Shown here in pieces: positions 1 to 64,000 of a stretch of DNA of 64,000 nucleotides (its first letter is position 1; each line of letters opens with the position of its first letter). Source of the stretch: Cliona cf. orientalis (Eukaryota; Porifera; Demospongiae; Clionaida; Clionaidae); NCBI GenBank assembly GCA_963930775.1, contig OZ005689.1, positions 7,107,569 to 7,171,568 of the forward strand, given 5' to 3'. Below the pieces are notes generated by a model, which searched no databases, had not been told where the DNA came from, and worked only from the letters and a program-made list of their open reading frames with translations. Made by a program: the position numbers and the translations under genes.

Positions 1-247
1 CAATATCTTCCAATGGGCGCGAGGGGAAAGCATACTGTATGGATCGAATCAGGACATGTCTGTACTTGACGGCAGCATATGCAGTCAATAATCTGAAAAT
101 CTTGGAAAGCTGCTCACTACCACAGACAACTCGGGAGAGGGCATGGTACATGCAGTCTCCGTCTCCAGTGGTCAGTACAGGCTTGTACGTACGCAACATT
201 AATGGGTGACATTGGTTTTCAATAGATACATGCAGCTGTAGGTAAAG
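1..247 (-). CDS. OTU-type cysteine protease exon of a Helitron (partial)
   Basis: Translating the minus strand from position 247 gives an open frame running off the left edge of the window. It contains YKPVLTTGDGDCMYHALSRV, which matches the catalytic D-G-D-C signature of OTU deubiquitinase-like cysteine proteases; the Cys follows the GDGD motif. A plausible splice acceptor (TTTTCCAG) lies immediately before the frame at 248-250. The exon follows the Rep/helicase parts on the same strand, and OTU domains are a known accessory module of many animal Helitrons, so I assign it to that element. The catalytic His is beyond the window, so activity cannot be judged. Confidence 0.72.
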
Positions 248-604
248 CTGGAAAATCATTGATGGCTTCAAGAGCCTCATGCATACCATTAAAGGCATCA
301 ATAATATTTTGCACAGAGTTCAATGATAGCATGGATGACAATACAGACTCTGGAGAGGTGTTACCAAGCAACTGTCTCACTGTTTGTTGTAACTGACCAC
401 AGGCATTAGTCACGTTTCTGTGAACAGACAAAGCATTAGATGGAGTAATACTTGGAATACCAAGTTTTGGCATTTTACTAGGGGATTGTTCATTATCATC
501 ATCATTGGCTCTCTTAATCCCTCTGGATGTCTCATGCTTAGGAAAACGATCCACAGATTGAGGCTGACTGGTGTGACAAGCCTGAGGCTTCGGCAGGCAC
601 ACTA
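219..604 (-). CDS. Helitron linker segment between helicase and OTU domain
   Basis: An open frame of about 127 residues overlaps the helicase stop and the OTU exon in a different frame. It has a basic, Ser/Pro-rich start with a possible nuclear localisation patch (RGIKRANDDD) and a helical C-terminal half. No family is recognised. It may be part of the polyprotein joined by a frameshift or intron, or it may be spurious. No ATG opens it; the frame begins at a GTG. Its position between the helicase and the OTU exon is the main reason to keep it. Confidence 0.35.
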
Positions 605-2437
605 CAGCAGAGCAGGTGCAGTATTGGAAGTGCTGATCTGACTGTCAGCAGGAGGCTCTGACTTTTGTGGACGCCCTCTACCATGGTTTGGAGGCTCACT
701 GCTATCAGCCTGTGGCTTTGAAGGGCATGGTGTACCTGTGTTACACTGAGTACTATCAGGAGGTTGAGATTTTCGTGGACGTCCTCTACCACGCTTAGGC
801 TGTGCTTTGTTAGATGGAGCTGGTGCAGTATTCTTACGAGGATGCCCCCTTCCTCGTTTAGTTGAAACACCAGTACAATCAGAATGAGCACTATCAGGGT
901 CAAAATTAAACTGTATAGATGCCGATTTATGCTCATCACTATCTTTAGATGGTTTAGGAAGGGGAGCATTGCTCAAAAAATCATGAGCTCTTTGTGGATG
1001 CTCAATTACCTCAGTTGGGGGAGTGGGACGAATCACATCAACATTATCACACCACTGCAATAGCTGTTGATAGAATGGTTCAAGGTAGATGGCAGAGGGA
1101 TGAAACTCCCATAAGACTAGATCACTCAGAGTTCTGACTCTGCTTAGAGCTACATAAGCTTGACCAGAAGCAAAAAATGTCTCTCCCAAGCATACTACAG
1201 CCTTTTGAACAGTACAACCCTGAACTCGGTGCACTGTCACACCATAGGCCAACTGAAGGGGAAATTGTTGACGTAGTATACTGTAGGATGCACCACGGAT
1301 TTCAATCCGCTGTCTGAACCTAGGAACAGGATACTTGTGGGCTGGGTTGGCAAGCTTGGCTATAACAATGCAACTAGGATGGAGGGAGGTGACAACAGCT
1401 AGAGTACCGTTGACCCAACCTCCATCAATGTTGATATTACGCCTTAAAACAACACGGGCACCCACTTTGAGTACTAGTTTATCGGGAAGTCTCTCACGAT
1501 ACTTGAGAACTGTTTGCTTGTCAGCCTCTCTTAGTGGGTGGCCATGATGGTCAGTGTCCAAGGCTTCATACACACTCTCTCTTCCATCAATTCTGTTGAT
1601 ACAAAGGTCATTAACCTCATCACACTCCTTTCTAGTGCTACAGATTACAACAGTTCTATCTATCTGTATGTTGTCAACATTTCGAGGCTGAAGTACACCT
1701 CTCAGAACATCAATGACCTCTTTGTCACACACACCCATCCTGACTTTAGTCAGGACACTAGTTAGGACAGGATCCTGAGACCTTTTGATCTCTCTGAGGA
1801 CCAAAATAGAGAATGTTTGCCAGAGCTGGGTACCAAATAAATCACTCCTACCCACAGCAGGCAACTGGGCAGGGTCCCCAAGCATAATGACATGCCTGCC
1901 TCCCCAGGGTAGCCTAGATGCACCATGTTTGGCAAACTTTCTACAGAGACCTTCTGCTACACGGAAAAGGTAATAGTCCAGCATACTGAACTCATCAATG
2001 ACTATTACATCTGTCTTCCTCAGTTAGGTTACCTCCACAGTACCATTCTCTAAAGTGCTATTGCACTCAATGTCTAGAGAAAAAAAATTGTGGAGAGTTG
2101 TTCCTCCTATGAGGTGGGCAGCAACACCACTGGGAGCCACTTTTGTAACAACTAGGCCTTTGGACTTGGCCAACTCAATTAAACCCTTCAACAGATAGGA
2201 CTTGCCAGTTCCAGCTGGTCCCACTATGGCTGCACGGACCTGTTTGTTCTGGTTGAACTGACTCTCCACCCACCTGTAGGCTCTTAATTGGGATTCTGTA
2301 AAGGTACTAACAAATGTACTCAAGTCAATGCTAGAAATGTTAGGGAGTAGGTCCCCTGTATCACTGTGAGGGTGATTCAACATTTGGTCTGTTACAGTAG
2401 CCGGGCTCATCCTGCTCACCAAGGACAGGAATATCAC
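602..2437 (-). pseudogene. PIF1-like helicase part of a Helitron, with in-frame stop
   Basis: This part carries a PIF1/RecD-type superfamily 1 helicase. The Walker A motif is GPAGTGKSYLLKG near 2180-2225, motif II is VIVIDEFSML near 1985-2015, and the C-terminal motif is AYVALSRVRTLSDLVLWEF near 1110-1170. A TAA at 2024-2026 falls in frame between the two ATPase motifs: the reading frames on both sides are the same, so one nonsense change breaks the enzyme. After the helicase, three AT-hook-like cores occur (KRGRGHPRK, KRGRGRPRK, HGRGRPQK; about 670-860), suggesting minor-groove DNA binding. The upstream Rep lies in another frame. Confidence 0.85.
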
Positions 2438-4781
2438 TCAAAAACGTGTCAGCTTCTTCTTCAGATAAGAAGCCATGCTCAATATACAACTGTGCTAAGG
2501 ACCTCAGCTGGTCTGTGTGAAACCCCCTTGAGATTGCTGACTGCAAGCAAGATAGTGCATCAAGGTGGGCATCACACATTCCACTCTCGGCACAGAGCTC
2601 TACCCAAGACTTGGGAGGATTCAAAACAACCTCATGTTCTTCTGTTATGGGCACATTGAGGAGATACTTCTGTTGATAGTACTTCTCAGTATCATCACCA
2701 ACAGAACTGATGAATCGGTGTCTAGTAATGACCATTTTGGCCCGCCTAATCCAATAGTGACCCACTCTGTCGGCTAACATGGTACCAGGGGGGTATGTAC
2801 TCAAAACAGACACCAATTCATCACTGGGATTGGTTTCCATAAGCCAGTGTTTGGAGTTCAAACCACTCTCTAGGTCAGGGTGGTAAAAGTCTATGGTTTC
2901 ATAAAAACCATTTGCAGCAACAATAGATTCAAGGGGGAAATCATTACACTCCTCACTCCGTTCGTCTATTCCAGATTCATTATAAAATTGCACAACAGCT
3001 TCAACTACTATGGGGGCTACATCATGTGCCTTCAAGCACGTTTTCAAGGCTAAAAGGTCAAAACTATTCTGAATCTGGAAGCTACACTCAGAGAGTAAAT
3101 CAGCAAGGAGTGCCTGAGCCGATTCCAAGGTTGCCTTGGCGTCCAAGAAACCACTGAAATCATCAGCACCCTTACATTTGATGACACGCTGGCTATTCGC
3201 CCGTGCTGCTTTTTTTTGCTCATCTTGGTTGGCAGAACGCCACCACTGATAAAACTCGGGATAAGTGAGCGAATCAAGCTGAGTAGGCCTCTTGAGATAG
3301 GTTTCTAGCTTGGTCTGCAAGTAAATATCCTCACTATCCTCAGAAAGTGAATTAAGCTCAAATTTCGGTTTCAGCATTCTTTGGCAAGGATTGAGCTCAG
3401 TCTGCAGAAATATCACTTGCCTAGACATCTGGTTCTGATGGAAGCCCATGAGCACATCAAGCACTTCCACTGAGCCAACAACACGTGTTCTGAGAAATCT
3501 CTGGGGATCACTACACTTCTCTGGGAGCTCTATCTTCAAACTAGGCTCAGGTTTCGAGATGTACTTGGCCAAGTACATCTCGAAACCATGCTTGGACACA
3601 ATCTGTACGTTATGAGCTGCACCCCAGAGGATTGCTATCTCGGGGTTGTAAGGCACTACATTTTTGTCTTCATCATGTCGACGCACATATAGATATCTTA
3701 CTCCATCTTTATCAAGACAGACAGTTTCATGGGGGACTTCAAATGGAAACCCATACTTGCACTTGGACAGTACCTTCCCATGGCTACCCTTGAAACAACG
3801 GGATGGGTAACATGTTTTGTGCTGGAGCATGTTCTCTACAAGTTTCCTGAGGTAAGCAGCCCTCACATCACTAGCATCAGCTGCACGTGGCATCTCTGCC
3901 ATCACAGCATGCGGAGGTGCAGTCCCTGGCTCTACCCAGATCAACATGTGCCAGTGAACTGCACCTCTGCGCTGGTACTCTTTCTTGATAATCGAGTCAG
4001 TTACTACTCCAAGTGGGCCACCTTCAGGTGATCTCAAAATGCTCATGAACCAGTCAAATCTCTTCTCCGCAGCTAGTACAGAGATTTGAGGTTTGAATCC
4101 GACAGGCTGCCTATCAGAGAGGTCTTTGGCCAGATCTTGCACCTCAAGCTCACTAGCACGTCCACCCCACCCATCCCTTAAAGTGGCTTGTACTTGGGGC
4201 CACCCATCATAAGCTGTGAGGGTGAGGAAAAAGTTAGGCAAACCCCTCTGTTCTACAAAGGCAACAAGATCAAGGCCAAACGACCTCCAAAACTCCTTGC
4301 TACCTGGAATAATCCTTGGTATTTCAGTTCCATACACTGAGTATGGATCTGATGGGCCAGATACTCTTTCTGCAGTCAGTGGTTCAGATAGACTTTGTAC
4401 CTTCACAACTTTACGAGCCTCATGCATGCGGAGGCGGACTTTCAGCATGTAGTCATACTCGAAGAAAGGATACAAACGATCCTCAGCATAAAATCCATGC
4501 ACATCATATAGCCTCATCTTCACATGTGCATTAAATGGAATGGGGCACTTGTGATACCACCCCCCATAACCCCATGGGTGGAGATGTGGAAAAGCCTTAC
4601 AGTCAAGGAACTCTTCCCCATACTTAGCCTGACAGAGGTTTACTATGCTTTTTGCCAATTCAGGACGGGGATACTGACGGCCAGCAATATCATCCCCCCC
4701 GTATGACCGGAAAATCATCAAAATATTTAGCATCCAAGGGAAAAGCCATGGCAGCAGCCTCATCTTCCAAAAGCTTTTCAA
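2361..4781 (-). pseudogene. Helitron Rep (HUH endonuclease) domain
   Basis: The translation contains the Helitron_like_N region. FFLTLTAYDGWPQ is followed by the HUH metal-binding motif in RRGAVHWHMLIW (near 3940-3990), then MYLAKYISKPEPS (near 3540-3590), which carries the tyrosines used by Y2 Rep nucleases for rolling-circle cleavage. A long Helitron-specific region follows before the helicase. The frame differs from the helicase downstream (shift near 2365-2375) and from the upstream N-terminal part (shift at a G7 run near 4697-4703). At least two single-base indels therefore separate these blocks, and the copy is unlikely to be autonomous. Confidence 0.85.
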
Positions 4782-5334
4782 GTGATATGCTTTGATCCTC
4801 TAAAAGCTTGGGATTGATAAAGCTGGGCTTACAGTATCGCATAAGCGTCTCATACTGGGAGAAAAATTTGGAATAAAGGTGGTTGTTTGCATGCATCCAC
4901 CGTACAGCCCTTTTGATACGCAAAGAAGATGCAGGTGAGGGGCTCCTCTCCCAAATGTCACTGTCTTTAACAGCTAGGAAACCAAATAGGCCATGGTAAT
5001 GTTTATCTAGTTTCGTGATAGCATTTACTTCACCTTGGAGATGGCGATACTGAGTCATGCTTGCCTCCCTGACAGTACTAGAAAACAAGCCACACACAGA
5101 CATCTGTCCACGCTCGTATTGGTTTGCTAGAGACTGTATCTCAATAGGAAAGTTCATATCCCACTCATTGACAGGCTTCACATTTAAACCAGGATCAAGG
5201 ACACACCCAATATGCTGGTTCGATGGAATAGTACTAGACTTACAATAGGGACAGGAGTACCATCGTTCTTTAGTTGATGTACCCCTCTCAGTGTACACAA
5301 ATCCTGCAGTACAGCTAGGTACAGCTCGTAATGC
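4690..5334 (-). pseudogene. Helitron Rep upstream region (after MITE insertion)
   Basis: This segment continues the Helitron protein N-terminal to the HUH domain. It holds a Cys pair (WYSCPYCKSS) resembling a zinc finger and a long helical region ending at KYFDDFPVIRGG, where a G7 homopolymer shifts the frame into the HUH part. Its upstream end is cut by the inverted-repeat element at 5335-5649. The next upstream coding piece (5650-6031) is on the same strand, so one ORF was probably split by that insertion. The first codons of the long open frame here lie inside the MITE and are not original. Confidence 0.7.
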
Positions 5335-5649
5335 GGGTATCAACGAAATGCCCCACTCCCCCCCTCCCGGGTATGGGTGGGGATTTGCCAAAATCTATGG
5401 TTAAAGACGCACCCCCGGGGCCAAATTTTTAGGTGAATCCCCCTGTATAGACCTAAACCCCCAGGTGGGACATCGATACCTTAGGCACAGTAAAACTTTC
5501 TCTTCCGCCATGCTGAACCACCAAGTGATGTATGAATCACGTGTACACAATGAGAAAATCCCCACCCCTGGGGCGGAGCTTTTTGGCAAAGGACGTTCTA
5601 ATCCCCACCCTGTCCCGGGAGGGGGGGAGTGGGGCATTTCATTGATACC
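5335..5649. mobile_element. 315-bp MITE inserted in the Helitron ORF
   Basis: The ends are inverted copies of about 35-40 bp: GGTATCAACGAAATGCCCCA on the left and the complement of GGTATCAATGAAATGCCCCA on the right, followed by a C-rich stretch and CCCGGG. Flanks read TGC on both sides (5332-5334 and 5650-5652), a probable 3-bp target duplication typical of PIF/Harbinger-like elements, with one extra G at the left end. It carries no coding capacity and interrupts the Helitron protein. Confidence 0.75.
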
Positions 5650-6031
5650 TGCATAAATAAGCACTTGCAGGCGCCTCATCTTCGCTCATGCCACTGGGTT
5701 TATCAACAAGGAAGGTGTGGGCACCATCAATACAACTCCACAACAAATGCCCACACCCATAACACACAGCTAAACCCAGTGGCTTCTTATCAAACGTACG
5801 TTGCTGCGCAATCCTACGTGAACACGCCTCTAGTAGCTCATTATCAACATTCAACAATTCACTCGAGTGATCACAATCATTAGGAAGCTGTATGGAGTTA
5901 TCAAACTCGGGCAGGCGCCTAGTGTAACGTGGTCCACCAGGTTTCAAACTACCACGACATCTGTCACAGACGCTGCTACGCATGTGGTTGGCGTGGCCGC
6001 AATTTTTACACTCCTTCATGCAACACGACAT
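5650..6031 (-). pseudogene. N-terminal zinc-ribbon part of the Helitron protein
   Basis: The frame begins at ATG 6031 (MSCCMKECKNCGHANHMRSS) and has a four-cysteine ribbon, CKNCG followed by CDRCRG. A later CYGCGHLLWSC pair may form a second metal site. The frame runs straight into the MITE at 5649. Orientation, spacing and absence of other genes make it the 5' part of the Helitron ORF. An upstream in-frame TTG at 6052 is not needed because two ATGs (6031, 6019) precede the cysteines. Confidence 0.6.
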
Positions 6032-6052
6032 GACTACGTGGCAAAATACCAA

Positions 6053-6289
6053 TATTTGTTCTGAGTGAAAAGGTTAGTATTAATATAGCACTTACAATAG
6101 TTGACAAGGAAGAAAACCTGAGTTACTCGTAGCAAAATGTTGAACACTCAATTCAACAGAAAATCAAAAGACTCGAAGATCCACACGAGGACGGAGAGTC
6201 AGCGCATGCGCGCTAGCAATTGAGTTTGTATTCTAAATAACGCACACCAGGGCGAAAACTTGCAAACGCATGGTAAAGGGTCGTCAATG
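6053..6289. other. Upstream flank of the Helitron ORF
   Basis: AT-rich spacer without supported coding sequence. It should contain the Helitron promoter and 5' terminus, but no defined site could be recognised. Confidence 0.3.
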
Positions 6290-6550
6290 TACCCCGCGCG
6301 CCCATAAAAATTTTTCGCGCGCCCGTAAAAATTTTTTGGCAAACATTGCAAGTGAATGGCTTCCTATACAAACTTCAAAGAGCCATAACTTTAATTCTAG
6401 GGCGTAAATTAAAAAAGTCTCTCGATCAAAGTTCATAATTTGAGCCATTCTGCGTGCCCATATGAAACATACGGTCCCAACCGCTCCCCAGAGTCCCAAT
6501 AATGGAAATCTTTTTTTTTTTTTTCTACTTAGTGTGTAATTTTTTTCCGA
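6290..6550 (+). repeat. Dispersed repeat, partial copy of the 23848-24352 family
   Basis: The sequence aligns, with divergence, to the reverse complement of about 23850-24090. Shared blocks include GGCAAACATTGCA, ACAAACTTCAAAG, ATAACTTTAATTCTA, CATTCTGCGTGC and the terminal TCTACTTAGTGTGTAATTTT. The right end holds a T15 run (about 6510-6525) next to that terminus. It lies directly downstream of the retrotransposon ORF on the minus strand. Confidence 0.65.
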
Positions 6551-6633
6551 TAAACAAACATGTATGACGTAGAATACAACAAAGGGTACTAAAGTGAATG
6601 AACAGAGTAATGGGTTAAAAAATGAAGCAGAGT

Positions 6634-9600
6634 TTAAATACAATGGAGTTCAGATATGGCCAGGTCGATGGCAGGTGGAGATTTAGTAGCATGACCACAA
6701 TGAGATCGAGCACCCCTGATGCACTGGATGGCCGAGCGGAGGAGGGAGAATGTCAAACGACAGCGGAGCCAGGACATGGTGGAGGAGTAAGGGCAGTCCC
6801 ACTTCATGGCGAGGCACGAGGCAAGCCTTTTGTAGAATGCAGTGGCCTCATTTGCCATACCACCGGTGGCTGAGAGAACTAGTGGGGTGAAGGAGGCATG
6901 CTCAACTTCTCTTACTCTTTGTTCGTAGGCACGCTTCTTCAGGGTCTCTTGCTTGCGGTAGCAGGAGGACAGGCTGGACTGTCGATGGGAGAGGGCATGG
7001 GGGTTGAATACTCTGACATCAAAGTAGGTTCTCTCAAACCGACCACCCCAGAAGCCATTGGCAGCGATGTCCAGACGTGCACCGTCCTGTGCATTAGATG
7101 TTGCTCCTGCAAGGGTTTCCCCAGTTATTGGTTGCAGATCGGGTTCAATACAAACATCATTGCAAACTTCAGTAAGGTGGTTGGCAGTCAGATCCCTGAT
7201 TTCATTGTGTCTTATGGAGGGGAAGCCATCCTTTGGGCAGGAGAGAGCATGTTCAACTGAGAACTTGGTACCACAGCCACAGGAAGATGGAACGTGTAGG
7301 GGTTGCCAGTTATAGCGAAGGGCGAGTGCATCATGAAAGGCCCCTTTGTGAAGAGTGAACCCAAATTCTTCAATTGGAAGACAGGTTAGCCAGGACGATG
7401 CTCCTTTTTCTTGTGCAAGATCCATTGACCGTTTGAGGGAATGGGGTAGTGATTCTTTCAGTTGTTCGGATGCTTGTCTTGCTTGTTCTCGCCTCAGTTG
7501 TTGTACTTCTATCTTTGCTTCCAGCTGTTGGACCACGACTTCGCCAGAGTACTGAAAGTCTTGTCGGAGAATTGCGTCTTTCAGCACCTCTGTGATCTTG
7601 ATTGAAGACAGATGGTCAGTGTCGGTGGCTTGTGTTGGATTAACTAGAGCAATACCTCCTAGTCTGGCTGGTAATGCAAGGAGGTCACGATCCAGGTCAT
7701 TTGGTGGTGGTCTGCCTGTGAGAGCAGGGGTCAATTTGGTTCTAATGATTGATTCAAGTGGCAAAAGATTGGGGCCAATGCCAGGCATGGTACGAGTGAG
7801 GTAGGTCCACTTGCTAGTCATCCCGTGAGTAAATGCCGCATGTGCAGCATGGGGCTGACTGCGCGCAATCTTTGCCAGCTGTTCCAGCTCCCCAGCCCAC
7901 TGTTGGACCTTGTTTAATATAAATGACTGGATGTACTCTTCATTTCCAAGGGCTACTCCAAGGTATGGTCTCCCATCTGAGGTGACTTTCACATCCGTGT
8001 CGGCAAAGGCTGCCGTTGCATCTGCAAGATGGTCCTCTTTGGTAACGAGCCAGGTTTTACTTGCATTGGTGAAGTAGCCAAACTTAGGGCCTGCTATGTT
8101 GATTTGATCCCACCATTCACGTAACTTGTGGATTTTTCCCGCACCAGAGGCATCGTCAGCATACCATACTTGGTAAACATCATTCACACTGTCCTTCAAC
8201 TTTCTGATTAGAGGAATGGTGGCCAAAGCATACATCGGCATGGCCAGCGGGTCGCCCTGGGTCGTTCCTTCTTGAGATAGAAGAACATCACCGTCCACGA
8301 ACAGTTCAGATGGGGCTCTATAGGTGTTAATGAGGATGGTGGAAAAAGAGGGGCATAGTCTCTGAATGTTGTGTAGCGCTGTTTGTCGGTTTAGGGAATT
8401 AAAGGCGTTGCTAGCGTCTACCAGTAGGAGTGCTTCAGTTTCTTCTTTCTCGAAAAGTGCACGAACAGCATGCACGGCTGCCTCAATGCCAGAGATCTGA
8501 CCAGCACAAAGCTGCAAGCATCCCGCTGCTTCTTGTATGTCTTCCCTGATGATGTTTAGAATGGCTTTGGAAATGATGCGTCTGGCTGTGTCACCAATCC
8601 CAATGGGACGTACACCGGGGTTCTTGTCGAGGGCAATGAGACGGCAGGACACAAATGGAGCAATGCTTGCTGGGTCAACTAGTTCAGTGCAGAGGCGTTT
8701 AGCTACCAGGGCTAAAGAGTGGCATAGCTCCATGGAGGCAGACTTGAAAGAGATGCACAGCCTTCTCCATCCAAGTGCATCAACACCAGAGGGTCCTGCT
8801 GCGCCACTAGTCCGTAGAGCGGAGGATCTGATCATTGCTGCATCCAAAGATTCAAACAGAACAGGGTGTACTTCTGGGGGATCGTCATCTATGACTGCAT
8901 CTGGGTGTGCAGGTTGTCCTGGAGGGTGTTTACTGGCAAGGACGTCTCTCACAGTCGTTTGTTCAGTGCCGGTAACGATGGAATCATCCAATTGGAGTAC
9001 AGCACCCTTACACTCATCAGAGAGGAGACGGAGCGCTGCCCTGGTTTTGCCATGAAACATCAAATTAGCGAACGAGTGGGCCAGACGATCATTGCTCAAT
9101 GAGGGTGAAACCTTAGGAATGCGTTGTTGAATTGTTCTCCCTTCCTTCAGCAACTCATCCAAGTCACCCCCCAGCCAGGTGTTCAGCCGTCTTTCAAGAC
9201 ACGTGCTGTGATCTTTTGCTTTTGATCTGCGTGCAGGCTTCTGAAGAAGGAGGATTGGCAAGAGTGTGGCGGCTTTCAAAGCAATAGACTCCAAGGCAGA
9301 TCCAGTAGAAAAGGCCTTGAAAAGCCTTGCCAACTCAGAAACAAAGCTCTATCCTGCTTTCCCATAGGGGACCTTGAAAAGGTTGGGTCTCCAATGCACA
9401 GCTTCTTTGTAGGCAGCGTTCAATTTGTTCACAAAACACACAGAATCACACTCCCCCCACTGAGTAAACACTGGGTCTGCCATGGCAGTGAATTGAGGTA
9501 GCTCAGGAACATTTTCAGGGGCGCAAGTGAGGCTCGTGTTTGAGAGAGATACTGGGTTGTCAGCCTCAGGGCTAGCTGTATGAAAGATCGTCGAGGTCTC

Positions 9601-9837
9601 TCGCGTAGTTATAGGCGTGTCAGTAACGGGGGTCTGTGCTGTTTCTGAGACCTTCCTGTTCGGCGTAGGAGAGGGCTGCGGTGCCATGTCTTCGGAGGCT
9701 GAGGGAGCCGGCTGGGTCCGAGCTGTATTTGCACAGTTCCCCAGTCGTTGTAGAAGGCAGCCCAGACAAGGTTGTCCTCTTTTAACGCACGAGCAGTTAT
9801 GGCAGTGGCCTGTGCGATTGCACCTACAGCAAGTCAT
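6634..9837 (-). pseudogene. Non-LTR retrotransposon ORF (RT plus restriction-like nuclease), amber-interrupted
   Basis: A single frame of about 1067 codons starts at ATG 9837. A Cys-rich N-terminal finger (MTCCRCNRTGHCHNCSC) is followed by a Pro/Thr-rich linker and a reverse transcriptase with LLLVDASNAFNSLNR, QGDPLAMPMY and the catalytic YADD near residue 559. Near residue 850 a CGCG...H...C knuckle precedes RLDIAANGFWGG...TYFDVRVFNP, which fits a PD-(D/E)XK nuclease as in R2/CRE-type elements. A TAG at 9349-9351 interrupts the frame (VPYGKAG, stop, SFVSELARLFKAFS); both sides are in the same frame. An A-run lies just upstream of the ATG. Clade assignment beyond 'restriction-like-endonuclease non-LTR' is not certain. 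Confidence 0.85.
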
Positions 9838-10462
9838 ACTTCAAACCAAGCTTTTTTTTTTTTTTTGGGACCACTTTTTACGGACTGTTATACTGAGTCC
9901 GCTATCAGATTCGTGTAGAGACCGTCGCAGACCGCTTACATAATTCGTTTAATCCGTCTTTGTCCGTCAAGTGACTCCGTCTCTTCCTAGTTGAGTCCGT
10001 CTCTGGCCTTTTCTCGCGCGGCCGCCACCGTCTTCTAGCACGTATCGACTCCGTCTGGCGACCCCGTTCAGTATTCGCTGCTCCCTATGCCTCGCCTCAT
10101 ATAGCGCATGAATTATTCATAATATTAATTATTAATTGACAATAATGACAATTTGCATAATATTATTTATTCAGGTTCACTGCTACAGCTCTCAGAGCTA
10201 CTGCCTAGTCTACAACAAAATTAATCACCAGCTATGCTACAACTACTACATTGTCACTCAGCAAGTTCCGTAGTCTTTAAGTTCCATAGTCTTGACTCTT
10301 GAAGTAGTTATCACTAAATATCCTCCGATGACCTTCGCAGTAGCTATGGACTGCTTCTATAAAATTTAATAATTGATTTGCATAATAATCTGCATACCAA
10401 GTGTTGTATATCAAACAATAATAGTAATATTATAGCTAAACTGTATAACTGTACGGAGTACA
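9838..10462. other. 5' flank of the retrotransposon; repeated AGTCCG motifs
   Basis: A T17 run at about 9850-9866 is followed by a stretch in which GAGTCCG, GACTCCG or GACCG recurs many times (about 9880-10080). It may be the 5' untranslated region of the element. Similar AGTCCGT-rich sequence occurs at 21060-21260. No coding sequence is supported. Confidence 0.4.
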
Positions 10463-10464
10463 TA

Positions 10465-10937
10465 CCGTATAGCAGGTAAATTTGGCGAATCACTCCCTTA
10501 AAGATATTTGCGAATTTAAATTTGGCGACTTGACAAAATGTGAGCACAAGCGCATGACGCAATAAACAAGTGATGTAATGCATGGATCAGCTGGCCGGCT
10601 AGCCACTCCATTCACCTGAGTTCTCTACAGCAAGAACGCGCTTCACTTCTTTGTTCGCGTGGTCAAGGTCCTTCTTGCTGAGAGACAAGTAGGCACATGC
10701 TGATGACGAAGGTAGTGTCGGATGTTTACCTAAAAGAACTCGAGCAGTGACATTGATTCCTAATAAACGATTCTGTTTTACACTAAGGTTACGAGCAATC
10801 AATCTAATTTTGCTGAATTTGCACTGCTCTCGTTCACATGTGCATGCGCACACATAGTCATTACGTTATTTAAATATTGGCCATTTTCTTCAAAATTCGC
10901 CAAATTAAAAACCTTGCCAAAGTTTCCCGCTATACGG
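10465..10937. mobile_element. 473-bp MITE with CCGTATAGC ends and TA duplication
   Basis: The left end is CCGTATAGCAGGTAAATTTG and the right end is the complement of CCGTATAGCGGGAAACTTTG. Both continue into AATTTGGCGAA-like sequence. TA flanks both ends (10463-10464, 10938-10939), as for Tc1/mariner-like elements. The open frames inside are short and are not supported as genes. Confidence 0.8.
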
Positions 10938-10984
10938 TAATTATGCATATCCCGCGTACATACTGAATTCGAATCTAACACAAA

Positions 10985-12466
10985 CAGGCTCAAGCTTCAC
11001 ACACACACAAAATATCCACACATACATCCATCCATACCCTTATGCTTTTTCAGCTTAAAGATGTGCCATCTTAGCTGAGTCTTGCTGTGAAAGATGTGCC
11101 ATCTTACAGCAGGCTAAATAACTACATGCTCGCTCAGAATCGACAACCAGACACAAACAGGCTCAAGCTCCACACACACAAAATATCCACACATACATGT
11201 ACCCATACCCTTATTCTCTTTCAGCTTAAAGATGTGCCATCTTAGCTGAGTCTTGCTGTGAAAGATGTGCCATCTTACAGCAGGCTAAATAACTACATGC
11301 TCACTCAGAATCAACAACCAGATACAAACAGGCTCAAGCTCCACACACTCACAGAATATCCACACATACCGTATTTCCTCGAAATCTCGCCGCAGCGAGA
11401 TTTTATTTCAAGGCTCCGTTTGGTGTGGCGACAATTCGAGGGCGGCTAGATTTCGAGGGCGGCGTCTACAGAGATCGATACGCACGCACATACACAGCTT
11501 CAATAATAAGCCTAGTTGTATGCACGTAAAATGTCCGTGCGCATATGGAAATTGCTGTCGACCCCTTACCACGCGGCGAGATTTCGAGGGCGGCGTTTAT
11601 TGGGACGAGTTAGCAGATAGATGCGGCAACATTTCGAGGGCGGCGGGATTTCGAGGTGCGGCGAGATTTCGAGGAAATACGGTACATGTACCCATACCCT
11701 TATTCTCTTTCAGCTTAAAGATGTGCCATCTTAACTGAGTCTTGCTGTGAAAGATGTGCCATCTTACAGCAGGCTAAATAATTACATGCTCACTCAGAAT
11801 CAACAACCAGACACAAGTTCACACACACACACATCAAGTATCCACACATACATGTATCCACACATACATGTACCCTACCCTTATTCTCTTTCAGCTTAAA
11901 GATGTGCCATCTTAGCTGAGTCTTGCTGTGAAAGATGTGCCATCTTACAGCAGGCTAAATAATTACATGCTCACTCAGAATCGACAACCAGACACAAACA
12001 GGCTCAAGTTCCACACACACACACATCAAGTATCCACACATACATGTACCCATACCCTTATTCTCTTTCAGCTTAAAGATGTGCCATCTTAGCTGAGTCT
12101 TGCTGTGAAAGATGTGCCATCTTACAGCAGGCTAAATAACTATATGCTCGCTCAGAATCGACAACCAGACACAAACAGGCTCAAGCTCCACACACACAAA
12201 ATATCCACACATACATGTACCCATACCCTTATTCTCTTTCAGCTTAAAGATGTGCCATCTTAGCTGAGTCTTACTGTGAAAGATGTGCCATCTTACAGCA
12301 GGCTAAATAACTACATGCTCGCTCAGAATCAACAACCAGATACAAACAGGCTCAAGCTCCACACACTCACAGAATATCCACACATACATGTACCCATACC
12401 CTTATTCTCTTTCAGCTTAAAGATGTGCCATCTTAGCTGAGTCTTGCTGTGAAAGATGTGCCATCT
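10985..12466. repeat. 171-181 bp tandem repeat array, left part
   Basis: Units carry CAGCTTAAAGATGTGCCATC followed by CTGAGTCTTGCTGTG, a second AAAGATGTGCCATCTTACAG, a CA-rich stretch and ACATGTACCCATACCC. Anchor CAGCTTAAAG occurs at 11051, 11222, 11711, 11892, 12069, 12240 and 12413; the 489-bp gap is explained by the MITE at 11369-11682. The array is then interrupted by the CACTA-like element and resumes at 19357. Confidence 0.9.
11369..11682. mobile_element. 314-bp TA-flanked MITE inside the tandem array
   Basis: Ends are perfect inverted repeats (CCGTATTTCCTCGAAATCTC and its complement). The interior repeats the ATTTCGAGGGCGGCG motif. TA is duplicated at 11367-11368 and 11683-11684. Sister repeat units keep the empty site (CACACATACATGTACCC), so the insertion and its TA duplication can be read directly. 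Confidence 0.9.
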
Positions 12467-12479
12467 CCCGTGTGGAAAG

Positions 12480-12745
12480 GTCCGCAGTCATTGCGTGTAA
12501 TTTCGCGGATTACTCGCGGATTTCCGCGGATATATGGACGACGATCTACGCGGCAGCGCGCCAAGACGCGCAGCGTAGATAGGTGAGTGGCCGTTTCACA
12601 CGTCATTAACAGCTGGAGTGTAACAAGAAGACCAGCAGGATAAGAAAGCGCTGACAAATACATCGCGCATTGACTGGCAGGTTCCGCGTTCTGCCGTACT
12701 ACACGAAGCGATCGAGCGCCAAACATTTTTAACGGCAAATTCGAG
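12480..12745. repeat. Left subterminal CGCG-rich region
   Basis: Closely spaced CGCGGA/TTCGCGG motifs (for example three within 12510-12535) and CGCGCCAAGACGCGC lie just inside the left terminus. Similar CGCG motifs recur near the right terminus. They are likely binding sites of an element-encoded protein; this is inference. Confidence 0.5.
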
Positions 12746-12995
12746 CTAGCCAGTTATGTGCGACCTTACCTATTCACTCGTTTAAGCTTCGATTGTAGTA
12801 CACCAACGATTCCTAGCTGTAGCAGTATTAACTCTTTAGCACAGTGCTGCTCTGATAGCGAGCGCGTTCTAGCGCTCTGGTCACGAGTTGAAGTTCAGAG
12901 GTTAATTAAATTCTTAGTAACCAACAAAAGGAAATGCACAATAATAGTATTATTATTATTGTAAACTCAAGGCATGTGATACTATTAGTAAGCTC

Positions 12996-15530
12996 TCAAG
13001 GCATGTGATCTATTTTGTTTGCATGTATATTCTCTTTGTCCGAGTTTAGTTTTCGTCTGCAGGTTCTGCACCTCATATTCAGCTTGTCACGCACTATCTT
13101 GCTCCATTTATCATCGGCCTGCTCCTTTGGGACTGGATACTTGTAAAATGTTTGGTCTGTCAATGGAAAGCACAGTGCACATACATTAGATTATGTAGTC
13201 ACTATGGTAGCACCGTATATTATATTGCCAACATACATTTGATTCCCAATAGCACAGTTTGATCCAGGAGCTCTCTTCCCGTAGCCTTTGTACAGCAGGA
13301 CCTTGCCAATTCCTCTTCACTAAAAAAAACGTCCAATAACTTCTTGGCAAACGTGCCAGCATCAGGAGGGGGGCAACAATTCACACTGTGAAACAGCGCA
13401 ACAGCTGCTTCTGATGGCAGAGAAAGTACCAGATGGTGTTTCGATTTAGGGTTCCCGCAGACGATTTCTGTTGAAATAATATTTGCATGTGTTTTGACGA
13501 TAATGTGCATGTCTCTATGATGATAATAATGCAACTATGTACAATGTGGTATTAGTATGTTTACCTAGTTTTCCTGTTTTCACTTTACCAGCTGCACTCT
13601 GCCCTGCTGCAGTCGGCTCAGCTGAGCTTGCCATTACACTCTCTTCAAGCACACTCTTGTCATCAAAATCACTCCTACCACCTTCAACTGATACATCCTG
13701 GTACACCTGTATATAAAATTAATACACATTAGTACATGACTTTCACTTTAATGATAGCCAAGTGGGTAATTTTAGCAATAAAGTACAAACCATAACATAC
13801 CTTCTTGTGGCGCTTCCGGGACTTCACATCTTCAGCAATACCATCCACTTTCCGATTTAACGTTGCAAACTGCAGCTCTAACCATAGCTTCAAGTTGTCC
13901 AGCTGTCCCTGCACTGAACGTTCCCATCCAACTAAAGTACCCTGTATGATTTCATGTGTCATTAAACTAAATTGCCACTCCAGAAAGACACGTACACACA
14001 CGCACATGCACACACACACATCACCTTATTCGTGAGATCCTTCACTCGTGGAGTGGATTGTCCCTGCACTGGCATTGAGATAAGCTTTGGTTCATCTTCT
14101 TCAGAGAGGTAGCCATCACCAACGGAGATATTACCAGGGGACAGATTACCGGCAAGTACAAAGCCTTTGGGTAGTGATGGTGGTGGCGACTTTTCAGGTG
14201 ATTCTGTTGGTGATACCAACCCATCCAGTAGCTGCTCTGTCACTCGCATGTTCTCTGCGGCTGCCTTCTTCTTGCACGGCTTACTAGCTATTGCCTATAT
14301 TATCAATGTTTTTCTTGTCAGTAAAAATTAGAGGACACAACCAGTTGACTTACAACTTGCCGGCGCTTCTTCACTGGTTGGTCATCATCACCTTTAGCCG
14401 AATTTACACTTTTCTTGCAAACTTTACGTCTAACCTGGAGAAATACAAGGTCATGTACTATCAACTGAATGAAACAGCTATAACTTACAGTCTTTCTCTT
14501 CTTTCTTGCTGGCTGCTGCTCGCATGAATCGCTACCTTCTCTTTCTGACTGGTGCTCACTGCTAGCTTCATTATCATCTTCATTTCCACCACCGTTGTCT
14601 TCCTTCGTCTTATCATGTGCTAGCTGTCCTCCTTTCGACACTGTCATTTCATCCTAAATACAAAACTATTTGTCACATACTGTGCACAAACCAAGAGGAG
14701 TCTAACTTACATCTCCGGCAGTATCACCCCTTCCAATCTCGGACACTTTCTCTGAACTGACTTGAGCAGTCTTTCTATTGTTCGTTATCGCTACCTTCAT
14801 ATCCTTTTTGGAGCCCATGGCTAGTAGTTTGCCGGGATACTCAACCCACCTCGATCGTTCACGACACCTCACCAAACACATATCTCCAATACTCAGCTCA
14901 CTATCACCATCAACAGACTTCACATTCATCCTTTCCATAATACTGGGAGGAGTATTGGGCTCATCCCACTCAATGAGACAGTGAGTGTCTGTAGAAAAAA
15001 TAGGAATAAGGTAATGAATGATAGATAGGTCCTGGTCGCAAATAAACACCATTTACCTTTAAACACTGTCTTTTCAGCCTCTGAGGTAACTTGAGCACTC
15101 TCTTCATCTTCACCATCACCATCACTTGAGCCTAGGTCATCTAGCCGTGCCATTTCTAGTTCCATCTCTTTCTTTGATCCTACAGCCAGTAGCTTGCCTG
15201 GATACTCAACCCATCTTGAACGTTCACGACATCGAATAGAGCACATCTCCCCAACATCTGGCTCACTGTCACCATCAACAGACTTCACGTTCTTTCTGTC
15301 AACAACACTGACTGGATTGTTGAGCTCATCCCACTCGATGAGACAGTGAGAACCTGTAGGCAATTAATTTTGTGATCAAGATAGTAGGTCTCGATCGGTA
15401 CCTAGCTATCAAGAACGGACAAGGCCAGTTAAGAAAGGTGACGGGATTTCGGGTATAATATTAATAGTATACGTTACTGGCATAATTATGATAAAATACC
15501 TTCTTTCACAGCAGCACGAGTCAATGCCAT
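12996..15530 (-). CDS. BEN-domain accessory protein of the CACTA-like element
   Basis: A spliced minus-strand gene. Exon 1 is 15500-15530 (MALTRAAVKE), exon 2 is 15057-15353 and exon 3 is 14711-14988. Further exons lie within 13450-14653, the main BEN exon is about 13240-13470 and the last exon is 12996-13156. Exons 2 and 3 encode duplicated modules, each with HCLIEWDE and CRERSRWVEYPGKLLA. A basic, acidic-rich middle (PARKKRKT) suggests nuclear location. The end reads AKKLLDVFFSEEELARSC then GIKYQTFYKYPVPKEQ and KLNMRCRTCRRKL, matching the BEN domain, a DNA/protein interaction module of chromatin factors. It is transcribed divergently from the transposase, about 275 bp apart, and may act as an accessory DNA-binding factor. 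Middle exon borders are approximate. Confidence 0.75.
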
Positions 15531-15804
15531 CTTTACTCAATCGATCACACAGCAGGAGTAGACGATGATAACTGGTTGAACTGGAATACGAGTCACGTCG
15601 ATACCAATCTGCCTTCAGCTTCAAGCTTCGAGACACGAGGTGGCAGGATAGCAGGTGGCAGGCGTTAAATAGGAGTATGCACACCTTTGACATCGCGGAC
15701 CTCATCGGAAGCACGGTGATACACGCGGACCGCATCGGAAGCACGCGCGATCGCGCGAAGCTCCAAGTGATCCACGCGGATCAGGCTAAGTAAGTGAGAA
15801 CCCA
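15531..15804. promoter_or_regulatory. Shared intergenic promoter region of the two transposon genes
   Basis: The 274 bp between the two divergent start codons must hold both promoters. It contains repeated CGCGGACC.CATCGGAAGCACG-type motifs (15690-15750), related to the CG-rich subterminal motifs. No TATA box is evident. Confidence 0.45.
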
Positions 15805-18800
15805 ATGAAGACTCGTGTCAGTTGCCCAACGATGGATAGCAGCGGTAGCGATTCGTTGGATTTTTCCTCTTCCTCCATGGATGAAGACTCTGTTTGCTTC
15901 AACAGTAGCCTATCTACGGAAGATCACAGCCAAGATGACGACACCAGCAATACACTTGACAGTGAAGGCGACTTTGACCAGCCACTTTATCCTGGATCAA
16001 GTTTAACCTTCTTCGAGAGTCATCTCCAAGTGTTTCAATTCGCACTGCGCCATCGCCTAACTAAACTGGCGTTCAGTGATTTGCTTAACTTAGTCGACAG
16101 TCATCTCCCTAAAACCAACTCGATGGTTTCTCTGTACAAGCTCAAGAAGCACTTCCTTCACCTGTATCGAGACATCACGTACACAACACACTTCTGCTGC
16201 TCAAGCTGTCATGCTGTTTTATCTACTCTTCAGTCGTCTTGCCCCAATAATTGTGAAGCTGAAGCCATGGAGTTTTTATCCATTTCTGTCGAGGCACAGC
16301 TCAAACGGCGACTAGAAGGTATACTATTAGCATGTGTTGTACTATACATACTATATTTAATATAGTATCATAGGATCTAAGCTAGCTTGCAATTGCTAGG
16401 CTAGGCCATTTCACAACTTTTGTATGGTTGTCGTAGACCCTACCTTTTGGGATTGTCTGCAACAACGATTTAGCCGGCCATCTGAGCCTGGAGTTCTCAG
16501 GGATGCATTGGATGGAAGCGAATACAAGAAACACCACAGATTTGTGAATCAGCCATGCAATGTCACTTTCACCCTCAACACGGACGGAGTGAGTTTGTTC
16601 CGATCATCGTCAGTGGATCTCTGGCCAATCTGGTTGGCAGTAAATGAATTGCCTCCAACAGTTCGGTATGTATGTATGTATGTGTGTACAGTAGCCCCCC
16701 CCCCCTTCCCCTCCTTTCAAAACAACAAACAAATTGCTGTATATACACTCACTCTACCACATACATGATTAGGTTTAAGCGCAAAAATCTGCTGCTAGCT
16801 GGCTTGTGGTTTAGCCGTTCCAAGCCGACAATGTCCACCTTTCTCAAGCCTCTCATGGACCACCTGAAGACACTTTCCTCAAGAGGTACATTCCCTATAC
16901 GAAATCTTGTGCATGTTACATGCATATGACATGCACTAACCTTGGCACGTTATATGCAGGTTCCATTTGTATCTACATGCATGTAGCATGCATGCTTCAT
17001 GTATGTTACATGACATGCATGTAACACCAATTAAGGATTAAAATGGGCGATTGAGAAGTTAAAATTGCTTTCCTCTGTACACATACATATAGACATGCAT
17101 CAAACATGTCGTGTCACATGAAACATGCATGTCACTTGCCTGTTACTCTTGCTACATGTGCTGTTGCATTCTACCCTTATTTTGATATGCATACAACATA
17201 CATTTTGCCCCTATAGTGTAACATGCATGTTATCTTGACATGCACTACACATGAATATATAACATTGCCAATATCATTAGGAGTTGCTATCAAGACTCCC
17301 TCAGGGGAGATGGTGTCCAAGGCGAGGCTGCTCATGTGTGCCGTAGATCTGCCAGCAAGGGCCAGTGTGCTGAACATGAAACAATTCAATGGGAAGTGGG
17401 GATGTACTTATTGTGAAGACGAGGGGGTTCCAAGGCCAACATGTCATTTCGTACGAAACTGGCCCTACTCCACTACCTCCACCCCAAGAACACACGAAAG
17501 TATAGTGAGGAATGCCAGGAGGGCACTGAGAGAGAACGACGCAGTAAGTTACATGATAATAATAATCATAATAGTTGTAATTAACCTTAATTCATGCAAA
17601 GGTGATGAGCATCAAGGGGGCTAGCGTTTTATGTACACAACCATCATTTGACCTTTGTACTGGGGTGGTGATCGATGTGATGCATTGTGTGTTCTTGGGT
17701 GTGATGGAGAAATCACTCATGGGATTTTGGTTTGGAGCGAGTCATCGTGGTTCTCCCTATAGCATCAAATCGAAGGTAATCATTACAATCACTATAAGCT
17801 GTTACTTAGGTTCAAATGATTGGCCCTGCACAGATTACCCAGTGTGACGAAAGGCTCATGAAAATACAGGTACCAATCGAATTCAGTCGCCCAGTGAGAA
17901 GCCTTCAAGATTTAGCCTATTGGAAAGATATAGTAGTAATAATAATATTTGTAATCATCGTACATCATGCTTATTTACTCTACTTGCATGTAGCATCAGA
18001 ATTTAGGTCATGGCTGCTATACTACTCGCTCCCGGTTTTGCACGGAATTCTGCCAGATCCATATTTCACCCACTACACCCTGCTGGTAGCTGCTATGCAT
18101 TTGTTGTTGAGTGATGATATTACTGATGCAATGCTACACAAGTCGGAGCAGTATCTGAACCGCTTTTATGGAATGTTTGCTACGCTGTATGGTATGTAAG
18201 CATAATATAAATAATATTTGGTTTTCTTGACGGTAACCATATGTACTAATATCCATTATGTGCATGACAATACATCTTTAGGGGAGAATGGCTGTACTAT
18301 GAATGTATACTTGCTGAAGCATATGCCGGCATGCGTGGCTAACTGGGGACCTCTTTGGGCGTACTCATGTTTTCATTTTGAATCGGTGAATGGTCACCTA
18401 AAAGCACACTATCATGGCACAAGAGCTATGAACTATCAGGTATGTATAAAATAGAATGTTATTGTCTTGTTTACTTATTTATGTGTGCACTTCCTTGTAG
18501 CTTGCTTTCTCCTACGTGATGCTCCAACTGGTAGGAAATCCACAACTATCACAGTCGTAAGTTAATTTTCTATCGATTCCACATAATATTATTATGATGC
18601 ATGTTCATGATTTACTAACACAGAATCATGCTAATAGATTGCCATGTGCTTGGGCCAGTTAAGAAAGTACAGGTGGAACAAGAGGTAGCCGACTCTCTGT
18701 ATCAGAAGCTCATGATACGGGCAGATGTAGCTTCACAATTTACCCGGGCAATTGTTGGTGGAGTGAGATACTATTCCCAAGCTTACACACGAGTGACTAA

Positions 18801-19032
18801 GAGAAACAGTTACACTGTATGCTATAAGGATGGAGGAGCTACACACTATGGTTTGATAAAGTACTTTCTTTCCCTGCCAAACCAGTCTGTGGCTGTTTTG
18901 AACAAACTCAGTACCACATCAGATCATTGTTACGCTCGGGGACTAGGAATTCTTTGCTCTAGAGTTGTTCCAGTGAAGCTGCAATCATCGGTTGAAATCA
19001 TCCCTGTCAAGTCTCTTATATGTGTATTGTAG
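15805..19032 (+). CDS. Tnp2-like (CACTA/EnSpm) transposase
   Basis: A spliced plus-strand gene. Exons read with matching phases are 15805-16318, 16437-16665, 16773-16885, 17281-17543, 17602-17775 and one starting 17834; later exons are about 17990-18197, 18282-18440, 18500-18556 and 18625-19032. An acidic Ser-rich start is followed by a Cys-rich patch (HFCCSSCHAVLSTLQSSC). The Tnp2 core has TLNTDGVSLFRSSSVDLWPI, LLLAGLWFSRSKPTM, CAVDLPARASVLNM, IDVMHCVFLGVMEKS and FHFESVNGHLKAH. The Asp, Asp-x2-His and Glu are in the order expected for the DDE catalytic site. No stop or frameshift was seen in the core, but one junction near 17935-17990 lacks a clear GT donor. Confidence 0.85.
16920..17260 (+). 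repeat. ATGCAT-rich short repeats in a transposase intron
   Basis: The intron between 16886 and 17280 is filled with variants of ACATGCATG and TGTTACATG. They look like local slippage repeats; no further function is indicated. Confidence 0.5.
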
Positions 19033-19109
19033 CTTTAGCAGTACCAACATATTCATTGCTGTGCCTCCAAACTGTATCACAGATGATTAGAATGTTGTCT
19101 TAAATTATT

Positions 19110-19356
19110 GTGCATTAATTCAACTGTGCGCGCATGCATACTCGCGCACGCAATAATAATCGCAAGCGCGTTATTTTGTATCCCAGGAAGTGCAGAAAGT
19201 GTGATAAATAAACGCGCATTTCCGCGGAGAACGCGCAATACGCGCCAATATCATTTGCGCGCGAGCAGCAGGTATTCCGCGCGTAACGGCGCGCGAGGGC
19301 GTGGCTCCGCGGAGTCAATCATTGCGCGCGTAGTGCCGCGAACTTTTCCACACGGG
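19110..19356. repeat. Right subterminal CGCG-rich region and terminus
   Basis: Many CGCGC, CCGCGGAG and GCGCGCG motifs lie between the transposase stop and the right terminus, mirroring the left end. The final 16 bases are the inverted terminus. Confidence 0.55.
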
Positions 19357-19510
19357 CTTACAGCAGGCTAAATAACTACATGCTCGCTCAGAATCGACAA
19401 CCAGACACAAACAGGCTCAAGCTCCACACACACAAAATATCCACACATACATGTACCCATACCCTTATTCTCTTTCAGCTTAAAGATGTGCCATCTTACA
19501 GCAGGCTAGA
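19357..19510. repeat. Tandem repeat array, right part
   Basis: The 171-bp unit resumes at CTTACAGCAGGC exactly where the left part stops. The last unit lacks the segment between its two AGATGTGCCATCTT copies, consistent with a deletion between direct repeats. Confidence 0.85.
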
Positions 19511-19855
19511 CAATATTATTTATACGCTCACTCAGAATCACTCGTGAACTGGCTCAAATTCCGCACACATACATCTTATTATCCACACATAACCTTTATG
19601 CTCTTTCAGCTACATACCTAAATGACACTCTCCAACATAATAATTATTATTATACGCATAATAATATTTCTGTCTAGTCTAGTCACATAGTCAACACCAA
19701 GTAGAATGATAAACTATTGAGTGATTATCATCAGACAGATAACACTTATTAGCTCAATTACAGAATCTATTGTTAGCTAACCATCATACCAGGTGCACAA
19801 TATTAGCAGCTAGGTGCTGAGTGCACCTCTAGTCTATAGCTAGTATGGAGCTAGC
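19511..19855. other. Spacer, no gene seen
   Basis: AT-rich sequence starting with decayed remnants of the tandem unit. Nothing else could be recognised. Confidence 0.4.
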
Positions 19856-20135
19856 TAGCCTCGTACCCAGGCCCGGAAGGAGGAGAAAAGAGGGCCTTGT
19901 ACCTATTGCACGCGCATGCGCCAACTACCCCAAGAAAACCTAGGGTGCCGCGAACAACTGTACGCTTTTTAGCTCTCCTCTCGCGCCTAGGGTACAAGGC
20001 TACTGGAGGAGGGCGAAAAAGCGTACAGTAGTTCGCGGTACCCTAGGTTTTCTTGGGGTAGATGGCGCATGTGCGTGCAATAGGTACCAGGCCCTTTCTC
20101 CTCCCCCTTGATCAAAGGGCCTGGGTACGAGGCTA
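19856..20135. mobile_element. 280-bp foldback MITE with TAGCCTCGT ends (element A)
   Basis: Nearly the whole element is an inverted repeat: TAGCCTCGTACCCAGGCCC at the left, the complement at the right, with matching internal blocks (CTATTGCACGCGCATG, ACCTAGGGT). The 9-bp sequence GGAGCTAGC flanks both ends (19847-19855, 20136-20144). Terminal sequence and duplication length agree with elements at 43752-44138 and 46155-53215, so it is a non-autonomous relative. Confidence 0.88.
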
Positions 20136-20283
20136 GGAGCTAGCAAGAACAATCAAACCAACACACATTCCCTTATGGCTTTACACACAAACACTTAACT
20201 TTCAATCCTTTTACGAGTGGTCATTGGAAACTTTCAACTGTGATCGCTTATAAACCTGTGTAGGCAGGAGGTGAAACTGTATT

Positions 20284-20552
20284 GGGCTATTCCAGTTAAT
20301 AAAGATACACCCCTGTTGAGGAATGATAATTGTATCCTGAGGGGGTAGCTTGATTTGATGAAGTCTTGGGGGGTGTTGAGGCTATTTTAATGATGTTCTG
20401 GGGGTAAAATGTTGCATTTTAACGATGTCTTGGAGGTCACTGCCTCCATTTTAATTAAGTCTTCTGGGGGAAATTTATCCGATTACTTGTCTTCAGGGGA
20501 ACTGAAAAAGCATTCCTCAACAGGGGTGTATTCTTATTAACTGTACTGGCCC
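20284..20552. mobile_element. 269-bp MITE with ATT duplication
   Basis: Terminal inverted repeats of about 42 bp start GGGCTATTCCAGTTAATAA on the left and the complement of GGGCCAGTACAGTTAATAA on the right, then share ACACCCCTGTTGAGGAATG. ATT flanks both ends (20281-20283, 20553-20555). A 3-bp duplication and GGGC ends suggest PIF/Harbinger relatives. The interior has a degenerate GATGTCTTGGGGG-type repeat. Confidence 0.8.
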
Positions 20553-20559
20553 ATTAAAT

Positions 20560-21310
20560 GTTTGTTGCTAGCTAGCTTTTACTTGAATATAATATTATTT
20601 GACGCGCCGGCTCGGTCTTCGAACAAAACTGAACCAGCTCTATCAAGCAGAAGTATCTATGCCAGTAGCAACTTAAACAGTATGGCCATACCTGTATTTA
20701 CACATCCCATCCAAGTTATGGACCGTTGAACTTGGCTGTGCGGCGATGGGTCGTCGAGACAGGCTATCTCAGCAAACTGAAGTATGTCCAGATTCCGAGA
20801 CTAGACTCTTATTCATTGGCTGTTCCTTCGGCCATTCTCGGCTGAGAACCCACAAATGTCCATGCTTGCTGTTGTTGCCTTGTACTGTCTGCTCGATCGA
20901 TCGTTAACTAGAAAACCACACCTCTTTGGTTGTGGTATAGCGCGCCTGGCGGGCAATGCATATGCGCATGCGCATAAATGCTTGCTGTGCCGGCGCGCGC
21001 TAGGCCCAGCGTATCCTTATAATATGTAGGCGTGGCATTAGGGTGGAGTCATTTTTGGTACAAATGTATAGCAACGGAGTCCGTCATTCGCCACGTACTA
21101 GTACGGGGACGGTACGGTATCCGTGCAAGCAACGGAGACCGTGCTGTGCGTATACGGGGCACTGACTGAGTCCGCGTTAAAGGAAGGCCGTCCACTTGTA
21201 GTGCGGCGCCCGTTTTTTTGTCACTACGGTGGACCGCGTTAGTCCGCTTACGTGGACTACTTTTCCTGTGGGAGAAGCTATTATCTCTGGATTTAAATCC
21301 CTACATCTCC
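20560..21310. other. Spacer with AGTCCGT-rich segment, no gene seen
   Basis: Contains CpG-rich stretches (20940-21010) and an AGTCCGT/ACGGAG-rich segment at 21060-21260 resembling 9880-10080. The short open frames are not supported as genes. Confidence 0.35.
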
Positions 21311-21314
21311 AGAT

Positions 21315-22358
21315 GGATATCCGGGTATGTGAATTCGGTGGACTGGAATGGTGGAATGGAATGGTGGAGTGGACTACTGGAGTGGAGTACTGGACTGGAT
21401 TACTGGAGTGCCACGCCCACAAATGCACAATTTGGTCCAACTTCCATGGCTACAAATTTGATTTTTAAATGCTATAAGGCTGGCGGAGGATCGATGACAT
21501 TACATGGTCAGCTAGTCATGATGAGTCAGAATGAGGCTGCTATCATTGACTCACATGCTGACTTGTATCCTCGACTTGTATAGTTGGCTCTGATTAGATT
21601 TATAAATAGACTATAAAGTGGTATTGAAACTAGTAGAATTAGGACATGAGTACCATGCAGGTATTAACCAATCTTCTGCATTCATAAAGATGATATCAAA
21701 TTATTCAATACTGATGAAGCCTGGGTGGTGGACACATCACTGACATGTAGCTATTACAGGACATGCCTCTAGGATCGGGAGTGTATGGCGGCAGTGCTAG
21801 TGGACTCGACTAGGTTTGACCAAGAAACACCACTTTCTCTGATACAAATTGACACTGAACAATAGCTACCAACCTTCATCTAATTTATGCTGATCAGATC
21901 AAGGGTCGGGTAGCTGTGTCATCCCTGGGTTCATACCATTTAACAGTGTACTCAAGTTTATGAGTTCCCTGAGTCTACCATAAATGAGTCTACTGAGCCC
22001 CTTTCGGGCTCTGGGGCTTATCTAGTACTCCAGACCACCTCGAGGTCCACTGTATACAGAGTTACTAGTGTCACACACTGCACTGTGCCTCTGAGTCCTG
22101 GCCACTCTTCAAGTGCCATACTGAGGGGATGCTAGCATGTAACTGCATTGGCTAGCTAGATGATTGCAGACGTCACGGGGAGATTTAGTGGCAGTCTTTT
22201 TAGTGTCGAACTAATCTAACCATAGATAATTTAGATCTATGATCTAACTATAAATTGTATATTTGTGGGCGTGGCACTCCAGTACTCCACTCCAGTAGTC
22301 CATTCCACCGTTCCATTCCACCATTCCAGTCCACCGAATTCACATACCCTGGATATCC
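21315..22358. mobile_element. TIR element with GGAATGG-rich inverted arms
   Basis: About 125 bp at 21315-21440 (GGATATCCGGGTATGTGAAT, then GGTGGACTGGAATGGTGG, ending CCACGCCCACAAAT) is repeated in inverted orientation at about 22255-22358. The arms contain slippage-type (TGGAATGG)n. The 800-bp interior has no convincing coding region. Target duplication and exact ends are not resolved. Confidence 0.65.
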
Positions 22359-22369
22359 GATTATCTCAC

Positions 22370-22805
22370 TTGTAGATTTCAGCAGGTTGCAGTGGGGTAG
22401 GAAGCAATAAAAAAGTAAGGGGGTGACGCAGAATAGGTTGGGGCCGAAGGCCCCTGCTGCTTGCAGCTCTCCTCTTCTAGGGGGGTCTGGGGGCATGCTC
22501 CCCCAGAAAATTTTGAGATTTTAGGATGCTTTCTGAGGCATTTTGGGGACTAAAATTTGAACTGTGTAATTAGGTTCGTTCAGGCAGTAAGGAAATTTAT
22601 CTCAACAATGCATGGTAGCTATAAAATCACACAAGGAAAAATTGCTATTTGATGATAAAAACTTTTAATTACACAAGCCATTATGAATTCCTAAATTAGC
22701 TAATTAGTATCAGACTCAAGAAGTGGAGGGGCTATGCCCCCCCTCCTAGAAAAGTAGGGGGGCGATTGCCCCCCCTGCCCCCCCTGCTCCTACCCCTCTG
22801 GGTTG
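22370..22805. repeat. G/C-run repeat segment
   Basis: Paired G-rich and C-rich runs (GGGGGGTCTGGGGGCATGCT, CCCCCCTCCTAG, GGGGGGCGATTGCCCCCC) look like a decayed dispersed repeat with local palindromes. No coding sequence. Confidence 0.4.
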
Positions 22806-22811
22806 TAGTTG

Positions 22812-23840
22812 ATGGTGCAACATCGAGTGCCATGCAGGTTCTTTCTGGAGTCCCTCAGGGATCGATAGTTGTCTTCTCCTGTTCCTAATCCATGTTGATG
22901 GCATTACCGATGTATCCTTATCTCAGGGTTCACAACTAATTATAAGCCTATTTGCCGATGACGTGCTTTAATTACTACAGGGCCATCTCTAAGGAGGAAG
23001 ATTTTGAAACAACTCAGTCAGATATTAACACTATAGTTAAATGGTCTGATGACAATTTTCTCAAACTCAACCCCAAAAATGCAAATTTATGATCATCTCC
23101 AGGAAAAGGCAGCATTCAGTCACTCCTCCGCAATTACTTTTGAACGGCTATCCCCTTGCTCAGCAGTGATATGTCTTGGTCATCGCACATCTCAGCCATC
23201 TGTATATATAAAAGCACGCAAGGTGATTGGGCTCTTGTATAGAAGATTTTATTCTATGTCTAACACGGATACTCTTATCCAACTTTATGCATCGTTAGCT
23301 AGTACGTCCACACCTTGAGTATGCGTGTTCTGTATGGGCCCCAGCAAGTCGCAAAGACATCGACTCTCTTGAAGGACTACAAAAGTTTGCTTTCAGAATG
23401 GCTACGCACAACTGGAGTCTAAACTATCAGGAGCTTCTGTCACTTATGGACCTGCCTACTCTAGAAAGTAGGAGACTGCAATTGAAACTTGGTCATTTAG
23501 TTCATGGTTTGTGCTTTTTTCCCTCTGGTATTGTATCACTTAGAGAGCAATCTCATCACAGTTGTTGCTCCATTTATCCTCTAACTCTCCAACAGCCCTT
23601 TGCCCACACACAGGCTTATTCTCAATCATTTATTCCCCACACATGCTCACTATGGAATTCTCTACCCTATGAAGTTGTTTCTCTACCTTCATTTGTCTCT
23701 TTTAAACGTTGTATACAAAATTATCACTAATATTCTTTTTATGTCACTTTTATTGTCATTACTATTACTATACTTATTTTTGGGTCCACTTTTATTAGCC
23801 TTGCTAAATGTGTATCCCATGCATAAACTGCATAAACTTT
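22812..23840 (+). pseudogene. 3' fragment of a non-LTR (CR1/Jockey-type) reverse transcriptase
   Basis: Scattered frames encode the late RT region: SAMQVLSGVPQGSIV (RT block before the active site), a weakened FADD-box region, INTIVKWSDDNFLKLNPKN, then YSMSNTDTLIQLYASL, EYACSVWAPASRKDIDSLEG and CSLWNSLPYEVVSLPSFVSF, the usual tail of such ORF2 proteins. Several stops and frameshifts occur before 23320. The 5' part is missing, as expected for a truncated dead LINE copy. Confidence 0.85.
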
Positions 23841-23847
23841 ATAGAGA

Positions 23848-24352
23848 AAAAAAATTACACACTAAGTAGAATTTAAAGTAAAGTAATGTTTGAGACTCTG
23901 GGAAAACATTCATGACAAATTATTGATATGAGCACGCAGAATGGGTCAAAACTAGAAGTTTCCAGGAAGCAGAATTTTGATTCACACTTTAGAATTAAAG
24001 TTAAGGCCCTTTGAAGTTTCCCCATATGTTTGTACAGGGAAGCCATGCGTTTGCAATGTTTTCCGCCCACGCGCTACGTGAAAAACGGGAAATTCCCGTG
24101 GTGTGCGTTATTTAGAAAATTTCTCAAAATTTGAGTTTAGGTAGTTTGCTTGCTTTGTAAGGCTCTACTATGCATCCTAGGTGTATTATGTAGATTTCTG
24201 ACGACTTACCAACTTTTTGACAAAATTGAAGTTTTGGCTGCCTGCATGTGGCTTGCATTCGCGGCATGGTTCTCTACTGTCTACTGTGCATCCAGCTCGA
24301 TTATATGGTGGTTTCCGGACAATTTTTTTTTCTGCTTAGTGTGTAGGCTTGC
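23848..24352. mobile_element. TIR element with ACACACTAAG ends
   Basis: The left end reads TTACACACTAAGTAGAA and the right end is the complement of CTACACACTAAGCAGAAA, each next to an A- or T-run. A diverged relative of the left half lies at 6290-6550 in the opposite orientation. No coding capacity; target duplication not resolved. Confidence 0.6.
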
Positions 24353-24651
24353 TTGAAAAAAAAAAAAAACCCTCACAAAGCAGTCCATCAATTTGTTTAA
24401 CAGCTATGACCATGACTATTAGCAAGCTTACATAATTATTATCATTGTTGTGTACAATACAGAAAATAGCTGTTATAAACTTTGCAAAACTGTAATAGTA
24501 AATAATATACCCCCGGTAGCAACGATAGCAACTTAATAGCTACACATACCACATAGCTATAGCTACCTTAATAATAATTATTTATGGATATCTACGATTT
24601 AGTACTGCTATAAAAAGTTAAACTTTTGGACTGATCCTCACTGCATGTTAG
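24353..24651. other. 3' flank of the beta-helix gene
   Basis: AT-rich, with an A13 run at its left. It probably includes the 3' untranslated region and polyadenylation signal of the minus-strand gene ending at 24652. Confidence 0.4.
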
Positions 24652-27600
24652 TTATAATTCTTGATCTGCTAGGCCCTGTACACGTGCAGTGTCACTAGCT
24701 GTAGTGATGTTATCAGATCTTGTGGATACATGTAGCTCATTCTCCTCTTCACTAGCTTCATCCACTGCAAGTTTGGGCAGTTCAACGACTGAATAAGTGA
24801 TCAGCGGCTGATGATATTCCCGATTGCTAATAATGTCATCTTCAACTTGGTGACGAGCACTCTTAAATTTCAAAGCAATACTTTTAACGAAAGAGAGCAG
24901 ACGGGTGTAGTAGAACATGTGAAAAATGATGACAGTTATTGTAAGTACAAATGTAACCGTGACAGAAATATAGACAACAGCAGTCTGATTTTTGCTTGAA
25001 TCATCAATATTCCATAGTGTCAGTGATGCTAAAGCGATAATATTTACATACATAATCACTTCCATCACTTCAAGTAGCCTTTTCTTGTATAACATATCCA
25101 CCCAAAGTCTACCAATCAAGTGCAGTGCTGTAATAAGAATAATAGTCATCACAAGAGGCATGTGAGGATCGCCTGTTATATTGACAGCTGAAATGATGTA
25201 CAAAAGTACACGTGCAAACAGGAGCAATCCAGTCCAGTAGCGATGCCTGAAATTATAAGGAGCATGATAAGGTTCAAGAAAGTGGCCCAGTTTCTGATTC
25301 TTCGTCCATTTTAGGAATTTCTTATCTTGATAGTAAAGAAGCCACTGCCAGGAAAAAAGGAGACTCGTGTAAGCAATACCGACAATAAGAATGAGAGTGG
25401 CTATAATGAAGAGAATGATGTGCTTTCCCCGTAGATATTCAACAGTAGCATCAGGACGCCACAGTTTTCGGTGAGAGCCATCGGGATATTCAAGTACAAT
25501 GTAAGAAAATGTAGCGATGATTGTATTAAGATATTTGGTATATGAGAGCAGGATGAGCGTGGCAAGAGTTGCCACTGGATTCTTTTTAGCAAGAAGCCAC
25601 GTAAATTTTGTGGAGTAGTTACTGATTATGATTATCAAGAGAACAAGAAAGATGACGTATGTTGGAAAGGCTAACTGAAGCAGGGTTTTCCAGAAAGGAT
25701 TCATTCCTTCAAACAAACATGCATCGAATCCAATCTCAAGATTAAGCCAGGATATGAATATGGTGGTGAAATTTGGAGTTGAGAAAGGCATATATGTGCT
25801 ACCATTTGCAGCGACAATATTTGCATAGAATAAGATACCATTCAACATTCCAATGGCAACGGTCAAATTGAGCATTAACAGTACTGTGACTAGTGCTATG
25901 CCAGCTAGAGAGATACCTAAGAGAATTGCTAGCATTTTAGGCCAATGTGTCCTGCAAGGAATGCAGCGTGAACTACCAACTGAGAGGCTGAGATTCTTTC
26001 GGCAGGTTCCACATAATATTCCAGAGTGACCATCAGCACACTGGGCATCAGCTCCGTGTGGTATATTTAAGTTGATTTCAACTTTACTGGTTGGCGGAAG
26101 GCAATAATTGAGAGGACAGTAAGGATAGATCAAATAACCACTAGTAAAGTTGTCATCCGTATTCAAATATGAAATCCACACATTTCTTTTTCTCTCTAGC
26201 ATCTCTGTAGATGCATTACAATTTTCGATATATTGCTTAAGTTTTGAATGACACACACATTTACATGATGTATCATCATCGACATGCTTCTCAAATCCAA
26301 TTGGACAGGAATCACAGGCTGTGAACTTAATAGTCAGTCTTCTTTGGGACAGAATTGAGTCAGATGTTCTACAATTCTTTACTAGGTACAATATTAGCTC
26401 TTCTTGATCATTAGGAGAAAAAATGTTATAAACCAATTTCGTACATACTTTACTTGTGTTTTGATATTCTTGATCATCCCCCAGACCTCCTTCAGTCGTA
26501 GCAAGAAGGCTATGAATGGTAGCATTGACTGGATGGTTGATTCGATCAACAGCAACTACTTCAACTGAGAATTTTTTACTTTTTCTAACTCTTATGTCAT
26601 CATGCTCAGAGCTGCAGTCAAATTTTCCGCCTTGACAGAAGCATAATTGATGAGGTTCAGTCCCAAGGTCAGATAACTCTATGTTGCTGATATTTTTTAA
26701 GAATGAAGTTATGTTCACAATCTCATTCGGCTGATCACATGTTTGATTGTCCATTGCAGGATACTTTGACAACTGAGGAGTTTTGCACTGATCAAGCATC
26801 TCTCCGAATAAGCTGGATCCTGATGTTAGAGCACAATTATTTTCTAAAAAAAATATCATATTCTTATTGATAGTGATGTTTGGAATAAAACACGGATCAC
26901 TTAGTCTATTGGTGATATATTGATAATTGTAAATGGGACCACAGGGATTGTCTGAAATGTAGATTCCTCCTCCGTAATTGGCCGAATTGTTAATAAATGC
27001 AAATGGATAAGTACTTGGTCTGAAATTATCAATATATAGGTGAATTTTAGCATTTTCATCCAAATATAGTCCTCCACCATTGTCAGCATGATTGTCAGTG
27101 AAACATAGTGAGCAATCTAAGATGTTAGTTGTCCGAGATGTGTCTAATTCAAGAGCACTCTTGCCTCCATTAACTCTAATGGTTGATCCAATTGCATGTA
27201 TTCCTCCACCGCTCTCATTTGCAAAATTGTTAGACAGCTGAAGGGAGCCATTCCTTTCACAGAATAGCTCACTTGTATGAAGATAGACTCCACCCCCATT
27301 GTTACTTGCTTTGTTTCTGGTTACTACTATCTCTCCATTCACATAGATCTTACTTTCTGTTGCGTGTATTGCTCCACCATCATCAGCATGGTTGTCAGTC
27401 ATTGTACAAGTACCACTAAAGGTGATACTACTCTTGATTATCGTAAGTGCACCTCCCTGTTGTATCTTAGCTGGGATATTATAAAGTTCCATCACTCCGA
27501 TGTAAAATTTTGGTTCCATCAGTTCGGAGCCATTGATAAAGGAAATGCTTCCCAAAAATGTGACATTGCTTTGAAGTATAAAGAAAGAACCAGAATTATT

Positions 27601-30600
27601 TAAAATACCTGCTTGCCCATTAAAATAAGCTGTACTTTGAATTAGATATATAACACCAATTTTTGCTTTGTTACTATGTATAAGCAGTGAGCCAGAGCTG
27701 TTTAGATTAGTGGTCTTCATACACATGGCACCACCATCAGAGTCAGCTTTATTTTGTTTGAATATAGTGTTAATAAGTGAAATATTGCAGCATGATGAAT
27801 ACAAAGCACCCCCACGATAAGCAGCATTATCAGAAAAGCTCACTTCTTGAAATAAAGCTTGTTGAGTTGCTGTCATGTACCACGCTCCTCCTTTAGCAAT
27901 TTCCACATAATTTAGACTGAATGAAGAAAATTCGACGAACACGTTACTAACCTGATCTGTGTGTATCACTCCATTCTCACTGGCATTGTTTCTCAGACAT
28001 GATACATTTCTCATTGTGATGTTACCCTGGTAAGCATACATTACTCCACTGTAAGCTGCTTCACTGTGACTGATAATGCTTTGCATGACTGTTATTTGAC
28101 CTTGATAGATAAACCACACCCCTCCTCTGTTCCATGCTTTATTGTAGTCATATCTGTTTCCTGTCAATGTCATGCTAAGCTCGTCAGCATGAATCACTCC
28201 ACCATCATTGCATGCCATGTTGTGAATAAAAATGCTATCTTCATTTATACTTAAATTTCCTTGATAAGCATTGATAACTCCTCCATTATTTGCATTGTTT
28301 CCATAAAAAGAACATTCTGTAATGCTAGCAACATTTTCTTGCATATAAAATACTCCTCCATCATTAGCAGCAATGTTACTGTGAAAAGAAGATCTTGAAA
28401 GAATAATGGTGCTTTGGTGTGCATAAACAACACCTCCATCATTCCTGGCATTATTATTTTCTAATTTGCATTCTGATATTATACTTTTGCTTCTTTGACT
28501 CATGAATAAAACTCCTCCATCATTTGTAGCAGTATTACTGTCAAAGAAAGATATTGAAAGAGCAATGTTGCTTTGGTATGAATAAAGAACTCCTCCATCA
28601 TTCATGGCATAATTGTGTTGAAAATTACTTCCTGAAATCGTTACATTACTTTCAATTATGTGTAAAACTCCACCATCATTGTCTGCTACATTATGACTGA
28701 CAATGCCTTGTACGACGGTTATATGACCTTGAGAGATAAACCACACCCCTCCTCTGTTCCGTGCTTTATTATAGTCATATCTGTTTCCTGTCAATGTCAT
28801 TCTAAGCTGGTAAGCATGAATCACTCCACCATCATTGTATGCCATGTTGTGAACAAAAATGCTATCTTCATTGATATTTAAACTTCCTCGATATAGATTA
28901 TTTCCACCTAAAAGCCCTTCATTTTGTTGCATATAAATAACTCCTCCATCATTCATAGCAATGTTACTGTGAAAAGAAGATCTTGAAACAGTAATGTTGC
29001 TTTGGTGTGCATAAACAACACCTCCATCATTCATGGCATAATTATAGTGAAAATAACTTTCTGAAATATTTATGCTACTTTTACGATCAGTTGTGTATAG
29101 AACTCCGCCATTATTGTCTGCTGTATTATTTTCACATAAACTTCCTAATAAGTGTAAGTCTCCTGAAGTGACATAAAACAATCCGCCATTGCCACCTGCA
29201 GAATTGGCAAGAAATGAACAGTTAGCACTAAATTGAAATTGGAATCCTCTAAGAAACACGATTCCTCCATTTCCATTTGCCCTGTTGTTGCTAAACATAG
29301 TTTCAGTTATGCTCATGGTTGCATTATCCAAATTTAGAGCTCCACCATCTCCACCAGCTTTATTGTAGTCGAATGAGCTGTTTTGAATAACAAGTGAACC
29401 TCCACTAAGGTATACACTTCCACCTTTAAAGGCTCTATTACCACTGAATTTGCTTCCAATAATTAGCAAATAAACCCATTTGTACCCGCCATAAATAGAT
29501 TTTGCGTGAAGGGATAAAGTACCACCACCAAGCCGTGCCACATTGTTGATGAACTGGCAGTAAGCGATTGTTAAGTAGATACCATCAAATGCATACAGAA
29601 CTCTACCATTATGAGTGTCACGTGAAGCACTATTGTTGTTGCCATTGAAGTAACTATGAGCAAGAGTTATATTGACATTATTATTTGCATGAACTACTCC
29701 TCCACAACCATAAAAATGTTCACCTGGTCTAACAGTACTTGCTTTGCACAAGTGACTGTAAATGATATACTCCGCAAACAAAACTCTTGGACTACTGTTG
29801 TTGGTGAATACACTGTGAGCAATCTTTAAGTGTGAATTATTTTCTATGCTGATAATTCCTGATGCACTGTTGTTGGTGAATTGACTATGAGTGATAGTTA
29901 TACGGACTTCATTATCTCCAATTATAAGTCCACCAATATTATTAAAAAAATAACAGTTAGTTATTGTTACAGTAATCCTATATTTGGCATAAACAATTCC
30001 ATTCCGTCCAAGATCAACATAACTATCAAGAAGACTGTTGTTGATGAACTGACAGAATGTAAAAGTTATTTTAACATTTCTTTCAATGCTAAAAGCTCCA
30101 GAAGTAGCCAACTCAGGATCTCTCTCATGCGCAATAGTGTCAATGAACCGACTTTTTGCAATGCTTATGATAACATCACCATATGCCCGTATGACTCCTC
30201 CTTCCCACTGAGATTTCATACCATTAAAATAACTGTTTGTGATAGTTATGTTGACATAGGACTGAGCATATATAGCTCCACCACTCATTTGAGCACTATT
30301 GTTGATAAACTGACTATTTTCAATAGTAAGTGTGGTATTAACTGCTTGTAAGGAAACAATTGCACTCCATGGCCAGTTGCATGAAACAAACACGACTCCA
30401 CCGCACAAGTGTCCCTGCGCAGTATTGTTTGTAAATTGGCTATCCTGAATAGTAATAGTGACACCACTATCACCATACAAAACACCACCTCCTCTTGTAC
30501 AACCATCTCGCACATATTCATCATATCCAATAATATCATAATTATTGATGGAATTTTCTGAGAAAGATGTGTTAATAATAATGATATCACTGCCAAAATC

Positions 30601-31296
30601 AGTAAATATTGCTCCACCAAGTTTTGCACTGTTTCCTTCAAAAACGCTGTCTATGACTGTGACATTACTCCTCGCTGTTGCTACAATAGCTCCACCAACC
30701 TGTGAATGGTTACGAAGATTCATCACGTAGTGTGATTTCTTCCCACTATTACGATAGAATGTCGACCTTACAAGCGTTGCAGATGTCTGAAAAAATTCTA
30801 ATGCTGCCCCTTCAATGAAGCTTGAGTCCTCAATCACAAACTGACAAACACCCATAGCCTTGCTTTCATTGCATTCAATAAATGTTAAATTAATCACAGA
30901 AACTGCAATTACTCTTTCAAACTTAAATTTTCCAGAATGGTTGCAGTTAATTACAACCGTGTCACCACTTAAAGAATTAGTGATATTTGAATGCATAGAT
31001 ACCGTGTTAATGGCAATGATCGAAAGTTCCAAATCAAGATGGTGATTTCCTGGTAAGAAGATCAGCTCGATGCTAGAATTCTTCAATTTGTTAGTGCTGT
31101 TGGCTAATTGCTGGAGAGTAAAACAAGGTTCAGTAGGACATGAATTACTTGATGAGGGCTTGACATAATAATATGTTGTGGACTGGCCCACCGCATTGTG
31201 GGGAACTACAGACTCGCTCAGCCTATTTGAGAGGCTCAAGCACAGAAGTAAGAAAAGAGGCACTGATTTAAATTTCACTTCAGACTTGAACTTCAT
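24652..31296 (-). CDS. Giant beta-helix (Pmp-like repeat) multi-pass membrane protein
   Basis: An uninterrupted 2214-residue ORF starts at ATG 31296; upstream in-frame codons have no ATG. Residues 1-30 form a signal peptide (VPLFLLLCLSLS). About 40-1390 contains dozens of repeats of the type NDGGVIYA..S.ITVSRSSF..N.A, the GG[AGV][IVL]/FxxN pattern of polymorphic-membrane-protein parallel beta-helices. A Cys-rich juxtamembrane part follows (CPIGFEKH, CKCVCHSK, GADAQCADGHSGILCGTC, SLSVGSSRCIPC). Residues about 1745-2130 hold eight or nine hydrophobic segments with RYWTGLLLFARVLLYI. An approximately 85-residue cytoplasmic tail contains TYSVVELP. It is likely a large cell-surface adhesion or receptor protein; its ligand is unknown. 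Two tracts (about 27900-28400 and 28600-29000) are recent internal duplications. A decayed paralogue is at 57024-62302. Confidence 0.9.
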   Translation of the reverse strand: MKFKSEVKFKSVPLFLLLCLSLSNRLSESVVPHNAVGQSTTYYYVKPSSSNSCPTEPCFTLQQLANSTNKLKNSSIELIFLPGNHHLDLELSIIAINTVSMHSNITNSLSGDTVVINCNHSGKFKFERVIAVSVINLTFIECNESKAMGVCQFVIEDSSFIEGAALEFFQTSATLVRSTFYRNSGKKSHYVMNLRNHSQVGGAIVATARSNVTVIDSVFEGNSAKLGGAIFTDFGSDIIIINTSFSENSINNYDIIGYDEYVRDGCTRGGGVLYGDSGVTITIQDSQFTNNTAQGHLCGGVVFVSCNWPWSAIVSLQAVNTTLTIENSQFINNSAQMSGGAIYAQSYVNITITNSYFNGMKSQWEGGVIRAYGDVIISIAKSRFIDTIAHERDPELATSGAFSIERNVKITFTFCQFINNSLLDSYVDLGRNGIVYAKYRITVTITNCYFFNNIGGLIIGDNEVRITITHSQFTNNSASGIISIENNSHLKIAHSVFTNNSSPRVLFAEYIIYSHLCKASTVRPGEHFYGCGGVVHANNNVNITLAHSYFNGNNNSASRDTHNGRVLYAFDGIYLTIAYCQFINNVARLGGGTLSLHAKSIYGGYKWVYLLIIGSKFSGNRAFKGGSVYLSGGSLVIQNSSFDYNKAGGDGGALNLDNATMSITETMFSNNRANGNGGIVFLRGFQFQFSANCSFLANSAGGNGGLFYVTSGDLHLLGSLCENNTADNNGGVLYTTDRKSSINISESYFHYNYAMNDGGVVYAHQSNITVSRSSFHSNIAMNDGGVIYMQQNEGLLGGNNLYRGSLNINEDSIFVHNMAYNDGGVIHAYQLRMTLTGNRYDYNKARNRGGVWFISQGHITVVQGIVSHNVADNDGGVLHIIESNVTISGSNFQHNYAMNDGGVLYSYQSNIALSISFFDSNTATNDGGVLFMSQRSKSIISECKLENNNARNDGGVVYAHQSTIILSRSSFHSNIAANDGGVFYMQENVASITECSFYGNNANNGGVINAYQGNLSINEDSIFIHNMACNDGGVIHADELSMTLTGNRYDYNKAWNRGGVWFIYQGQITVMQSIISHSEAAYSGVMYAYQGNITMRNVSCLRNNASENGVIHTDQVSNVFVEFSSFSLNYVEIAKGGAWYMTATQQALFQEVSFSDNAAYRGGALYSSCCNISLINTIFKQNKADSDGGAMCMKTTNLNSSGSLLIHSNKAKIGVIYLIQSTAYFNGQAGILNNSGSFFILQSNVTFLGSISFINGSELMEPKFYIGVMELYNIPAKIQQGGALTIIKSSITFSGTCTMTDNHADDGGAIHATESKIYVNGEIVVTRNKASNNGGGVYLHTSELFCERNGSLQLSNNFANESGGGIHAIGSTIRVNGGKSALELDTSRTTNILDCSLCFTDNHADNGGGLYLDENAKIHLYIDNFRPSTYPFAFINNSANYGGGIYISDNPCGPIYNYQYITNRLSDPCFIPNITINKNMIFFLENNCALTSGSSLFGEMLDQCKTPQLSKYPAMDNQTCDQPNEIVNITSFLKNISNIELSDLGTEPHQLCFCQGGKFDCSSEHDDIRVRKSKKFSVEVVAVDRINHPVNATIHSLLATTEGGLGDDQEYQNTSKVCTKLVYNIFSPNDQEELILYLVKNCRTSDSILSQRRLTIKFTACDSCPIGFEKHVDDDTSCKCVCHSKLKQYIENCNASTEMLERKRNVWISYLNTDDNFTSGYLIYPYCPLNYCLPPTSKVEINLNIPHGADAQCADGHSGILCGTCRKNLSLSVGSSRCIPCRTHWPKMLAILLGISLAGIALVTVLLMLNLTVAIGMLNGILFYANIVAANGSTYMPFSTPNFTTIFISWLNLEIGFDACLFEGMNPFWKTLLQLAFPTYVIFLVLLIIIISNYSTKFTWLLAKKNPVATLATLILLSYTKYLNTIIATFSYIVLEYPDGSHRKLWRPDATVEYLRGKHIILFIIATLILIVGIAYTSLLFSWQWLLYYQDKKFLKWTKNQKLGHFLEPYHAPYNFRHRYWTGLLLFARVLLYIISAVNITGDPHMPLVMTIILITALHLIGRLWVDMLYKKRLLEVMEVIMYVNIIALASLTLWNIDDSSKNQTAVVYISVTVTFVLTITVIIFHMFYYTRLLSFVKSIALKFKSARHQVEDDIISNREYHQPLITYSVVELPKLAVDEASEEENELHVSTRSDNITTASDTARVQGLADQEL

Positions 31297-31534
31297 GACC
31301 ACTAGCAAACCTATCAATGATAGAACTTGCGAGGATACAAATTGGTGTGTGTGCAACAGCTGCAGGTGATTATGATCACAGTAGCTATATTATTATTGAT
31401 GATGTTCTTTCCAGTTCACCGTTCAGCACAGAAGACAGGTTTTGATCAGTATTTAAATAGACTCTCACGCAAATTCGGACTACATAATATTGGATTACCA
31501 ATTTCATGGAATGATGTAGAATTGAAATAAATAA

Positions 31535-32240
31535 TTGGGAAATCTACTTTGTTGCATGTAGATGGTCTATTCCAGTGAACACTCATGCAGTTTCATGCTG
31601 ATTTGGTCAACATAATTAATTTATTAATTTTGTCCTAACAGATGATCAATTCTGAATAGAAAAGTAAATAAATTATTATTGGGAAATCATCTAGCTATCT
31701 ACTTTTAAATGTTCTAGTGAACATTTATGCTGATTTATGCGGGTTCATTCCGAATCGGGTTATTGCCAAAACAGATTATCAATTCCAATAATGTAAAAAA
31801 ATAAGACAAGTAATTGTCAATTGATTTCTCGATCATTGATAATTTACGTTGACATTGACAATGTTACCCTAACAGATTATAAATTCCAATGATAAACAAG
31901 TGTTTGGGAAATTAGATGATTATTACTTTGCTAGTATATTCCAGTGAACATCCATGCTAGTTTATGCAGCTTCATGCTGATTCAAGCCACATCTTACCTT
32001 AATGGATTATCAATTACAATTAATGATATAACAAGTGCATGCCGGTAATTGGGAAATCAGATATTATCATACTTTCTAATTGCTGGTCTATTCTAGTGAA
32101 TATTCCAATTTCATGCTGATTGGGCAACACATTTGCACTAACAGATTATCTACTCCGATAGTATAAAAATACAATATCTATTTTGCTGCATGTGATAGTC
32201 TATTCCAGTGAATATTCATGTAATTTCAACACACAGCAGA
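31535..32240. repeat. Degenerate tandem repeat upstream of the receptor gene
   Basis: About five diverged units of roughly 150-180 bp share TTGGGAAATC, CTATTCCAGTGAA, TTCATGCTGATT and ACAGATTATCAATTC. They fill the intergenic space between the two divergent genes. A regulatory role is possible but not shown. Confidence 0.6.
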
Positions 32241-32571
32241 ATTTGGTCCATATAGCTATGTACGTATAATATTATAATTCCCATGATATTTCCACTGTAG
32301 CTACACTGCAGTACAGTACTACCTTCTCTCTTATTTTTATTTTTATCTACTCCCTAGCCCTCTCAACTGTACATAATATTATAGCTATCATGATGTACAT
32401 GACTGAGAAAACTTAAGAATATAAGGCAATTAACTTGGAGACTGAAAGAGAGAGGATTATTGCAATACTTTCTATGCAAATTGCTACACTAAAAAATTAT
32501 TGTTAGCTGTGATATAGAATGGCTTAATTAACTAGCTAGTTTGCATGTTAGTAGCTGCTTGTTTACAAAGA

Positions 32572-33922
32572 ATGAGTTGGATTTTAGCCCTACTCCTGCT
32601 AGCTACTAGCAAACCTGCAGTTGGTCAGTGCGACTATGTCTATATTGCACAGCCACCTGCAGGCCAGTTGATCTGTGATCCATTTCCAATCAATCGGCTT
32701 CAGCTTGTCTGCAGTTTCTTTGTTCAGCAGGTTCCAGAGCGTTTGAAAATCCAGTGGTTCTTTAGTATAACACCTGTCAGTGGCCTGCAGGTCGGCCAAG
32801 TCAGTGATATGCGAGATTGCTTCAGGCAGTCAATTTTCAAGTGGTTCAACCAGACATTTTCTCTTTAAGAATAGTGGTGAGACAATTCACAATAGTTTTT
32901 TTGAGACATTAATGAGCTACAGTGGAACACCTCTACAAGGACAACCTTAGGCTGAAATAAGGACGTCTCCCTTTAATCAGGACACTACGCATGGTCCCAG
33001 CTACAAAAAGAAGTGTAAAAAACTACCCACTGAAATTTTAATCAGGGCACTTAAAACTGTCCCTAATAGGGTGTCCAAAATAGAGGGATTTCACTGTTAC
33101 AGTATTCTATTAAATTTATGGCATCAGTTAAATATATTATTGTGTCGTGATATATTGTGCATAGGTAAGCAATCCACCCAACGGATACTATTTCTGCCAG
33201 CCTCTTTTAGCTATTGAAAGCCGACCACTAGTAAGGAGCAATGTTATACAACTTCAGCAACGAGTCATTAACTTAAGGCCGTGTCTGGTGGATGAATTTC
33301 AGAACAATTCAGTGCCATTTTGTGCGCTGGAAGGAGTTCCACTGGGACCAGATCAAATCGAGATCATCACACCAGCTCCAGCCAATGATACTGATGATAT
33401 CAGGTTCATTACTCCAACTGCCTCGAATCAAGTCACACCAACTCCATCTGCCTTGAACCAAGTCACACCAACTCCAGCTGTGCAAGCTAGTATCAATGAT
33501 GGAAAGAAGGCAGGACTCATTGCTGGAGTGCTTGTTGCTGCTGTTATTGTCATTGCTATCATAATTGCAACAGTTGGATTCGTAGTTTTCTTAGACTATT
33601 TAATATGGAAGAAAAAACATGACTCCAAGTTTCCAAGGACGTTCAATAGCAGAAGACCCTCTGAGGAACAAACACTATGTAAGTTTTATGAAGGATATTA
33701 ATACTAATCTTATTACTATAATATTATAATATTGATAATGCAGGTGAAAGAGCGACCACAGCTGATGAGGATGAAATCGTTTATGATTATCCAACCGATC
33801 TCCAGTTGCAAGAGTACAGACCATGGAATGATGTAGATATAAGACTGAAAGAGTGTCCTGCTTATGAGAAAACATCTGGGCTAATACTTCATGTAAGAGT
33901 CACAATTAATGAATATCATTAA
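32572..33922 (+). CDS. Single-pass receptor-like protein with YDYP/ECPAY cytoplasmic tail (copy 1)
   Basis: Exon 1 starts at ATG 32572 (MSWILALLLLATSKPAVG, signal peptide; an upstream ATG at 32545 is in frame). It encodes half an Ig-like domain (LVCSFF, IQWFF). Exon 2 is 33165-33678, continues with NGYYFCQPLL, then a Thr/Pro stalk repeated as NQVTPTPS, and a transmembrane helix (LIAGVLVAAVIVIAIIIATV). Exon 3 is 33744-33922, starting ERATTADEDE, with IVYDYPTDLQLQEYRP and IRLKECPAYEK. The exon 2/3 join (CTA T|GT GAA) is exact. The exon 1 donor is not resolved. A GTAAGAGT near 33893 could be another donor, so the true C-terminus may be longer. Tail tyrosines could be phosphorylation/SH2 sites (inference). 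Confidence 0.7.
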
Positions 33923-33989
33923 ACTTTTCTTAATTTGTTGTAATACTCATCTACTACTGCATAATTATGTTAATATATTATTGCAATTA

Positions 33990-36900
33990 TGTTACGTCAA
34001 TAACTACAGTCCCATCAATAACTACAGTCTCAATAGTCACTACTGTCTACTACAGTACCACCAGTCTCCATTGTCACATCAATAACTACAGTCTCATTGG
34101 TCACTACTGTCACATCAGTAAGTACAGTCCCATTGGTCACTACTGTCACATCAGTAACTACAGTCTCAATAGTCACTACTGTCAACTACAGTCCCACCAG
34201 TCTCCACTGTCACATCAGTAACTACAGTCCCACAAGTCTCTACTGTCACATCAGTAACCCATTGGTCACTACCGTCTCATTAGTAACTGCAGTCCCATCG
34301 GTCACTATTGTACGGTGGCCGAGAAGGACACTGCCGCGGCGGCCAAAGCCGCCGTGGGCCGCCCAAAAGCCGCCATGGGCCGCCAAAGGGCCGCCCATCG
34401 GCTGCGGCTGGCCGCCGCGGCTCAGCCGCTCCCGCCAATCTGTTTGAAAATCGATTGTCTAGCTTACAACTAGTTAGTTAGACTATTATCCCGCACGCAT
34501 GCGCAAGCGGTCAGTTAGTCAGTCTGTCTTTGTCATCGCCCGCACGATATGCATTGGCATCTGGGCACAATGGGTTATAACGCCGATCAAATATAACAAA
34601 GAAACGGACTCGGTCTCGATCGATACTGGGTACAGGGGCTAAAATATTTGTTGGACACTCCTATCAACCGCGTGCTTTCTACCCATGCGCACGCAGTACT
34701 GATTTACCAGACCACGCCCACCGCAGCGTTTAAGCGCGCGCTCCATATCTGCTAAGCACGAGAACGATCACCACCGATAAAGAACGGGCGGTATACATCA
34801 CATAAACCTTTCCCTCTCAATTGCCCCCCACCACAGCGTTTAGTTATTAGCTAATACCTTTTCTCTGACAAAAAACGCGGAGGGCTGAGTTCCCGAGTAA
34901 ACGTAATGACACACCTAACTATGGTGACCTAACGTTGTCCAGTTAACCATTCGTGAACCGAATATCGATTTTAAATAATTGGCGGGCGCGGCTGAGCCGC
35001 GGCGGCCAGCCGCAGCCGATGGGCGGCCCTTTGGCGGCCAACGGCGGCTTTCGGGCGGCCCCAACGCGGCCTTGGCCGCCGCGGCAGTGTCCTTCTCGGC
35101 CACCGTACTATTGTCACATCAGTAACTACAGTCTCAATAGTCACTACTGTCAACTACAGTCCCACCAGTCTCCACTGTCACATCAGTAACTACAGTCCCA
35201 TTGGTCACTACTGTCACATCAGTAATTACAGTCCCATTGGTCACTACTGTCAATTACAGTCCCACCAGTCTCCACTGTCACATCAGTAACTACAGTCCCA
35301 TTGGTCACTATTGTCACGTCAGTAACTACAGTCTCAATAGTCACTACTGTCATCTACAGTCCCACCAGTCTCCACTGTCACATCAGTAACTACAGTCCCA
35401 TTGGTCACTATTGTCACATCAGTAACTACAGTCTCAATAGTCACTACTGTCATCTACAGTCCCACCAGTCTCCACTGTCACATCAGTAACTACAGTCCCA
35501 CAAGTCTCTACTGTCACATCAGTAACTACAGTCCCATTGGTCATTACCGTCTCATTAGTAACTGCAGTCCCATCAGTCACTATTGTCACATCAGTAACTA
35601 CAGTCTCAATAGTCACTACTGTCAACTACAGTCCCACCAGTCTCCACTGTCACATCAGTAACTACAGTCCCATTGGTCACTACTGTCACATTAGTAACTA
35701 CAGTCTCAATAGTCACTACTGTCAACTACAGTCCCACCAGTCTCCACTGTCACATCAGTAACTACAGTCCCATTGGTCACTATTGTCACATCAGTAACTA
35801 CAGTCTCAATAGTCACTACTGTCATCTACAGTCCCACCAGTCTCCACTGTCACATCAGTAACTACAGTCCCATTGGTCACTATTGTCACATCAGTAACTA
35901 CAGTCTCAATAGTCAATACTGTCATCTACAGTCCCACCAGTCTCCACTGTCACATCAGTAACTACAGTCCCACAAGTCTCTACTGTCACATCAGTAACTA
36001 CAGTCCCATTGGTCATTACCGTCTCATTAGTAACTGCAGTCCCATCAGTCACTATTGTCACATCAGTAACTACAGTCTCAATAGTCACTACTGTCATCTA
36101 CAGTCCCACCAGTCTCCACTGTCACATCAGTAACTACAGTCCCACAAGTCTCTACTGTCACATCAGTAACTACAGTCCCATTGGTCATTACCGTCTCATT
36201 AGTACCTGCAGTCCCATCAGTCACTATTGTCACATCAGTAACTACAGTCTCAATAGTCACTACTGTCAACTACAGTCCCACCAGTCTCCACTGTCACATC
36301 AGTAACTACAGTCCCATTGGTCACTACTGTCACATTAGTAACTACAGTCTCAATAGTCACTACTGTCAACTACAGTCCCACCAGTCTCCACTGTCACATC
36401 AGTAACTAAAGTCCCATTGGTCACTACCGTCTCATTAGTAACTGCAGTCCCATCGGTCACTATTGTCACATCAGTAACTACAGTCTCAATAGTCACTACT
36501 GTCAACTACAGTCCCACCAGTCTCCACTGTCACATCAGTAACTACAGTCCCACAAGTCTCTACTGTCACATCAGTAACTACAGTCCCATTGGTCACTACC
36601 GTCTCATTAGTACTTGCAGTCCCATCGGTCACTATTGTCACATCAGTAACTACAGTCTCAATAGTCACTACTGTCAACTACAGTCCCACCAGTCTCCACT
36701 GTCACATCAGTAACTGCAGTCCCATTGGTCACTATTGTCACATCAGTAACTACAGTCTCAATAGTCACAACTGTCAACTACAGTCCCACCAGTCTCCACT
36801 GTCACATCAGTAACTGCAGTCCCATTGGTCACTATTGTCACATCAGTAACTACAGTCTCAATAGTCACTACTCTCATCTACAGTCCCACCAGTCTCCACT

Positions 36901-37560
36901 GTCGCATCAGTAACTACAGTCACATAAGTCTCTACTGTCACATCAGTAACTACAGTCCCATTGGTCACTACCGTCTCATTAGTAACTGCAGTCCCATCGG
37001 TCACTATTGTCACATCAGTAACTACAGTCTCAATAGTCACTACTGTCAACTACAGTCCCACCAGTCTCCACTGTCACATCAGTAACTACAGTCCCAATGG
37101 TCACTATTGTCACATCAGTAACTACAGTCTCAATAGTCACTACTGTCAACTACAGTCCCACCAGTCTCCACTGTCACATCAGTAACTACAGTCCCATTGG
37201 TCACTACCGTCTCATTAGTAACTGCAGTCCCATCGGTCACTATTGTCACATCAGTAACTACAGTCTCAATAGTCACTACTGTCAACTACAGTCCCACCAG
37301 TCTCCACTGTCACATCAGTAACTACAATTCTGATTCTGTCTCCACTGTCACATCAGTAACTATAGTCCAGTCAGTCACTATTAACTATAATAATAATATT
37401 ATTACAGTCCACTACTGTCACATCAGTAACAAGATTCCCATCAGTACTAGTCCCCACCATCACTTCTGTTTAATTATTACAGTCCCACATGTCTAAATTG
37501 TCACACTGGCAGTGGCTAACTACAGTCCCGCCTGTCTCCACAGTGTGTGCACCATGAGTG
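33990..37560. repeat. Minisatellite of GTCACATCAGTAACTACAGT-type units
   Basis: Short units built from GTCACTACTGTCACATCAGT and ACTACAGTCCCAYTGG-like blocks are combined into higher-order repeats of about 100 and 172 bp. The array is interrupted at 34311-35107 by a TIR element. Long frames are open on both strands because unit lengths are mostly multiples that avoid stops; composition (T/V/S or T/V/D/E only) argues for satellite, not exon. A stray copy lies at about 38425-38475. Confidence 0.92.
34311..35107. mobile_element. 797-bp GC-rich TIR element in the minisatellite
   Basis: Arms of about 130 bp start TACGGTGGCCGAGAAGGACA and are rich in CGGCGGCC. The right arm is the inverted copy ending at 35107. 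CTATTG flanks both ends (34305-34310, 35108-35113), and neighbouring units show the single-copy site CACTATTGTCACATC. The 6-bp duplication could be read as 7 bp if the terminal A is excluded. The interior has no recognisable gene. Confidence 0.88.
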
Positions 37561-39829
37561 TATAAAATTATTATTATTGGTAGCTAGCATAATTATATTA
37601 TAGTTATTATTTGATTGGCTCAATCAGATTTTGAAATCATTAAAAGAGATGCTACCAAAATTAATACATATTATAAGATCTCATATCAATCCATTGTTTT
37701 GATTGCAGTACTTCAGAAGGTGGAGATCTATATTATTATTATGAAGGATCTTCTGTATATTCAAGAGAAGCTCCCACTATATAAAATAGAGAATACGGAC
37801 ATCGTCATCCATAGCTGTTTCAGCCATAGACTCTGATAGTTCATGATTATAACATTAAATTTATTATCCACCTATACCTATAGGCACCTCTCTGATGCAT
37901 GAGAATTCCTGAACAATATAAACTTGATTAACTTGCTGTGAGTGACCCGTGCGGGTGAAGGTGTACTAAGATGGAAGTGCATGGGGTGCATGGAGTACAC
38001 AATGGAAGAATATTAAGTCAGAATGAGAAATCAATGTCAGGAATTTGATACTATGGAAAGATACGATCTCTAAGCACAGCATATTTCTCTGTGCAACATT
38101 TACAGCTTTGTATATAAACAATCATGCATTAACATAGCAGTAAAGAGAGAATATGAATTCTAACTATTAAGTAGTTTGAATCTGAAATATCTAAAATAGT
38201 GCCTTTACTGAATCAATATTATGCTATAGTTCTGATGACACTTTAAAACCTCCAAATGTTCTATCATCATTATTATTCTATTCTAAGGATAATATGATCA
38301 GAGGTTAGGAAATTACCACGAAAATAATATGAAGGAAAGTTCCGAATGATTTTTAAATCCTTTATTTACTGTCCCTGTAGCTGATTTATAAATTCTCAGT
38401 ATAATAGCTGTCACTATTATAAAATTGTCACATCAGTAACTTCAGTCCTATCAGTCACTATACTGTCACATCTACAAGTTATGCATATTAATATTATTAT
38501 TCTGATCGCATCCTAAGTGGGAAAAAGTGTGTTCATTTAGCTAGGAAAATATCTGCATTAGAAACAAACTAAATTTAACAAGCGCATGAAGCAGCCAATG
38601 ACCATCTTTTCCTAACTTTGCTTCACTCCAGTATTTAGCTATGGTAAATAATATAGTCATTGGCCTAAACTGTGATGATGCATCAGCATACATACTAGTA
38701 TTTAATCTTTTATTCCAATATTATACACGTAAGAAAACCTTTCCTGGCATCATTGTCTGAGTTGGAAAAAAAATCGGCCCTGGCAGGATTCAAACCGGGG
38801 CGCACATTTCACACTGCCTGGCAGACTCAGAGCTTAACCATTACACCATCTGGACAGTTACTTTAGTATACTTGTGGCTTTTGTGTTTGACAAGGACATT
38901 TTCATTCAACAATGAAAGTGAAATTGAAATTCTGGAACATTTAAATTTTTGTTTTTGATGCTCTATCTGCTGGTCTTTGAATTATCTTCGTAGCATGTTC
39001 TGGGGCTGAGTTTACTTACATTATATTACATTACAATAGATTGATCTTATTTTTCTTCCCATTTAGGATGTAATGAGATGCCAATAATACATCAGGGTCC
39101 ACCCCAGAATGTATGCATGCGGTGGACTAATAGTATTAAATTAATTGCTTCCTACCAAATTTTAATTAGTAATATATACACATTAATTATTACTACTATC
39201 AAAGTATGCCATTCCATAGTCAGCTTGTCAATGTCACCTGTGGCCCCTCATAATTGCCCCACAAGTGGAATGAAACAAAAGCCATGTACATGTATGCATC
39301 TTAGATGATAATTTTTTTTACTATGTATACATCTAAGCTCAACTTAATAGGCATACATGTGGCATCTTATCAATAAACAAACATGCAGTAATTAATAATT
39401 TTTGGTTTCATTGCTAAAGTTATCACGTACAGTTCTTGAAGTTCAACGTTTAATGCTTGGATTGAGGATATAGCATATACAACCTATCTGGCTGCTTTCG
39501 TATCCTTTTGCCAGGGACAGTAAGATCACTTGTTAAAGTGCATGCCTTCCTTTTTCCTACAAGCAATGCCAAATATTATAACACAGAAAAGTTATAGGAA
39601 ATTCTGTAACTAACTTGGTCTAGATTTCTTAGGTGGTGGTTGTAAGTGAGCAGTAGAGGAAGCAGTAGGCTGCAGTGCTGTGGGAGAAAGTTATGGGCTA
39701 ATAATAACGTCAATTATAGCACTTATTGTTCCATGGCATCTTTACCCAATGTGTGCATGTGCAGGGGTAAAGAAATCTTATTGCTGTCAGTCATCAGTAC
39801 AAGAAGTTTAAACCACTCCGACTACAATA
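37561..39829. other. Intergenic spacer, no protein gene seen
   Basis: AT-rich sequence with only short frames. It includes a stray minisatellite fragment (38425-38475) and a tRNA-like sequence (38775-38855). Confidence 0.45.
38775..38855 (-). tRNA. tRNA-like sequence (degenerate tRNA or SINE head)
   Basis: On the minus strand an A-box-like TGGTGTAATGGTTA is followed 35-40 bases later by a B-box-like GGTTTGAATCC, then a T8 run that would terminate RNA polymerase III. Acceptor and T stems pair poorly, so an intact tRNA is unlikely. It may be a pseudogene or a SINE promoter. Confidence 0.35.
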
Positions 39830-40040
39830 ATGAACAGACTACTTTCTCAACAAAAAATTGTAGCTTGTTCAGGCTCACCCCAATATACTGCACATACGAC
39901 GTATGTGCAGAACGTAATGTGAATCTTCTAGGGAGAGGATATCAACCTCCAACGGTACTAGCGTATCCTCAGAGGTTGATATCATCTATATATATATACA
40001 TTAATCATAGTATATTGCAGTCACATAAACTAGAGCTCAC
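39830..40040. repeat. Segmental repeat flanking exon unit 1
   Basis: Shares CTTGTTCAGGCTCA, CTGCACATACG, GAGGATATCAACCTCC and AACATTGA.CATAG-like blocks with 42910-43060 and 45055-45200. Each of these three copies lies just left of one of the 135-nt exon units. Confidence 0.6.
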
Positions 40041-40043
40041 ATA

Positions 40044-40549
40044 CCCCGCGCGCATATTGTGCAATCTATAGATTTACTTTCGGTGCATGGCTATAATTTT
40101 GTAAACTTCAAAGAAATAGAAATGCTGCTTAGCCTTTCCGTGACACTTGAAAATGCACTCCCTGCACCCAGACCTACATTATGATTGGTTACAGATTTCA
40201 GTCACTGTAGACATCACGAGCATTATTTAGAACACCGACGATCTTTACGAGCCTTGTGCTTGGCCACTTAGTTGTGTGCATGAGCAGAAAGCACAATTGG
40301 TATGCATATGCATTGATGGGCACTGTCGATAGGCGTGGCTACTGTGGCCAACAAAAAGGCACTATTTGTGACGCTTATGGACCGTATCCCTCGATTTTAC
40401 GCACACTGAAGCCAGTTTTTCGCCAAACTCGATTGATTCGTTGTGATTACGAGTCGCTTAGACGTCTATAACTCGAAAAAAAAAAGATTTTTGTGCTAAC
40501 GATAACGACAACGACTGATTACTTCACCCCCTTGCGCATGCGCGCGAGG
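40044..40549. mobile_element. TA-flanked MITE with CCCCGCGCGCA ends (copy 1)
   Basis: Ends CCCCGCGCGCATATTG and the complement of CCTCGCGCGCATGCGCAA are flanked by TA (40042-40043, 40550-40551). A second, longer copy is at 46701-47548. Shared interior includes GGCACTGTCGATAGGCGTGG and CGACAACGAC repeats. Confidence 0.78.
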
Positions 40550-40582
40550 TAATTATGTGTTCAACTAAGTCTTCAAACTCAC

Positions 40583-40717
40583 GATTTGGGTCCCCATTCC
40601 TGGGACTGTTGACGTCGCCTGCAGTCAGCTGGGCATTGGCTGTCCTAGTCCTACTCTCACTCCATTGCTCACCATCTGTCATTGGATCATCTTCTTGGGA
40701 CTTTTGATGCATTGTGA
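40583..40717 (-). CDS. 135-nt exon unit 1 (45-residue hydrophilic repeat)
   Basis: Isolated copy of the exon described for 45262-46078, reading MHQKSQEDDPMTDGEQ and SESRTRTANAQLTAG. Splice signals are intact: TATAG before and GTGAGT-like after. It lies beside the MITE at 40044-40549. Confidence 0.55.
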
Positions 40718-41232
40718 CTATAAATTTAAAGATGATAGTGAATGCATACTTAAAGAACAAATTTAATCCATTGAGGCTTGGGAAACAGTTATATGATGGG
40801 TGGTAAACAAATGAATCACTTAAAGATGCTATTATACACAAGTTAGATTATCCACTAGTCACATTTCCCTGGAAACATAATTTAAAGCATTTTATTCCAG
40901 GTATCTGTTCAACACAAGGAAATGGACCTCTATCACAATGCCTGGACGCTGGTACCTACTTTTGAATCCAAGCATATGTAAAACTAAAATGGCTACACTG
41001 CATGGGTCAATAGTGTAACCAAGTCTCCTTATGTCTCATATCAGTTTTTGTAGCGGTCAGTTCAACTTGAGCATAATGGGCAATGTATTGGATATTGAAA
41101 ATTTGTAGGTGCACTTCTTGGGGATTTAATTTTGAGAATTGCATTAAAATTAGCATAATTTATCTACCCCGAACTAATGGACGGGCTATTTTCTTAACAA
41201 AATTAACATATTATGCTCCTCAGGTGTGTTAA

Positions 41233-42171
41233 GGACCGGTGTCATAGCGGATTTGTTCCGTCGCGAAAATGTTCCGGGGGAACATATCCGCTAGCGGATA
41301 CGTTCCGCCGGAACACATCCGCTAGCGTAGGTGTTCCACCCGGAACATTTCCGCATTCGCGGATACGTTCCGGGCCGCGTGAATGTTCCGCCTATATGAA
41401 CTTACCTAACGAGCGTGCGCGTTTCTGTTTGAAGGCTTTGGGCATGCTTACGTCGGTCTAGAGTATGAAGGACCCCAAAGCAGAGCTTGTACAGACATCA
41501 CGATATCCTAGCTAATTAGCCTGAAACACTCGCTAGCCTCGCGATTGGAGAATGTGGTCCGCAAGACTATATCACTAGCTCGTTGGACTGTCAGTCATTC
41601 ATTTGATTATAAAGCTTACCGTTCGGTAACTTTCTGATAATACACCTTCTTAATATTACCATAATGTAATCTTGATATTAATTCATAGGCTAGCCATCAA
41701 GGATATTATAATATATATATAATAGATAAATGATAGATACATCACGCATAAATGCAACAACTTAATTAATAAGCATGTTTGGCTTATAATGTGACAAAAA
41801 TCAAGTAAGAAAGCTATCTTCTAAATCACTTTTCGAAATGGCATAAGACTAAAGTACATGCAGCCACTCTCAACCGCTCTCCTCTACCTGGAGTATGTAG
41901 GGTGGAGCCCAACATTCGAAGCTTGCATGGGCTCCGCCCAACTAGGTATGAAGGCATGAAGTACAAATCTGTAATATTATTATAGAGCAAGCTATACCTG
42001 GACATACTAACTTAAGGAGTATCCAGACCATACTACCGTCGCCAATGCGCTGTGCTGAGTTTTCAATGGAAACGGGACACCCGGAACAAATCCGCTGAGT
42101 TCTTTGAAAACCGGAACATATCCGCTAGCGTACAAGTTCCGCCGGAACAAATCCGCTGTGACACCGGGACC
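41233..42171. mobile_element. 0.94-kb TIR element with CGGAACA/TCCGCT subterminal repeats
   Basis: Left end GGACCGGTGTCATAGCGGAT and right end (complement GGTCCCGGTGTCACAGCGGA) are inverted. Next to both ends CGGAACATATCCGCTAGCG-like motifs recur, at least seven on the left (41250-41395) and three on the right (42075-42155). Such subterminal clusters are typical transposase-binding sites. No transposase is encoded. The target duplication is unclear. Confidence 0.75.
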
Positions 42172-42905
42172 AGCACTAAAACAGTGATAAGTATACAAGG
42201 CCTTAGATCTCCACTTGTGAGCATGTCAGAGACATGAAACAAACTCCACATGAATGTTAATCTTTTACCACATCAAAGGCGCTTACTAATTAACCACGCC
42301 CACCATCACCTTGGAGGGCGTGGCTGATCTCGTACGTGCACTATTATAGCATTAAAGCCAAAATCCGGAGAACAAGCACCCTTGCTAGCATCATGGTAAG
42401 GCATTCATAAGAATCTACACATCCTAATCTACAATATTGCCCCTGTGCTTTTTGTAAGCTGTCTTAGTTTAGGCGCTATAGCCTAAATTTGCCATCCGCC
42501 CAACTACAAAAGCTTACCTCACGGCCGTCTTGTCGAATTTTTCAAAAATGCCAAAGGACAGATTACTTCAGGTAGGTACAAACAAACTGTAGAAAATGTT
42601 AAGCGAGGCATCAGGGGCTTCTTTGTTCTCCGATCGAGCCACCCTACTAGGTTGCCTATACTTTGTACAGGGATGGGTGTGGCAGAGTCACGTGACCAGG
42701 CAGGTGGCTGATCGAGCAGACTGCTGAAACAGCGTAGTTTGAAGCCTTCTTCGATCATTTTGGCATCTTGTACGCTGTATTTCATATATAGTCCACGTAT
42801 TCTGCCTTAGAATCTATGTTAGAGGTCCTCTTGGCCGGCTTTACCACCTACGTTGGCCACGCCCACCAATTATTGCATGCGCGTGCGCGGTCCCAGTCCT
42901 TAATT
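42172..42905. other. Spacer with possible short splice signals, no gene assigned
   Basis: An ATG followed directly by GTAAGG at 42392-42400 and a GTAAGC donor-like site near 42515 on the minus strand were noted, but no family or consistent exon chain could be built. Confidence 0.3.
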
Positions 42906-43110
42906 CACCTGAGTCTTTCAGGCTCATCCCAAAATTCTGCACATACGTGAAGCTTCTATAGGGAGAGGATATCAACCTCCGAGGGTACCCTAGCAATAAA
43001 AACATTGACCATAGTGCATTGCATTCACATTATTATAAACTGTTCAACTAAGTCTGGGGATATACAACCGATATTTAGGAAGAGAAATAAATTAACTGCA
43101 TCAAACTCAC

Positions 43111-43245
43111 GATTTGGTTCCCCATTCCTGGAACTGTTGACGTCGCCTGCAGTCAGCTGAGCATTGGCCGTCCTAGTCCTACTCTCATTCCCTTGCTCAC
43201 CATCTGTCATTGGTTCATCTTCTTGGGACGTTTGATGCATTGTGA
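43111..43245 (-). CDS. 135-nt exon unit 2
   Basis: Second isolated exon copy (MHQTSQEDEPMTDGEQGNES), exactly 135 nt between TATAG acceptor and GTGAGT donor. Preceded on its left by the same segmental flank as units 1 and 3. Confidence 0.55.
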
Positions 43246-43319
43246 CTATAAATTTAAAGATAATAGTCAATGCATACCATACTTAAAGAACAAATTTAAT
43301 CCATGGAGGCTTGGGACAC

Positions 43320-43670
43320 AGTTATACAATGGGCGGTATACAAAATAATCACTTAAAATTATGCATGCTACTATGCTACTATACACAAGTTAGATTATGT
43401 AAAGTTCTACTACTAGTGATACTTGCCTGGAAACATACCATATTTATGCTAATAGAATGCAAGCGAAAAAACTAATTACAATTTCAAATTTTGTACAATT
43501 TTCTGATAAAGGTTGTCATGCGCTCCATTAAGATAAACAGTTACTACAAAAAAATCCTAGAATGCGAATTTTCTTAGACTAATTAGATCATGTGTTTTAT
43601 TAGCATAAACAGAGTAACTTAAGTATTTCCTACAAATAATGTGACTGAACACTATAATTATTATTATAGC
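43320..43670. repeat. Segmental duplication, copy also at 55365-55560
   Basis: Shares GGTATACAAA, TTATGCAT, AAGGTTGTCA..GCTCCAT and ATTAGATCATGTGTT-like blocks with the sequence just right of the main exon array. Both copies therefore mark the edge of a duplicated exon-array segment. Confidence 0.6.
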
Positions 43671-43689
43671 ACCATGCTATGTACAATTA

Positions 43690-44460
43690 GTACAGTGCAC
43701 ATGCGCAGATGAAACCAACACCCTCAGCTATTATGGTGTAGACCACACCCCTAGCCTCGTCCCCAGGCCCCTCCCAATGCTGGAAGAAGGGCCTGGTACA
43801 CACCGACTGCGCATCCGCCACTTTATCCGTAGATTTTCTGTAAAATTGTCCGTATACTATAGCTTACCTTGTGGCAATTCGATAGCTTGCTCAAACAGGT
43901 GCCAGGGTAAGTCTTTTTACTTTTGCTGGCCAGCCAACTGCTCGAATAAATTTTTTGAGCTAGCGTTGTGCATTCCTTGGCCATACGTAAGCAGAAAGAA
44001 AGGATGACGTTATCTTAAATATTTAGTATACTGAATATTTTACGATGTATCCAGATTCTGGGTACAAATTGGTGCATGTGCAATTGGTGTGTACCAGGCC
44101 CTTCTCCCCACGTTGGGAGGGGCCTGGGGACGAGGCTAACCACACCCCTCACTGCAGGCTGCTCAAACTCACCATATAATGGCGACGTTCTCACTCTGCT
44201 CTAACGTCGAATCTACCACCAGACCATGACAAAGAGCAGATATCGCCTCTCACTTCGCTCGAGGCTTGGTGGCCTTTTGAGCAGGCCTGTCGAAACGCGC
44301 GGCGCCGTTCGAGTTCGAGAATGCATCTCTATGGCGCCTAGACCTGGCAACCTTGTATGTGCACACGGCATAATTCTGACTAATCGTGAGTCTTCTGAAC
44401 TTGTAGGAGAGCGCATCTTTTATGCCCTCCAGATAATTAGGACACGGACTATAATATAAG
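43690..44460. repeat. Direct repeat, copy 1 (contains element B)
   Basis: Aligns with 44510-44960: ATGCGCAGATGAAA, TATGGTGTAGACCACACCC, TGGCGACGTTCTCACTCT, ACCAGACCATGACAAAGAGC and CGCCTCTC.CTTCGCTCGAGG. A third, inverted partial copy is at about 55565-55710. Open frames inside are conserved only as repeat. Confidence 0.7.
43752..44138. mobile_element. 387-bp MITE with TAGCCTCGT ends (element B)
   Basis: Ends TAGCCTCGTCCCCAGGCCCC and its complement are followed by matching AGAAGGGCCTGGTACACACC blocks. The 10-bp ACCACACCCC is duplicated (43742-43751, 44139-44148). The second repeat copy retains the empty site (GTAGACCACACCCTCACT), confirming insertion. It is related to elements A and C. Confidence 0.9.
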
Positions 44461-44509
44461 AAAATTGTTGTTCTGAAAAAAATGTACCTTTACGGTAACA
44501 GCATGCTAT

Positions 44510-44960
44510 GTACAATCGAGTGCCAATTAGTACAGTGTGCATGCGCAGATGAAAGCAGCACAGAACTTTGCTAAAGCTCATTATGGTGTAGACCACACCC
44601 TCACTACAGGCCAAGAGCAGCTGCTCAAACTCATCGTGTAATGGCGACGTTCTCACTCTTCTCAAATGTCGAATCTATCACCAGACCATGACAAAGAGCA
44701 GACATCGCCTCTCGCTTCGCTCGAGGCTCAGTGGCCTGCTGAGCAGGCCTGTCGAAATACGCAGTGCTTACGCCGCTCGCTCGAGCTCAATAATGCATCT
44801 CAATGGCCCTAGGCCCTGGCAACCTTGTTTGTGCACACGGCACACTATCAACAATTCTGACCAATCGTGAGTCTAAACTTGTAAGAAAGTGCATCTTTTA
44901 TGCATCCAGGTTAGGACACTGACTATATAAGGGAATTGATTGTCTGAAAAATATTCTTCT
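44510..44960. repeat. Direct repeat, copy 2 (empty site)
   Basis: Same sequence as 43690-44460 without element B. Ends TTTTATGCATCCAGGTTAGGACACTGACTAT-like, matching copy 1. Confidence 0.7.
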
Positions 44961-45261
44961 TTGTATACAGTATAACCATGCAGAAAACCCCTTGAATGGA
45001 TTTCCACCTCTCCACTGCCCTAATGGGCAGGCTACTAATCTCAACTAAAACTGTTCCTTGTTCAGGCTCGTCTCAAAATTCTGCACATACGTGAAACTTC
45101 TAGCAAAAGGATATCAACTAACCTCCGAGGGTACTTTAGCTATAAAAACATTGATCATAGGTGCATTGCATTCACATAATAATTATTATAAACAGTTCAA
45201 CTTAGTCTTAGGATACGCCAGATATTACGGAAGTGATATAAATGAACTGCATAAAACTCAC

Positions 45262-46078
45262 GATTTGGTTCCCCATTCCTGGGACTGTTGATTTTGCCTG
45301 CAGTTAGCTGAGCATTGGCCGTCCTAGTGCTACTCTCACTGCCTTGCTCACCATCTGTCAGTGGTTCATCTTCTTGGGACTTTTGATGCATTGTGACTAT
45401 AAAAGATGATAATCGATGCATACTTCAATTTATAATCCATGGAAACTTGGGACACAGTTATACTGATGATGATCAACTTCATCAAACTCATGATTTGGTT
45501 CCCCATTCCTGGGACTGTTGACGTCGCCTGCAGTCAGCTGGGCATTGGCCGTCCTAGTCCTACTCTCACTCCATTGCTCACCATCTGTCAGTGGGTCATC
45601 TTCTTGGGACTTTTGATGCATTGTGACTATAAAAGATGATAATCGATGCATACTTCAATTTATAATCCATGGAGACCTGGGACACAGTTATATGATGATC
45701 AACTGCATCAAACTCACGATTTGGTTCCCCATTCCTGGGACTGTTGACGTTGCCTGCAGTCAGCTGGGCATTGGCCGTCCTAGTCCTACTCTCACTCCAT
45801 TGCTCACCATTTGCCAATGGTTCATCTTCTTGGGACTTTTGATGCATTGTGACTATAAAAGATGATAATCGATGCATACTTCAATTTATAATCCATGGAG
45901 ACTTGGAACACAGTTATATGATGATCAACTGCATCAAACTCACGATTTGGCTCCCCATTCCTGGAACTGTTGGCGTTGCCTGCAGTCAGATGGGCATTGG
46001 CCGTCCTAGTCCTACTCTCACTCCCTTGCTCACCATCTGTCAGTGGTTCATCTTTTTGGGACATTTGATGCATTGTGA
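45262..46078 (-). CDS. Exon array, left block: units 3-6
   Basis: Four minus-strand exons (45262-45396, 45492-45626, 45718-45852, 45944-46078), each exactly 135 nt, with spacers of 95, 91 and 91 nt. Every unit has an AG acceptor after a pyrimidine stretch (CATCTTTTATAG) and a GTGAGT donor, except unit 4, whose donor reads ATGAGT. The exon is phase-symmetric (two bases in, one base out), so units can be joined without frame change. The peptide is hydrophilic: MHQKSQEDEPLTDGEQ, SESRTRTANAQLTAG, NSPRNGEPN. No family is recognised. The host gene's other exons were not identified. Confidence 0.6.
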
Positions 46079-46700
46079 CTAAATTTAAAGATGATAGTCA
46101 ATGCATACTCAAACAACAAATTTAATCCATGGAGGCTTGGGACACAGTTATATGTAGCCTCGTCCCCAGGCCACTCCCACGTTTTCAATGTTGCACGCAG
46201 AAAAGGGGAAGGCCTGGTATCAGAAATCACGTGACAAACGTCACGCGTATGAAGGGTGGTCGAAGGGTGAAAATTAAGTGTGGGCAGCTTAGCAACAATC
46301 ACACTTTCTTGCCCACGCAATTTGTAGATCATGGTGGGATCAATGCGAGAATTTGAAGAACAGAGCGGCAAGACCAGAATACGGCGCCCCCTCGGACTGT
46401 CCGACTGCTGTAAGCGTACCAAGGAGTAGCCCGACTATTTGTAGCTTGCTACCATCGGTGAAATAATGCAACGTTGTGCGTAGTTTTGAAGAACTGATAT
46501 CGAGAAGTCTCAGCAGATAAGTTTAGCCATAGGTAGCTACATTTAGCTCAGTGTTCTATTAATAATAGATTGTCAACTAGCTCACCTAGCGTTAATCTTA
46601 CTATTGAACCAATACTGTATTACCCGATATTTACTAGAACTCTTCATCTTCATCACAAATTTCTATAATAATTTATAACTAGAGCTCTATAGAGCACATA

Positions 46701-47548
46701 CCCCGCGCGCACATTGTGCAATCTATAGATTTACTTTTGGTGCATGGCTATATATTTTGTAAACTTCAGAGTAATACTCAGACTTCAAACTTCAGAGTAA
46801 TACTCAGACCTATGATGCTGCTTACTAAGCCTACTGGAGGTTCCGGTGACACTTGAAAAAGTGCTCTCTACACCCAGACCTAGCCAAAACTAGGAACATA
46901 TGAATTTCTACTTAGCTATATTTGTTGTAACAATAGTAGTACAGTATAGCTGTCTTACACTATGATTGGTTTCAGATTTCAGTCTTCACGAGCATGATCT
47001 TTATCAGTTAGGGGGCTCCTTGTGGAAAAATTAGCGTCATTATGACGTTAGAGGGGGAGGGGGTCTTAGTCCATGACGTTATGCAAATGCATTGCTAGAA
47101 AAGTGGGCGAGACTCGTAAAAAGGGGCGTGGCTAACCGAACTGCTGTGACGCTAAGAGGAGGGGGGGAGGGGGGTAAAAAGTTAATGTCACAATGACGTT
47201 GATTTTTCCACACGGACTTTGGACAAGCCCCCTTACATGCTTGGCCTTTTAGTTATGCGCATGAGCAGAAAGCACAATTGGTATGCATATGCATTGATGG
47301 GCACTGTCGATAGGCGTGGCTACGGTGGCCAACAAAAAGCCACTATTTGTGACGCTCGTGGACCGTATCCCTCGATTTGACGCACACTGAAGCCAGTTTT
47401 TCGCCGAATTCGATTGATTCGTTATGATTACGAGTCGATTAGACCCCTATATCTTGAGATATGGCGATTTTTGTGCTAACGACAACGACAAAAACAACGA
47501 CAACGACGACACGACCGATTACTTTACCCCTTGCGCATGCGCGCGGGG
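46701..47548. mobile_element. TA-flanked MITE, copy 2, nested in element C
   Basis: Ends CCCCGCGCGCACATTGTG and the complement of CCCCGCGCGCATGCGCAAG. TA flanks (46699-46700, 47549-47550). Aligns with 40044-40549 over most of its length and itself contains the 222-bp element at 47011-47232. Confidence 0.75.
47011..47232. mobile_element. 222-bp MITE nested in a MITE
   Basis: Left end GGGGGCTCCTTGTGGAAAAA and right end (complement GGGGGCTTGTCCAAAGTCC...) continue into inverted AACGTCATTGTGAC-like blocks. TTA is duplicated (47008-47010, 47233-47235). The MITE copy at 40044 lacks it, giving an empty-site reference. Contains repeated TATGACGTTA motifs. Confidence 0.75.
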
Positions 47549-47680
47549 TAATAATTATTGTAGTACATAATATGACATCACTAATGATTTAGTCTAAATA
47601 TAGTAACTGCACATGTGCCTCGACCTGGGCCCTAATCTACACTGTGCTAGCTAGCTACTTGTTGGTCTTTAAGTGACAGC

Positions 47681-50541
47681 ATGGCTGAATCAGAATCAGC
47701 CAAGTGGTTGAAAAGTAGGTACATGGTTGGCCCACCAATGAAGATGGTAAAATTTTCTAAGATCCACAATGAACTGGTAGCTCGTTTTACCCACACGAAG
47801 TTCAATTCTCTTGCTGTATCTCAAGCAATCAAGGAGGCATTTCCAAACACTGAGAGTAAACCTTGTGGGAAAGCTAACCATCGCTTTGTGTTTGGTCTTC
47901 AAGAACAAGAATCCACGTCTAGATCTTTCCATGATTCTTCAAACCACGAGTTAATGGCAACACTTGAGCATGAAAGGATGAGAAACCGAGATCTACAAGC
48001 ACAATTGGTCATGATGGAGAAGAGGGTTCATGAATTAGAGGCGAAGGTGCGGGAATTGGAGGCAATTACGTGTACACCAGAAATTCTTGATGATCAGATG
48101 AATCGAGCTATGAATCCTCGCTTTCAGATCTATCATGGTCCTGACAGCTTTGATCACTTTGATGATTTCTGTGTGGAGCGTATGATAGAGGAGGTGAAAC
48201 AGCAAGCACCTGACGTCCTCCGACTCTTGTCTATGCTTGGACGAGCTCCTTCACTGACCGATGCACCTAGAGTTAAAGATATGGAAACAGTCAGCTAGTG
48301 CATTATGTGCCCTTGCCAAAGGTAGATCAGAAAAGGTATTAGGCATACAGCTTCTTGTGGGTCTTATGCTCATAGCCGGGTCAACACACAGACAAGTAAG
48401 TATATAGGTACATGTATTCTCAACATAAGAAATATTATCAAGTTCACTGTTGTGCTACAGGCTCTGGGTGTCCTGAATCATGCAGGCATCACTGTATCAT
48501 ACAGTACTGCTTGGCCGTACCTCAATAAGCTCATATCTGATGCAAAGTTTACTGATAGGATACACAGTGGTAGAATGCTATGGGCATATGATAATCTCAG
48601 TATACATAAATCAGTACGCCACGAAAGAGAAGGTACATATAATACGTACAGTACATGTACAGTGCATGTATATTCACTGCAATATCATGCAATACACACT
48701 CAAATTCACTTATCTTTTCCTGTCTTTCAGATAAGCACAATTGCATGCTCAATGTCACATCACGTCTCGCAGTTAGGCTACAGAATCTCCCTAATTGGAA
48801 TTTTGATTGGGCAGACTTACAACCCCAGTGTACCCGTCAGTCTCTCAATATCTCTGACTTCTTGCCGAGTTTAGAAGATGCTTGTCATCTGAAGGAGAGA
48901 GCCACAGCCTTCTTTATGAAGTTCCTTGCTGAAGAATTTGATAGCCTGTCTGATCTTCAGCTCTTTGTCCCCAAACATCAGTCACCACACCCAGTTCAAA
49001 AGTCAGAAGTCATACCTATGAAAGTTTTGTTTAAAGATGAAAAATACATTAGTGAAACCGTAGACATACTGTCACAATTGATGATTGATGCAAATATCAC
49101 TGGTAGTCCACATGTAGGTAGGACATAATATAAATGTACGCAGAATTCATATTCAGGATATTCAATTGTTACTGTAGATAGTAGTGGGAGACCAATTGAC
49201 GTGCAAATGCATTAGGGGAGCAAAAGTGTGGCGGCAAGCAGAACAAGAGCCTAAAGATACACTTTCATGGGCAAATGAAATCCCAGGTAAAGTGCATATC
49301 AGTACATGTTACATGTACTGTACATAGTGTACGTGGAACTTCTCACAGTACTACTGGGCTTTAAATAGATACTTACCTTGAGTGCACTTCATATTACATG
49401 TGTTTATATATGCACTCTAGACTCGATCCACGTGGTACACACGTACACTCTAGCTGTTTAATTATATTACAGGTGATTTCCATTTTTATGGGAGTGTCTA
49501 AAGGTAATCTTTGAAATATTTTGGAGCTCACCATCTCAACAAGGATCACTATGCAATTTGAGAGAAATTATTCAACGTAATCAGGTAGACAAAGCTGCAA
49601 AAGTGTTTAGTGTTGCTGACGAGTTCTTAGTCCATGTTTTCAAGGCTCATTTGAGTGTGAGTGTATGCACATTGCTAAAACTACAAAGCACGTCAGATGC
49701 AATCAGTCATGAGGCTACAGAAAGGTGGTTAAGGAAAACAGCCGAAACACTCTTGGCTGACACAATCATGCCAGTTCAAGCATCAGATCCTGTTTATACT
49801 TTTCATAGATCACTCCTGCACTTGGGCTTTCTATACTATGATCTAAGGGATGCAATACGATGGGAGGATGGTCCACAAATAATCCAGAACTGGGTTCTTT
49901 GGTTACCTCGCTTTCTAGCAACAGGGAAGAAGAACTATGCATATGAGGCTGTCAACCTCATAGCCAACCTAAAAGCTGATTTTCCAAAACACATTGCCTA
50001 TCTGGCTATTCATAACAGGACGGTCAATATCGGAAGGAAAGGCAGGAAGGGGAAAGCCCATCAATCAAATGGTGGAACATTATAATTTGTAAGTACCCCC
50101 ATTAATAATTACAATTATAACTTGTTTACATGTGCATACCTTACTTTGAAGGAAGCAGTAAAGGGAGGCAATCAAACAGAGAAACATCTGGAGGTGGTGT
50201 CACTTGGTGCACTGTTTCTACTGGACGCTGCCAAGAAAGCTGACAAGGCATTCTGTGTTTCACCACCTGGAGGAAAACACACAGTTAGAGAAGCATGCAG
50301 GGATATAAAAACAATGGCAAATCATCTCTTGGAAAAGTCGGTGTCAACTAACCTTGAAAATCGATCTTCCCCTGAATTTTTAAACCCTGATGATACTGGA
50401 CTAGACAAATTAACATCTACTTGGCTACATGAAGCTTTATTCAGGGCATACATAGATGAAGATAGTCCGTCATCGGAACCAATAGACGAAGACCTTGAGC
50501 AGAGTGCCAATATCCACTATGAAATTGCTGATGTTTCCTAA
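47681..50541 (+). pseudogene. Putative transposase-like protein of element C (DUF6589-like), frameshifted
   Basis: Starts at ATG 47681. Residues 1-75 resemble a winged-helix DNA-binding module (KFSKIHNELVARFTHTKF, SLAVSQAIKEAFPNTE), and about 90-130 is a coiled coil (MEKRVHELEAKVRELEA). Later exons encode LGVLNHAGITVSYSTAWPYL, WAYDNLSIHKSVRHERE, LPNWNFDWADLQPQC, ADEFLVHVFKAHLSV and FHRSLLHLGFLYYDLRDAIR, ending at 50541. The arrangement recalls proteins with the DUF6589 domain; that name is from memory of similar sequences. Two single-base shifts seem present: a short T-run near 49487 (before WECLKVIFEIFW) and near 50035 (before KPINQMVEHYNL). No certain DDE motif could be assigned. Confidence 0.65.
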
Positions 50542-50676
50542 CTAATATTATTATCATATACTTCTTCTAAGTACATGTATACATGCACTTAATGGTGTCC
50601 TGTATGAAATATACACCTTTGGAATCACAAATTTAATCATTATTAGCACATGGTACACATACAAACATTGACAGTA

Positions 50677-52685
50677 CTACTGCTTCCTACATCGTTTAGC
50701 AGGTGGAGCATCTCTTAAAGTGTTCAGGACAATATTACCGAGTCTCTTTCTGTACTCAGGGCGGATTCCAAATAGATTTATGTCCTTTTCGGTCCGATAA
50801 AATTTTAACTCATTGATAACAAAGTTCGAACATACATACAAAACCTGCTCCAAGCATCATATATGGTGGGTTCTCTCCCATAATTCTACTCCTTTCGTAC
50901 AACAGATTTTCTTTCAAATTTTTTTGAGTGCATCATCCACTTGTATAACCCAAGGGTGTAGACAGGTGGGGCCCCCCCCCACTTTTTGAGCAATAATTAT
51001 GTACTATATATGGGATTGTTGAAGTTAGATGAAATTCTAGTTGTATTCACTGTAATCATAGTTGGATAGCCAAAAATATGCAACAAATTTGGGAAATAAT
51101 TGCTGGAAATAGCTGAATTTAGTTCTGGACACAATAGGATCAAAAATTTTCGCGCGCTTTGCGCGCAGTTGTCACAAAGCCCCCCCACTTTACAAATTGT
51201 GTCTATGCCCTTGTAACCGCAGTACGTCGGGTTTTACTCTCCTTAGTCCGACCTTCAACAAAGAGTATTTCACAATAAGAAGTAACCTGCTGCTATCTTC
51301 ATTGCGGCAATATTTTTCAAGCAGCGAGTCCTTTATTTTGGATTTTTTGTTCGCAGTGTAAAATAAATGAGCTCTAGCTTCCGATCCATTTCTGCCTGCT
51401 CGTCCACATAACTGATTAAAAACAAGATGGATATAACATCCAATAATTACAGTAACTATGTATACACATGTACCTGATAGAACTGAGAAATTGTATCTGG
51501 CATACCATACACAATTACAAGACTTACATCAGGGATATAATTTAAATATATATGAAAGTGTAACTTGTTCGTGAATTATTATTGCAAATTACCATTCTGA
51601 ATGCCACTGTAGCTGTCAATACTCTTAGTGAAGAATTCTGTGCAAATTCAACTGTCTTGGAGTTCCTAGTCATTGAGGCATGATACATCCCCACAGATTG
51701 CTTGTTCTTTGCCGTGCTCTTAAGGCATTTGTACACTTTGCATACATTATTCTTCGTCTGGCAAAATATTATAGTTTTTGGGATTTGTTCAGGCTCACAT
51801 GACTCAAGTTTCGACAGTACACCAGCCATATCGTGCTGTGTTTATAAAAATTGTTACAATTACATATCTATAACTTACATTTACACTTCTTATGGGGCTA
51901 GCCGACAAAAAAAATGTTGGCCCTATCTAGCGACTGGGATACAACAATAGGATCCTTTAAGTGCAGAGATTCAATAATTTTTGATTGTGTATTGGCTGGA
52001 GCAGATGCAATCAATGCCATAAAAGGAGCATTGGTCAACGCTCTGAGACCACCCAGCTTATCAAATGCCGTTCTAAAGTCATGACCCCTATGTACACACA
52101 GTGGTAACATCCAATTTCAGGGACAGAAACTAACCACTCATATACACAATGAGCTTCATCTATAGCAACCAAAGCCAGCTGAAGATCAGATGAAAATATA
52201 CCCCGCCATGGTCGACTTACGGCTGTCTCAGGGGACATAAAGTCTACAAGAAATTCAAGTCAGCAATACATTGTTGTTATAAGATGCATAAACACACCAA
52301 ATTAATAGATCCTATCCAAAACAGAGGAATATTGGTCAGGGCAAGTTGCATGCAAAGCGGTAACACCGGCAATATGAAGTTGATGGACCTGAAAAGCCAC
52401 AATGGATATGATAATGCCCACTGCAGAGCTACCAGATGCTAAGGGTACCAGGTACATACAGAGACTCTTCCCTGAACCAGTTGCCATCCTAACAAGAACA
52501 TCCTTCTTGTGGAGTGCTGGTAGTACAGCATCAAGCTGACCAGGTCGAAATGATGCATACTTAAAATACTTTTCCAGAGCAAAACTGGCTTTCTCCTGAG
52601 CACCACACTGCACACCAGTCTCATCAGAGCTCGTGCCCCATGGGCACTCTTCAATGTTGCAAACAAACTCCAGCTGATCGCTCAT
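50677..52685 (-). CDS. RecQ-like DNA helicase of element C
   Basis: Spliced minus-strand gene from ATG 52685 to a stop at 50677-50679. Motif 0/I: FRPGQLDAVLPALHKK then MATGSGKSLCMYLVP. Motif II: VAIDEAHCVYEW. Motif III region: APFMALIASAPANTQ. Motif IV: KTIIFCQTKNNVCKVYKCL. Motif V: LRVLTATVAFRM, where most relatives have AFGMG. Then YGMPDTISQFYQ and motif VI CGRAGRNG (near 51390). The C-terminal exon ends LFGIRPEYRKRLGN. A MITE at 50951-51215 sits in the last intron. This is a superfamily 2 helicase likely unwinding DNA during transposition (inference). The Arg in motif V and Ser in motif III may reduce activity. Confidence 0.8.
50951..51215. mobile_element. 265-bp MITE in the helicase gene
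   Basis: Ends AAGGGTGTAGACAGGTGGGG and the complement of AAGGGCATAGACACAATTTG, followed by G7-8/C7-10 runs on both sides. It lies between the exon with motif VI and the last exon. Confidence 0.6.
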
Positions 52686-53247
52686 TTTTAATTCAAAACG
52701 TTGACAGGCCCGCCAAAAAAGTCAACCACATGATGAAACAAGGACTCAGAAATTTTAGCTCGTGTGGCAGCCTTTTTTCTTTTTATCATACATATAAAAC
52801 TACTCCGTTACAGCGTATGCTATTCATAACAGGACACCATTCTTTTTTACCCTTAGTATCTTACACAACAAACAGTACACTCACCAGATATGCTAGACTC
52901 ACAAGAGGCAGGCCGTCGAGATCGACGCGAGTCAACTCTCCCTACCTCAGTCATTTCACGTTATCCACTTCTTGCGCCTCCTTTTAGACACCATTCCCAA
53001 ATCTTCAAAAAGCAACAGAACTCGTGTTCGCGGCAACTCCGTAGCAAGCTCTGTAGGTACGCATGCGTGGGCGAATCACCCCACAAAGCGATTCCGTGAC
53101 CTGATACGCCTACGCTCATTATTTATGACATTTGTCACGCGACTTCTGATACCAGGCCTTCCCCCTTTTCTGCGTGCAACATTGAAAACGTGGGAGCGGC
53201 CTGAGGACGAGGCTAAGTTATATGATGATCAACTGCATCAAACTCAC

Positions 53248-55249
53248 GATTTGGCTCCCCAATCCTGGGACCTTTGGCGTTGCCTGCAGTCAGGTGGGCA
53301 TTGGCCGTCCTAGTCCTACTCTCACTCCCTTGCTCACCATCTGTCAGTGGTTCATCTTCTTGGGACGTTTGATGCATTGTGACTACAAAAGATGATAATC
53401 GATGCATACTTCAATTTATAATCTATTGAGACTTGGGACACAGTTATACTGATGATGATCAACTGCATCAAACTCACGATTTGGTTCCCTATTCCTGAGA
53501 CTGTTAACGTCGCCTGCAGTCAGCTGAGCATTGGCAGTCCTAGTCCTACTTTCACTCCCTTGCTCACCATCTGTCATTGGGTCATCTTCTTGGGACTTTT
53601 GATGCATTGTGACTATAAAAATGATAATTGATGCATTTATGATCCATGGAGACCTGGGACACAGTTATATGATGATCAACTGCATCAAACTCACGATTTG
53701 GTTCCCCATTCCTGTGACTTTTGGTGTTGCCTGCAGTCAGCTGGGCATTGGCCGTCCTAGTCCTACTCTCACTCCATTGCTCACCATCTGTCAGCTGGGC
53801 ATTGGCCGTCCTAGTCCTACTCTCACTCCCTTGCTCACCATCTGTCATTGGTTCATCTTCTTGGGACTTTTGATGCATTGTGACTATAAAAGATGATAAT
53901 CGATGCATACTTAAATTTATAATCCATGGAGACTTGGGACACAGTTATATGATGATCAACTGCATCAAACTCACGATTTGCCTCTCCATTCCTGGGACTG
54001 TTGGCATTGCCTGCTGTCAGCTGGGCATTGGCCGTCCTAGTCCTACTCTCACTCCCTTGCTCACCATCTGTCATTGGTTCATCTTCTTGGGACTTTTGAT
54101 GCATTGTGACTATAAAAGATGATAATCGATGCATTCTTAAATTTATAATCCATGGAGACTTGGGACACAGTTATATGATGATCAACTGCATCAAACTCAC
54201 GATTTGGTTCCCCATTCCTGGGACTGTTGACGTCGCCTGCAGTCAGCTGGGCATTGGCCGTCCTAGTCCTACTCTCACTCCATTGCTCACCATTTGTCAG
54301 TGGTTCATCTTCTTGGGACTTTTGATGCATTATGACTACAAAAGATGATAGCTAATCGATGCATACTTCAATTTATAATCTATTGAGACTTGGGACACAG
54401 TTATACTGATGATGATCAACTGCATCAAACTCACGATTTGGTTCCCTATTCCTGAGACTGTTAACGTCGCCTGCAGTCAGCTGAGCATTGGCAGTCCTAG
54501 TCCTACTCTCACTCCCTTGCTCACCATCTGTCATTGGGTCATCTTCTTGGGACTTTTGATGCATTGTGACTATAAAAATGATAATTGATGCATTTATAAT
54601 CCATGGAGACCTGGGACACAGTTATATGATGATCAACTGCATCAAACTCACGATTTGCCTCTCCATTCCTGGGACTGTTGGCGTTGCCTGCAGTCAGCTG
54701 GGCATTGGCCGTCCTAGTCCTACTCTCACTCCCTTGCTCACCATCTGTCAGTGGTTCATCTTCTTGGGACGTTTGATGCATTGTGACTAAATTTAAAGAT
54801 GATAGTCAATGCATACTTAAACAACAAATATAATCCATGGAGGCTTGGGACACAGTTATAATATGATGATCAACTGCATCAAACTCACGATTTGGTTCCC
54901 CATTCCTGGGACTGTTGACGTCGCCTGCAGTCAGCTGGGCATTGGCCGTCCTAGTCCTACTCTCACTCCATTGCTCACCATTTGTCAGTGGTTCATCTTC
55001 TTGGGACTTTTGATGCATTATGACTACAAAAGATGATAATCGATGCATACTTCAATTTATAATCCATAGAGACTTGGGACACAGTTATATGATGATCAAT
55101 TGCATCAAACTCACGATTTGGCTCCCCATTCCTGGGACTGTTGGCGTTGCCTGCAGTCAGCTGGGCATTGGCCATCCTAGTCCTACTCTCACTCCCTTGC
55201 TCACCATCTGTCAGTGGTTCATCTTCTTGGGACGTTTGATGCATTGTGA
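53248..55249 (-). CDS. Exon array, right block: units 7-15
   Basis: Nine exons: 53248-53382, 53478-53612, 53695-53883, 53975-54109, 54201-54335, 54435-54569, 54652-54786, 54889-55023 and 55115-55249. Eight are exactly 135 nt; unit 9 is 189 nt, the 54-nt excess being an in-frame duplication of the TDGEQ.SESRTRTANAQL part. Spacers vary (82, 82, 91, 91, 95, 99, 102 nt). All keep AG acceptors and GTGAGT donors. Peptides differ by a few residues (EDEPL/EDDPM, EQG/EQW, AGN/AGD). Constant exon length with variable spacer length argues for coding exons on the minus strand. The plus strand is also largely open, so a non-coding satellite is not excluded. Confidence 0.6.
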
Positions 55250-55262
55250 CTATAAAAGATGA

Positions 55263-55358
55263 TACCGTATGGCGGGTAATTTTTGTGGGGTGCTAATTTT
55301 CATGGTTGATTTGGCAATCACAAAATTTTCTTACCCACAAAAATTAATGGCTATATGG
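55263..55358. mobile_element. Short MITE with CCGTATGGC end
   Basis: CCGTATGGCGGGTAATTTTT at 55265 and an imperfect inverted copy ending CTATATGG at 55358 (shared TAATTTTTGTGGG). TA is present on the left only. Related by its end to the 10465-10937 element. Confidence 0.5.
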
Positions 55359-55364
55359 GTGGTA

Positions 55365-55710
55365 TACAAATAAAGTTATGCATACTACCGTACTTACCCT
55401 AATACTACGCATGGCAAAAAAATAATTTCAATTTTGAAAAACGCGCGTTTTTCTGGTAAAGGTTGTCAATGACTCCATATATAAACATTATGATAATTCA
55501 TGAAATGCTAATTTACTGCGTTAAATTGGATCATGTGTTGCATTTGATTAACTAAAGTATTATTAATTTTCAGACAATCATTTGTCTTATCTCGTCCGTA
55601 TCCTAACCTCAAAGGCATAAAAGATGCACCCTTCTACAAGTTCAGAAGCCCCACGATTGGTCAAAATTGCAAAGCTGTGTGTACAAACAACGGTGGCCAG
55701 GGAGCTAGAG
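55365..55710. repeat. Segmental duplication and inverted repeat next to the array
   Basis: 55365-55560 matches 43340-43670; 55565-55710 is an inverted, partial copy of 44340-44460 (GGCATAAAAGATGC, CTACAAGTTCAGAAG, CACGATTGGTCA). These repeats occupy the place where 5' exons of the receptor copy 2 would be expected. Confidence 0.55.
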
Positions 55711-55798
55711 ACGCATTCTTGAACAAACAGCACAAAGCGCCATACACTGGAGGGCTTCCTCTGACCAATTGTATCCATGTCCTATACATTATTAGCAG

Positions 55799-56546
55799 AC
55801 CAGTTCCAGTTTTAATCAGCAGCGTTGACACAACAAGAATTACTGTGCCTAATCTAGAAGCAGGATTCACATACACCTTTAATGTTACCTCACAAAACAC
55901 AGTTGGAACCACAAGTGCTTTTTGTGGACTAGTCATCGAGATCCCTCTACCTGGTAATCCAATTGCATAGTTAATAATATAATATTATAGATGTGATCGT
56001 AATGATCTCTCATTCCTCCTCCCCCCCCCCCCCCCCTCCTTTCTCTCTTGCTTGTGACTTTAGATCCAGATCAACCAGCCACTGAAAATTCCACTTTAAT
56101 AACTATTATTGGAGGTGTAGTTGGTGGTTTGGTTGGACTAGTGCTCATAATTGGATTTGCAGCACTTCTAACAATCATATGCTTAAGGAGAAATGGTATG
56201 CAAATATTAAATTTTACCAATCCATCAAAATCAATGCAACACGTGGTATGTGATAATGCAGGTAAAGGAGCGATCACAGCTGATAAGGCTGAAGTTGTTT
56301 ACGATTACCCAGACGGTCTCCAGTTGCAAGAGTAGCTACAGACCGAAGAATGACAGAGACATAAAACTGAAAGAGTGTCCTGCTTATGAGAAACCACCTG
56401 ACATTGAATTAGAGGAATGTCCAGCTTATATTGAGAAAAAGAAAGATCAGGATTTCAAATTAGAGGAGTGTCCAGCTTACGTAGAGAAAAAGAAAGATCA
56501 GGACATCAAATTGGAAGACTGCCCTGCTTATGTTATGGCCAAATAG
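55799..56546 (+). pseudogene. Receptor-like protein with YDYP/ECPAY tail (copy 2, damaged)
   Basis: Exons 55799-55953, 56064-56195 and from 56262 join with matching phases. The first gives the second half of a fibronectin type III domain (ITVPNLEAGFTYTFNVTSQN). The second gives a transmembrane helix (GGVVGGLVGLVLIIGFAALL). The third gives VVYDYPDGLQLQE. A stop then comes from four extra bases TAGC at 56333-56336 relative to copy 1. Past them the frame resumes as YRPKNDRDIKLKECPAYEK and three more ECPAY/DCPAY repeats with EKKKDQD spacers to 56546. Upstream exons with the signal peptide were not found; repeats lie there. Copy 1 has an Ig-like part where this copy has FN3, so only membrane-proximal and tail parts are shared. 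Confidence 0.7.
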
Positions 56547-56559
56547 TGATAAAATTTGT

Positions 56560-57023
56560 TATCTCTAAGATTCAATATATACCGTGAATTAAGTGCACTT
56601 GGCACTAAATAATGTTAACCATTAATAATTGCTCATGTGGGCACTTAGCTACCAGAGATTGTGGAAGCTTCTGAATCATAATAAATTATAATTGATGTAT
56701 CTCTGAGTGGCCGGGTGCTTGAATTGATTAGAGACTATACATAGCTAGAGTAAGTCAGCAAAGGTCGGACAATGTGAATAATCGATTGTGCACCAGAGCG
56801 AAGGGTTGACATCTCATTTATCTGGGTTACATTATCATTGACAATCACAATATTAATGAACGTAGTTATACAAGAACAATAAAACATTATACTATTAAAT
56901 TTTGTGGAATAATCGTTTAAGCATCAGCTTCATTAAAGTTAATTATTATTATTATCTATAGCTAGTAACAATTTCATTCAATGTTACAGTATTGCTGGTG
57001 GCTGTGGCTGTCTCATTATTTCA
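56560..57023. other. Spacer between convergent genes
   Basis: AT-rich; holds the 3' ends of the plus-strand receptor and the minus-strand beta-helix gene. No further feature seen. Confidence 0.4.
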
Positions 57024-60000
57024 TCATTTGCCACCACATTCAGCTGATTTAGCTGATACACTCTCTGGATTGCAATTGGCTCCTTCAGGGTGTTGTGGTG
57101 GCTCCACCACTGAGAACGTTGGCTCCACTGGAGAAGGTCCATGCAGTGGTGTTGTATCATCATAGTCACCAGAGTCAAGCTCATCCAGTAGCTCATGATC
57201 ATCAAACCTGCGACTATCATCATCATCAGGTGGTGGACTATATATATAGCGACGAAGTCTGGGCTTTGGTTTTGAATCAGTATCAGTAAAGAGTCTGTCC
57301 ATTTTCCTACCAAGCATTGTCCTCTTGATTTTTGAGAAGAGACTGGTGTACGTGTACACATGACAGAGAATGATGAGCAGAAGAACTACGATTGTGATGA
57401 TGACCGAAGTGTAGGCGATGGCTTCTTGATGAATTCGTTCTTTATCAAGAGCATATGAACTGAAGACTGTGAAAAATAGGACATTTAAGCAGAAAAATGT
57501 CTCAAGCACCTCAATTGACCATTTTCTGTACCTTAGATTTACAATGAATGCTTTAAGAAGAACAATACAGCACACGACAAAAGTTACAGCTGTGAGTGCA
57601 ATGATTGGATTATTTGAAACATTGACTGCAGCTACAAGGTACAAAACTATTCGAGCGATCAGTAGCAGTCCAGTCCAGTATCGATGCTTAGGAGTGTAGG
57701 GCAAGTGGTAAGTTTCAATGAAAGTCTGTATCTTTGGATTCCTTGACAACTTGAAAATCCTCCACTTTGGAAGATGGAGGAGCCACTGCCAGGAGAAGAG
57801 AAGAGCGGTGTAGATCAGACACACGAGGAGAATGAAAACAGCTGTAATGAATAGAGGTATGTGCTTTCTAGATAGATATTTGATAGTTGCATCAGGGAGC
57901 CACATGTGTAGTGTTTCATTTGAGCCGTAGGGATACTGGAGAATGCCGACTGTTAAAGACCTAAAGCAAACTTCAACAAGCTTAGCATAGGAGAGTAAGA
58001 TCAGTGTATCCAGAGTTGCCACAGGATCCTTCTTTCCAATAAGGTTAGAAAATTTGGTAGAGTAGGAGCTGGCGATGATAACTGAGACCACGAGAAAAAT
58101 GATGTAGGCAGGAAAAGCCAACTGTAGCCATGTTTTGATGTAAGTGTCCATTCCTGAAAAGTAGCAGGTGTCAATACCCAAGTCCAAATTAAGCCAAGAG
58201 ATGAATACAGTGATGAAGTTTGTCTCTTCAAATGGAAGCAAAATACTTTGGTATGCATACACAACATTGGCGTAAAAGATCAGTCCATTTAGAGTTCCAA
58301 CTGCAACAGTCATATTTAGTAGGAGCAATAAAGTCACCAGTGCTATACCAGCTAAGATTGCAGCTATTGTGATGACTATGAATAGTACAGGCCAGTAACC
58401 AGGACATTGGAGACAGCGTGAACTACCAAGAGAGAGGCTGTGATCTGATTGGCAAGATCCACACAAACGAGATGAACGATTGAAGGCACACTGAGCATCA
58501 GCTCCATGCGGTTGATTGAGGAAAAACGGTGGATTGGTTGATAAGCAGTAGTCAAAAGGACAGTTGGGGTAGACTAAATAACCAGATAGACCTGTGTTGG
58601 ACTCATTGATGTAGGAAATCCAGGCTCTGGAATTATTTTTGACAAGTGATCCATCATGACTGTCACATCGTTCCATATATTGACTGATATCGCTGTGGCA
58701 TTCACATGTACAGTTTGTATTGTTCATTCCCACAACTTGTAATCCAATTAGACAGCTGCAAGGGAGAAAGTTTATTTTTACTGTTGCCCTGGATAATTCG
58801 ACGTTTCTGCATGGACCATCTGAAGCATAGAGAGCTAAAGTTTCCGAGTCATGAGGAGAGACAACATTGAACGTGAAATCCGTGCAGTTGGTAGATATAT
58901 TCTTAGATAGCTGTCCTTCACTTAGACCACTCTCGGCCGAGCTAAGCGAGGCTTGGATGGTTGCACTAACAGGTTGGCCGACCTGATCAAGAGCAATAAG
59001 TGACACTGTAAATGCTTCGCCTTTCTTAACCTCCTTATTAAGCTTGCGATCTTGGTCTGTACAGTCGTGTATAGTAGAGCTAAAATTAGTACAAAAGCAA
59101 ACTCGGACTGGACCTGAAGATATTGAAACATTTGCTATAGTGGAAACATTCTTGAAGTAAGCAATTCCTTCTCTATTGCCTCCACCTGTATTGTTGTCTA
59201 TGTCAAATTCTGCAAACTGACTCACAGCACATCTGTCTAGTAGTCCTCCATAGAGAGTGGAACCGGAAATATTGGCTGAATTGTTAGAGAAATACATGGA
59301 GCTCGAGTTCAATAGATTCGTACTAGGATTATTGTTGAATTTACTATAGAGAGCCAGCACTTGAAAGAAGCATTCTGTTCTAGGATCACTAGCACATGTA
59401 CCAGAGTTGGTATCATCATTCACATACACTGCTCCACCATACTCTGCACTGTTGCCAGTGAATTTTGTTGTGTTTGCATCATTTTCATCACTAGAAGTAA
59501 TATTGTACTTTAGGATATAAAATTTTGCATTGGCTTCAAGTGATAATCCACCTCCAAGCTTTGCTGCATTATTTATAAAATTTATTCTTGCACCAATATA
59601 TCGACTATATCGAGGGGTATCAATATAAATGGTTAGAGAATTTGCCTTGATTGATGAGCTAATGGCATGAATCCCTCCACCTTTATTTGCTGCAGTATTA
59701 CCATGAAGTACGAAGATGCTTCTTGGTTGACAGTATAGTTCACTAGTTGATTCGAGGTAGACACGTACCTCCTCCATTTTCAGTGGCTGTGTTTTGTTCT
59801 ATAGTTACATTACCATTCACATAGAGTTTGCTCTCAGTGGAATATACTGCTCCGCCATTATAAGCTTGGTTGTGTTGAAGACTGCACTCTCCATCAATAA
59901 ATACATTACTCTGAAATAGAGTTATTGCACCTCCTTCTTCAGTAACATTTGGTTGGTTATTTACAAATGTGGTGATGCCACGGAAATTCATCTTACTGTT

Positions 60001-62302
60001 AACAGCTACTAGTGATCCAAAATTGTTTGAGAATGCGAAATTTCCTGAGTCATTTCCTCTGAATTCAGAGCCAGATAAATATATCACAGAAGAACCCGAG
60101 TTCTTATCAATCAAAAGATGGTTGTGGTATTTTATTCTATTGTTCTCTTCTGCAAAAATAACTGCTCCTCTAGGAGAGCTATTGTCAGTGAAATTACAAT
60201 TCCCTACCATAATAGTGCTATTTTGAGACGACAATACTCCTCCCAAGTCGGCACAGTTTCTATAGAATACACTTCCTTCTATTGCGATATTACTCCCGGT
60301 GGAATAAAGTAAACTAAATTGAGACGCAGAATTGTTATAAAATTCACTTGCTTCTATTGTGACATAGCTGTTGAAAAGGTAAAGTACACTATATAAAGCG
60401 GCAACATTATCATGAAATTCACTTGCTTTTATTGTGATGCTACAGCGGTAAGGATAAAGTACGCCACCTCTATTGGCACTAAATTCACTTGTTTCTATTG
60501 TGACAGAGCTGTTGACAAGGTAAAGTACACCAAGTCCACTGGCAAAATTATCATGAAACTCACTTGATTCAATCATCAGTGTACTTGCGAAGATCCCTAG
60601 TACAGTAACTCCATTCTTAGCATTATTATTAGATAATGTGCAGCTTGAAATTATTGTCATAACACCTGTGCTGGAATACAGTACTCCTCCAGAACTATCA
60701 GCAGAGTTATTAATAAATGATACATTATCAGTCAAGTTAATTACGCTGTAGTTATCTGCAAATAGCGTAAAACCTCGACTATCGGCCATGTTTTTCGCCT
60801 CCGGGCGTAACTTCAAGTAGGAACGGTTCTAGACTCTACTTCAAAGACCTACAGACTGGTCTTATGGAGCTCTACACAGTGATATAAAAATAATGTACCT
60901 TTGAATAGCAGACACGGTGCACCGATCTCCAGAAACTCCTGTTCGCTGGCCTGTATTATCGATAACCACCAGGTATTATCGGCTGTACATACACATGCAG
61001 TACAATTATTATCGGCCAAATCGAGCCTTTTTGTCTGTCGACTCTTACCTGTTCAAAATTGCCACTCCTGGTCAACAGTACTGAAACCAGCAGGTGTGAT
61101 TACCCTTTACCAATTTCAACCAACTCGTTCTATGCAGCATTACTGAGATACAGTGAAAACGAGCTATGAATAATCATTACTCCATTGTATACAATACATT
61201 TTATGATTGATAATGACATGATATAAATGCTAATATTAACTTCGGCGTTGCTCTCTGGGGTTCATATGAGTACTGTCTCCTTTCTTCTGATCTGGATAAA
61301 AGTAAGTCAAGTGTCTAATATCAGATTAGGCGATGTAGCTAGCCTCCAGCCCTCACGATCCACCACCATTCAGTACGCCATGTTACGCCCATTCAAATTG
61401 GTTCAACACCATTCTATACCCTTCTCTCCCTTGTATTTAAGTTGTAGAAGTAAGTTAAGCCTACCTGGTAGCTTCAAACGAGTCTAAAACCTCTGATCCA
61501 GTCTTCGAGCATAAACGGAGCTCCGCATCATCTTTGTAAATTTTCCGTATAAACGCGTAAATGTCCGTAAAATATAGGTCGATAATCGATGTACGCTCGG
61601 CCGATAATACAAGTCGGCCGATAGTCGAGGTTTTACGCTATAGCTCCACCGATGTCTGCTTTGTTGTCTTCAAACTTGCTTTGGCTAATAGTGACAGTTG
61701 TACTATTGGTGGCAATAACTGCACCACCAACAAATCCATTTTGGAATGTACTTCCTGAAACATCCGCAAAAACTTTGACAGATTCCCTGTAAGATCCTTT
61801 TAAATTTGACACAAAAGTGCAGTTAACAATCTGTGCTGTTGTTTCAATTAGCTAGTTCCAGTGCTGTTCCACTGTTCTCTTGACCCTCAAACGTTGTATC
61901 CGTGACAAGAAACTCCTTAACTTGTGTTATTTGATTTCCTCCGCATCCAATAAACTTCAGATCAGTGATATAAATACTCTGTGACTGACTAAAGTGCATA
62001 CTTGAGTCATTTGTACATTTGATTAGTGCCGCTGAGTTCTCAGATTTCATCGTAAAATTTTTCATATTTGACAGTGTCAGGTTGACATTGCTGAGGTGGT
62101 GTGTTCCAGAGAGGAAGATCAGTGTGGTGTTGTCTGAGTGGAGATAACGGCTCGAGTTGGCAGCAAACTGGGAGAGGGTTAGACAATGCGGCTGCACAGT
62201 GCAAAGGTCATTAGAATTGACTGTGATGTAATAGACTTCACCAATCACTCCGTTTAGAGAGCAGAGGACAGCCAATAGCGTCAAGAGTCCAAAGTGACCC
62301 AT
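57024..62302 (-). pseudogene. Beta-helix multi-pass membrane protein (copy 2, disrupted)
   Basis: Paralogue of the 24652-31296 gene. ATG 62302 gives a signal peptide (MGHFGLLTLLAVLCSLNGVI). The frame is lost by one base near 61852, continues with GGAVIATNSTTVTIS, and is cut at ADIGGAI by a MITE (60765-61638). It resumes FADNYSVINLTDNVSF with beta-helix repeats, and shifts at 59770 by four extra bases (ACGT). From there to the stop at 57024 the frame is intact: beta-helix end, GADAQCAFNRSSRLCGSC, SLSLGSSRCLQC, eight or nine transmembrane segments with RYWTGLLLIARIVLYL, and a tail with PTFSVVEPPQ. The beta-helix is shorter than in copy 1. It could still be transcribed, but a full protein is unlikely. 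Confidence 0.85.
60765..61638. mobile_element. 874-bp TA-flanked MITE inside the beta-helix pseudogene
   Basis: Ends GCGTAAAACCTCGACTATCG and its exact complement, TA on both sides (60763-60764, 61639-61640). Collapsing the insertion to one TA restores the codons for GGAIFADNY, matching GGAIFTDFG in the intact paralogue. CGGCCGATAAT motifs recur near the ends. Confidence 0.92.
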
Positions 62303-64000
62303 GCTATCTCACTGGCGACAGCTTTGTGTTTCAATCGTCTTTCTTTTCAGCTTATCTAAAATTATTGGTCATCCACGTTAGCTAGCTAGCTAGATTAACC
62401 GCGTGTGGCCTGGGGACCGGATGGGTCACGTATGCTGTGTACCTAGCATGTAGTCAGTACTGTGGTTTGCTTGGGCTTCCCCATGCAGTATGATGTAGTA
62501 CTATAGCGTACATGTATACACCGCCGATTATCGATTATAAGCCCTTGATATTATCGACCTTGATTATCGACCACAAACTGCGCATGCTCCGTATCGCATT
62601 TTGGGGCGTGGGCCGAATTGACCCGGAGCACGTCACTAAGTCTATAAAGGCTAAAACACCGGAAACGGAATGTATGCGTCGAGAGGTGTTTGGTAGTGGT
62701 CGTCAACACGCGAGCCACACCCCTGATTTGAAGGGTGTGGCTAGCGGGGTAGTACCGGACTCTCGTTTGTAGCTGGAGATCGAGCTCCGGAAGAGTCAGC
62801 TGATGAGAGAGCTACAGCTACATTTTTCTATCATAATCCGGCTTCATATTATACTGTGACCATAACAACTTCGCAACAAAGTAAGTTCAATTAGGGGGGT
62901 TGAAGTAGTAAAAGATTATCGTAACTATAGTGATCAGTGTGTTATCATAGTAATAATCAGTATGTGTGTGGACGGGGGAAAAAAGATACTAAAAGTGTTA
63001 ATTGGTGGCCTTTTACCACTATGGCATGCCTTAATAATTTGGCGGCTTCATCCCAATCCTAAGGACCTCCCTACCAGTAGTATTTTAATGTTGTACGTCG
63101 GAAATGCTGTAGGAATTGGCCTTGGAGACAGTGGTCACTGTAATATAATATTATATCTTGCTATGGTACTCTGACAGTGATTAAAGTTGTTCTTATTAAG
63201 TGCAGAGTAGCCTTATTCCCATCATTTTGATTGTTTCATGTGAAATGTTGAATATCAAGCTGGGTACGAGGCTAGTAAGTGCAAAGTGCACGAGAGATTG
63301 CCAGCAAACACTAAGTTTATCTTTGTTTTGGAAATCAGTGTTATTCCCTAAGTAAATTCTGCATGTGGCTATTAGATGCTACATGATAATACCAATTACA
63401 GTGGTGATAAAATTAATACACAACAAATTCAGATACAGCTGCTACTGTATCAAGCTTAACTATATGCATAGATAATGCATGCTCATTATGACGTTGAAAT
63501 GTTGAGTTGACTATTTTGAGAAGGTCATTCTAACTTAGAGAACTGTCGTTTGACAAACAGCAGATGTATTACAATAATAATATTATTATAGCATGCTTGG
63601 AATTGACATACGTGCACGTGTCTGGCAAAATGCAGGCATAAAATTTAATTTTTATGATGTTATGATAGGCAGCAAAGGAAGGTTAACTTTCCAAGTTAGA
63701 ACATATTTTATTGTAAATTGTTATTGTTAGCTGTAATAATTATGAGTGGGAAATATAAATATTAAATTTTTTGAATCATTGAAAATTGGCGTATCCCAGC
63801 TTGATACACACACAATCTTTTATGTATGTGCAGGTTTTTGATTTGATACATAATAGTGCACATCAATAGCTAATTACAACTGTTTATATATTATAGTAAC
63901 AGCTAATAAATCGCATAAACGTTTATGAGTTTGCTAAGTTATATATAAACACTGTAGTACCTTAAGTTCTTGTAAACTGCTTCGTTTACCAAAACAGTGG
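62303..64000. other. 5' flank of beta-helix copy 2; no gene seen
   Basis: Contains an ATTATCGACC-rich stretch at 62520-62580 resembling the interior of the 60765-61638 MITE. The remainder is AT-rich with only short frames. Any promoter of the pseudogene would be in the first few hundred bases. Confidence 0.4.

What the first reader, a model, noticed from the sequence alone, without database searches (positions are those of the whole stretch)
46155..53215. Intact-ended 7-kb DNA transposon encoding a RecQ-like helicase and a winged-helix/coiled-coil protein
Seen: about 90-bp inverted termini, a 9-bp target duplication with empty sites in the same array, a helicase gene with motifs I-VI and a convergent gene starting with a winged-helix-like module. 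Helicase-encoding cut-and-paste elements are rare. The helicase-bearing Academ lineage is the nearest I recall, but the partner protein is little characterised. Either this is a member with a recognisable DNA-binding partner or a new lineage.
Basis: partly seen in the sequence, partly recalled or inferred. Interest (0 to 1): 0.85.

Follow-up and report, generated by a model that had tools for sequence, protein, structure and literature searches.

The report
Decayed helicase-carrying AcademH-type DNA transposon
This is one worn-out copy of a cut-and-paste jumping gene that carries its own DNA-unwinding enzyme; it fits a kind of transposon described in 2020 (AcademH), and its relatives in the same genome point to a protein family of unknown function as the transposase.

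Summary
The element at 46155-53215 has ~90-bp inverted termini and a 9-bp target duplication, and sits in a 226-bp tandem array with empty sites. Three other long copies found here carry both genes between such ends; 21 short (387-543 bp) copies share the ends. Of 25 distinct paired copies, 22 have exact 9-bp duplications, 2 have 8 and 1 has 10. The helicase is RecQ-like. The partner gene (six inferred exons, at least 797 codons in copy L032) encodes a predicted winged helix, a coiled coil and Pfam DUF6589, with two acidic positions invariant where alignable (19/19 and 21/21 loci). I infer it is the transposase. In 24 of 26 DUF6589 loci a RecQ-like ORF lies convergent to it. A helicase plus 9-10-bp duplications is what PMC10045372 gives for AcademH (the defining paper, Kojima 2020, is not held). 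So: a new member of a known kind, not a new lineage. Host unnamed.

The parts
46155..46243 (+). left terminal inverted repeat, begins TAGCCTCG
53126..53215 (-). right terminal inverted repeat
46146..46154 (.). 9-bp target site duplication AGTTATATG, left copy
53216..53224 (.). 9-bp target site duplication AGTTATATG, right copy
47681..48395 (+). partner gene (DUF6589, inferred transposase) exon 1: winged helix then coiled coil; 4-bp frameshifting insertion near 48293
   Evidence: exon limits by comparison with L032
47681..47899 (+). winged-helix module (residues 1-73)
47933..48064 (+). coiled-coil helix (residues 85-128)
48461..48632 (+). exon 2, holds first conserved acid (YDN, about 48590)
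48731..49112 (+). exon 3, start of DUF6589
49178..49286 (+). exon 4, holds second conserved acid (GDQLT, about 49190)
49473..50088 (+). exon 5, main DUF6589 body (ORF 49558-50085 hits DUF6589 3.6e-11); 1-bp frameshift difference near 49483 against L032
50152..50541 (+). exon 6 to stop; 10 bp missing at its acceptor against both other copies
50677..52685 (-). RecQ-like helicase gene with introns; 64-bp loss near 52404, ~100-bp loss near 51288, and a nested insert
46674..47553 (.). nested repeat insertion (~880 bp), absent from L031 and L032; relatives at window 40031-40553 and in L022, L026
50951..51213 (.). second nested insertion (approximate limits) in the last helicase exon, absent from L031 and L032; no relative among held sequences
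43752..44138 (.). 387-bp non-autonomous copy with the same termini, 10-bp TSD ACCACACCCC

Best explanation
A decayed member of a two-gene cut-and-paste DNA transposon family of the AcademH type. The DUF6589 protein would be the transposase. Its winged helix binds the ~90-bp termini, its coiled coil pairs the two ends, and an RNase H-like active site (acids in YDN, GDQLT and probably the D...EH.N motif) cuts the ends and joins them to target strands 9 bp apart, giving the 9-bp duplication. The element's own RecQ-type 3'-5' helicase would open or clear strands at the ends or in the joined product. Shown: termini, TSDs, copies, gene content, domain matches, a winged-helix model, signs of purifying selection, co-divergence of the two proteins in relatives. 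Inferred: catalysis by DUF6589, the roles of winged helix and coiled coil, the helicase step. This copy itself can no longer encode either protein whole.
For: Exact TSDs of 9 bp in 22 of 25 distinct paired copies, 8 in 2, 10 in 1. Both genes between the ends in all 4 long paired copies found. DUF6589 4-410/410, E 3.1e-51, in spliced L032. RecQ in the relative L058: TIGR00614 E 1.5e-46 (159 bits, under its cut-off of 219.8), RecQ_Zn_bind 3.9e-9, WRN structures 4e-29. Convergent RecQ-like ORF at 24 of 26 DUF6589 loci, against 0 of 23 MITE loci, 70,860 bp. Co-divergence: Mantel r 0.84, 0 of 5000 permutations as high, 15 loci of the sister group; r 0.83, 1 of 24 orderings, 4 loci of the window's own group. 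D1 19/19, D2 21/21 loci. pN 0.17-0.41 against saturated pS 0.79-0.90 in 7 exon pairs. A distant family (L044/L045) ends TAGTCTCG with 9-bp TSDs in 2 of 2 copies. AcademH = helicase plus 9-10-bp TSD (PMC10045372 passage).
Against: No published AcademH sequence could be compared; Kojima 2020 is not held. No RNase H fold was shown for DUF6589: profile searches of solved structures gave nothing useful and no fold model of this domain was made. The third acid is not settled: acid at column 234 in 24/26 rows, at 275 and 279 in 23/23. Two of 26 DUF6589 loci (L052, L053) show no helicase in the held 1.5-kb flank. Selection on the helicase was measured only in the sister group (L058/L038, L058/L054). 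Exon joins rest on GT-AG borders and homology, not on transcripts.
Confidence: 0.83

Rival explanations
1. A lineage separate from Academ that independently combines a RecQ helicase, DUF6589 and 9-bp duplications.
For: Academ membership rests on two features read second-hand; no Academ protein was available to align. The term DUF6589 was in none of the 7 papers listed.
Against: Both distinguishing AcademH features that could be tested are met.
Confidence: 0.1
2. A MULE or other 9-bp-TSD transposon that captured host RecQ and DUF6589 genes as passengers.
For: 9-bp TSDs and long TIRs also suit MULEs (recalled).
Against: No MULE or other named transposase domain among the exons scanned with Pfam; the same two genes, convergent, at 24 of 26 loci, with co-divergence and signs of purifying selection.
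Confidence: 0.04
3. KolobokH, the other RecQ-bearing DNA transposon lineage met in the literature search.
For: Also carries a RecQ helicase (PMC9587614 passages).
Against: Kolobok makes 4-bp TTAA duplications and KolobokH is reported only from fungi; here the duplications are 8-10 bp and not TTAA.
Confidence: 0.01

Closest known systems
AcademH (Academ superfamily; Kojima 2020, Mob DNA 11:15; not held; title seen in reference lists, properties in a passage of PMC10045372)
   Same: Helicase-encoding DNA transposon with 9 or 10-bp TSDs, found in animals and fungi.
   Different: Nothing tested differs; transposase and terminus similarity could not be compared.
AcademX
   Same: Same superfamily by PMC10045372.
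   Different: Encodes a nuclease and makes 3 or 4-bp TSDs; neither fits what was found here.
KolobokH / Kolobok-1_CCri
   Same: RecQ helicase beside a DDD/E transposase; in Kolobok-1_CCri on the complementary strand.
   Different: TTAA 4-bp TSD; in KolobokH the helicase lies downstream of the transposase domain; no DUF6589 link known to me.
Pfam DUF6589 (PF20231)
   Same: The partner protein covers positions 4-410 of 410.
   Different: Pfam names it only as of unknown function; here it sits inside mobile elements.

Membership tests
AcademH | encodes a helicase | tested here: met
   RecQ-like helicase in the window copy and relatives
AcademH | 9 or 10-bp target site duplications | tested here: met
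   22 of 25 paired copies 9 bp, 1 is 10 bp, 2 show only 8 exact; 2 of 2 copies of a distant family 9 bp
AcademH | transposase homologous to published Academ transposases | not testable with these tools
   no Academ sequence or profile on hand; paper not held
AcademH | DDD/E catalytic triad (Academ is listed among DDD/E superfamilies, PMC9587614) in an RNase H fold | tested here: inconclusive
   two acids invariant in 19/19 and 21/21 loci, third ambiguous; no fold model of this domain
AcademX | nuclease and 3-4-bp TSD | tested here: not met
   TSDs 8-10 bp; no nuclease among the exons scanned with Pfam
KolobokH | TTAA 4-bp TSD | tested here: not met
RecQ helicase family | SF2 core with RecQ zinc-binding region | tested here: met
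   L058: Helicase_C 7e-12, RecQ_Zn_bind 3.9e-9, TIGR00614 1.5e-46. The L033 piece reaches RecQ_Zn_bind only at 0.016, under its cut-off; in the window copy this region is missing

The most novel reading that the evidence does not exclude
DUF6589, a Pfam family of unknown function, is the AcademH transposase, built in this clade as winged helix + coiled coil + DDE core, and it needs its own RecQ helicase as an obligate, co-evolving partner that shapes how the 9-bp-staggered ends are joined or repaired. This genome, with 122 exon-level DUF6589 matches as a lower bound, is a large expansion of the type.
Probability: 0.5. Interest if true: 0.5.

Novelty: new member of a known kind. Interest (0 to 1): 0.36.

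Why it matters
It would give Pfam DUF6589 a likely function. It also points to a genome with several families, some with recent copies (L031 and L032 98.7% alike; the L044/L045 ends about 99%), in which the role of a transposon-encoded RecQ helicase and its suggested link to the longer duplication could be tested.

Full report
What is there. The element at 46155-53215 is real. Its termini are inverted repeats of about 90 bp (96% over 54 nt and 91% over 43 nt). It is flanked by AGTTATATG on both sides and splits a 226-bp tandem array in which unsplit units match the joined flanks at ten places within 6 edits.

Other copies. The window lies in a 216.8-Mb, 149-contig genome. A search with the 93-base terminus scored 40 of 802 candidates, and 40 matched, so counts are lower bounds. 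Two further full copies, L031 and L032, are 95.3-95.4% identical to the window element in aligned columns and 98.7% to each other. L033 belongs to a related family with 88% similar ends and diverged proteins. Short copies of 387-543 bp share the ends; one lies in this window at 43752-44138. Among the window and L001-L037 I count 25 distinct paired copies (4 long, 21 short): exact TSD 9 bp in 22, 8 bp in 2 (L014, L029), 10 bp in 1 (window 43752). L001-L007, L019 and L034 gave no pair in the held stretch: L001-L006 are single ends of the long copies, L007 and L034 are one lone end, L019 has a worn second end. Repeated fetches of one copy (L021, L026, L035-L037) were counted once, and a spurious long pairing in L023 without TSD was set aside.

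The genes. In L032 the forward gene can be read through six exons with GT-AG borders at all five introns, my own model without transcripts, to 797 codons where I stopped it; the frame runs on for 16 more. It covers DUF6589 positions 4-410 of 410 (E 3.1e-51). The reverse gene is a RecQ-like helicase. Window ORFs hit DEAD (7.3e-6) and, just under the cut-off, Helicase_C, and match RecQ structures. L033 pieces hit DEAD and the RecQ model TIGR00614 (7.6e-16 and 1.3e-12). The relative L058 has a 279-residue ORF with Helicase_C, RecQ_Zn_bind and TIGR00614 (1.5e-46; 159 bits, under that model's cut-off of 219.8; it is a fragment) and matches WRN (4e-29) and 1oyw (2.7e-24, recalled as E. coli RecQ).

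The window copy is decayed. Against L031 and L032 it carries a 4-bp frameshifting insertion in exon 1 and a 10-bp loss at the exon-6 acceptor; against L032 also a 1-bp frameshift in exon 5 that L031 shares. The helicase gene lacks 64 bp that include motif Ia and an intron boundary, and about 100 bp near 51288 that hold the zinc-region cysteines; a separate insert of about 263 bp near 50951-51213 interrupts its last exon. About 880 bp at 46674-47553 is a nested repeat with relatives at 40031-40553 and in L022 and L026. L031 has a 939-bp insertion of its own, and the Walker A of L032 reads GSRKS.

How general it is. DUF6589 gives 122 exon-level matches in this genome, some loci giving two, and rings in 0 of 14 control genomes. 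Of 26 DUF6589 loci examined (L031-L033, L038-L060), 24 have a convergent RecQ-like ORF; L052 and L053 show none in the held flank. Twenty of the 26 were the best-scoring matches and six I picked, so this is not a random sample. The same helicase and DUF6589 queries hit none of 23 MITE loci (70,860 bp, some overlapping). Protein distances of helicase and DUF6589 exon correlate (Mantel r 0.84, 0 of 5000 permutations as high) over 15 of the 26 loci; L031, L045, L050 and L059 were left out as near-duplicates and the rest failed the length limits. All 15 belong to the sister group reading EDWH. A check in the window's own group could use only 4 loci (L033, L041, L047, L049): r 0.83, 1 of 24 orderings as high, the true one. 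In 7 exon pairs pN was 0.17-0.41 while pS was saturated at 0.79-0.90: three pairs of the partner gene involve L032, and the two helicase pairs come from the sister group only. A distant family (L044/L045) has ends starting TAGTCTCG and TSDs GGTAAAGGG and GTTGGCCAC, once I set the right end one base inward of the BLAST limit.

What it is. PMC10045372 (passages) states that AcademH makes 9 or 10-bp TSDs and AcademX 3 or 4, and suggests a link to the helicase and nuclease they encode. PMC9587614 (passages) places KolobokH as RecQ-bearing within TTAA-duplicating Kolobok. The element fits AcademH on both tested features and fails AcademX and KolobokH. The defining paper (Kojima 2020) is not held, so transposase and terminus similarity stay untested. 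What the data add is the tie between DUF6589 and this transposon type, the winged-helix/coiled-coil front end, and the co-divergence with the helicase. The term DUF6589 was in none of the 7 papers, but the defining paper is outside the library.

Mechanism. Most likely: DUF6589 protein binds and pairs the ends, cuts them, and joins them to the target with a 9-bp stagger; the RecQ partner unwinds at ends or intermediates. The stagger is read from the TSDs; the rest is inference from family knowledge.

Noticed in passing
window 602-5391 (-): Pif1-type helicase ORF (Pif1_2B_dom 5e-8) next to a Helitron_like_N ORF (4e-15): looks like a Helitron or its remnant.
   Followed up: partly
window 6634-9333 (-): 899-aa ORF with a reverse transcriptase domain (RVT_1 2e-8), probably a retroelement.
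   Followed up: partly
window 24652-31356, 57024-59777 and 59743-60816 (-): Long uninterrupted ORFs (2234, 917, 357 aa) with repeated short motifs and, by eye, membrane spans; the 917-aa one has no Pfam hit at 0.001, the other two were not scanned.
   Followed up: no
window 35107-37380: Large tandem array with nested 9/18/100-bp periods and strong strand asymmetry (GC skew about -0.3).
   Followed up: no
window 46674-47553; 40031-40553; L022; L026: An ~880-bp repeat nested in the element has related copies elsewhere, so a second repeat family has inserted here.
   Followed up: partly
L031-L060: The DUF6589 loci split by eye into two groups: one reading GDFHF (the window's) and one reading EDWH after the second acid.
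   Followed up: partly
L032 1417-1872: The long copy L032 reads GSRKS in its helicase Walker A motif.
   Followed up: no
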